This document shows, piece by piece, positions 1 to 35,520 of a DNA stretch of 35,520 bases (its first letter is position 1; every line of letters starts with the position of its first letter). This DNA comes from a virus. The notes beneath the pieces are model-generated. The model ran no database searches and was not told where the DNA came from. It was given only the letters and a program-made list of their open reading frames with translations. The DNA lies in IMG/VR virus record IMGVR_UViG_3300044986_000030, positions 1 to 35,520 of that record, one strand, 5' to 3'. Position numbers and translations under genes: made by a program.

Positions 1-127
1 CCGCCACCACAAGGTACTCAACCTCGCTGACGCCGCTCGGGGCAGTCCATGTGCCGGTAGAGGTGAACGTGGCTACGACAGACTGTACGGGTACGGTGTA
101 CTTGAGGATGACGATGCCGGAGCCGCC
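1..127. repeat. Terminal direct repeat, left copy
   Basis: The first 127 bases are identical to the last 127 bases of the window. The repeat lies inside the glycine-rich fibre gene. An exact overlap of 127 bases is what a k-mer assembler (k=127) leaves at the ends of a circular contig. I therefore read it as assembly overlap from a closed circle, not a biological terminal repeat. Joining the ends over this overlap keeps the fibre reading frame open and keeps its 262-codon repeat period exact on both sides of the join. Confidence 0.95.
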
Positions 128-925
128 GGCGCCGCCGTCTAATGATGCTTGCGAACCTCCACCCCCGCCGCCACCTGTGTTAGCGGTTCCTGCAACTCCG
201 GCTGCTGCTGGGGAAGCGTTGCTTTTCGCACCTGCTCCGCCGCCTCCGGTTCCTCCTGTGCTTTGTACGGCATCTCCCGGCCCTTGTATGCCACCGCCAC
301 CACCGCCTGCGTAGGTAACAGACGAGCCAGAAATGCTTGAGGCTGTTCCATTGCCTCCATTTCCGCCGTTCGGCGCTACACCATTGCTTCCAGCGGCACT
401 AGCACCGCCGCCGCCACCGCCCGGCCAATATGTGCCATCTGCTTGACTGCCGCCGCCGTTGTTACCTTGTGATGGACTTGTGCTTGGCGTATTGCCAGAG
501 CCTCCCGGCCCCGCTGTGCTAGGCGCATTTACACCACCGCCGCCACCGGAACCGCCATTATTTCCAGTCGTGCTATTTGCGGCGCTACCACCTCGGCCTC
601 CAGCGGTTGATGTGATGGTACTGAATACAGAGTCATTTCCATTTGCGCTAACGCTTCCGCCAGCACCAACGGTAATTGAATAATTAGTTCCAGCAGTAAC
701 ACTAAAGCCGGTTCCAGTTCTAAAACCGCCAGCACCGCCGCCGCCGGAACTGCCATTGTTTGATCCAGCGCCACCTCCGCCACCACCCGCGACGACGAGG
801 TATTCCACCTCCGTCACGCCAGTCGGCGCAGTCCAGTTACCGGATGCGGTGAAGATTTTGTATTCGGTGAATGCTCCGCCGCCTGCAACCTTCGCGGCGA
901 GCAGCAAACTCATAATGCCGCTCAT
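1..925 (-). CDS. Glycine-rich tail fibre/adhesin, N-terminal part (continues at the other end)
   Basis: Translation from ATG at 925 stays open to base 1 (308 codons) and continues in frame at 35393, ending at 33892, for 808 residues in total. This part carries the N-terminus (MSGIMSLLLAAKVAGGG) and the first complete repeat unit. A unit begins with a W-T-A-P segment and the hydrophobic strand VEYLVVAGGGG, then has long poly-Gly stretches, the motif GGFRTGT, the motif FSTITS, and ends GGSGIVILKY. Such glycine-rich domains are known in phage adhesins, for example T4-like S16 gp38, where they fold as bundles of polyglycine-II helices. A role in receptor binding is inferred. The ATG lies 3 bases after the upstream stop. 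A second ATG at 913 is an alternative start. Confidence 0.85.
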   Translation of the reverse strand, partial: MSGIMSLLLAAKVAGGGAFTEYKIFTASGNWTAPTGVTEVEYLVVAGGGGGGAGSNNGSSGGGGAGGFRTGTGFSVTAGTNYSITVGAGGSVSANGNDSVFSTITSTAGGRGGSAANSTTGNNGGSGGGGGVNAPSTAGPGGSGNTPSTSPSQGNNGGGSQADGTYWPGGGGGGASAAGSNGVAPNGGNGGNGTASSISGSSVTYAGGGGGGIQGPGDAVQSTGGTGGGGAGAKSNASPAAAGVAGTANTGGGGGGGSQASLDGGAGGSGIVILKYTVPVQSVVATFTSTGTWTAPSGVSEVEYLVVA

Positions 926-928
926 GGC

Positions 929-1759
929 TTAACTCACGTTGCCGTTGATAACGCAGACCGTGCCGGAAATAAACAATATGGTAGCAACACCGCGAGTTGC
1001 GAGGGATACCGTGGCCTTGTCGGCGTCAGTTCCGGCAATGTAAGCGGTCGTGATGGTGCAGGTGATGGTGATTGCGCCTGTCGTGTTGTTAAACACGCTG
1101 ACTACATCGCCTTCAGCAAACGTCGCGTCAGGTATTGTGATGCTGCCGCCCGTGCTGACCTGCACGTACTTACCGACATCCCCCACGGCAAGCGTGTAGC
1201 TCGCCGTTTTCGTACCGACGGGCGGGATGTTGAGATAACCGAGGGTTGCTGTTGCCGCAGGCAGCGTGTACGTGTACGTGGAGGCGACAGCGGGCGGGTT
1301 CAGCGTTGCCGTTCCCGAGGTGCTGCCCGAGAGTTTTAGCGTGCCGGAAACAAACGCACCGGATACTGAAGCCAGACTGACGCTGCCGAGGGTCTGTTTG
1401 AGCGCACCGTTGGTGTCAAACGTGCCGCCCAGCGTCCAAGTGTCGCCGGGAACCAACGTGACCTTAACAATCGTGCGTAAAGTGCCGTTGTTGTTGTACG
1501 ACACCGTGATGGTGACGTTGGCGGTGTCCTTGTTTTCAATGGTCAAGGACTTGATGACGCGCCGGGTTGCCGCTGCGGGGGCTGCGACGAGGGTAACGGC
1601 GCTAGTGCCGTTCAGCGCACCGTCGGTTGACCCCTCCGTAAAGGCCGATCCCGTGTCATCGGCCCACGCCGCCGTAAAATCGGGGTTCGTGGTCGCCGCC
1701 GCGCCCGACATGGCGACCTCAATTGACTTCGTTGTTGCGTCAAGGATGAAAAGTGCCAT
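929..1759 (-). CDS. Virion-associated tail/fibre-like protein, 276 aa
   Basis: The protein is rich in Thr, Ala, Val and Gly, with alternating beta-strand-like segments. The N-terminal 110 residues include a motif around TRRVIKSLTIENKDTANVTI that looks like a beta-sandwich binding to another virion protein. The C-terminal part (about 170-276), beginning near PPVGTKTASYTLAVGDVGKYV, resembles the small beta domain found at the ends of many phage tail proteins, with a final hydrophobic strand. It sits between two fibre genes. Only 3 bases separate its stop from the next ATG, so the two are probably made together. A tail or fibre component is inferred from composition and position. No catalytic motif is visible. 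Confidence 0.65.
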   Translation of the reverse strand: MALFILDATTKSIEVAMSGAAATTNPDFTAAWADDTGSAFTEGSTDGALNGTSAVTLVAAPAAATRRVIKSLTIENKDTANVTITVSYNNNGTLRTIVKVTLVPGDTWTLGGTFDTNGALKQTLGSVSLASVSGAFVSGTLKLSGSTSGTATLNPPAVASTYTYTLPAATATLGYLNIPPVGTKTASYTLAVGDVGKYVQVSTGGSITIPDATFAEGDVVSVFNNTTGAITITCTITTAYIAGTDADKATVSLATRGVATILFISGTVCVINGNVS

Positions 1760-1768
1760 GTTAGTTCC

Positions 1769-3700
1769 TCAAGAAATGAACCACGCATAAGCATTGGAAC
1801 CGCCACCGCCGCCACCGCCTGACTGGGCGACCCATGCTAACGATCCCGTGCCATCAGATGCCAACACATATCCATTGATGCCTGCTGTGTTGGGCCAAGT
1901 ATAAGTTATAGACCCCGCCGAGGTAGCCGCGACGAACCCGACGTAACCCGACGATGCGCCGATTAGTCGCATTGCCGCCATGTTGGCCGAGCTGATAGAC
2001 GCCTGCGTGCTGGTGAGCGTCGTAATCGTGCCGGTTGTGACCAGCGCCACCGCAGCGTTGATAGAAGCTACCGAGGCTTGCGTTGCCGTAAGGTTTGTTA
2101 CGACTGCCGTACCTGCATTGGCCGACGCGATAGAGGCACCCGTGGCCGTCAGGGTCGTGATAACACCCACCCCGACGTTGGCCGAGGCCACCGACACCGC
2201 ATCAATATCAAGGCGGGTCGTGACCAGCGTACCGACGTTTGCTGACGCAATGGATGCGCCGGTTGCCGTCAGAGTCGTGATTGCTGCCGTGCCTACGTTA
2301 GCCGAGGCGATGCTGGCTGCCGTAGAGGTGAGGTTGGTAATCGTTCCCGTCGTAACAAGCGCAACCGCTGCGTTAGCCGACGCAACCGAGGCGCTGGTGG
2401 CCGTCAGATTGGTGACAATCGCCGTGCCAAGGTTGGCCGAGGTAACCGATGCGCCTGTAGCACGCAGATCGGTAATGTTTGCCACACCGACGTTAGCCGA
2501 GGCCACCGATACGCCCGTCAGCGTCAGCGCGGTGATGTTGGCCGTGCCGAGGTTAGCCGAGGCAATGCTGGCACCCGTTGCGGTCAAATCTGTGACTACC
2601 GCCGTGCCAAGGTTTGCGGAGGCCACGGAGGCGCTCGTGGCGGTCAGTCCCGTAACCACCGCTGTGCCGACATTGGCAGAGGCAACCGACGCCCCTGTAG
2701 CCGTCAGCGTCGTTGCCACCACGTTTCCGGCGTTAGCCGAGGCAATGGAGGCGCTGGTCGCGGTCAGCGCCGTGATGACGGCGGTGCCGATGTTGGCCGA
2801 TCCGATGGATACCGCGCCAAGCGCACCGATATTGGCCGAGGCGATAGATGCCCCGGTCGCCGTCAGATTGGTAACCGTGGCCGTGGTGAACAACGCCACC
2901 GCTGCATTGATAGACGCTACTGATGCGTCCGTGGCGGTGAGGTTGGTGACAACCGCCGTTCCGACGTTAGCCGAGGCAATAGAGGCTTGCGTGGCAGTCA
3001 GGGTAGTAATGACGCCGACCGTTGCGTTGGCTGAAGCGGCAGATACCGCGCCGAGGTCAGTTTTGCCGGTTACCGTGAGCGTGCCGCCGACCGACAACGC
3101 CGAGGTGATGGATACGTTGGCTTGGAAACCCGCGTTGCCCGTGACCGTCAGCGTGCCGTTGATCGTCGTGTTGCCGAACGAGTTGGCGGCGTTAATCATC
3201 TGGAAGCGTGTGCCGTCGTACACGACTACCACGATCTCGCCCGAGTTGATGTCACCCGCCGCAAGGGCTGTCGCACCGTCGCGGGTTACCGCTCTTGCCC
3301 CCAGCCCGTCAATGTTGAGCGTCACCGGGCCGGTGTTGGCCCCTGCCGCCACGAAGTAAAACATCTGGCCCGCTGCATAGGCTGCAAGAACCGGCGACAT
3401 AACGCCCGTGATCGTGTCTACGCCGCTCGGCGTGATGAGCTTGGCCGCCGTGGACTGTACTTGCGACAAATTGGCTGCGTCTGTCGCAACCGTACCCGGG
3501 GCCATGCCGGTGATCTTGTTGCTGCCCATCGGGATGTTGGCCGTGGGCGTTGTTTGGCCGTCTTTGGTAATGCAGTTCGTTAGACCCGTCGCAAGATCAG
3601 CCGTTAACGCGTTAAAAACCGTAGCCGAAATGACGGTGTTGGCAACGACAGGCTGGCCTGCCGAGTTGATGAGGAATGTACCCGACCCGTTAAACGACAT
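1769..3700 (-). CDS. Tail fibre protein with 20-residue tandem repeats, 643 aa
   Basis: Residues 1-170 look like the N-terminal part of many phage fibres: an opening MSFNGSGTFLIN, a segment NIPMGSNKITGMAPGT typical of fibre attachment domains, then TGPVTLNIDGLG. From about residue 220 to 570 there are about 17 copies of a degenerate 20-residue repeat with consensus LTATxASIASANVGTAVVTN. Three copies are longer by exactly five residues (AAVALxTTxTIT type). This suggests a beta-solenoid or trimeric beta-helix shaft. The C-terminus ends in a run of eight Gly and then SNAYAWFIS. The first ATG (3700) follows the upstream stop by 11 bases. The antisense strand here has a long ORF that only reflects the repeat's codon bias. 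Confidence 0.75.
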   Translation of the reverse strand: MSFNGSGTFLINSAGQPVVANTVISATVFNALTADLATGLTNCITKDGQTTPTANIPMGSNKITGMAPGTVATDAANLSQVQSTAAKLITPSGVDTITGVMSPVLAAYAAGQMFYFVAAGANTGPVTLNIDGLGARAVTRDGATALAAGDINSGEIVVVVYDGTRFQMINAANSFGNTTINGTLTVTGNAGFQANVSITSALSVGGTLTVTGKTDLGAVSAASANATVGVITTLTATQASIASANVGTAVVTNLTATDASVASINAAVALFTTATVTNLTATGASIASANIGALGAVSIGSANIGTAVITALTATSASIASANAGNVVATTLTATGASVASANVGTAVVTGLTATSASVASANLGTAVVTDLTATGASIASANLGTANITALTLTGVSVASANVGVANITDLRATGASVTSANLGTAIVTNLTATSASVASANAAVALVTTGTITNLTSTAASIASANVGTAAITTLTATGASIASANVGTLVTTRLDIDAVSVASANVGVGVITTLTATGASIASANAGTAVVTNLTATQASVASINAAVALVTTGTITTLTSTQASISSANMAAMRLIGASSGYVGFVAATSAGSITYTWPNTAGINGYVLASDGTGSLAWVAQSGGGGGGGSNAYAWFIS

Positions 3701-3711
3701 TTCTCATCCTC

Positions 3712-5676
3712 CTATCTATTCTGCGTAAAGTCGGTTGTAAGCCCACCACCGACACCGCCAATGCTTGCCGCTCTGCGGGCGCGTTTTTCGGCCAATTTTC
3801 GGGCAACCGTTTCCATATCAAAAATGTCAGTTTCTGCTTGCGGGCCACGCATCATTAACAGCCGGGCAAGTTGATTGCGCGTTGTTTCTGGCAACTGCGC
3901 CTGATTAAACAATCGGACGCCACGCGAAATCATTTCTGGTGTGCCGCCTGATGTCATGTTGCCAACGTCCATAACAACATCCGCGTTTATGTCGCCAGCT
4001 GCTGCTGCACGGCCTACGCTTTGCGAACCTCGCCCCAAAGCGTCAGCTTCTCGCATTGTGCGCTCGGCAACCATTGTGCGATAGAACTGATCAAACTTTT
4101 CTGGCGATCCAAACAGCACTTGTAGTTTTTCACGCGGCACAAAGTTTTCTACAAGGTTCATCATTTCGGTGCGCCCTGCTTTAGACGTACCTACCTTGTC
4201 GCGGATAGCCTCAAACGCACCGATCTTGGCTGCTTCCAATTCTGATTGCGACATTCCCGCCAGTTCCTTGCGGAGTTGGTCCGCGGAAAGCGAGCGATTT
4301 AGCAACGTGCGTCCAAGGTTTGCGGCATCGGCAGCGGCGCTAGGGCCAGCCCACGCATCAAGCGCATTGGCGTAAATAGATTCGCCCGTTTCTGGGTCGG
4401 GCGTTCTGTTGACCAATTCGGTTCGCAGTTTATTCCGCAGTTCTACATACGAATTGCCAAGCTTGCTTCTGCGCCCTGTTGCCGTATCCGTTTCTTTCTC
4501 AATAAGGTCATCAAGACCTTCCTTGATGTTGGCAAGGTCAGAGGCGTTAAACTTATTGGTTTCAGCGCCCGTCAATGTCCATCCTTGGCCGCCTCGCGTC
4601 ACTTTGTGTGTTTCGGCAATGTTGCGAGCGATGCCGGTTGCGCCAAGTTCATTAGAACGGCGCACAATGCCAGCAATTGTTCCTGACGGATCATCAACCG
4701 TTATTGTTTCCAAACGACGGTATAGCGGGCCAGCGTCGCGGGATCGTTGCTCTGCTAAATCGTCAAGCGTAGAAACCAAGCGTTTGCCGCCTGTTTCCAA
4801 GCTTTCCTGACCCGCTTGCGCCATACGCTCACCGCGAGTGGTTGCGCGTCCTTCAACAAACTCGCGCAATTCTTTTTTGCCGCGTCCCGGCAACGTAGCA
4901 AGCAAATCAGCAATTTGACGAGCATTTTCGCCTGTATCTAACAACGCCCCTTCTGGGCCAAGCGCCCGCAGCCGAGCCATTACGGCTGGTGCAAATTCTT
5001 CGCCCTCTGGGGTGTCGCGCATCAATGCTTGAATAAGGCGCTTTTGCGCTTCACTTAATGCCACTTTTTCTGAAGCGCGCTCACCAATGTTACGGCTTGC
5101 GGCACCAAGGATGCCTGTTGCTGCGCTACCCGCACCGCCACCGCCAGCGCCCAAGCTCGCGTTTAGCAGTATGTCCTTCATCAACTCTGTGTTGGTCATC
5201 GCATCTGACGAACCAACTCCAGACAAGCCACCTTCTACGCTGCCAGCCATTGCAGCGCCGCCAATCCTTCTTGCGGCGCTCATATCAACAACGCCGGGAA
5301 GCGTTCGCCCTCCCATCGTTGCTATACGAGGGCCAGCGGTTAAACCAATCGCACCCGGCGTCATTGACCCGGCTAAATCCATGCCAAATGCGGTTTTTGG
5401 GTAATCTTCTTGAAACTGCGTCGTAGCGCCGCGCACCATTTCGCTGGTTTTTGGCCCGGTTAATTTTGGAATTAAGCCAAAACTTAACGCTTGTGCGCCT
5501 TTTAGCGTAGTTTGCGCCCAGCGTGGCATGGTTCTGCCAGCTCTAAATTCTTCGGATTCGGTTTGCGCACCATAATCGCCGCCAAAATGCGTCAACGCTT
5601 CTCTTTGTTGATTGTAATCAGCAAACTCTTTTAGTAGTTGCTGATACCGAGCTTCATCTTCTGGAGTAAGCGGCAT
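3712..5676 (-). CDS. Large internal virion/ejection protein candidate, 654 aa
   Basis: The N-terminus (MPLTPEDEARYQQLLKEFAD) is a charged helix. Residues about 110-210 are rich in Gly, Ala and Ser with glycine-zipper-like spacing (around LLNASLGAGGGGAGSAATG). The rest is mostly charged helix with many Arg, Glu and Ala residues. I see no lysozyme or polymerase motif. In podoviruses, a block of large helical proteins between the neck and fibre genes usually encodes proteins carried inside the capsid and ejected to form a channel through the envelope. The glycine-zipper segment would fit membrane insertion. This role is inferred from position and composition only. It is followed by the fibre gene at 3700 and preceded by the 401-residue gene after 3 bases. 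Confidence 0.6.
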   Translation of the reverse strand: MPLTPEDEARYQQLLKEFADYNQQREALTHFGGDYGAQTESEEFRAGRTMPRWAQTTLKGAQALSFGLIPKLTGPKTSEMVRGATTQFQEDYPKTAFGMDLAGSMTPGAIGLTAGPRIATMGGRTLPGVVDMSAARRIGGAAMAGSVEGGLSGVGSSDAMTNTELMKDILLNASLGAGGGGAGSAATGILGAASRNIGERASEKVALSEAQKRLIQALMRDTPEGEEFAPAVMARLRALGPEGALLDTGENARQIADLLATLPGRGKKELREFVEGRATTRGERMAQAGQESLETGGKRLVSTLDDLAEQRSRDAGPLYRRLETITVDDPSGTIAGIVRRSNELGATGIARNIAETHKVTRGGQGWTLTGAETNKFNASDLANIKEGLDDLIEKETDTATGRRSKLGNSYVELRNKLRTELVNRTPDPETGESIYANALDAWAGPSAAADAANLGRTLLNRSLSADQLRKELAGMSQSELEAAKIGAFEAIRDKVGTSKAGRTEMMNLVENFVPREKLQVLFGSPEKFDQFYRTMVAERTMREADALGRGSQSVGRAAAAGDINADVVMDVGNMTSGGTPEMISRGVRLFNQAQLPETTRNQLARLLMMRGPQAETDIFDMETVARKLAEKRARRAASIGGVGGGLTTDFTQNR

Positions 5677-5679
5677 GAC

Positions 5680-6885
5680 TTAACCTCCCGCCCTTTGACG
5701 AGCCAATCTGTCTAATTCTTCTTGCTTTTCTTTACTCCATACAATGCGGCGCCCAAGAACTTTTGATTTGAACGGGTTAATCACGTTTTCCACATTAAGG
5801 CCGCTTCGTTCTGCAATGCTGCCGTACTCGTTAATTAACGAATTAACTTCGTTTTGACGCGCTGCATACAACTCATAAGCCGTATCAATAAGCTCTTGAC
5901 GACGTTTTGGCACCATTCTGCCGGTTGCCGCTTCTTCATACAAAGACTGTATTCGGCTGCCCAAATCACCGCTTTTGGCTCGCAAATCAAAATCTTCCTT
6001 ACGAACCGCGCCAGTTGGGTCGTCTGCTTTTGCCACGGCGTACACAATCGCAACGTCACCAACCACGTTTTCTGGCGCAGTAAAGATGCGCTGATATGCG
6101 CTTTTAACGCCATCCCAGTCCATATCTTTTAATCTGCCCTGCAACTGATCCCGCAATCCGCCTTCGTCCTTCTGTTTATCTCGGGGCGTAATAATTTGCG
6201 TTGTAGGTTGTGCTTTATATTCGGGGATAACTTCCCATTTATTGCTAGTGGCATTCCATTGCAAATTGCCGTGCGTTTGAGGCGCTCTTGACGGCTCTGG
6301 CTTGCTCAACGGCTTACCACTAGCATCAACAACAGGCGTGGCTCTGCCGCCTTGGATATTCACTAATTGATTGCCAAATTCCATCGTTTTGGTTTCTGGC
6401 GTTTTAAGCATTTCTGCCAATCGCGCAGACATAACCGGGCGATCTTTAAGCGCAGCCGTCCCGAGTTTGGTGGATGCCATATCCAACACTTCTTCGGGCG
6501 AACGACGGTACTGTGACTGCCGCGTGACTTCGGCCAATTCAGTTTGCTCTGGAATAACAACAGGCGCAGCAGTTGGATCGTATTCGTACCCGCCCTGCAT
6601 ACGACCGAGCATCCGTTGTGCGTATTCTTCCTCCATTTGCCCTGCTTTGGATGCGGCTTCCTCGGCCTGCCGTCCAGCGCGAGCAGTCAAAAAGCCCTGC
6701 AACGCCTTAACAAGCGGTGCGGCACGCGGGATCGGGGCGGCAGCGCCCTCCATCGGTTGATATTCCTGTTGCGCAAGGGCTTCTGCCAGCGCCTTCTGCC
6801 GACGCGCACGCTCTAACTCAAGTTCGTACTCGGTCGGTGCGCGAAAGGTTGGGACGTAACGGGGTCTATTCTGCGCCATCGTCAA
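5680..6885 (-). CDS. Internal virion protein candidate, 401 aa
   Basis: The protein has a coiled-coil-like N-terminal third: after about residue 18 it has ELELERARRQKALAEAL, then a Pro/Ala linker and a second charged helix near residues 60-95. A middle section with proline and polar residues (about 180-240) leads to a helical C-terminal domain ending in KQEELDRLARQRAGG. No enzyme motif is visible. Its place between the small disordered protein (7267-6866, overlapping by 20 bases) and the 654-residue protein suggests it belongs to the same set of capsid-internal or ejection proteins. ATG codons at 6885 and 6879 are both possible starts. Confidence 0.6.
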   Translation of the reverse strand: MTMAQNRPRYVPTFRAPTEYELELERARRQKALAEALAQQEYQPMEGAAAPIPRAAPLVKALQGFLTARAGRQAEEAASKAGQMEEEYAQRMLGRMQGGYEYDPTAAPVVIPEQTELAEVTRQSQYRRSPEEVLDMASTKLGTAALKDRPVMSARLAEMLKTPETKTMEFGNQLVNIQGGRATPVVDASGKPLSKPEPSRAPQTHGNLQWNATSNKWEVIPEYKAQPTTQIITPRDKQKDEGGLRDQLQGRLKDMDWDGVKSAYQRIFTAPENVVGDVAIVYAVAKADDPTGAVRKEDFDLRAKSGDLGSRIQSLYEEAATGRMVPKRRQELIDTAYELYAARQNEVNSLINEYGSIAERSGLNVENVINPFKSKVLGRRIVWSKEKQEELDRLARQRAGG

Positions 6886-7267
6886 AATCTCCTCTGTACC
6901 GACCGCCCTGCGGGGTCGTCATGCCGGGAGAAGAAACCCGGGGGCGTACCCCCATGCCAAGTTGCGGGGAGCGCATTGGTGCGTTACGCGGTGCGCCCAT
7001 GCCCATCATTCCTGTGCCGCTTATGTTCTGGCTGTAGCCAAACGGGCGACCGCCCTGCATTGCTTGCGGGGGGCCGTTGAAGTTCATGGCCTGCGGCGGC
7101 ACGCCGGGGGCGGTGTTCGGAGTCGGCTGCGCGTAACCCAGCCCCGCCGTCTGCCGGTACGCCATGTCACGCTGCCCCGGGGGTGCGTTAAGCGAGGTGT
7201 TGCGTTCTTGCATGGCAAGCATACGCGCCATCTGCTGCGGCCTACGATCTGGTTGAAAACCGTTCAT
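6866..7267 (-). CDS. Small disordered Pro/Gly/Met/Gln-rich protein, 133 aa
   Basis: Composition is dominated by Pro, Gly, Met, Gln, Asn and Arg, with no predicted hydrophobic core (for example GYAQPTPNTAPGVPPQAMNF and a run GTGMMGMG). It looks intrinsically disordered. It starts 3 bases after the end of the 806-residue protein gene and overlaps the next gene by 20 bases, so it is part of the same co-translated set. It may be a linker or chaperone for the internal virion proteins, but nothing in the sequence proves this. I do not recognise a named family. Confidence 0.55.
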   Translation of the reverse strand: MNGFQPDRRPQQMARMLAMQERNTSLNAPPGQRDMAYRQTAGLGYAQPTPNTAPGVPPQAMNFNGPPQAMQGGRPFGYSQNISGTGMMGMGAPRNAPMRSPQLGMGVRPRVSSPGMTTPQGGRYRGDFDDGAE

Positions 7268-7270
7268 GTA

Positions 7271-9691
7271 TTAGCCTCCGAATAAGCCTTTGCCGATAGC
7301 GCCGCCAAGCGGGCCGCCAAATGCTGTGCCTGCCGCACCAGCAAGGCTTCCAAGTAATCCCATGCCAGCGTTGTACGAACCAACTTGGTTCTGATAATTG
7401 CGCTGTGCAAAGTCGCCTGCCGCCTGTCCCGCTTGGAATATCGGCGCAGGGGCCACGCTGACGCCGCTGTAGCCTTGGAACTGCGGCACGCTGACTTGCC
7501 CGCCCGAGAGCAACGCGCTGATCTCGTTGACCGGCAACGAACGGATCGCAGCCTGCTGGGCAAGTGCCTGCTGGATCGCCGTGTTGTAAAACTGCTGACC
7601 GGCAAAATTCTGTTGAAACTGCTGCTGTTGAGCGGCGTTTTGGGCGGCTTGACGAGCCATATCTTGCTGAAACCGCTGATTCAGCGCCGCGTTGCGGGCT
7701 TCTTGCTGCTGCACAATCTGCTGGAACTGTTGGCCTTGTGTGGCGTTTTGCGCCTGTTGCCGTGCCAGCTCTTGCTGCATGGCTTGCGCTTGCGCTTGGT
7801 TGTAGAACTGCGCCTGTTCGCGTGACTGTCCGGCCTGCTGCGCCTGTCGGGCAAGGTTGGCTTCCTGCGCCGCCAACTGCTGCTGAAAGTTTTGCGCCCC
7901 CGCAGCGTTCATCAATTGCTGCTGGGCTTGGTATTGGTTAAACGTCTGCTGCAACGCGGCGTTTTGCAGTTCACGCATCGCAAGCGACCGGTCGTAATTT
8001 TGCGAAATGGCTTGGTTTGCCAATTCTTGCGCTTGCTGTCCCATGCCGAACTGAGCCAAAAGCCCAGCGCGGTTGAATTCCGCAGCGCCCATTGCTTGAC
8101 CGAAACCTTGACCCAAGGCGGCGTTTTGCGCTTGTTGTGAGGCCAACGCTTGCTGGAAGTTTTGGCCGACGGCTTGATTCTGCGCCTCTTGCGCGGCCTG
8201 TGCCTGTGCAAAGTTTTGCGCAATGGCTCGGTTCTGCGCTTCTTGCGCTTGCTGTTGCGTGCCAAATGATGCGAGCTGCGCTTCTTGACCGAACTCACCC
8301 GCCTGCAATCGCTGCTGGAACGCCTGCTGCTGCGCTTGATTCTGCGCGGCTTGCGTGGCAAGCGCCTGCTGCACGTTCTGGCCGAGGCCGACGTTGTACA
8401 GCCCTGCCTGTTCCATGCCCGCCCCAAAACCCTGCAATTGCGCTTGATTGGCGAACATGGCTCGGGATTGCTGTTCGGCAAAGCCCTGTTGACGAGCGGC
8501 TTGGTCAAGGCTGATGCCCTGCGCGGCGGCTTGCAACAGCAGATCGTTTTCTTTCTGCATCTGCGACGACATGGCAGCGTTAAACGCTTCGCCGCCCGGG
8601 CGCAAACCTTGGTTAATCAGCTGCGTGTAAAGCTGTTGGCGCTCGCCCTGCAACTGTGGGGCAAGACGCGACATGATGGCCTGCTGTGCCGTCGTGCCTG
8701 CTTGCACGGGGGCTGCGGCAAGACCTTCCATATCTATCTGACCCTGCAACTGCGGGCCGCCAACAAATTGTTGCGCGTAGCCAAACTGACCTTGCGCGGG
8801 TGCTGCCTGCGGGCCACCGAGGCCAGAAAAATCAAATCCTTGTAGGTTGAGACCTTGCGGGCCTGCGCCTGCGAGGCCAAACAAACCGCCCTGTGGGCCG
8901 CCGCCTGCCATGCCAAATGCTTGCCCTGACGGCGCACCTACCGGGCCAAACGGGCCTGCATCAGCGCGTCCAAGGTCTGTTGGCGCTTGCGGGCCACCGC
9001 GTGCTAAACCGTAGTATTCCGCGTCAAAGGGCTGTCCAGCGCCAAATACGGGGATGTTGCCTCGCGCTTGTTCTCCAACGCCCATCGTCCCGGGCAACGC
9101 TTCGTACCCATATCCACCAAGAGGCGTGTAACCCTGCGTCGGAGCGCCAGCCAACCCTTGATTGGCATAACCAATGTCGGTGTAACCCGGCAATTCACCG
9201 CCCACCACGCTGCGATCAATGCCGCCTGCGGTGGGTACGCGATACTCAAGACCCGGCAAGTTGCTGCTAAACGCGGAGGCGATGCCAAGATTGCCCAGCC
9301 CTGCCGCCGCACCTCGCGCTGCCTGCGACATGTAAAGCTGGGCCAGCTCTTGCTCACGTAACGCGGCTTCAGCGTTTGCATTAATCGTTTGCCGAACCGT
9401 CGGTTGTTCAATTTCGGTTTGGAACTGTTCTTGCGTCGGCATTTCCCCCACGTAAGCGTCGGGATTTGCCATTGACGCCTGACGCCATTGCTCCATCGCC
9501 TTGTTGTAGGCGTCGGTGTCGGTTGTGCGCGTCTTTTGCCACGTAACGGTCTGCGAACCCGTTGGCCCGTAAATGTTCGGGTTAGACATGTAGGCCGACT
9601 GCTTGGCAGCGGCCAAATTGGCCTCACCCTGCTTGATCGCAAGGGTTGTGTAATCAGGTGCCGGTGGCGGTGCCGGTGATTTTTTGCCCAT
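7271..9691 (-). CDS. Gln/Ala-rich 806-aa protein with 18-residue helical repeats, probable internal virion protein
   Basis: Residues 1-110 contain a Pro-rich start (GKKSPAPPPAPDY) and a segment common in podovirus proteins of this place (PNIYGPTGSQTVTW). Residues 110-330 are Gly/Pro/Gln-rich. From about 390 to 715 the chain can be laid out as about 18 consecutive 18-residue units such as QEAQNQAVGQNFQQALAS. Eighteen residues equal five alpha-helical turns, so this should form a very long straight amphipathic helix. The C-terminus is a glycine-rich hydrophobic segment (GLLGSLAGAAGTAFGG) able to insert in a membrane. A capsid-internal ejection or pilot protein is the likely role. The ATG at 9691 has a GGAG site upstream and lies inside the GNAT gene's 3' end. 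Confidence 0.65.
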   Translation of the reverse strand: MGKKSPAPPPAPDYTTLAIKQGEANLAAAKQSAYMSNPNIYGPTGSQTVTWQKTRTTDTDAYNKAMEQWRQASMANPDAYVGEMPTQEQFQTEIEQPTVRQTINANAEAALREQELAQLYMSQAARGAAAGLGNLGIASAFSSNLPGLEYRVPTAGGIDRSVVGGELPGYTDIGYANQGLAGAPTQGYTPLGGYGYEALPGTMGVGEQARGNIPVFGAGQPFDAEYYGLARGGPQAPTDLGRADAGPFGPVGAPSGQAFGMAGGGPQGGLFGLAGAGPQGLNLQGFDFSGLGGPQAAPAQGQFGYAQQFVGGPQLQGQIDMEGLAAAPVQAGTTAQQAIMSRLAPQLQGERQQLYTQLINQGLRPGGEAFNAAMSSQMQKENDLLLQAAAQGISLDQAARQQGFAEQQSRAMFANQAQLQGFGAGMEQAGLYNVGLGQNVQQALATQAAQNQAQQQAFQQRLQAGEFGQEAQLASFGTQQQAQEAQNRAIAQNFAQAQAAQEAQNQAVGQNFQQALASQQAQNAALGQGFGQAMGAAEFNRAGLLAQFGMGQQAQELANQAISQNYDRSLAMRELQNAALQQTFNQYQAQQQLMNAAGAQNFQQQLAAQEANLARQAQQAGQSREQAQFYNQAQAQAMQQELARQQAQNATQGQQFQQIVQQQEARNAALNQRFQQDMARQAAQNAAQQQQFQQNFAGQQFYNTAIQQALAQQAAIRSLPVNEISALLSGGQVSVPQFQGYSGVSVAPAPIFQAGQAAGDFAQRNYQNQVGSYNAGMGLLGSLAGAAGTAFGGPLGGAIGKGLFGG

Positions 9692-10097
9692 ACCGAGGCT
9701 CCAAAAAACGACACCTGTCTGGTGTCTGCGTCATCAAAACAATATCCCCAGAATCATGCGCGGCGTCTTTAATCCGCGCTTCCTCCGAGAATCCCATCTT
9801 GCTGACCAATGCGAGCGCCCGGGTATGGTTGCTGCTAATTGGCCCTATGATCTTATCAACATTTGCGACGTTGTACGCATAGTCGTACACCGCCGCCATA
9901 TACGCCGGGGTCACCCGCTGCCACGCAATGTGGCAAACCACGGATTTCCCGTTCCAGTTCTCGTATACCGTCCCGGCGACCAGTTCGCCGTCACGCTCCA
10001 ATCCAATCGCCACCGACCGCTCGGGGTGGAACGCCCCTTCAGTCTGCGCCGTAACCCACGCCCCCACATGAGGGCCGCTGACTATATTCCAGCCCAT
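9654..10097 (-). CDS. GNAT-like N-acetyltransferase of phage type
   Basis: The protein begins MGWNIVSGPHVGAWV and has ERDGELVAGTVYENWNG, then a region with a Cys-His strand (VVCHIAWQ), then HTRALALVSKMGFSEEARI. The last matches the acetyl-CoA-binding end of the GNAT fold, where a helix leads to a 'kmGF' strand. This family is common in small aquatic and proteobacterial phages, next to internal virion protein genes. Its substrate is unknown. I chose the ATG at 10097 (147 residues), because family members start at this point and overlap with the upstream gene is then only 16 bases; an ATG at 10130 would add 11 residues. The C-terminal tail overlaps the start of the 806-residue gene by 38 bases. 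Confidence 0.75.
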   Translation of the reverse strand: MGWNIVSGPHVGAWVTAQTEGAFHPERSVAIGLERDGELVAGTVYENWNGKSVVCHIAWQRVTPAYMAAVYDYAYNVANVDKIIGPISSNHTRALALVSKMGFSEEARIKDAAHDSGDIVLMTQTPDRCRFLEPRYGQKITGTATGT

Positions 10098-11659
10098 CCG
10101 AGTTGATACACGACGTCCGTTGATGCCCATTCCAACGACACGTTTTTGCTGCTGCTGTTAAAAATCACGCCGCCGCAATACCCGATGCCGCTCAACCCGA
10201 CGACCGTGTTGTTGGCAATCGTGTTGCTGCCCCAAATGGCTTGATCCCATAGTCCCACATCCCATAGACCATAGTTTGTTGCCACAAACGACAACGCACC
10301 GAGGAAGTCGTCGGTTTGAAAGTCCACGGCGATACCAACGCCGATGGTCGGTTGTCCGTTGCTGTACGTCGTAACCCGGCCACGGGTGAAGTATTTGATA
10401 ACGCCACGGGTGTCAAAGTAGTTAAAAGCCTGCAACGCTTTGGTGTTGATGGCTTGGTTGTTGTCGTTGTACCCGGCTGACCCCGTTCCCGTTGTCCATG
10501 CCTTTGCAACGTAACCGTCGCTGCCAAAATACAACTCGTTGCCAAGCAACGCCCAACAGTTCGCATACCAGCCGGTAAAGCGACACCACGCCTTCGTGAT
10601 GTTGTTCATCACAAATTGCTGCTGTGATCCGGCTGAAATTGGGATATTTACAATCAGCGCGTTGTTGAGCGGGTAATACTGCAACGCCCAGCCGTGGTTT
10701 TCTTTATACGTTCGTGCCGCCGCCGCAAACGCGCCTTGGATTTTGTCCGACAGCGCCACGTTGGGGTCAAGGCGGGACGATTGCAACGCTGAAGCCAGCG
10801 GCACAAGGCCGTCCAGCGTCAACACCAGCAGATCGCCACCGTACTTCATCAAGCAACGCCGCGAGATTGGCGCACCCACGATCCATACGCCGATCAGCGC
10901 CCACGTAGAGGCGCTAGAGGGGTCGGTGCCGCGATAAACGATGACTTCGCCCTTGTCGGTGACAAATACAAGGTTGTCGTCAACGCCATAGCCCGCGTCA
11001 ATTGTCCACGTTGCCATTGCAACGAGCCTGCCGCCCAGTTTGGCAACCGAGGACAAATCAAGTGCTTGGGCTGCACCGCCCACCGATGCTGTGGGCAAAT
11101 ACCACGCTTTCAACGTGTTCACTTGGATAAACCACATCCTGTTTTTAAACAGGGTGGGCTGCATCAGCGAGGTGGTCGTGACGCCTGTAATCGCAGGCGA
11201 GGAGGCACCGTCAATCGGTGTCCAATTGGTGCCATCAAACAGCAGCGGCTTGTTGACGCCATTGGCTGCGTACAAATAGCCGCCCGCAGAGGTCGTAATG
11301 TTCGCGGCTTCCCAACGGCTGTTGGACAGCCCTGTGACTTTGGCCGCGCCGACGGTCCCGGCTGTCGTAACGTCGTAGATGTTGCCGCCAACGACCGCAA
11401 AGAGCTTATCTGTCGCTCCTGCGCTGTACTCCATCAGCGTTTCTATCTGCCCCGTCATGCCGATGGCGTGTTTGTCGTACCCGCCACGCAGCGTCACGCT
11501 GGAAACGCCGGGGAATAGGTTGTCCAGCGTTACGGCATCCGTCGGAGCCATGTTGGCAAGCGCATCGCGGGCGTTCCAACCGCCCACGGGGGCGGGGAGC
11601 GAGGCCACATTGGCCTGCGTGCGCTGAATGAGCCGACTGCGACGAACGGGCGAGGCCAT
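10082..11659 (-). CDS. Tail/nozzle-like structural protein, 525 aa
   Basis: After an Arg-rich start (MASPVRRSRLIQRT) the protein has LPAPVGGWNARDALANM and DAVTLDNLFPGVSSVTLRGG, an opening shared by many podovirus-like and prophage proteins. The remainder is a series of short beta-strands with repeated Gly/Asp turns and W residues, consistent with a beta-propeller or beta-sandwich. By place, directly after the connector-like protein and before the internal proteins, it could be the equivalent of T7 gp12 (nozzle) or P22 gp10. That assignment is inference. The start codon overlaps the previous stop as TAATG at 11659. Confidence 0.6.
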   Translation of the reverse strand: MASPVRRSRLIQRTQANVASLPAPVGGWNARDALANMAPTDAVTLDNLFPGVSSVTLRGGYDKHAIGMTGQIETLMEYSAGATDKLFAVVGGNIYDVTTAGTVGAAKVTGLSNSRWEAANITTSAGGYLYAANGVNKPLLFDGTNWTPIDGASSPAITGVTTTSLMQPTLFKNRMWFIQVNTLKAWYLPTASVGGAAQALDLSSVAKLGGRLVAMATWTIDAGYGVDDNLVFVTDKGEVIVYRGTDPSSASTWALIGVWIVGAPISRRCLMKYGGDLLVLTLDGLVPLASALQSSRLDPNVALSDKIQGAFAAAARTYKENHGWALQYYPLNNALIVNIPISAGSQQQFVMNNITKAWCRFTGWYANCWALLGNELYFGSDGYVAKAWTTGTGSAGYNDNNQAINTKALQAFNYFDTRGVIKYFTRGRVTTYSNGQPTIGVGIAVDFQTDDFLGALSFVATNYGLWDVGLWDQAIWGSNTIANNTVVGLSGIGYCGGVIFNSSSKNVSLEWASTDVVYQLGWAGI

Positions 11660-12573
11660 TACTGGCTGTCCGTACCGTAACCGCTGTCAGGGATGTTGTC
11701 GTAGCCGATCAACACCGTACCCGGGCGCGGCGCAAACGACAGGTTGGCGGCTGCCGTGTCCTGCGCAATGGCCGTTTCCAATTCCATCAAGTAATCGCGG
11801 TATAGCGCGGTCGTGTCAAAGCCCTTTGCCTCAAAATACTTGAGCTTCGTGCCAAGCACCATGACGCGATCTGGATAAATGCAGCGGTCATCATCAGCCG
11901 TCATGCTCGTTTTTGCGAGTCCCGACGCACTCTCTACCCATGCGTTGCTGCGGTACTCAAACCCCAGCAATTCATCGGCGTTCATTCCCGGCCAAATCTG
12001 GAAGTATTTGCCGAGCAAACGCCACCGGATGCGCGGGCCGGTGCTGATGTAGCCCGAGAGCAGCCATTCCCATTGCTGCGCTGATTCGGGGCCAAGCATT
12101 TCCCACCGCTTGCTCTTGTCCCAATGCGTGCGGTTGACCGTGCTGTTGTAATCCGATGGCAGGTCGTACTTGACTTTCTGGAATATCAGCTGGCCGCCGA
12201 TCTGCGCCTCGGTCGGGGCGTAATTGATCGTGACCGAGTTGGCGCTGGTTACGCCCGTCACGTACGTAGCGTTTGGGATGCCAACGCCCTGCACCTGATA
12301 CGACGTAGACAGCCCAGCGGTGGAGGGGATACCGGTGATCGTGTAGCTGTTTGTCGTCCACGTTCCGGTTGTGGACGTTGCCTCGGTGTAAAACGTGTGT
12401 TGTTTTGTCAGCTCTCGCCAATCAGCACGACGCAGCATTTCGTACCCGACGGCGTTCATCAGCGCCAACAACTGCACGGTTTCCTGACTGGTGTTACCCG
12501 AAACCGTGCTGGGGGTCGGTATGCCTAGCTCATTCGTACATTGCTGAATGAGCTGAATCATCGTGCTGCCCAT
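11659..12573 (-). CDS. Head-tail connector/adaptor candidate, 304 aa
   Basis: The N-terminus (MIQLIQQCTNELGIPTP, then LLALMNAVGYEMLRRADWRE) is a helical segment like that of podovirus adaptor proteins of the T7 gp11 or P22 gp4 kind, which bind under the portal and seal DNA in the head. The middle has Thr/Gly-rich strands and WERR-like aromatic clusters (around WDKSKRWEMLGPESAQQWEW). The C-terminal helices contain FEAKGFDTTALYRDYL. The order portal, capsid, then this protein supports a neck role. The upstream gene stops one base before this ATG. An ATG at residue 5 is an alternative start. Confidence 0.6.
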   Translation of the reverse strand: MGSTMIQLIQQCTNELGIPTPSTVSGNTSQETVQLLALMNAVGYEMLRRADWRELTKQHTFYTEATSTTGTWTTNSYTITGIPSTAGLSTSYQVQGVGIPNATYVTGVTSANSVTINYAPTEAQIGGQLIFQKVKYDLPSDYNSTVNRTHWDKSKRWEMLGPESAQQWEWLLSGYISTGPRIRWRLLGKYFQIWPGMNADELLGFEYRSNAWVESASGLAKTSMTADDDRCIYPDRVMVLGTKLKYFEAKGFDTTALYRDYLMELETAIAQDTAAANLSFAPRPGTVLIGYDNIPDSGYGTDSQ

Positions 12574-12574
12574 A

Positions 12575-13117
12575 CTACAACTCCGTTAATTTTGGAGGTC
12601 GTCCCCGACGCTTGGGGGCATCTGCGGTAAGCGCCGCCAGTCGCGCTTCCATTTCTGCCAACTGCCGCTTGGTATCAGCCAGTTCGGCGTTGGATTCGGT
12701 GCGGTTCTTGCGGTTAAGGTACTGGCGGGCCTTTTCACGTAGGCCAACCGCGCCCATGCCGACGCGCTGCAACTGCCCGTCTGAGGCCAGCGCCAACTGC
12801 TCTACCGTCACAAACTTAAGGATGTTTAGTTCCGCAATCTGATCCTTGTTAATTTCCTCGGGGTAGTCACGGTGCCATTGCGACAGCGGGGTGCCGATCT
12901 GCTGCGCGGCGTCCTCATTCTGCTGCATTTGAAAATACAGCCATTGCCGAGGAAACCGCTGCTTGTGGTCGTCCCGCGCCGGTTGCTCAATGATGTTGGT
13001 TTTGTCACCCGGGGCCATGATGCGCACGTAGGCTTTGCCTTTCCGTGGGCCATCTTCTCGGGTGTAGAACTCAACATGCAGCTGGGCGTCGGCGTTGTTT
13101 ACATCGCTGTCTAACAT
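12575..13117 (-). CDS. Conserved virion-region protein with C-terminal AT-hook, 180 aa
   Basis: Residues 1-100 form a mixed domain (FYTREDGPRKGKAYVRIMAP near residue 17, then a basic and aromatic segment RFPRQWLYFQMQ). Residues about 110-165 are helical, including a coiled coil around ELADTKRQLAEMEARLAAL. The C-terminus is KRRGRPPKLTEL, whose RGRP core is the AT-hook that binds the minor groove of AT-rich DNA. This combination would suit a DNA-contacting protein of the packaging or neck apparatus. The function is not established. The gene has a strong SD (AGGAGA) shared with the scaffold gene. Confidence 0.6.
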   Translation of the reverse strand: MLDSDVNNADAQLHVEFYTREDGPRKGKAYVRIMAPGDKTNIIEQPARDDHKQRFPRQWLYFQMQQNEDAAQQIGTPLSQWHRDYPEEINKDQIAELNILKFVTVEQLALASDGQLQRVGMGAVGLREKARQYLNRKNRTESNAELADTKRQLAEMEARLAALTADAPKRRGRPPKLTEL

Positions 13118-13125
13118 TGTCCGTT

Positions 13126-13140
13126 TCTCCTGTGGGGATT
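13126..13140 (-). promoter_or_regulatory. Duplicated 15-bp ribosome-binding box
   Basis: On the minus strand this reads AATCCCCACAGGAGA and includes the SD sequence AGGAGA for the 180-residue gene at 13117. The same 15 bases occur at 17286-17300 before the scaffold gene. The gap between genes is only 21 bases, so this is the whole intergenic region. Confidence 0.6.
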
Positions 13141-13966
13141 ACAGGTTGTTGACCTGTGTGATGGTACAAATGACCGAGGGGATTGCAGGCCATACGCTTG
13201 TGGCGCTGGCTGCAAGGATTCTAACGCTTGTGTCATCAACTGCCCACATCAACTCAACATAGTGAGTAGGCTCAAGCTGAATGATGAAATTCCATGCTGC
13301 AACGGTACGCGCAGCGGTGCCTTGGATGGCAACCGTACTTGCTGTATTTGGCACATTGGTGCCGTTTTTACGCAGCCAAATGTAGACGTTGCCTGCGCCG
13401 CCCGAGGTTTTATCTAACTGCGCCGAAAACTGGACGTTATAAACGCCCTGATAGTCCACAACAAGTCGGGAAGTCGGCGAACCGATAGAGACGCCATTGC
13501 TGCTATCGGTGGTATTAAACGTCATGCCGTAGGCGGTATTGATAGACGCTGCCGCTTGCAAAGACGTATCTGAAAAAGAACCGTAATGCAGGATGGGAAC
13601 CGCACGGCCAAAGCCCTGCAATTCCTCCCATAGCGTGTTGCTTACGGCAAAGAACATGGCCGAGCAATCCACATTGATCGTGCCAAACCCGACGTTGTTG
13701 ATGCTGCTACCCGTATCGTAGGGGTACACCGTCAGCGGGTTTGCGCCCGTATTTTTCACAATAATGGTTTCGCCCATTTCGGTAGGCGGCAGCTTAACGC
13801 CAGCGCCCGAGGCAACCGTTGTGATGTTGTTGTAAACGTAAGTCAGTTGTGTGGCGTTACCAGCTGACGTACCGGCTGCCGTCACCGAGGCATTGCCGTC
13901 GCCGCAAATAGATACGGTGGACAGGCTGTTAACGCCCGATCCAAGAACTCTGCTCGGGATTGCCAT
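13139..13966 (-). CDS. Structural protein with C1q-like C-terminal domain, 275 aa
   Basis: Residues 1-120 look like a small beta domain with a segment GETIIVKNTGANPLTVYPYD typical of phage virion proteins. Residues about 125-275 match the jelly-roll pattern of C1q/TNF-like domains seen in many phage proteins: YGSFSDTSLQ, then SRLVVDYQGVYNVQFSAQLD, then VYIWLRKNGTNV and VELMWAVDDTSVRI. Such domains form trimers on capsids or fibres. It lies in the capsid-neck gene block. Its ATG overlaps the preceding stop as TAATG at 13966. A head decoration or short fibre is the likely role. Confidence 0.65.
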   Translation of the reverse strand: MAIPSRVLGSGVNSLSTVSICGDGNASVTAAGTSAGNATQLTYVYNNITTVASGAGVKLPPTEMGETIIVKNTGANPLTVYPYDTGSSINNVGFGTINVDCSAMFFAVSNTLWEELQGFGRAVPILHYGSFSDTSLQAAASINTAYGMTFNTTDSSNGVSIGSPTSRLVVDYQGVYNVQFSAQLDKTSGGAGNVYIWLRKNGTNVPNTASTVAIQGTAARTVAAWNFIIQLEPTHYVELMWAVDDTSVRILAASATSVWPAIPSVICTITQVNNL

Positions 13967-14739
13967 TACGCGGCCTTGCGCTGATCGCGCACGCGCATGA
14001 TTTCGGCAATCAGTCCCGGGCCTTTTACCTCCACTTGCAGATCGCCCATCACATCAAAGAGCTTCTGGAATTCGTTTGCTTGCTGGGCCATTGCCATGTT
14101 GCAGCTGAACTTCTTGCCCGACGGGCCGCCGACAAACACATCAATGGCAGGGCCGGTAACATCGCCCGTAAACCGTTTAACGCCATCAGCGCGGTTACAG
14201 GAGTCATAGCCGTACATCGTGAACTTGCGGAACCCGAGAAGGTAACCGATGTTGACCGCTCGCAAGCCGGAGGTTGTGCCGCCGCCTACAGCCAGTTTGC
14301 CGGGGCCGATAGCGTCCATCTCTGGGCCTTCTGCCCATGAGTGCCACAGCAACACCTTGCGGCCCTTGAGGTAATCAAACGTGGACGGTGGGCAGCGCGA
14401 GGCTGGCATATACACCGTGTAGTCGTTAAGCCGCTGTATACCGTTTGTGCGGTCACGCGGGTCAAGGTTGACCCACATATCAGGGTTAACGCCGTTTTCC
14501 ACTAGAAAGTCGTGTGCGGCCTTTACAGCCACAATGGGGCGACCGGCTCTGCGGTGCGCCTTAATCTCGTCAATGTAATCGGGCATAGACCACCCGCTCG
14601 CCACCAATACAATGTGACCATCGTGCTTGATGGGAGCGAGGGTCAGTTCTGGCAGACCACGGGACAGCGCAGACCGGATGTTGGAGCAAAGCTCCTCTGC
14701 CGTACCTGCCGCCTGTACCGTGATCTCCAGAGGCTTCAT
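13966..14739 (-). CDS. MptE-like (DUF115-type) Rossmann protein
   Basis: The central sequence GHIVLVASGWSM, then RPIVAVKAAHDFLVENGVNPDMWVNLDP, and later GGTTSGLRAVNIGYLLGFRKFTMYGYDS match the 6-hydroxymethylpterin-pyrophosphokinase MptE-like / DUF115 superfamily. That superfamily also includes Maf proteins involved in flagellin glycosylation. It is Rossmann-like and probably acts on a nucleotide or nucleotide-sugar. The exact reaction is not known. Its place between a decoration-protein gene and a virion-protein gene, with TAATG junctions at both ends, suggests a link to modification of the particle. It should be read with the two methyltransferases and the glycosyltransferase upstream in the same unit. 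Confidence 0.7.
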   Translation of the reverse strand: MKPLEITVQAAGTAEELCSNIRSALSRGLPELTLAPIKHDGHIVLVASGWSMPDYIDEIKAHRRAGRPIVAVKAAHDFLVENGVNPDMWVNLDPRDRTNGIQRLNDYTVYMPASRCPPSTFDYLKGRKVLLWHSWAEGPEMDAIGPGKLAVGGGTTSGLRAVNIGYLLGFRKFTMYGYDSCNRADGVKRFTGDVTGPAIDVFVGGPSGKKFSCNMAMAQQANEFQKLFDVMGDLQVEVKGPGLIAEIMRVRDQRKAA

Positions 14740-15215
14740 TAGAAGCCCACAACGCCCGTTGCAACGTGCGGGTAGCCCGCAACGCAGGTCAACGCGGTGG
14801 CACCAGAGGCCGTGGTCAGGGCAACGATGCCCTCAACCAGACCGCCAGTCACCGTGGCGTCGTCAAGCGTTCCAGCGGTGGCCGTCGTAAAGAGCGGAAC
14901 CGCCGGGAGGCATGACGCAGCGAGGTTAACAACCGGCTTGCCGCCCAGCTGCACCCAGCCATACGAGGCCGAGGCAATGGACGCCTGAGCAAAGCCAACG
15001 GCCTTGCTGTTTGCCGAGTTGGTCGTGGTGAGCGGCACCACGGTGTTGTCGCCCTTCACCGAAACCGCCATGTAGGTGCTGACGGTAGAAGCCGCCTGCA
15101 CATAAATGGCCTGACCGCCATCGTCAAGGTTGACGGTGGTGCCAACCTTAAACATCGGGCTGGTGTCGGTGTAACCAAGGGACACGCCAATCAGATTTGA
15201 AGTAGAAACAGCCAT
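14739..15215 (-). CDS. Capsid decoration-like protein, 158 aa
   Basis: The protein is small, rich in Ala, Thr, Val and Gly, with no Trp-rich core except GWVQLGG at the middle. It has repeated beta-strand-like segments (for example FKVGTTVNLDDGGQAIYVQA). It follows the major capsid gene directly, with an AAGGAG site 8 bases before the ATG. Small beta-rich proteins encoded immediately downstream of the capsid gene usually bind and stabilise the mature shell. The function is inferred from position and composition. Confidence 0.65.
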   Translation of the reverse strand: MAVSTSNLIGVSLGYTDTSPMFKVGTTVNLDDGGQAIYVQAASTVSTYMAVSVKGDNTVVPLTTTNSANSKAVGFAQASIASASYGWVQLGGKPVVNLAASCLPAVPLFTTATAGTLDDATVTGGLVEGIVALTTASGATALTCVAGYPHVATGVVGF

Positions 15216-15229
15216 TGTCGTGTACTCCT

Positions 15230-16249
15230 TTAGTCAATCAACACGCCTTGGAACTGGCTGCCCGAGCAGGTCAAGTTACCTGCCCAGCCAATCAGTTTCA
15301 CAATGGCGTCTTGGTTAACGGCCTGTCGCTCGCCGCCAATCGGCACAAAGTTACGATCCTTGTGCGGGCGGAAGTGCAGGTACTTGGTGTTGAGGAACCA
15401 CATGTGGTTCGCGTTGCCAGCACCGCTGTTGTAGGTGGACGAGCCGATACCACCGTCCAGCACAACGTCGGAGGCCATGCCCGCGCCGTAATACTTGAGG
15501 GAGGCAAAGCCCGCGCCAGCCATGCTGGAACCGCTGTCCGTCACGCGCTGAATGTTCTGAAGCGACTGCAAGTAATAACGGTAAAAGTTATTGTCTGCAA
15601 CGATCAGATCAGGCTTGTCGGTGCCACGGATCAACTGCACAGCGAGGGCGTCCATATACCCCTGAATGGTGGTGGACGAGACAACGCCCGTACCGCTCAC
15701 CGAGGCATCAAACACCTTGGACTGCCAGAACGACCACACGGCGCGGTTGATGCCGCCGTAGGTTCCCGTGGTCGGGTCATCCGGCACAGCCGCAGCAAGG
15801 CCCGTGAGGTTCTTGCCCGCGTTGCCGGTGCCATCACCGTACAGGTCACCGCTGATGCGGTTAGCCAGTTGCGCTTCGGCAACCGACATGCGACCGTCAA
15901 GAAGGTCAATGATGGCCTCCTTGCCCGAGTTCTGGATCATCTCCAGACCCGAGATCGTCACCGCACTCGCGTACTGCGTGATGGAGAACTGCGCCGCGCT
16001 AATGGGCGAGTTCTGACCGACGTTCAGCACTTCGTAACCGGAGTAGCTGTTCGTGTTGTTCGTGGTCGGATCGGTGTACATGATTTCCTGCAAAATCACG
16101 TTACCGCCCGAGAACGTCTTGACGTTCCCACGCTCCTTGAGACGACGCAACAACGCGTTGTTGTTGGTCACGTTATCAGCAAGCTCACCGCTACGGCTCT
16201 GAATCGTAGTAGCGATGATGTCGCTGATACTAGAGTTGGCAAATGCCAT
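15230..16249 (-). CDS. Major capsid protein, HK97 fold type
   Basis: The length (339 residues) and features fit a phage coat protein. There is an N-terminal helix (SISDIIATTIQSRSGELADN), then an E-loop-like strand region (VKTFSGGNVILQEIMY), then AVTISGLEMIQNSGKEAIIDLLDGRM as the spine helix, then a P/A-domain with QLIRGTDKPDLIVADNNFY and a late strand YLHFRPHKDRNFVPIGGER. It is placed between the scaffold and decoration genes. The ATG has an AGGAGA site (strong SD). The long antisense ORF across this gene is a shadow. Confidence 0.85.
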   Translation of the reverse strand: MAFANSSISDIIATTIQSRSGELADNVTNNNALLRRLKERGNVKTFSGGNVILQEIMYTDPTTNNTNSYSGYEVLNVGQNSPISAAQFSITQYASAVTISGLEMIQNSGKEAIIDLLDGRMSVAEAQLANRISGDLYGDGTGNAGKNLTGLAAAVPDDPTTGTYGGINRAVWSFWQSKVFDASVSGTGVVSSTTIQGYMDALAVQLIRGTDKPDLIVADNNFYRYYLQSLQNIQRVTDSGSSMAGAGFASLKYYGAGMASDVVLDGGIGSSTYNSGAGNANHMWFLNTKYLHFRPHKDRNFVPIGGERQAVNQDAIVKLIGWAGNLTCSGSQFQGVLID

Positions 16250-16272
16250 TTGAAGTCTCCTATATCAGTTAA

Positions 16273-17277
16273 TTACAAACGCGATTCCAGATCGGCAAAC
16301 TGCTCTTCCAAAATCGCACGACGGTCGCCGCCTTTGGGAGCCGTGTTTACGCCGGGTGTGGCGCTTCTGACACTCACCGCTGCTGCTCTGGCTGCTTTCG
16401 CAACCTTGTTGGCCTCTCTGGCCTGTTTGTTGGCGATCTCGGCCTGTTGGGCCTTGTTCACCTGCTCAAACAGATCAGGGTTCAATCTAATGGCCTTTTC
16501 GTAGGCTTCGTCCAGCGTTTCGGCCATGCCACTCTGTAGGAGTTGAATCATGGTCGCTCTGGCGTCCTCAAAATGTTCAGCTTTCGTGCTGAACTGATTG
16601 ATCTCGTTGAGAAGCGTCTGATTTTCACGCATCTCCTGCTGCTGTTTCCAGCCCATCACCTCGCCGCGCACGTTGTTCAGCTCGTTTTGAAGCTGATACA
16701 CCATCGGGTCAACGCTGCCCTGCGGCACCGCACCCTGCGGCGCTGCGCCCTGCTGTACGGCACCCAAGTTGATGCCGTAGGACTGCGCAAGCTGGTAAAA
16801 ATACGCCATTTTCGTCTGCGGGTCGCTGTTACGCAGCTTGTGGTCGGCTTCCATTAGCGCCGCCACGGCTTTCTCGGGCTGCAATCCCAGCCCTTGGATC
16901 GTGTTCATGTACGGCTGGATGGCTTCCTGCATCGCATCGGCAAACTGCGCCTTGGAGAGCAGCGGTTCCACGCCCGCACGCATCTGCTCCTCACGCTGCC
17001 ATGCGTATTCCTGCATCTTTGGGTCAGCTTTGGTCCAAATCTCATGGAAATCCTTTTTCCACGACGCAGGGGGACGTTTCCATACCGGCGGTTCGGCGTC
17101 AGCCTCGGGTTCTCGCTCAAGCTGGGTTTGGCGAGGGGCAAAACGGCCCTTTTCGTCGCGCTGCCCAATGGTTTCTACGGGTTCGCCCTTCTCAATGGCC
17201 TCAAAACCCTGCTCCAACATCGCTCGCCGGGAATCTTCCGCCTGTGGGGCTTCCGCATTCTGGTTTTCAACGTCCAC
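16273..17277 (-). CDS. Scaffolding protein candidate
   Basis: The protein is very polar and helical: an acidic N-terminus rich in Glu, Ala and Gln, a segment KKDFHEIWTKADPKMQEYAW, a glutamine-rich middle, a Pro/Gln/Gly spacer, and a basic C-terminal part (NKQAREANKVAKAARAAAV) ending RRAILEEQFADLESRL. Placement between portal and major capsid genes and a helical, charged make-up are typical of phage scaffolds. In these, the basic C-terminal region binds the coat protein. The start is GTG at 17277 with SD AGGAGA about 8 bases upstream. No protease motif is visible, so the scaffold may be released rather than cleaved. Confidence 0.75.
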   Translation of the reverse strand: MDVENQNAEAPQAEDSRRAMLEQGFEAIEKGEPVETIGQRDEKGRFAPRQTQLEREPEADAEPPVWKRPPASWKKDFHEIWTKADPKMQEYAWQREEQMRAGVEPLLSKAQFADAMQEAIQPYMNTIQGLGLQPEKAVAALMEADHKLRNSDPQTKMAYFYQLAQSYGINLGAVQQGAAPQGAVPQGSVDPMVYQLQNELNNVRGEVMGWKQQQEMRENQTLLNEINQFSTKAEHFEDARATMIQLLQSGMAETLDEAYEKAIRLNPDLFEQVNKAQQAEIANKQAREANKVAKAARAAAVSVRSATPGVNTAPKGGDRRAILEEQFADLESRL

Positions 17278-17279
17278 GA

Positions 17280-17627
17280 TTAGCCTCTCCTGTGGGGATT
17301 GGTGAAGTTCAACTCTTGCCGCAGCTGCCGGATCACCCGGTCAGCTTGATCGTTCGTCATGCGCTGGTTAACTTCCCACTTCAAACGCTCAAGGCGGCTG
17401 TTATCCACCTTGGGTTTCGGCAAATGCCGCGCGGGATCGTCGTTGCCAACCTCAACGCAGCCGTTTGCCTTGAGGTGCCGACGGTGCTGTGAGCGCGAGG
17501 TAACCATGCGACCGTCAATCATGCTCTTGTAGGGCTGAATGTCGGGCTGAACGTAGTGATACCGGCCCTGCGCATCCTTTTTGCGCTCCACAAACTCGCC
17601 GTCTAATAAAACATACGTGCGTTTCAT
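17280..17627 (-). CDS. Small basic protein between portal and scaffold, 115 aa
   Basis: The sequence includes a Tyr-rich start (MKRTYVLLDGEFVERKKDA), a segment YHYVQPDIQPYKSMIDGRMV, and SRSQHRRHLKANGCVEVGND, then helices with Arg and Gln residues. The pattern DGRMVTSRSQHRRHL recurs in small phage proteins next to portals. I do not know its role. The ATG at 17627 overlaps the portal stop (ATGA), so it is translationally coupled to the portal. Two bases separate its stop from the scaffold start. Confidence 0.6.
   Translation of the reverse strand: MKRTYVLLDGEFVERKKDAQGRYHYVQPDIQPYKSMIDGRMVTSRSQHRRHLKANGCVEVGNDDPARHLPKPKVDNSRLERLKWEVNQRMTNDQADRVIRQLRQELNFTNPHRRG
17286..17300 (-). promoter_or_regulatory. 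Duplicated 15-bp ribosome-binding box, scaffold copy
   Basis: The minus-strand sequence AATCCCCACAGGAGA supplies the SD for the scaffold GTG start at 17277. It is identical to 13126-13140. Here it lies inside the 3' end of the 115-residue gene. Confidence 0.6.
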
Positions 17628-19645
17628 TGATTAAGCGGAAGCGTTGGTAAAGTTTTATTCATCTGCGCGATAATCAAGCGCGTCTGGGCGTCCATGTCCG
17701 CCTTGTACTTGGCCGCTTCCTGCTGGCTTTGCAGCTTCATGGCTTCCAACTGCGCTTCAAACTGTTGCTTTTGCTGCTCCATTTGCAGCTTCGTCTGGTT
17801 TTTCAGCTGCTCCATCTGCATCTGCTGTTGCAGTTTTGCCTGCTGTAGCGCCGCTTCCATTTGCATACGGCCCTGCTCAAGCTGACCCTTCTGCTGCAAC
17901 TCGGCCTGCTTGCCCTGTTGCTCGCCATCGGGTTGCTGCTGTTGCGCGGCCTGCTGAAGCTGCTGCAACGTAGCGTCAATCTGACCCTCAATCGGGCGTG
18001 CGGCCTTAAACGCCTGCATCCCAAAGCGCAGCAACTCCATCATCATCGGCACCATCTGCGGCGAGGCTTGGCCGACGGGCAACGCTTGCGCGAGGAACCC
18101 ACCAAACGCCTGCAAGAACTGCATCCGATCCTGCTTGTTCTGGTTCTCATCCAGCATCACAAGGCTGTCAGCAGCAATGTCTACGCGGAAATTGCGCAGC
18201 GGCTTGTTACGCAACAGCTCTATAGCTTGCGGGATCAACTGCTGATCCGCTGGCGTCATTTGTCCTGCGGCGGCGTAAGCAAGGATCGTCTCGGGCTGGA
18301 AGTGCAGGCACATCACCTGCGATTTGAGCTTGATAATTTCGGAGGCGTAAAGCGCAACGTCCTCCTGCATGGAGCGCAGTCTTAATCCCGCGTACTGGCC
18401 TTTGATTTGCTGCGCGGTCGCGGTTTCGCTGGCGAACGAGGTGCCTCGGATGATGTCCGAGATGCCCGTGATTTCGTAGATTTGGCTCTTGATGTCCTCT
18501 CTAGCTCTATAGCAGTTAAGTAGCGCATTTGCGAGCGTGTCAAGCGGGAGGAGGTCAATGCTTCCTTTAAGGCCGCCCTTTTCGCTGAAAGCCATCCACT
18601 TATCAACTGGAATAAGCGCATTGTTGTCGCCCTCCGTGAGAAGCCGTTGCAGCGCAGGCTGGCTGGCGTCGTACACGCCACGCACACGCAGCGCCTTCAC
18701 CAACCCGTCAATGCGGTCGGAGAGGATGTCCAACTCCATCGCCTGATCTTGGTACAGCACGAAATCGGGAACGGGTACGAGCGTGTCGCTGGTCGTGGTC
18801 GCGTAAAGCGGCTTCGGGCAAGGGAAGAACCCCTCTAGCCCGAGCGGGTCATCGCGCACATCAATCATCTGCGGCATGCCCTTGCAGAACCAATAGACCT
18901 TTTGTGTCTCCTTGTCCCACAGCTCGCAAATCTTGGCGCGGTTGTACGTGCGCTTGCTCTCGTTGTACGCGTTGAGCGGCTCCGGCCCTTGGTCTAGCGG
19001 GATGCGGCGTGCCATTTCATCGCCAAACCGCTCCACAAGCGCCTCACGGGTCATATAGACCCAGCGCCACACCTGCCCCACTTCTTCCCATGTGCGCGCC
19101 TGTGAGTGACCGAAATCGCGCCAATGCACGTAATCCACGACGGCGCACTCGTACTCAATCTGCTCCATCGGTTCGGACATTTCGCCCTGTTCAACCGTGG
19201 AGGTAACCGATACGCCGTCGTCATCAATGCCGATGGGCGAGGTGTGCGGCTCATAGCGCACCCATGCGCTGCCGCGACCGCCCAAGAACCGATCCTCCAC
19301 GCTGTATTTCATCGTGGAACGGAAGTCGGGGTAATGCTCAATCTCAAAGTCAATCGCACGCTCAAGGAGCTGCGCGGCCACGCGGCCCACCGGGTCGTTG
19401 TCACCAAAGCGGCGGCTAATGTCAGCCTTTGGCAGTTTGGCGTAAACGGCAGGCGTCAACGTCTGCACGTTTGACCACAGGATGTTGAACTTGGCCGATT
19501 CGGTCAGCGTTTGCCCACGGGTGTCGTCGCGGTAACGCTTGACGATCTTCTTGACCCGCGCCGTCCACTTGGCAAATTCGTTGTCGTATTGCCCGACGAT
19601 CTTGAGGTAGCGATCTACCTCGCTGCTGACCAACATCGGTTCCAT
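17624..19645 (-). CDS. Portal protein, P22-like
   Basis: The 673 residues have the composition of a P22-type portal. The N-terminal helix and LWSNVQTLTPAVYAKLPKAD match the wing region. Then come aromatic and charged strands (DYVHWRDFGHSQARTWEEV), a segment MELDILSDRIDGLVKALRVRGVYD, and the helix region ITGISDIIRGTSFASETATA, a strong match to the portal family, where the crown and stem begin. From about residue 560 the protein is very Gln-rich and helical (QQQQPDGEQQGKQAELQQKG), a barrel-like C-terminal extension into the head as in P22. It lies downstream of terminase in the usual order. Its ATG overlaps the preceding stop as TAATG. Confidence 0.9.
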   Translation of the reverse strand: MEPMLVSSEVDRYLKIVGQYDNEFAKWTARVKKIVKRYRDDTRGQTLTESAKFNILWSNVQTLTPAVYAKLPKADISRRFGDNDPVGRVAAQLLERAIDFEIEHYPDFRSTMKYSVEDRFLGGRGSAWVRYEPHTSPIGIDDDGVSVTSTVEQGEMSEPMEQIEYECAVVDYVHWRDFGHSQARTWEEVGQVWRWVYMTREALVERFGDEMARRIPLDQGPEPLNAYNESKRTYNRAKICELWDKETQKVYWFCKGMPQMIDVRDDPLGLEGFFPCPKPLYATTTSDTLVPVPDFVLYQDQAMELDILSDRIDGLVKALRVRGVYDASQPALQRLLTEGDNNALIPVDKWMAFSEKGGLKGSIDLLPLDTLANALLNCYRAREDIKSQIYEITGISDIIRGTSFASETATAQQIKGQYAGLRLRSMQEDVALYASEIIKLKSQVMCLHFQPETILAYAAAGQMTPADQQLIPQAIELLRNKPLRNFRVDIAADSLVMLDENQNKQDRMQFLQAFGGFLAQALPVGQASPQMVPMMMELLRFGMQAFKAARPIEGQIDATLQQLQQAAQQQQPDGEQQGKQAELQQKGQLEQGRMQMEAALQQAKLQQQMQMEQLKNQTKLQMEQQKQQFEAQLEAMKLQSQQEAAKYKADMDAQTRLIIAQMNKTLPTLPLNQ

Positions 19646-19941
19646 TACGCTTTCCCCTCGTTACGGGCGCTGATCGCTCGGGCCTTGGCCTTGGCGTCGT
19701 CTTTGCTGGATGCGCCCCAAGCACGCAGCGCAAGCGCAAGGCGTGTGGGTTCACCGTTCTTCGCCATCGGCCCCGGCATGTTGCCCATGCGGGCAAGGAA
19801 GCTGGCGCGGCGTGGGTTGTCGCCCTTCTTCACCGGAGGTTTGAGCGTGCCACCCGTCTCGGCTTTGTACGAAGCACGGCCCTTGGCGTTGAGGCCGCCC
19901 TTAGGGTTTTTGCCCTCGCTACGCTGCCACGCTGCGGTCAT
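19645..19941 (-). CDS. Small basic protein, DUF6321-like
   Basis: The start MTAAWQRSEGKNPKGGLNAKG followed by RASYKAETGG and LKPPV, and then NPRRASFLARMGNMPGPM, matches a small phage protein family I know as DUF6321. It is basic and Gly-rich and has no clear fold. Family members occur near terminase and portal genes in many aquatic phages, and their role is unknown. It overlaps the previous gene by ATGA and the portal start by TAATG. Confidence 0.65.
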   Translation of the reverse strand: MTAAWQRSEGKNPKGGLNAKGRASYKAETGGTLKPPVKKGDNPRRASFLARMGNMPGPMAKNGEPTRLALALRAWGASSKDDAKAKARAISARNEGKA

Positions 19942-20096
19942 TTGTTCTCCGGCTTCGCGGTCTTGGCGGCTTGCTTGAAGTCAGCACCGGTCGGGCGTCC
20001 AGCCTCACCGGGGCGCTTCATGCGCTCGCCAGAGCCAGCCTTGATCCGCTCCTGCTTGGCTAGGATGTTGGCATAAAGCCCGGGCTTGCGGTTCAT
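19938..20096 (-). CDS. Small basic conserved phage protein, 52 aa
   Basis: From ATG 20096 the protein starts MNRKPGLYANILAKQERIKA, then GSGERMKRPGEAGRPTGADF and a Lys-rich tail. This opening is common in small phage proteins encoded by packaging regions. I prefer ATG 20096 over an upstream start because it forms an ATGA overlap with the preceding stop. Its function is unknown. It may bind nucleic acid because of its high charge. Confidence 0.65.
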   Translation of the reverse strand: MNRKPGLYANILAKQERIKAGSGERMKRPGEAGRPTGADFKQAAKTAKPENK

Positions 20097-20395
20097 GCGG
20101 TAAAGAACCCGACAGCAAGAACAGCCAGCCCTGCGCCTGTCGTAATTGCCCACGGGCCGGAAGCCGAGGCGGCGTTAATCTCAAGGCTGTAGACGCCGAC
20201 GGGCGTGTTGGCGGCCATCGTCAGCACCGTGGTGCTGCCATCCAGCACGCTCAACGTAGAGGTGCCGGTCGTCGTAACCGTGACCACGATGCGGTGCAGG
20301 TAATCGCCTACCGCGCCCGTTCCACCCAACACCTGCGCGGTCTGGGAGGCGGCCACAGTCTCGTAAGGGTATCTGTTCGGTGACGTAATGCTCAT
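20093..20395 (-). CDS. Small beta-rich protein between terminase and portal, 100 aa
   Basis: The protein is rich in Thr, Ala, Val and Gly and begins MSITSPNRYPYETVAASQTAQ. It continues with strands such as YLHRIVVTVTTTGTSTLSVL and a hydrophobic C-terminal strand. It resembles small virion-associated beta-sandwich proteins found in other phage genomes at this place. It is coupled at both ends by ATGA overlaps. Virion association is inferred. Confidence 0.6.
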   Translation of the reverse strand: MSITSPNRYPYETVAASQTAQVLGGTGAVGDYLHRIVVTVTTTGTSTLSVLDGSTTVLTMAANTPVGVYSLEINAASASGPWAITTGAGLAVLAVGFFTA

Positions 20396-21732
20396 ATCCG
20401 CGCTCTCCGCGAGGTTGTCCGATCATGCACCGCCCACATGTCGTTGAGTGTGACGGTGTTCTGTGGGCCGACCATGAGCGGTTTAGGCTCAAGGGCCGGG
20501 GTCTTGTCAGCAGTCTCTTGCCATGATACCGCAAGCATACGGAAAGCGTCAGCCGGGTGGCTAGTCCAATCGTGGCGCGGTGACTGACGATAGGCTTTTT
20601 TGTCCTCGTCGTATTCGCGCTGGTACTGACGCAGCGCCTCTATGCCATCGCGGCATTTCTCGGCGTCAAACCAAATGCGCGGCAGCGTCATGCGCACCGC
20701 TTGTATGCCTGACTGCACGCCAATGTCGGGAACGACGGCAAGTTTGGCGACATCCAGATGCACCGCCAGTTGCTCAATGATGCTCTTACCCGTTTGCAGG
20801 CTTTTGGCTTTGGCGTCGTGCGGCAGGTAGTGGCGGGCGTAGCGGTAAGGCTTTGCCATCACCGTTGTGGCGATGTCGTAGATGTCAGCACCCGACACCG
20901 CAAAGAAGTCTATGACGCGGATTTCCCCGCGCCCGATCTGGTAGAACCATATCGCCGTATCGTCCCGATACCCCAAGTCCCAACTGCTATACACAGGCAG
21001 GTTGGGGTCGTGTGGCACTTGGCAGATGCGGCCTTGTTGGTCAGCCTCACGCATTTCTTTACCGTAAAAAGCGCCAAGGATGGCAGCCTCAAAACTGCAC
21101 TCGTACTCCTGCAAATACTGATCCTCGGCCAATTGCGCCCGGGCGGCGGCTAGTTCGCCGCTAGGGAGAAGCCCGCTGCTGGAGGCGGGGAGGCGCAGCA
21201 GGAACCACTCGCCAGAAAGACGAGCAGCGGTTTCGTAAATCTCCCAAAAAGCATTCTTGCCCTTGGGTGTGCCGCCAAACACCGCCCAGCCTTGTTTGTC
21301 GGAGAGGGCAGGGCGTATGACGTTGCCGAACACGCTAGGTTTGAAGTCACCGTATTCGTCCATGTACACGCCAGAGAAACCGAGGCCACGCATGGCATCC
21401 GCGTTGTCGGCACCGTAGAGGCGTATCTGGCTGCCGTTGATCAGCGTGATCGTTAGCTCTTGTTCGTTCTTAGACTGCGTGACGCTTTGCGCAAACTCTT
21501 GAAAGTATTGCCATGCGACCGCTTTGGCTTGACTGCGGTAGGGGGCAATGTACGCGAATAGCCCCCGATCCCCTTGGTAGGTGATAGCGGCTCGGATGAT
21601 GTCGTTGACGGCGGCGACTGTCTTGCCAGCGCGACGATGGGCGACGAGACAGGCCCAGCGTTGCGTTCGGTTGTGGAACGGCATGAACGCCTTGCGTGGG
21701 CGATAGGGAATGACTACTCGGGAGCCATCCAA
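20392..21732 (-). CDS. terL: Terminase large subunit (ATPase and nuclease)
   Basis: This is the motor that cuts and packages DNA into the prohead through the portal. Walker A is AHRRAGKT at residues 31-38. Walker B is GVYMDEYGD at 121-129, with D125 and E126. The coupling motif GGTPKG is at 153-158. The nuclease domain (about 245-410) has WDLGYRDDTA with D252, HDAKAK near 305 and HPADAFR with D395, the usual RNase H-like acidic triad. The length of 446 residues is normal. The start is TTG at 21732, chosen because homologues begin just before VVIPYRPR; it overlaps the small subunit gene by 19 bases. Confidence 0.93.
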   Translation of the reverse strand: MDGSRVVIPYRPRKAFMPFHNRTQRWACLVAHRRAGKTVAAVNDIIRAAITYQGDRGLFAYIAPYRSQAKAVAWQYFQEFAQSVTQSKNEQELTITLINGSQIRLYGADNADAMRGLGFSGVYMDEYGDFKPSVFGNVIRPALSDKQGWAVFGGTPKGKNAFWEIYETAARLSGEWFLLRLPASSSGLLPSGELAAARAQLAEDQYLQEYECSFEAAILGAFYGKEMREADQQGRICQVPHDPNLPVYSSWDLGYRDDTAIWFYQIGRGEIRVIDFFAVSGADIYDIATTVMAKPYRYARHYLPHDAKAKSLQTGKSIIEQLAVHLDVAKLAVVPDIGVQSGIQAVRMTLPRIWFDAEKCRDGIEALRQYQREYDEDKKAYRQSPRHDWTSHPADAFRMLAVSWQETADKTPALEPKPLMVGPQNTVTLNDMWAVHDRTTSRRARI

Positions 21733-21968
21733 CTGACTTCTACCTTGATCTTGTCGCCGTTGTTGCCCGTGTGTTCGTGTCGGGCGAGCTTTGGCACATG
21801 GTATTCAATGACATCCATCATGCAGCGCCATGCGGCTTCTGCGCCTTTCTGCTCGTAGATTTCATCAAGCCAGATGTTAAGGCGATGGGCGTTGCCGTCT
21901 ACAAGACGGGCTATTGCCTCTCTTGCCTCTGCGGTTGCCTTGTTGGGCGATCCTTTAGGTCTTGGCAT
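21714..21968 (-). CDS. Terminase small subunit candidate, 84 aa
   Basis: The start MPRPKGSPNKATAEAREAIA with a helical continuation (LVDGNAHRLNIWLDEIYEQK) is like short DNA-recognition proteins encoded directly before TerL in many phages. At 84 residues it is smaller than most TerS proteins. The position (19-base overlap with TerL) and the basic N-terminus support this call. The 46 bases upstream of its ATG are AT-rich and lack a good SD, unlike the rest of the unit, and could include a late promoter, but I see no convincing -35/-10 pair. Confidence 0.6.
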   Translation of the reverse strand: MPRPKGSPNKATAEAREAIARLVDGNAHRLNIWLDEIYEQKGAEAAWRCMMDVIEYHVPKLARHEHTGNNGDKIKVEVSWMAPE

Positions 21969-22014
21969 AGGGCTTATTTATGCACAATTGAAACAATAGT
22001 TAAAGTGTCGTCGT

Positions 22015-23496
22015 TTACAAACCTTTTCCGCGTCGTTCCTTTTCGCGGCGCTCCTGTTCCATCAGCGCAGCAGCCAATACAGTTGGGCCAGCCACGCCAG
22101 CCAGTAGGTCAGGCGATGTGATTTTGGCCGGATCAAATGCAGCAAAGCGTGAGCGTACCTGACTTGGCTCAAACGGGATCAACACGGTTTGTACGTCGCC
22201 GGTACCGCTTTTCCCGCTGATGTCCTTAATGCCGTCAAACCCTTGGTCTTTTAGGGCTTTTGTAATTTTGTCAGGAATGCTTGTCCAAACGTGGCTGTTG
22301 CGGCCCACTGTAAGGTCTTGCTCTAACTCTGCTACCCAATCTTTCGGGGTAAATCGGCTTTCCTTTGCCCACGGATCAGCGCCGCGCTTCAATCGTGTAC
22401 GGTCGCCTTTCACCGCTTCTTTCAATGCTGGCAACACTTTTTCCTGAAGCGTTGCTGTGTCTTGCGTGTTGAGCGGGTTCGTCATACGAACGGCTCCCGT
22501 TAGCACGCCTTTAGCCTCCGTCCACGGCGCATTTGTTTGCGTAATTTCGTGAGGATAGCCAGCCAAGCGGTAAATCTTCGCCATTTCTTCTTCGTTACCG
22601 TACAACGAACCGCTTTCTAACCACAATTTGCGTAAAGCCGTCAGCGGATTGCCTCCGGCCTCGCGTTTCATAATAAAATTTATATGCTCATCCGAGGTAA
22701 TGCTTGACCCCGGTTTGTCATGAAGCATTAATGGACCTTCCGCAAGGTCAGGATTTTGATAGCCAATGCGGGACACACGCTCGCGGATTGTTTGCTGCGT
22801 TTCTGGCGGCAATGAATAAAACGTGCGCTCAACGTTGACCAGCCGATTGCCTCGCCCACCAACATTACGGGCTTCCGTCTGATAATAATTTTCAAATTCA
22901 CCCGTGTCTTGCGCAATGCGCGACGTATCGCGTTTGCTCATTGCGTAATTGCTCGCTAACGGCTCTGACGATGTGCCAAAGGGCATTGGGCCAGAGGTTG
23001 CGCGGCGCGGGTCTATTTGCCCTGTTTGCAAAAGGCGATCCAATCGTTCGGTACCATGCGCAAATGGTTCATACCCCAAGGCTGTCATGCGCTCTTGCGG
23101 CGTGTTTATCGGTGTCAACCCTAACCCACCTTCGCTAACAGGTTTGGCGGCATTACGCTGGGCTGTTGCTAACGCCTCGGCTCGTTCGGCGGCAATATCT
23201 GCCCCCTTGCCCAACCGTTTTGCTGCCCGTACTACCCCACCCGCCACCGGGATTGCCGTTGCCATTGCCAGCCCCATGCCCAAAGGGTCGCTTTCTCGGC
23301 GGGCGCGTTCAAAGTCTCTGGCGGCTTGAGGGTATTGCAGGGGTGTGAACCCTGCGGCAATGTCTACGGCTACGTCAGCCGCATCAGCGTCTTGCGGCTG
23401 CTCAAGGCTCGTCAAACGTTCATAGCGGCGGCGCAAATTGGCTTTGTTCCCCAAATATTTGAGGGCAGCAGCAACCTGTTCGCGGCGCATCGCCAT
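22015..23496 (-). CDS. ADP-ribosyltransferase-like protein of phage type, 493 aa
   Basis: The first 100 residues are helical, ending in a hydrophobic segment (LGMGLAMATAIPVAGGVVRA). At 145-160 the sequence FAHGTERLDRLLQTGQI fits the H-G-T opening of DT/PARP-type ADP-ribosyltransferases (H147). Then TSSEPLASNYAM (Y184) can be the second motif. Near the end, FDGIKDISGK and TVLIPFEPSQVRSRF (E443), followed by AAFDPAKITSPDLLAG, match the end of the ART-like domain found in many phage polyvalent proteins. A H147/Y184/E443 triad is thus plausible, but the long distance from Y to E implies an insertion. It could be an effector delivered with the DNA or a modifier of host proteins. Its location beside terminase genes is unusual. 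Confidence 0.55.
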   Translation of the reverse strand: MAMRREQVAAALKYLGNKANLRRRYERLTSLEQPQDADAADVAVDIAAGFTPLQYPQAARDFERARRESDPLGMGLAMATAIPVAGGVVRAAKRLGKGADIAAERAEALATAQRNAAKPVSEGGLGLTPINTPQERMTALGYEPFAHGTERLDRLLQTGQIDPRRATSGPMPFGTSSEPLASNYAMSKRDTSRIAQDTGEFENYYQTEARNVGGRGNRLVNVERTFYSLPPETQQTIRERVSRIGYQNPDLAEGPLMLHDKPGSSITSDEHINFIMKREAGGNPLTALRKLWLESGSLYGNEEEMAKIYRLAGYPHEITQTNAPWTEAKGVLTGAVRMTNPLNTQDTATLQEKVLPALKEAVKGDRTRLKRGADPWAKESRFTPKDWVAELEQDLTVGRNSHVWTSIPDKITKALKDQGFDGIKDISGKSGTGDVQTVLIPFEPSQVRSRFAAFDPAKITSPDLLAGVAGPTVLAAALMEQERREKERRGKGL

Positions 23497-23864
23497 TACT
23501 TAAACCGCTCCAGCTTGTACGACAACGAGGCGATTTCGCCCACGATTTCGTCAATGATGTTCTGCAAGTCGGTGTCTTTCGGCAGGTCGCCTCGGATGCC
23601 CTTCACGAACGTCAGCAGGCTTTCGGCGTACTTTGCAGCATCCTTCTGCACCTTGAACCCGTCAGGGTAGTCGTCCAGCGGGATGATGCCGTAATGGCCC
23701 TGATACGCCTCAGCGTACTTGTCGGCCAACCCCACGATGTTTTCGTAGTAGTGACCAAGTGCCTTATGAGCGGCATAACTTGCCGTCTGCAAATGTAGGA
23801 AATGCGCGGCGGTGCTGCTATGCAGCAATACCCCGACAAACTCGGCAGCGTCTTTATGCGACAT
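23496..23864 (-). CDS. Ferritin/Dps-like helical protein (DUF5856-like), 122 aa
   Basis: The sequence has HFLHLQTASYAAHKALGHYY followed by ENIVGLADKYAEAYQGHYG, which looks like a Dps/ferritin-like helix pair with His, Glu and Tyr residues. The rest is helical (SLLTFVKGIRGDLPKDTDLQ, IIDEIVGEIASLSYKLE). I recall this as the phage family DUF5856. Metal binding or DNA protection is possible, but the ligand set is not complete enough to claim it. The next gene is coupled by TAATG at 23496. Confidence 0.6.
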   Translation of the reverse strand: MSHKDAAEFVGVLLHSSTAAHFLHLQTASYAAHKALGHYYENIVGLADKYAEAYQGHYGIIPLDDYPDGFKVQKDAAKYAESLLTFVKGIRGDLPKDTDLQNIIDEIVGEIASLSYKLERFK

Positions 23865-23895
23865 AGAACCTCCGCATTGCGAGGGTAATGGGAGG

Positions 23896-24540
23896 CTACT
23901 GGCTCGTCAACCGCACGACGCTGTGCGGGACGACCATAGCCAGCGTAGATTCATCGGGCAGCCCGTGCTTTTCCAACAAGTCCTTTTCGGCGGGGTACAC
24001 CAGCATCGCCCCCTCGTACTGAAACATTTGCGCGTTGGCGACACCCTTTTCCACGCCCTCAAAGTCATCCAGCAGCACGACTGTGTTGCCATGAGCAATT
24101 TCTGCCATCAACCGAATGTCCCGCGGGGTCAGCCTGCCGTCCAGAAATATCAGATCAGCCTTGATCTTGTTTTTCAGCATGTCTTCAAACATCTCTGTGC
24201 TGCCTTTCATCGGGTACTGGTTGACCTTAAAGGGCAGCTTGATGTCGTTGCTATGGTCACAGGTGTAGACCGTCGCCCCGCTAGAGACGAGCGCGAGCGT
24301 GGACTTGCCGATGTAGGTGCCGACCTCTGCAACCACCTTTGGCTTAAACGCCTGCACGACGCTGTAGAGACACCAGAACGCCGAGAGGCTGATGCTGCCT
24401 GTCGGTGCCTGTGCCGTCGTGCGTAGCGCATCCAACATATTGAGCTGATCCACCCACGGGATTTTCGGCTGGCTCACCGTGTTTTCCAGCAGCGTTTCCC
24501 AAATGATGCGGCTCGTTCTTTTGCGATTTAAGTTAATCAT
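23896..24540 (-). CDS. Class I SAM-dependent methyltransferase (Methyltransf_24 type)
   Basis: The glycine-rich motif I is AEVGTYIGKS at residues 71-80. Motif II (VYTCDHSNDI) holds the acidic residue that binds the ribose of SAM. Then ADLIFLDGRLTPRDI and VVLLDDFEGVEKG match motifs III and IV of the family that methylates sugars or small molecules. The substrate cannot be read from sequence. It has a good SD (AGGGAG) and is divergent from the glycosyltransferase at 24555, with only 14 bases between the two starts. The pairing of a methyltransferase with a glycosyltransferase suggests work on a sugar. Confidence 0.75.
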   Translation of the reverse strand: MINLNRKRTSRIIWETLLENTVSQPKIPWVDQLNMLDALRTTAQAPTGSISLSAFWCLYSVVQAFKPKVVAEVGTYIGKSTLALVSSGATVYTCDHSNDIKLPFKVNQYPMKGSTEMFEDMLKNKIKADLIFLDGRLTPRDIRLMAEIAHGNTVVLLDDFEGVEKGVANAQMFQYEGAMLVYPAEKDLLEKHGLPDESTLAMVVPHSVVRLTSQ

Positions 24541-24554
24541 GCTAATTTCTCCCT

Positions 24555-25235
24555 ATGTCAACCTTCGTCTTTTTCCACGTTGGCACCGATCTTTCAATGC
24601 CAACGGCTATGGTGGCGTCGCTTCGGAAACACAATCCCGGCGCTGAAATCATCCAAGTTACCGACAACGCGACCCCCACCGTCCCGGGCGTCACATGGGC
24701 GCACCCGACAAGCGGTGACCCCGCGCATCTGATGCTTTGGCGCACGCAAGCCTTTGCAGCGTTGCAGCTCGCCCAGCCTGCGCTTTACATGGACACCGAT
24801 ATGCTGGTGCGCAAACCCATCCACCCCGAGCTGCTTTTGGGCGAGGCCATCATCGCGGTCTGCCGACGCACGTTCATGCGCGATGCGATCTTCAACGTCC
24901 ACCAGCGCGGGCAGGAGTATTCCGAATACGCTGGGAAAACGCTGGACGAGATTTACCCGTACCTTGGCTGCGCGACCATCACCCCCGATGCGGGCGTGTG
25001 GGTCAATTTGGCCGAGCGGTACGCCGCCCTGCCCGACAAGTTCAAAGCGTGGTACGGCGATCAGGAGGTTTTGCGGGATTACGTCAACAGCCTCTCGCCG
25101 CTTTTTGTGCGCAAGCTGGACGAGTACCGTTATGCCTGTCTGCCGGAACATTTCGCCGAGTTCCCCTCGCCCGTCATCGCCCATTACAAAGGCAAGCGCA
25201 AAGCACAGATGTTCACCGACGCTGCTCTGGCTTGA
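24555..25235 (+). CDS. Glycosyltransferase, GT-A fold, phage type
   Basis: The motif ALYMDTDMLVRKPIH has the D-x-D (residues 80-82) that binds the metal and nucleotide-sugar in GT-A enzymes. N-terminal strands (FVFFHVGTD, EIIQVTDNATP) and the later segment DAGVWVNLAERYAALPDKF are like the GT8/GT32-type folds. The gene is on the plus strand inside a long minus-strand unit, ending 23 bases inside the 3' end of the VRR-NUC-like gene. It has no clear SD or promoter, so its regulation is uncertain. It may modify host surface sugars, particle proteins or DNA bases; none can be decided. Its orientation looks like a later insertion. Confidence 0.75.
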   Translation: MSTFVFFHVGTDLSMPTAMVASLRKHNPGAEIIQVTDNATPTVPGVTWAHPTSGDPAHLMLWRTQAFAALQLAQPALYMDTDMLVRKPIHPELLLGEAIIAVCRRTFMRDAIFNVHQRGQEYSEYAGKTLDEIYPYLGCATITPDAGVWVNLAERYAALPDKFKAWYGDQEVLRDYVNSLSPLFVRKLDEYRYACLPEHFAEFPSPVIAHYKGKRKAQMFTDAALA

Positions 25236-25536
25236 TGGCATCGTCGTATAACGCCCAGAGATCGCGTATAGCGGCCTCTGCGTCACGGGCGACGTAATAC
25301 TCGCCCCTGCCCTCAAAGACGTTCTTAAACGCTTCCTGCGCCTCCCGTAGCCGCCCCGTCGGCATCTTGATCTCTACCCAGCACACCCACGATTTGCCAT
25401 CGGGTAGCAGCTTCGTCACGAGTTTGTCGGGGATGCCTTGGCCTGCCTTACCGAAATCGGTGACCGTAAAGCCTGCCTTGCGCAAGGCGTCGGTGATGAT
25501 GGCGTCGTTGCCGTCACGGCGGGCGGCGTGTCTCAT
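25213..25536 (-). CDS. VRR-NUC-like PD-(D/E)XK nuclease, 107 aa
   Basis: The sequence GQGIPDKLVTKLLPDGKSWVC followed by WVEIKMPTGRLREAQEAF shows the PD-(D/E)XK core: D37, E55 and K57 in the protein starting at ATG 25536. This order and the Q/E helix after it are typical of the VRR-NUC family, which cuts branched DNA. It may resolve recombination intermediates during packaging or replication. I use ATG 25536 because it overlaps the preceding stop as ATGA; a GTG at 25554 would add six residues. Its 3' end overlaps the opposing glycosyltransferase gene. Confidence 0.7.
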   Translation of the reverse strand: MRHAARRDGNDAIITDALRKAGFTVTDFGKAGQGIPDKLVTKLLPDGKSWVCWVEIKMPTGRLREAQEAFKNVFEGRGEYYVARDAEAAIRDLWALYDDAIKPEQRR

Positions 25537-26249
25537 CGCTTTTTCAGCACCCACATTTGCGGGTAATAGTACATCTCGCTGAACGTCCCGGCTTTGCCGT
25601 CCACCATGCGCGATAGTTCGTCAAAAAGCGACAGCATCAACCGCCTATCGTTTGGCTTTTTGCCACCAAAGTGCTGATTAAACTTTGCGGTGTACTCGGG
25701 GTTATACGTGCAGCTCATATCCTCAATGACGTAGTAGCCGCCCGAACGCACCCAGTTCTGGCAATGCACCAACGTACCTACAATGTCCTCGGCAATGTGG
25801 CTGCCGTCGTCCACAAATAGGTCGTAGTTTTTACGATCCAGCGTGCGAGCGTCGGCAATGGTGATTTTGACGTTTGGCAGGTCTTTGCAGAGGTTTGCGC
25901 AGTCAGGGCGTATGTCAAAGCCCTCAATGCTGCTCTGCGGTAGGTAATTCGCCCACATCCGCAGGCTTGCACCACACGCCACACCGATTTCGCCTACCCG
26001 CAGCTGTGCGGTTTTGCGGTTTGGCGTCAGGTCGGCAATCAGTTTTTCGTAGACCTTCGTGTAACCGTGCTTGATGTTGCCTTTGTCCGAGCCGTAGAGG
26101 TCGGCAAGGCCCGTGAGCGTAATTTCCGTAAGGTCAACTTCACCCGTTTGCGGCGCGTATTCTTCCGGCGTGACGGTATCAAGGTAACGGCGTACTCCTC
26201 CGCGCTCCTTGCCTCGTTGATGCAGCGAATCAGCCATATTTTCCACCAT
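25533..26249 (-). CDS. Class I methyltransferase, MycE/phage small-molecule type
   Basis: The sequence begins with the family marker LADLYGSDKGNIKHGYTKVY at about residues 48-67. Motif I is GEIGVACGAS (86-95), then FDIRPD (111-116), and DLFVDDGSH (143-151), with an acidic metal-binding site as in MycE-type sugar O-methyltransferases. Similar proteins are common in cyanophages and other aquatic phages. The substrate is probably a sugar or other small compound, but this is inference. Start choice: ATG 26249 or ATG 26237; the latter has GGTGGA just upstream. The gene belongs to the leftward unit. Confidence 0.75.
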   Translation of the reverse strand: MVENMADSLHQRGKERGGVRRYLDTVTPEEYAPQTGEVDLTEITLTGLADLYGSDKGNIKHGYTKVYEKLIADLTPNRKTAQLRVGEIGVACGASLRMWANYLPQSSIEGFDIRPDCANLCKDLPNVKITIADARTLDRKNYDLFVDDGSHIAEDIVGTLVHCQNWVRSGGYYVIEDMSCTYNPEYTAKFNQHFGGKKPNDRRLMLSLFDELSRMVDGKAGTFSEMYYYPQMWVLKKR

Positions 26250-26270
26250 ATTTGGTTTGATCGGTATTTA

Positions 26271-26807
26271 TTAAGCGGCGGCACGCGCATGGATTTTCTT
26301 CACGCCCCGCTCGCCCCAGAACTGGCAGATCATTGCTATGAGGCAAGGATCACCCGCCACCAGCTTTGCATCCGCTTCTCGTAGAAGATCAGCCACCCGC
26401 TCCCGTAGCCACTCCATCCGTTCGTCGTGGCCGGGTTCGTCATTTCTGACGTTGTAACGCGCAAGGAGGGCATCCGCGAGTTTGAGTTTAGCGAGCGGTT
26501 CACCAAGGCGCTTGTCCCACTCCCGGGCGCAACGATCCTGCGTTTGCTGCCAGCGTTCGTTGTCAGCGGCTACTTGCTTGTCAGTCTTGACGGGTTTTTC
26601 GCCGAACCCGGGCTTGGACTTTTTGAGGTCAAACAGCCCTTGCCATTGGTTACTGACCGACTGGTTAACAACTTCTTCTTGATCGTCACCGTACTTTGCC
26701 AGCTTCATCTGCATCGCATGGAGTGAGGCTTCCTTGATCGGCTTGCGTATCGCCTTGCGGAAGGCTACCCACCGCTCCCATGCCACAACGTCTAATCCTT
26801 CTACCAT
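26271..26807 (-). CDS. Replication organiser-like protein, 178 aa
   Basis: The C-terminal part of phage and plasmid replication proteins often reads 'R-K-x-I-K-E-A-S-L-x-x-x...NQSVSNQWQGLF'. Here it is RKPIKEASLHAMQMKLAKYG, then EEVVNQSVSNQWQGLFDLKK. The remaining helical region, with Arg/Glu residues and a Cys near the end, could bind host DnaB or single-stranded DNA. No winged-helix domain is seen at the N-terminus, so it may be a short version. It is the first well-supported gene after the control region on this side. The ATG has AGAGGG 8 bases upstream. Without a polymerase, the phage would depend on host replication proteins recruited here. Confidence 0.6.
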   Translation of the reverse strand: MVEGLDVVAWERWVAFRKAIRKPIKEASLHAMQMKLAKYGDDQEEVVNQSVSNQWQGLFDLKKSKPGFGEKPVKTDKQVAADNERWQQTQDRCAREWDKRLGEPLAKLKLADALLARYNVRNDEPGHDERMEWLRERVADLLREADAKLVAGDPCLIAMICQFWGERGVKKIHARAAA

Positions 26808-26928
26808 GTGATTACCCTCTAAACCCTGATGACTGATGGTGATTCCGCACGGTTGAGACGGAGTACGCCTAACGTGGATCGTGCGGAATTGATGACTGAC
26901 GGAGCCATCCGCTGTCGGCTACTTTTGC
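26808..26928. other. Non-coding control/origin-like region with repeats
   Basis: No convincing gene is present here. The region holds a 13-bp direct repeat TGATGACTGAYGG (26827-26839 and 26890-26902) around a 10-bp inverted repeat. The word GACTGAYG occurs at 26831, 26894 and, just outside, 26966, all on the plus strand, spaced 63 and 72 bases. Such repeats next to a replication-protein gene resemble origin iterons or operator sites. Immediately next to the replication gene is its SD (AGAGGG). I see no clear sigma-70 promoter reading leftward here. A 29-codon ORF on the minus strand is probably chance. Confidence 0.45.
26842..26889. repeat. Inverted repeat with 10-bp arms, ATTCCGCACG / CGTGCGGAAT
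   Basis: The perfect 10-bp arms are at 26842-26851 and 26880-26889 with a 28-base centre. The arms are flanked by the direct repeat TGATGACTGAYGG. The arrangement could be an origin hairpin, an operator for a dimeric protein, or a tiny mobile-element remnant with target duplications. No U-run follows, so it is not a classical terminator. Confidence 0.6.
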
Positions 26929-27210
26929 TCAAGGTTCGTCCCCTTGAGTGCCATTTGCGCTTCCCGACTGACGCCGCGCACCTACAGGCTGGCTGCCCCG
27001 GTGTAGGTTTAAGGTCACTCTGCGCGTGGTTGCCCCGACCAGAATGCCCGAGTAGTTGGGCGTGGTGGGGTGGTTGACACGACTAGAACAGTCAGTCAGA
27101 CTTCCATCACGCTTTAACCGCAAATCAAGCGTATTGCCAATCCCCGGCAGCGTCAAGCCCTCCGCCTCACCCTCGGGGGGTTTGTCGTTTCTGGCCTCCG
27201 TGAAACGCAT
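26929..27210 (-). CDS. Possible coupled ORF of 93 aa, uncertain
   Basis: From ATG 27210, which overlaps the Cro-like gene's stop as TAATG, there is an open frame to 26929. The start is MRFTEARNDKPPEGEAEG and a later segment is NHPTTPNYSGILVGATTRRV. The stop-start overlap is of the same type as the certain genes of this unit. There is a weak AGGG upstream. However, I recognise no family, and the region also carries operator-like words (a GTTGACAC at 27073). It may be a real small regulator, or this may be a leader with regulatory sequence. I rate it below an even chance. Confidence 0.35.
   Translation of the reverse strand: MRFTEARNDKPPEGEAEGLTLPGIGNTLDLRLKRDGSLTDCSSRVNHPTTPNYSGILVGATTRRVTLNLHRGSQPVGARRQSGSANGTQGDEP
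27074..27079 (+). promoter_or_regulatory. Isolated TTGACA half-site (operator-like)
   Basis: This copy of TTGACA, within GTTGACAC at 27073-27080, repeats the half-sites at 27398 and 27434. A 17-base spacing leads to CAGACT, a poor -10, so it is more likely a protein-binding half-site than a promoter. Confidence 0.3.
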
Positions 27211-27377
27211 TAGCGGCCCTGTGGGGGCTTTACCTGCCCTGCCTTCAGTTGCCACAGCCTTGCCGCTGGGATCGCCCCAGCCTTGACCCATTGCTGCACC
27301 GCAGCCCGGGTAACCCCGAAAGCCTTGGCAACAGCGTATTGGGAACCGTATCGCTTGATGAGTTGTTGCGGTTTCAT
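27210..27377 (-). CDS. Cro-like helix-turn-helix regulator, 55 aa
   Basis: The protein MKPQQLIKRYGSQYAVAKAF continues GVTRAAVQQWVKAGAIPAAR and LWQLKAGQ. It has the length and pattern of P22-type Cro: helix 2 AVAKAFGV, recognition helix RAAVQQW, then IP..R and a short C-terminal strand. It should bind a palindromic operator as a dimer; the 17-bp palindrome at 27398-27414, directly upstream, is the obvious site. The ATG at 27377 lies about 8-9 bases past the -10 box, so the mRNA is probably leaderless, and indeed there is no SD. A longer start at 27404 would include the promoter and is rejected. Confidence 0.8.
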   Translation of the reverse strand: MKPQQLIKRYGSQYAVAKAFGVTRAAVQQWVKAGAIPAARLWQLKAGQVKPPQGR

Positions 27378-27385
27378 GGAAAAGA

Positions 27386-27414
27386 AGGATAGGGGGGTTG
27401 ACACCCTATGTCAA
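27386..27414 (-). promoter_or_regulatory. Leftward promoter of the switch, TTGACA-17-TATCCT
   Basis: On the minus strand the -35 TTGACA is at 27414-27409, the spacer is 17 bases, and the -10 TATCCT is at 27391-27386. Transcription should start at about 27379-27380, next to the ATG of the Cro-like gene at 27377. It would read leftward into the replication gene and, if no terminator intervenes, into the whole late unit. Confidence 0.75.
27398..27414. promoter_or_regulatory. Palindromic operator formed by the two -35 boxes
   Basis: TTGACACCCTATGTCAA has perfect 6-bp arms around a 5-bp centre. Each arm is the -35 box of one of two opposing promoters. This is the likely binding site of the Cro-like dimer, which would shut both promoters; RNA polymerase bound to one would also exclude the other. 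Confidence 0.7.
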
Positions 27415-27426
27415 GGCAACTATCCT
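27398..27426 (+). promoter_or_regulatory. Rightward (early) promoter, TTGACA-17-TATCCT
   Basis: The -35 TTGACA is at 27398-27403, the 17-base spacer at 27404-27420, and the -10 TATCCT at 27421-27426. The start should be near 27433. A third TTGACA half-site sits right at the start (27434-27439). It feeds the early operon beginning at 27461, which has the SD AGGAG at 27448-27452. Confidence 0.8.
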
Positions 27427-27433
27427 ATCAGCG

Positions 27434-27439
27434 TTGACA
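27434..27439 (+). promoter_or_regulatory. TTGACA half-site at the early transcription start
   Basis: The 8-mer GTTGACAC at 27433-27440 repeats the sequence at 27397-27404. It has no matching -10 downstream (AGAGAT), so a regulatory half-site is more likely than a second promoter. Confidence 0.4.
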
Positions 27440-27460
27440 CACACAACAGGAGCAACAGAG

Positions 27461-27754
27461 ATGCTTACAACCACCACCATTGTCCTGCTTGGCGTAGCCT
27501 TTGAGGCTGAAGTTGAGTACGCCGTACATTATGGCGATCCCTCGGTTGGCGTACCCGAGACGCTAGAGATTTGCAGCGCGTACATCCTCGGCGTGTACCC
27601 CGACGGTATTGACAGCAGCGACAAGAAATCCAACGCGGTCTACGTCAATTACAAGTGCGATCTTGAGTATCTGACGATTGAGGAATTTGACACGTTGGAA
27701 AACTCTTGCTGGAACCACTACCGCAAGGTGCAAGAGGAGGCGTGGGACGTATGA
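27461..27754 (+). CDS. First early protein, 97 aa, unknown
   Basis: From ATG 27461 with SD AGGAG eight bases upstream. The protein begins MLTTTTIVLLGVAFEAEVEY and then has acidic residues throughout (for example DLEYLTIEEFDTLENSCW). Two Cys and several Tyr are present. The N-terminal residues are mildly hydrophobic but not a clear signal peptide. No family is recognised. As the first gene of the early operon, it could be a host-takeover or regulatory protein, but this is inference. The upstream in-frame TTG start at 27398 is within the promoter and is rejected. Confidence 0.7.
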   Translation: MLTTTTIVLLGVAFEAEVEYAVHYGDPSVGVPETLEICSAYILGVYPDGIDSSDKKSNAVYVNYKCDLEYLTIEEFDTLENSCWNHYRKVQEEAWDV

Positions 27755-27867
27755 AGCGCAGCAAACTCGCCATTTTTGGCATCGTCATCATCTACCTGCT
27801 GGCTGCTCTCGTTGACCCCTGCGACGGTCACTCTTGCGATACGGAGGTGACGCATGGAACCCGATAA
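27751..27867 (+). CDS. Small membrane protein, 38 aa
   Basis: The ATG at 27751 overlaps the previous stop (ATGA). The sequence is a Lys/Arg start (MKRSKL) followed by a hydrophobic stretch AIFGIVIIYLLAALV, then DPCDGHSCD, giving two Cys outside the membrane segment. It is a single-pass membrane peptide or a short exported peptide. The function is unknown. GAGG lies ten bases upstream. Confidence 0.55.
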   Translation: MKRSKLAIFGIVIIYLLAALVDPCDGHSCDTEVTHGTR

Positions 27868-28000
27868 CGTCTGGCAAGACGACGACAGTTGGTGGCATCA
27901 GCAAGATTTGGAATTACAACAGCGCGAAGAAGAAGAACGCATTGAGGCTTGTAACCGCGCCATCGCAGCATTAACGGAGAACAACCATGAAGGTGTATGA
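27854..28000 (+). CDS. Small acidic early protein, 48 aa
   Basis: The ATG at 27854 has a very strong SD (GGAGGTGA, starting at 27843). The protein MEPDNVWQDDDSWWHQQDLE continues with a coiled-coil-like acidic helix and a Cys. It overlaps the previous gene by 14 bases and the ERF gene by 14 bases. The strong SD and the overlaps support it as real. The function is unknown. Confidence 0.6.
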   Translation: MEPDNVWQDDDSWWHQQDLELQQREEEERIEACNRAIAALTENNHEGV

Positions 28001-28556
28001 AAAGATCGCGGCGATCACCGCCGAGTTGAGTAAGGTCGGTATTAGCAAAGACAGCAAGAACCAGTCGCAAGGTTACAAGTTCCGCGGCATTGACCAAGTG
28101 TACGGGGCGCTTTCGCCCCTCCTTGCCAAGCACGGCCTTTGCATCTTGCCCCGCGTGACGGCACGCGAGGTGGTGGAGCGGCAGAACCGTCAAGGCACAG
28201 CGTTGTTTTACGTCACGCTCACCGTGGAGTTTGATTTTGTAGCCGCCGAGGATGGCAGCAAACACACGGTCGTCACGATTGGTGAGGCAATGGATAGCGG
28301 AGACAAGGCGAGCAACAAGGCCATGTCTGCTGCTTATAAGTACGCCGCCTTCCAAGCGTTCTGCATCCCAACCGAGGGCGACAACGACGCCGATGCCACG
28401 ACGCACGAAGTTGCCGCGCAAGACCCCGAGGTGCTGGCGCAGATCGCTGGGTGCGATAGCAAGAAGGCGTTGCGGGCGCTGCTTAACGATCTGCCCGTCC
28501 CGGTGCGTGAACTGCACATGGATGCGTTTATGGCTCGCAGCAAAGAGGTGCAGTAA
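27987..28556 (+). CDS. ERF-family single-strand annealing protein
   Basis: The sequence has KIAAITAELSKVGISKDSKN, then YKFRGIDQVYGALSPLLAKH and later YVTLTVEFDFVAAEDGSKHT and AMSAAYKYAAFQAFCIP, which are the core blocks of the ERF recombinase family. These anneal complementary single strands during phage recombination, replication and end joining. The protein of 189 residues is complete, with a C-terminal acidic and helical tail. The SD is GGAGA. The next gene, the exonuclease, overlaps by TAATG, the usual ERF/exonuclease pairing. The product probably acts with the SSB-like protein downstream. Confidence 0.85.
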   Translation: MKVYEKIAAITAELSKVGISKDSKNQSQGYKFRGIDQVYGALSPLLAKHGLCILPRVTAREVVERQNRQGTALFYVTLTVEFDFVAAEDGSKHTVVTIGEAMDSGDKASNKAMSAAYKYAAFQAFCIPTEGDNDADATTHEVAAQDPEVLAQIAGCDSKKALRALLNDLPVPVRELHMDAFMARSKEVQ

Positions 28557-29161
28557 TGGAACAGCGCACAACCGAATGGCATCAAGCACGGCTCGGCAAA
28601 GTCACGGCCTCCCGAGTATCTGAAGTTATTGCCAAGGGCAAAGGCGCGACCCGGGACAGCTACATGGCTGACCTCATCGTGGAACGGCTAACGGGTCAAA
28701 GGGGCGGCGGGTTTTCTACCGCGCACATGGAGTGGGGTACGGAGCAGGAACCCCACGCTAGGGCCGCCTACAGCGCCCGTACAGGCGAGTTGGTTGAGGA
28801 GGTGGGGTTTATCCAGCACCCTCGTCTTGAACATGCTGGCGCGTCCCCTGACGGCCTCGTAAACGATGAGGGGCTGGTGGAGTTCAAATGCCCTGCGACC
28901 AGCACCCACCTTGACACGCTGCTGGCTGGCGAGGTGCCGACCAAGTACATCCCGCAGATTCAGTTTCAGATGGCTTGCACGGGGCGTAAATGGTGCGATT
29001 TCGTGTCTTACGACCCTCGGCTGCCCGAACACCTGCGGATGTTCGTCAAGCGCGTGGAGCGGGACGACAAATACATCACGACATTGGAGGGCGAGGTTAA
29101 GACTTTCCTTGCCGAGTTAAACGAGAAACTGGAAAAACTACAGGAGTTAAACCGTGGCTAA
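28556..29161 (+). CDS. YqaJ/lambda-type alkaline exonuclease
   Basis: The nuclease degrades one strand of double-stranded DNA to make substrate for the annealing protein. The start EQRTTEWHQARLGKVTASRV is the family signature (W-x-x-x-R-x-G-x-x-T-A-S). MEWGTEQEPHARAAY supplies an acidic residue. The catalytic core is HAGASPDGLVNDEGLVEFKC with D99, E109 and K111. The Q-rich helix IPQIQFQMACTG follows, as in lambda Exo. The length of 201 residues is normal. A C-terminal coiled coil ends the protein. Confidence 0.88.
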   Translation: MEQRTTEWHQARLGKVTASRVSEVIAKGKGATRDSYMADLIVERLTGQRGGGFSTAHMEWGTEQEPHARAAYSARTGELVEEVGFIQHPRLEHAGASPDGLVNDEGLVEFKCPATSTHLDTLLAGEVPTKYIPQIQFQMACTGRKWCDFVSYDPRLPEHLRMFVKRVERDDKYITTLEGEVKTFLAELNEKLEKLQELNRG

Positions 29162-29414
29162 TCAATACGACCCGAACATGCGTGGCGTGCTGTTCAAGAA
29201 CGACAAGAAGGGCAATGAGAAACGCCCCGACTACCGAGGATCGTGCGTCATCAACAACGTGGACATGAACGTATCAGGTTGGATACAGGCCAGCAAAAAG
29301 ACGGGCGATAAGTTTATGTCGCTACGGTTTGAGGCCAAAGGCGAACAGCCAAAGCCGAAAGCCGCGCCTGCGATGAGCGAAGATAATTGGTCTGACCTTG
29401 ATACACCCTTCTGA
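29154..29414 (+). CDS. Small SSB-like protein with acidic C-terminal tip
   Basis: The protein has a beta-rich core (YRGSCVINNVDMNVSGWIQA, then KFMSLRFEAK) like DUF736/SSB-like phage proteins. Then comes a Pro/Ala-rich linker and a C-terminus EDNWSDLDTPF. The acidic residues followed by a terminal Pro-Phe are the same pattern as the DDDIPF tip of bacterial SSB, which recruits partner proteins. The start is GTG at 29154 with AGGAG upstream, overlapping the exonuclease gene by 8 bases. With ERF and exonuclease, it completes a recombination module. The OB-fold identity is likely but not proven. Confidence 0.65.
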   Translation: MANQYDPNMRGVLFKNDKKGNEKRPDYRGSCVINNVDMNVSGWIQASKKTGDKFMSLRFEAKGEQPKPKAAPAMSEDNWSDLDTPF

Positions 29415-29868
29415 CTTTGAGGCAAGGTTTAGGGCAAGTCGCCCAGCAGAGATTGTTGTGGCGACGTACCTGCTGAACCGTGGGCATACGGTGACGCTGC
29501 CAAAACGTCGCATGGCCCGTGACTTTGCCGACCGAAAGGAATACGCCGACAAAGGCGATGTGTATGCGTCGGGTAAGCGGATAGAGGTTAAGCACATCAA
29601 GCATGACTTTCAGTACGAAGCGTGGCCGTTTGAGACGGCTGCGATCTGTGCCAAGAAGTCCTTTGATGCGGCTGATCCGCGCCCTGATTACTACTACATC
29701 GTCAATGCAAGTCTGACCGTGGCGGCACTCGTAGATGTACGCACCACGTTCCCCGACTGGATTGTGCGGAAAATCACCGACAAGGAGCGCGGGTACGACT
29801 ACGACGTTTATGCCGTGACCCCCGAATATCTCGCATGGCGTTACATAGACTTTGAGGAACGACTGTGA
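29398..29868 (+). CDS. PD-(D/E)XK-like endonuclease, 156 aa
   Basis: The core is YADKGDVYASGKRIEVKHIK with D54, E63 and K65, the D-x(8)-E-x-K arrangement of small phage nucleases. An upstream helix (EIVVATYLLNRGHTVTLPK) and the later strand YYYIVNASLTVAALV fit this fold. The role may be in resolving recombination or in host DNA breakdown. The start is TTG at 29398, inside the SSB-like gene, which explains a weak SD; the next possible starts lie within the conserved helix. The product is 156 residues. Confidence 0.65.
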   Translation: MIHPSDFEARFRASRPAEIVVATYLLNRGHTVTLPKRRMARDFADRKEYADKGDVYASGKRIEVKHIKHDFQYEAWPFETAAICAKKSFDAADPRPDYYYIVNASLTVAALVDVRTTFPDWIVRKITDKERGYDYDVYAVTPEYLAWRYIDFEERL

Positions 29869-30275
29869 AGCGCATATTCCCGAAAGGCACGACGCCACAG
29901 CAGATGGCGGTTGCCGTAACGCGCATGATGCAGGGGTTAGACCCGCAGCGCGTGTGGGCGGTGGAAGTGGCCGAGTGGAAAAAGCCTAAAACGTCGCAGC
30001 AGCTGGCCTATTTATGGGGTGTTGTTTACCCGATGATTATGGAAGCGGGCGGCGAGGCGCTCAAAGGCTGGACACGCGACGATCTGCATGAGTATTTCTT
30101 GGGTGAGGTGTTTGGTTGGGAAACGCTCACAGGGCTTGGCAAGAAACGTATGCGCCCGTTAAAGCGCACCTCGCGCATGACCCAGCAAGAATTTACCGAA
30201 TTTCTGCACGGCATTGAAAACCGGCTGATAGAGCTTGGTATTGGGCCGTTACCGGAGCCAATTTATGTTTCGTAA
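29865..30275 (+). CDS. ninB: NinB-like recombination protein
   Basis: The sequence includes WAVEVAEWKKPKTSQQLAYL followed by WGVVYPMI, then DDLHEYFLGEVFGWETLTGL and a C-terminal MTQQEFTEFLHGIENRLIEL. This is the NinB (Orf) family, which in lambda binds single-stranded DNA and helps load the recombination proteins in place of RecFOR. At 136 residues its length is typical. The GTG start overlaps the preceding stop as GTGA at 29865-29868. Confidence 0.85.
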   Translation: MKRIFPKGTTPQQMAVAVTRMMQGLDPQRVWAVEVAEWKKPKTSQQLAYLWGVVYPMIMEAGGEALKGWTRDDLHEYFLGEVFGWETLTGLGKKRMRPLKRTSRMTQQEFTEFLHGIENRLIELGIGPLPEPIYVS

Positions 30276-30287
30276 AAAAGGTTTAGT

Positions 30288-30839
30288 ATGAATTTCTGGG
30301 CTGATACGCCATACGTCACGGCTCATGTGCGTAACGAGTTCTTGCACGACCATGAGAAGGGCAAAGGCGAATTTACCCTCTGCACCGTGTTTGGTTTTCG
30401 CGCTGAACCCATGCGCGTACCCATGTTTCAAATCATGTTGGAGTCAGGCGCACAATGGGCGCGTATCCCGATCCACGCGCTGTGTAGCAAGCCCTGCCTA
30501 GAAATGGCGCTGCCGCTTGTTGTGTGGTGGGATTCGTTCAGCCGCAACTGTCAGGTCAAGGAGGTGGCGTTCCTGCGTAACCACCGGGTCAAGGCGATAG
30601 GCCGTGACGGGGTACAGCGCCCGGGGACGTATTTGATGACAGTATTCTGGTGCGACGGCGGTTGGAGCGAGGTGCCTGACCAGAGCAAAGACCACCACAT
30701 CATCGCTTTAGACTCGGGGCAATGGATTGCCTACCCTAACAATAGGTTGTTATGGGCTGACCCGAGCTGGATCAACGGGGAGGTGCCGAGGGATTGGCGC
30801 TCCCCGTCAACTAACTACAGCGTGGAAGGTATGCCGTGA
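30288..30839 (+). CDS. Early protein of unknown function, 183 aa
   Basis: The protein has many aromatic residues and Cys: MNFWADTPYVTAHVRNEFLH, then FRAEPMRVPMFQIMLESGAQ and PLVVWWDSFSRNCQV, and a later beta-like region FWCDGGWSEVP. The C-terminal half is rich in Trp and Tyr. It looks like a small globular protein related to unknown phage proteins. The start ATG 30288 has AAGG upstream. A host-targeting or DNA-interacting protein is possible, but nothing in the sequence proves it. Confidence 0.65.
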   Translation: MNFWADTPYVTAHVRNEFLHDHEKGKGEFTLCTVFGFRAEPMRVPMFQIMLESGAQWARIPIHALCSKPCLEMALPLVVWWDSFSRNCQVKEVAFLRNHRVKAIGRDGVQRPGTYLMTVFWCDGGWSEVPDQSKDHHIIALDSGQWIAYPNNRLLWADPSWINGEVPRDWRSPSTNYSVEGMP

Positions 30840-30946
30840 AAACGATTCTGGAGGCATTACAGCGGCTTTGGACGGTAGATTGGCGTCATGTGCCGCCCCC
30901 TAACTGGGCCTGCTCACGGCGGCGCACAGGAGGGCAATACTGGTGA
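30836..30946 (+). CDS. Coupled micro-ORF, 36 aa
   Basis: GTG at 30836 overlaps the preceding stop as GTGA and the TGA at 30944 overlaps the next GTG start. The peptide has many aromatic and basic residues (four Trp, RRR-type run near the end). No family is recognised. The two stop-start overlaps are the reason to call it; it might work as a translational link only. Confidence 0.45.
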   Translation: MKTILEALQRLWTVDWRHVPPPNWACSRRRTGGQYW

Positions 30947-31152
30947 TTATAGATACCGAAAGCCCGCCGGGGGCATGGAAAACGGAAATGGAGCGGATGC
31001 CGTGGAGGTTCAGTCAGCAAGTCAAGGTTGAGCAAGCGTTGGCGGCAATGCGCCAAGCGGGCTTGGCCGCTGAAGCAACGACGCTGGCATTGGAAATACG
31101 CACGCTCAAGAACGAGCTAGAAACATTGCGCGTTCGTCTTGACGGCGCTTAA
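30943..31152 (+). CDS. Small coiled-coil protein, 69 aa, last early gene
   Basis: The start is GTG at 30943 with a strong AGGAGG-like SD in the preceding ORF. The N-terminal part (ESPPGAWKTEMERMPWRF) precedes a helix with heptad-like spacing (ALEIRTLKNELETLRVRLDG), suggesting a coiled-coil dimer. It overlaps the 3' end of the opposing endolysin gene by 47 bases, so the two operons converge here. I see no terminator hairpin. Function unknown. Confidence 0.6.
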   Translation: MIIDTESPPGAWKTEMERMPWRFSQQVKVEQALAAMRQAGLAAEATTLALEIRTLKNELETLRVRLDGA

Positions 31153-31591
31153 CCAACCCCGGTAATACCCGCCCTGCCGCCTTCGTCCACATCAGGAAGG
31201 CGTCAGCAGCGCCCTCTACGTCCCCTCGGTTGTAGCGCATCCGTATGCTGCTGCGTTGGAGGTTCCCAAGTCCGACGTTAAAGGCAAAACTCACCAGAGC
31301 ATCAAATTGCCCTTGGCTATTAACAGCAGCAGGGCAATATCGGGCCACGCCACGCTCAAACCGCTTAAGGTCTTGAGCAAGGATAGCGTCAACCTCTCCC
31401 ATAGAGAGGGCGCGATCCCAGCCATCGGGTATCGGTAGGTTCTTCCGATCCTCATACTTCACCGCTGCGTGGGTTGGGTCAATAACGTGTCCGACTCCGA
31501 CCGTCCATAGCAGAGCCGGACACCGATAAGGGCGCATCCGTACGCCCTCATGATGCTTGATCATCGCCTTTGCGGCGTCGGATACCTTCAT
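31106..31591 (-). CDS. Endolysin, GH24 lysozyme
   Basis: The enzyme cleaves peptidoglycan at the end of infection. The signature is KHHEGVRMRPYRCPALLWTVGVGH, read in two parts: E15 as catalytic acid, C24 at the place of T4 lysozyme D20, and T30 with the following G-V-G-H. The Cys version of this motif (C-P-A-x-x-W-T) is common in phage and known to be active. The later part has QFDALVSFAFNVGLGNLQRS, the family's second block, and MWTKAAGRVLPGLVKRRQDE. The 161 residues are full length with no signal-anchor, so export needs the holin. The gene is the end of the leftward unit. Confidence 0.9.
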   Translation of the reverse strand: MKVSDAAKAMIKHHEGVRMRPYRCPALLWTVGVGHVIDPTHAAVKYEDRKNLPIPDGWDRALSMGEVDAILAQDLKRFERGVARYCPAAVNSQGQFDALVSFAFNVGLGNLQRSSIRMRYNRGDVEGAADAFLMWTKAAGRVLPGLVKRRQDERAMFLARS

Positions 31592-32073
31592 TTCTGGCTA
31601 AAGGCGCGACCACCAAAATGAAAGGCAATGATGCTGGCAAGAATTGCCATTTCATCCTCGGAAAATACGTTTTCTAGCGCAATCGCAAACGGTACGCCTT
31701 GGTTCCACGCGTACCACATACCAGCGATGTTGATGATGACAAGCTCTAGCACAAAGATGTAGGTGACGACCGGACGCACCGAGGCGCGTAGGTTAATCAT
31801 CCATTGGCTTGCGCCCTCGCCAATCTTCATGTCGTGTTCATAGAGCGCCACACGTTCCTCGGTAGCGGTCTGCGTCTGGATTTGCTCCAGCTTGATTTCC
31901 TCAACCCGTGCCTGCGCGATAAACCCACGTTCTGCGAGGGCTAGTTCACGCTCTTTCTGTGCGGCAACCAACGCAAGCTCATGCTTCTTGTCCTGCCGAT
32001 CTTGGAAAATCGCAAGAATCTTGGGCAGACCACCCGCAAGGAACGACAGGAAGGTGCTAACCATCGTCATCAT
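31588..32073 (-). CDS. Holin candidate with GTA-holin-like architecture, 161 aa
   Basis: A short N-terminal hydrophobic stretch (residues 3-22) is followed by a long charged helix (25-85), then a membrane segment PVVTYIFVLELVIINIAGMW (101-120) and a third hydrophobic segment at 140-155. This order is like the three-segment holins used by gene transfer agents and some phages. It is encoded directly before the endolysin with an ATGA overlap. The function in opening the inner membrane is inferred from architecture and position. Confidence 0.7.
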   Translation of the reverse strand: MMTMVSTFLSFLAGGLPKILAIFQDRQDKKHELALVAAQKERELALAERGFIAQARVEEIKLEQIQTQTATEERVALYEHDMKIGEGASQWMINLRASVRPVVTYIFVLELVIINIAGMWYAWNQGVPFAIALENVFSEDEMAILASIIAFHFGGRAFSQK

Positions 32074-32477
32074 TTGGAAGCCCTCACTACGTCATCGCCC
32101 TTGGTGACGGTCACGTGGTCGCCCTCTACGTCTACCCGCATCGGCTGTTCCTTGCGGTCAAGTTTGTCTAGTTTGGCGATCAATTCCTTAATCACCTCAA
32201 ACTCGGGCTTTTCTTCCTTTTCTACGGTGCCAGCAATAGACGCCAGCATGGAGATAAGGGCGGTCAGCGAGGCACCGAGCAGCCCCATCACGGCGGCGAT
32301 CTTGTCGCTATCCAACGCAAGGCTAGACAACACACCGATCACTACAATGGCGGTGATGTACTTGAGGCCGTCCTTACCGATAGCCTTGCCCGCTACGTCC
32401 TTGGCGCTGCTGTTAGCTTCAAGGCGCTGTAACTCGGCCTTGATCTGCACTTTCAGCAGTTCAATGTCCTCGCTCAT
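32070..32477 (-). CDS. Membrane protein of the lysis cassette, 135 aa
   Basis: The N-terminal 35 residues are charged helix (SEDIELLKVQIKAELQRLEA). Two hydrophobic segments follow (39-55 with YITAIVVIGVLSSLAL, and 60-84), separated by a short loop, and then a charged C-terminal tail. A second holin, an antiholin or a membrane-scaffold is possible. It overlaps both neighbours by ATGA. The function is inferred from its topology and placement. Confidence 0.6.
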   Translation of the reverse strand: MSEDIELLKVQIKAELQRLEANSSAKDVAGKAIGKDGLKYITAIVVIGVLSSLALDSDKIAAVMGLLGASLTALISMLASIAGTVEKEEKPEFEVIKELIAKLDKLDRKEQPMRVDVEGDHVTVTKGDDVVRASK

Positions 32478-32665
32478 TTAATCGCGTCTACCAGCATCAC
32501 GGCCATGCTGCCAAGCGCACCAATCAGCACAAGGATGACCGTGCCGCCGACAGAAATAACCAATCGCTCAAGACGCTTCAGCCGAGCGTGGATGGCCTCA
32601 TATCGGACTGCACAAACATCAATGTGGCTGGTGACGGTCACTTCTAGCTCTTGCACCGATGTCAC
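32474..32665 (-). CDS. Small single-pass membrane protein, 63 aa
   Basis: A GTG start at 32665 is coupled to the preceding stop (GTGA). An N-terminal charged helix of 35 residues leads to one hydrophobic helix (ISVGGTVILVLIGALGSMAV). It belongs to the three-gene membrane set before the endolysin. It could be a pinholin, antiholin or small spanin-like component; the sequence shows no lipobox. Confidence 0.55.
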   Translation of the reverse strand: MTSVQELEVTVTSHIDVCAVRYEAIHARLKRLERLVISVGGTVILVLIGALGSMAVMLVDAIK

Positions 32666-33045
32666 GGCATACCCTCAACGACAACCCACGACTGCGTGGC
32701 CTCGTCCCACGAATACATCTTGGGCGGTTCGCCCGTGCCAGCGTCAGCGGGCATCGGCACCGGAGCCTGCCAGTTGCAGTCGGCGTCCAGCGTCCATGAC
32801 GGATACGGCTGCGGCGGGATGAACGCATCCAGCGCGGCATCGTACTTGTAGCCGATCCCGGCGTAGTGCTTGCGGATGTTGCCGTTGTAGCTCGTCTGCT
32901 TCCAGTTGCCGCCGAGCAACTTCTGGCAGAACGCCACGCCGATGCTTTCCAGTTCGTTGCCGTCAGCGTCAGCCGTGTCCTTGTTAGCGACAACGATGAC
33001 CTGCTGAACCACGTTGTTTTCGTCAAGCCTTGCGAAATGTGCCAC
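32662..33045 (-). CDS. Conserved phage protein of the MAHFA...YAGIGY type, 127 aa
   Basis: The sequence MAHFARLDENNVVQQVIVVA continues with a DxDG loop and FCQKLLGGNWKQTSYNGNIR, KHYAGIGYKYDAALDAFIPP, and a Trp-rich end (PSWTLDADCNWQAPVPMP). This is a well-known virion-associated family from cyanophages and other aquatic phages. It probably is a small tail or baseplate-associated protein. The start is GTG with a strong SD, GAAGGAG. Confidence 0.75.
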   Translation of the reverse strand: MAHFARLDENNVVQQVIVVANKDTADADGNELESIGVAFCQKLLGGNWKQTSYNGNIRKHYAGIGYKYDAALDAFIPPQPYPSWTLDADCNWQAPVPMPADAGTGEPPKMYSWDEATQSWVVVEGMP

Positions 33046-33050
33046 TTGGG

Positions 33051-33650
33051 TTACTCCTTCAAATGCAAAGCGGTGAGACTTTCTTCCTCACCGACATAAC
33101 CAACCGGGAAAGTGTTGAACGATAGCGATACCCGCTCCTGCTGCACGGCTTCCACCATGTGCGTCAAGTGCGAGGGAAACAGCATCAAGTCACCGGCACC
33201 GACCTCAAACCACCACGATTCTGAGTTGTGCAGGTTCCAGTTGTCCGTCGGCAGTTTGATCTGCTGGTAGCCGTCGCGGTAGAAATAGATCTTGTCGCGC
33301 TCGCGTGCGGCCTTCATGTAGAGGACGCCGCTGATGAAGCTGTTGGGATGCGCGTGCTTGTGGTGCCATTGACCGGGCTGGCAGTAGTTGAGCCACGATT
33401 GCGTCACGCGTAAGCCCACCTCGTTCTTCGGGGCGTAGATACTTTGTAGATACGCATGGACGCTCGCTTCTACGAACGCCTTGAGGTTTGCCATCGTGTC
33501 GTGGCGCAGCACATAGCGGTCGTTGCTCGTCGTGTTGCCTTGGTTCTTGTGCGTCTCTTGCGAGTCCACAAAGGCAGTTTCCTCGGGGCTGAAGTCGCGC
33601 CCGAGTTCAAACTTGGCAACCGCCGTCGGGAATATGGAATACAGATTCAC
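33051..33650 (-). CDS. 2-oxoglutarate/Fe(II)-dependent oxygenase
   Basis: The protein begins like the family found in phage genomes (YSIFPTAVAKFE). The iron site is indicated by QWHHKHAHPNSFISGVLYM at about residues 94-112, with His ligands in 96-101, and by the late His in FPSHLTHMVEAV (H164). The 2OG-binding Arg is in ERVSLSFN (R173). Such enzymes hydroxylate protein or small-molecule substrates; in phage the substrate is unknown, though a tail or host surface part is suggested by the location next to the fibre. The GTG start is coupled to the upstream stop. Confidence 0.8.
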   Translation of the reverse strand: MNLYSIFPTAVAKFELGRDFSPEETAFVDSQETHKNQGNTTSNDRYVLRHDTMANLKAFVEASVHAYLQSIYAPKNEVGLRVTQSWLNYCQPGQWHHKHAHPNSFISGVLYMKAARERDKIYFYRDGYQQIKLPTDNWNLHNSESWWFEVGAGDLMLFPSHLTHMVEAVQQERVSLSFNTFPVGYVGEEESLTALHLKE

Positions 33651-33895
33651 GCGACCGCCTTTTCAATCTGCTCAACATAGTCCTCAAACGCCTTCTGCTG
33701 CTCGGGCAATAGGATCGTCGGCACCGCGTCCTCAAGTTCCTTAATCTTCTCAATCGTGAACATGATCTCGTCCCACGAGGGCTTCGGTCGCGGGTCTTCC
33801 CAGCGGGTGATTTCGCGGTTGCTGATCTCCCACTTTGCACCGGGACGCAGCAAGTGCATCGCGGTATCAATGCCCATGAGTTGATAGGTTTTCAT
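33647..33895 (-). CDS. Conserved small protein, MKTYQLMGIDTAMHLL type, 82 aa
   Basis: The start MKTYQLMGIDTAMHLLRPGA followed by KWEISNREITRWEDPRPKPS is a familiar small family in cyanophages and related phages, placed next to fibre genes. The C-terminal half is helical (EIMFTIEKIKELEDAV). Its function may be in tail assembly. It overlaps the fibre stop by ATGA and the oxygenase start by GTGA. Confidence 0.7.
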   Translation of the reverse strand: MKTYQLMGIDTAMHLLRPGAKWEISNREITRWEDPRPKPSWDEIMFTIEKIKELEDAVPTILLPEQQKAFEDYVEQIEKAVA

Positions 33896-35520
33896 GTGAA
33901 GTTGACCTTGAGAATTACGATACCGGAGCCGCCTGCTGCGCCACCCGGCGTAGCACCAGCAGATGCTTGCGACCCACCGCCGCCACCACCGGTATTAGCC
34001 GTGCCTGCGACTGCGTCGGGGCCGCCGTCTTTGCCACCGTCACCGCCACCGCCCGCGCCGCCCGTACCTTTAGTGCCGGTAAAAGCACCGCCGCCACCGC
34101 CGCCTGCGTAGGTTGCAGACGAGCCGGATATAGACGAAGCCGTACCGGCACCGCCGTTACCGCCATCATTAACGGCGGGCGTATCACTTCCAACTGCATT
34201 AGCGCCACCACCGCCTGCGCCACCATTGTTACCGCCCGGCGTATTGGCGCTGCCGCCGTTGTTGCCTTGGCTTGGCGCTGTGCTAGGCGTATTTCCGGTG
34301 CCGCCTGCTTTAGGCGTTCCAGACGCACCGCCGCCACCGCCAGAGCCGCCATTGGCTCCTGTGCCGGGGCTAGACCCACCATCTCCGCCACCACCACCGC
34401 CCGCAGACGTTATGGTGCTAAATACAGAGTCGCTGCCAGAAGCGCCACGATTGTTTGGGTTTGCACCGCCCGCACCGCCGCCGCCTACCGTTATGGTGTA
34501 CTCGGTGCCAGCGGTAATGCTTAATGCCGTTCCTGTACGGAATCCACCCGCACCTCCACCACCACCGCCACCGCCACCCGCGCCTCTTGATCCACCTCCC
34601 GCACCACCCGCTACAACGAGGTAGTCAACGCTCACCGCGCCAGCAGGTGCAGTCCAGTTCTGCGATGACTTGAAGGTGAAGATTGAGGCAGAGCCGATGT
34701 TGTATTTGATGATGACGATGCCGGAGCCGCCTGCTGCGCCATTGGTGTTTGGGTCTTGATGCCCACCACCACCGCCGCCTCCGGTGTTAGCAGTTCCAGC
34801 AGTTGCTGTTCCCGGCGCTTTACCTGCTGCACCACCGCCGCCAGCGCCACCAGAGCCACTTGCTCCTGCTTGATATGCGGCACCACCACCGCCACCAGCA
34901 TACGTTACCGATGCGCCAGAAATTGATGACGCTGTGCCAGCACCGCCATTGCCGCCACCCGTTCCAGATGTTCCATTTGCGCCGACAGCAGAAGCACCGC
35001 CGCCACCGCCACCGCCGTAATAAGGCGCTGCCGGCCCTGCTACAGCCGCATTATCACCGCCATTATTTCCTTGGCTTGGTGATACAGACGGGGTGTTTCC
35101 CGCGCCACCGGGGCCAGCAGGGCCAGCAACACCGCCGCCGCCGCCTGACCCACCGGCTTTTCCATCTTCATCCCCTGCTGGGGTTCCAGAACCACCGCCA
35201 CCACCGCCGCCGGTAGAAGTGATCGTGCTGAAGATTGAATTGTTGCCATTAGAGGCGGCACCAGTTGTACCGCCGCTACCGCCGCCGCCAATGGTTACGG
35301 TGTAATCCGTACCAGCCGTAACAGATAGCCCGGTGCCAGTTCTAAACCCACCAGCACCGCCCCCGCCACCAGAAAATCCACCACCGCCACCACCCGCCAC
35401 CACAAGGTACTCAACCTCGCTGACGCCGCTCGGGGCAGTCCATGTGCCGGTAGAGGTGAACGTGGCTACGACAGACTGTACGGGTACGGTGTACTTGAGG
35501 ATGACGATGCCGGAGCCGCC
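33892..35520 (-). CDS. Glycine-rich tail fibre/adhesin, C-terminal part (starts at 925 across the join)
   Basis: This is residues 309-808 of the fibre that begins at 925; bases 35394-35520 duplicate its middle. It holds repeat units 2 and 3. The conserved Trp of the W-T-A-P motif falls at residues 31, 293 and 555 of the joined protein, so the period is exactly 262 residues (786 bp), and the third unit ends at the C-terminus (IVILKVNFT). Poly-Gly runs of 6-10 residues recur in each unit. The stop overlaps the ATG of the following 82-residue gene (ATGA at 33892-33895). The function as distal fibre or adhesin is inferred from family resemblance and from its position after the other tail-protein genes. 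Confidence 0.85.
   Translation of the reverse strand, partial: GGSGIVILKYTVPVQSVVATFTSTGTWTAPSGVSEVEYLVVAGGGGGGFSGGGGGAGGFRTGTGLSVTAGTDYTVTIGGGGSGGTTGAASNGNNSIFSTITSTGGGGGGGSGTPAGDEDGKAGGSGGGGGVAGPAGPGGAGNTPSVSPSQGNNGGDNAAVAGPAAPYYGGGGGGGASAVGANGTSGTGGGNGGAGTASSISGASVTYAGGGGGAAYQAGASGSGGAGGGGAAGKAPGTATAGTANTGGGGGGGHQDPNTNGAAGGSGIVIIKYNIGSASIFTFKSSQNWTAPAGAVSVDYLVVAGGAGGGSRGAGGGGGGGGGAGGFRTGTALSITAGTEYTITVGGGGAGGANPNNRGASGSDSVFSTITSAGGGGGGDGGSSPGTGANGGSGGGGGASGTPKAGGTGNTPSTAPSQGNNGGSANTPGGNNGGAGGGGANAVGSDTPAVNDGGNGGAGTASSISGSSATYAGGGGGGAFTGTKGTGGAGGGGDGGKDGGPDAVAGTANTGGGGGGSQASAGATPGGAAGGSGIVILKVNFT
35394..35520. repeat. Terminal direct repeat, right copy
   Basis: This is an exact copy of bases 1-127, offset by 35393. 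Only one copy should be kept, giving a circular genome of 35,393 bp. A true short terminal repeat on a linear genome would look the same in sequence. However, it would have to fall by chance in the middle of an open fibre gene, which makes that reading unlikely. Confidence 0.95.

Follow-up and report, generated by a model that had tools for sequence, protein, structure and literature searches.

Overlapping divergent early promoters between a Cro-like gene and a recombination operon in a phage family

How can two divergent operons be served from an intergenic region of only 83 bp? The question is raised by the 35,520-nucleotide stretch of viral DNA analysed here (IMG/VR record IMGVR_UViG_3300044986_000030, positions 1 to 35,520; the window), in which that distance separates a cro-like gene from a rightward operon of recombination genes (Table 1). 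The Cro-like protein belongs to the P22 Cro family (PF14549, 41.3 bits against a curated cut-off of 30.2) and is followed on the same strand first by O-like replication and resolvase-like proteins and further on by packaging and structural genes. The 83-bp region contains no cI-type repressor gene between the divergent operons, as a lambda-type lysis/lysogeny switch would have, and neither cI-like nor integrase genes were found among the main open reading frames scanned, a search covering the smallest frames only in part in a record that is possibly incomplete. Elsewhere in the window, a lone rightward frame of 226 amino acids without a PHROG match lies within the leftward operon (24555–25235), PHROG matches to a starvation-inducible regulator family and a ferredoxin-labelled family occur at 23496–23864 and 30288–30839, and highly repetitive predicted proteins, one rich in Ala/Ser repeats and one Gly-rich, lie near both contig ends (1769–3700 and 33892–35403).

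Table 1 Features of the control region and its flanking genes in the window
Feature	Position	Strand	Remarks
−35 (TTGACA), rightward early promoter	27398–27403	+	Invariant or nearly so in 33 N5-type regions
−10 (TATCCT), rightward early promoter	27421–27426	+	Predicted start ~27433
−35 (TTGACA on minus strand), leftward cro promoter	27409–27414	−	Invariant or nearly so in 33 regions
−10 (TATCCT on minus strand), leftward cro promoter	27386–27391	−	Predicted start ~27379; −10 to ATG 6–8 nt in 90/93 relatives
17-bp palindrome TTGACA-CCCTA-TGTCAA from two interleaved −35 boxes	27398–27414		Inner gap 4, 5 or 6 bp in relatives
Proposed Cro operator over leftward −10, GGATAG-N4-GTTGAC	27387–27402		Putative, weak alone; place and N4 spacing as in sister-clade operators
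Proposed Cro operator over rightward −10, GTCAAG-N4-CTATCC	27410–27425		Putative, weak alone; place and N4 spacing as in sister-clade operators
Cro-like repressor, 55 aa, P22 Cro family	27210–27377	−	PF14549 E = 1.3e-10; solved Cro matches 2hin, 1rzs, 2pij; mRNA predicted essentially leaderless
First gene of rightward early operon, 97 aa	27461–27754	+	No assigned family
Recombination genes: ERF annealing protein, YqaJ exonuclease, SSB, an uncharacterised ORF, NinB-like	27987–30275	+
Replication initiation O-like protein, downstream of cro	26271–26807	−	PHROG 678, E = 8.8e-14

Two interleaved promoters in the window

Positions 27386–27426 read AGGATA-GGGGGG-TTGACA-CCCTA-TGTCAA-GGCAAC-TATCCT, giving TTGACA-17-TATCCT on the plus strand (27398–27426) and the same boxes and spacing on the minus strand (27414–27386), with the −35 of each promoter inside the 17-bp spacer of the opposite one. 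A preliminary description of this DNA had reported these coordinates, boxes, spacings and the palindromic centre, all of which were exact on re-reading. In a consensus scan of positions 17000–35520 the two sites ranked top, at 10 of 12 positions, and promoter-like sites were overall scarcer than in shuffled sequence (5 versus 7.6); no other site in the window matches the promoter consensus at 10 or more of 12 positions. The window holds a single mismatch-free copy of TTGACA-N5-TGTCAA; base composition predicts 9e-8 occurrences of the strict two-sided motif, and among 150 simulated first-order Markov windows none had divergent or interleaved promoters close together that scored 10/12 or more. 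Both −10 boxes match only four of six consensus positions, and the promoters may therefore be of moderate strength. The palindrome was rejected as a terminator or RNA hairpin because it precedes both predicted starts and lacks a run of T.

The transcripts predicted from the two promoters begin differently. Because the cro ATG falls 6–8 nt past its −10 in 90 of 93 related regions (permitted range 4–14 nt), cro mRNA is expected to have essentially no leader; in the window the predicted start is about 2 nt ahead of the ATG. By contrast, the 97-residue first rightward gene is preceded by a likely ribosome site, AGGAG at 27448–27452. This near-leaderless start, absent from the preliminary description, would make the two transcripts unequal. 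The rightward leader could also form a small hairpin from about +1 (GTTG-ACACACA-CAAC, 27433–27447), and stronger ones occur at the same place in other clades (CGGGG-ATTGG-CCCCG and GTGAGG-ATTGG-CCTCAC). A conserved 5′ hairpin was nevertheless rejected, as it is weak in the window's clade and its pairing is lost in some relatives.

Conservation and geometry in relatives

A scan of viral sequences with the Cro protein yielded 80 loci and a scan with ERF 80 more; after a profile search, 93 distinct regions upstream of cro were compared, including a few distant ones whose low promoter scores are not trustworthy. The −35 boxes are separated by an inner gap of 5 bp in 33 regions (the N5 type), 6 bp in 8 and 4 bp in 15; they overlap in 8 (for example, CTTGTCAAG), stand back to back in 25 and lie elsewhere in 4. 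Relatives with another gap, a shared −35 or a back-to-back layout still have both promoters in the space that separates a P22-Cro-like gene from a divergent early operon, and the distance between the start of cro and that of the first divergent gene is 80–155 bp in 92 of the 93 regions. Across the 33 distinct N5 regions, the −35 and −10 boxes carry 1.6–2 bits per column and the inner 5 bp 0.75–1.2 bits. The 41-bp arrangement itself is carried by 42 contigs of the window's own family. Conservation in relatives joins the presence of consensus-like promoters on opposite strands of common DNA in identifying an overlapping divergent sigma-70 promoter pair, and supports the preliminary description on this point. 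The pair separates a Cro-like gene, followed by an O-like replication gene, from recombination genes encoding ERF, YqaJ exonuclease, SSB and NinB. That a single promoter is active in the host, the other having decayed or being dead in its context, is very improbable, given that 33 distinct regions preserve nearly every position of both and that other geometries rebuild them.

Two further observations concern how these regions vary. The loci L102 and L105, like L050 and L159, have the same or a near-identical first early gene and different cro/operator/promoter cassettes, which suggests that this block is exchanged between phages like an immunity region. The −10 boxes of relatives are separated by about 29–30, 40 or 50–51 bp, which is close to whole turns of the helix; this phasing is suggestive, with few independent clades and with box overlap limiting the choices, and chance is a possible explanation.

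Outside the family, the exact two-sided geometry is not broadly recurrent. The 41-bp pattern was found in 86 viral contigs, 42 of them in the window's family and 44 outside it, against 2 contigs for a promoter-incompatible gap of 9 and 1 for a scrambled palindrome; a gap of 6 with 18-bp spacers was found in 15 viral contigs, 11 of them of the family. However, many viral contigs have the palindrome next to just one promoter (at least 119 and at least 120 matches in one-sided scans), and in the N5 scan the mirrored second −10 stands near background, at about 9 of 119 among the matches listed, family members included. Since one-sided matches are common, most of the 44 non-family contigs are best read as carrying the palindrome and one promoter, and are not counted as independent inventions. 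An inner gap of 6 with an outer gap of 5 (spacers 17/17) shows a real excess of mirrored pairs: 30 of 123 oriented sites have the mirrored −10, whereas other outer gaps mostly give 0–7, apart from gap 0 with 13 and gap 10 with 12. The excess reduces to 15 distinct pairs, of which several are closely related and some lie between plausible divergent genes.

Individual matches are also of note. One mirror-image pair of the gap-6, outer-5 form, at L480:2105–2144 and L500:4167–4206, is flanked by a gene for a small HTH-like protein and, opposite it, by a divergent gene. The 41-bp geometry lies between divergent genes in four unrelated phage contigs (L012:8472–8512, L014:1655–1695, L015:4310–4350 and L066:8564–8604); here each −10 equals or nearly equals the consensus, three of these contigs having TATAAT in both directions, and one flanking gene is holin-like by eye. 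Bacterial and archaeal contigs matching the two-sided pattern number 69, many of them Clostridia; some matches separate divergent genes whose leaders would be about 25–45 nt long (for example, L318 and L324), where one partner gene resembles endonuclease III by eye.

Cro operators and the central palindrome

The perfect palindrome invites a reading in which a dimeric repressor, either Cro or a protein of the host, binds TTGACA-N5-TGTCAA as its operator over one real promoter, the second promoter being a by-product of symmetry. The abundance of the palindrome with a single promoter in viral contigs would fit a widespread operator-like motif. We consider this reading unlikely, as both −10s are conserved in the family and both cro and the early operon require a promoter here. 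Inner gaps of 4, 5 or 6 bp also occur among close relatives: regions with an identical recognition helix (GVTRAAVQQW) have an inner gap of 5 or 6 and spacers of 17/17 or 18/18, and another clade has an inner gap of 4 and spacers of 16/17. A rigid dimer operator should not tolerate a change from 5 to 6 under the same helix, whereas promoters do, which argues that the palindrome is probably a by-product of the interleaved −35s and not the operator of Cro. The central role given to the palindrome in the preliminary description is not sustained: relatives vary its inner gap or lose it and keep both promoters, and the clearest Cro operators of the family lie over the −10s.

Those operators are clear in a sister clade whose Cro recognition helix has KGA or DGA in place of RAA. 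There, GTTTAG-N4-CTAAAC with 0–2 mismatches is present at both −10s in 16 of 16 regions; the pair occurs in no RAAVQQW region, and N4 yielded the most matches among the half-site spacings tested. By homology with this clade, in which operators track the recognition helix, the window's Cro should act over the −10s. The candidate sites of the window's clade (Table 1) are poor palindromes with imperfect half-sites, and a CTATCCT heptamer extending beyond the −10 hexamer is conserved on both sides.

Polymerase competition and the early programme

RNA polymerase is large enough that an enzyme at either promoter would occupy the DNA needed by an enzyme at the other, and binding is therefore expected to be mutually exclusive, as the preliminary description had anticipated. 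For promoters sharing a −10, exclusive binding has been stated, and at such bidirectional promoters competition is seen only at strong transcription, appearing once one −35 is improved (PMC12825309); with two consensus −35s, competition is plausible here by analogy. The preliminary description went further and suggested that polymerase competition alone may set the early recombination operon against the leftward replication/late one, between near-equal promoters and with Cro only tuning the balance. Real competition is favoured by the interleaving and by a consensus −35 for each promoter, and strengthened −35s have been shown to bring competition out (PMC12825309). We nevertheless regard such a switch as quite unlikely. 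At the bidirectional promoters studied, competition was confined to high expression (PMC12825309), no feedback would hold either state, relatives abandon the symmetry, and a study of pLS20, citing modelling, holds that a switch needs unequal promoter strengths and a regulator acting differently on each (PMC4207663). The boxes are indeed identical, but identical boxes are insufficient to establish the equal strength drawn from them, and for equal promoters under one Cro, balanced alternation that ends when both are shut off together is a better fit than a bistable switch.

We favour, with a probability of about 0.68, a reading of the pair as collapsed lambda PL/PR early promoters that exclude each other at binding and are both repressed by Cro. 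Two divergent sigma-70 promoters, like PL and PR minus the cI region, would have been pushed together until each −35 came to lie within the other's spacer, the perfect palindrome being a geometric consequence of two consensus −35s. Rightward transcription would serve the recombination operon, and leftward transcription Cro, the O-like replication protein and whatever genes follow. Before Cro accumulates, one polymerase at a time would bind, serving the two operons in alternation from the common site; later, Cro would shut off both promoters through operators over their −10s.

Known systems resemble the pair in part. In lambda and P22, the PL and PR early promoters act with Cro and drive recombination genes one way and cro and replication genes the other; the window shares this layout and a Cro family protein, and its sister clade has P22-like N4 operators, but neither cI nor an immunity region was found between the promoters, and about 83 bp replace kilobases. 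The overlapping divergent promoters trfAp and trbAp of RK2/RP4 choose between replication and transfer, with other regulators (KorA) and another geometry. The Pc and Pr promoters of pLS20 are likewise divergent on the same DNA, with one driving a regulator gene, a repressor nearby and polymerase exclusion proposed; they differ in their very unequal strengths, a −35 that coincides with a −10, a regulator that activates one promoter and represses the other, and DNA looping (PMC4207663). Bidirectional promoters of E. coli and Salmonella also offer one site to polymerase in two orientations, one binding event excluding the other, but have a common −10 and starts 7–25 bp apart (PMC12825309, PMC10268837). 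The window has interleaved −35s, −10s 29 bp apart and predicted starts about 54 bp apart (27379 and 27433), and thus falls outside the shared −10 definition (PMC10268837); the pair is neither such a bidirectional promoter nor a lambda-type lysogeny switch. Overlapping divergent promoters are a known kind, and searchable papers contained no report of a phage case with this geometry or of the phage setting.

A broader proposal, which we hold tentatively, is that these phages, lacking a lysogenic repressor, have fused their two early promoters into one docking site that polymerase may occupy in either orientation, that the choice of orientation sets the balance between recombination and replication, and that the site has been rebuilt in varied geometries as an exchangeable cro-operator-promoter cassette. 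The pair offers a natural, compact and near-symmetric test case for polymerase competition, so far studied mainly with shared −10 promoters, and the family a natural series of geometries (inner gaps of 4, 5 and 6, shared −35 and back to back) flanked by similar genes. The pair also suggests how a lambda-type control region can shrink to less than 100 bp when the lysogenic repressor is absent.
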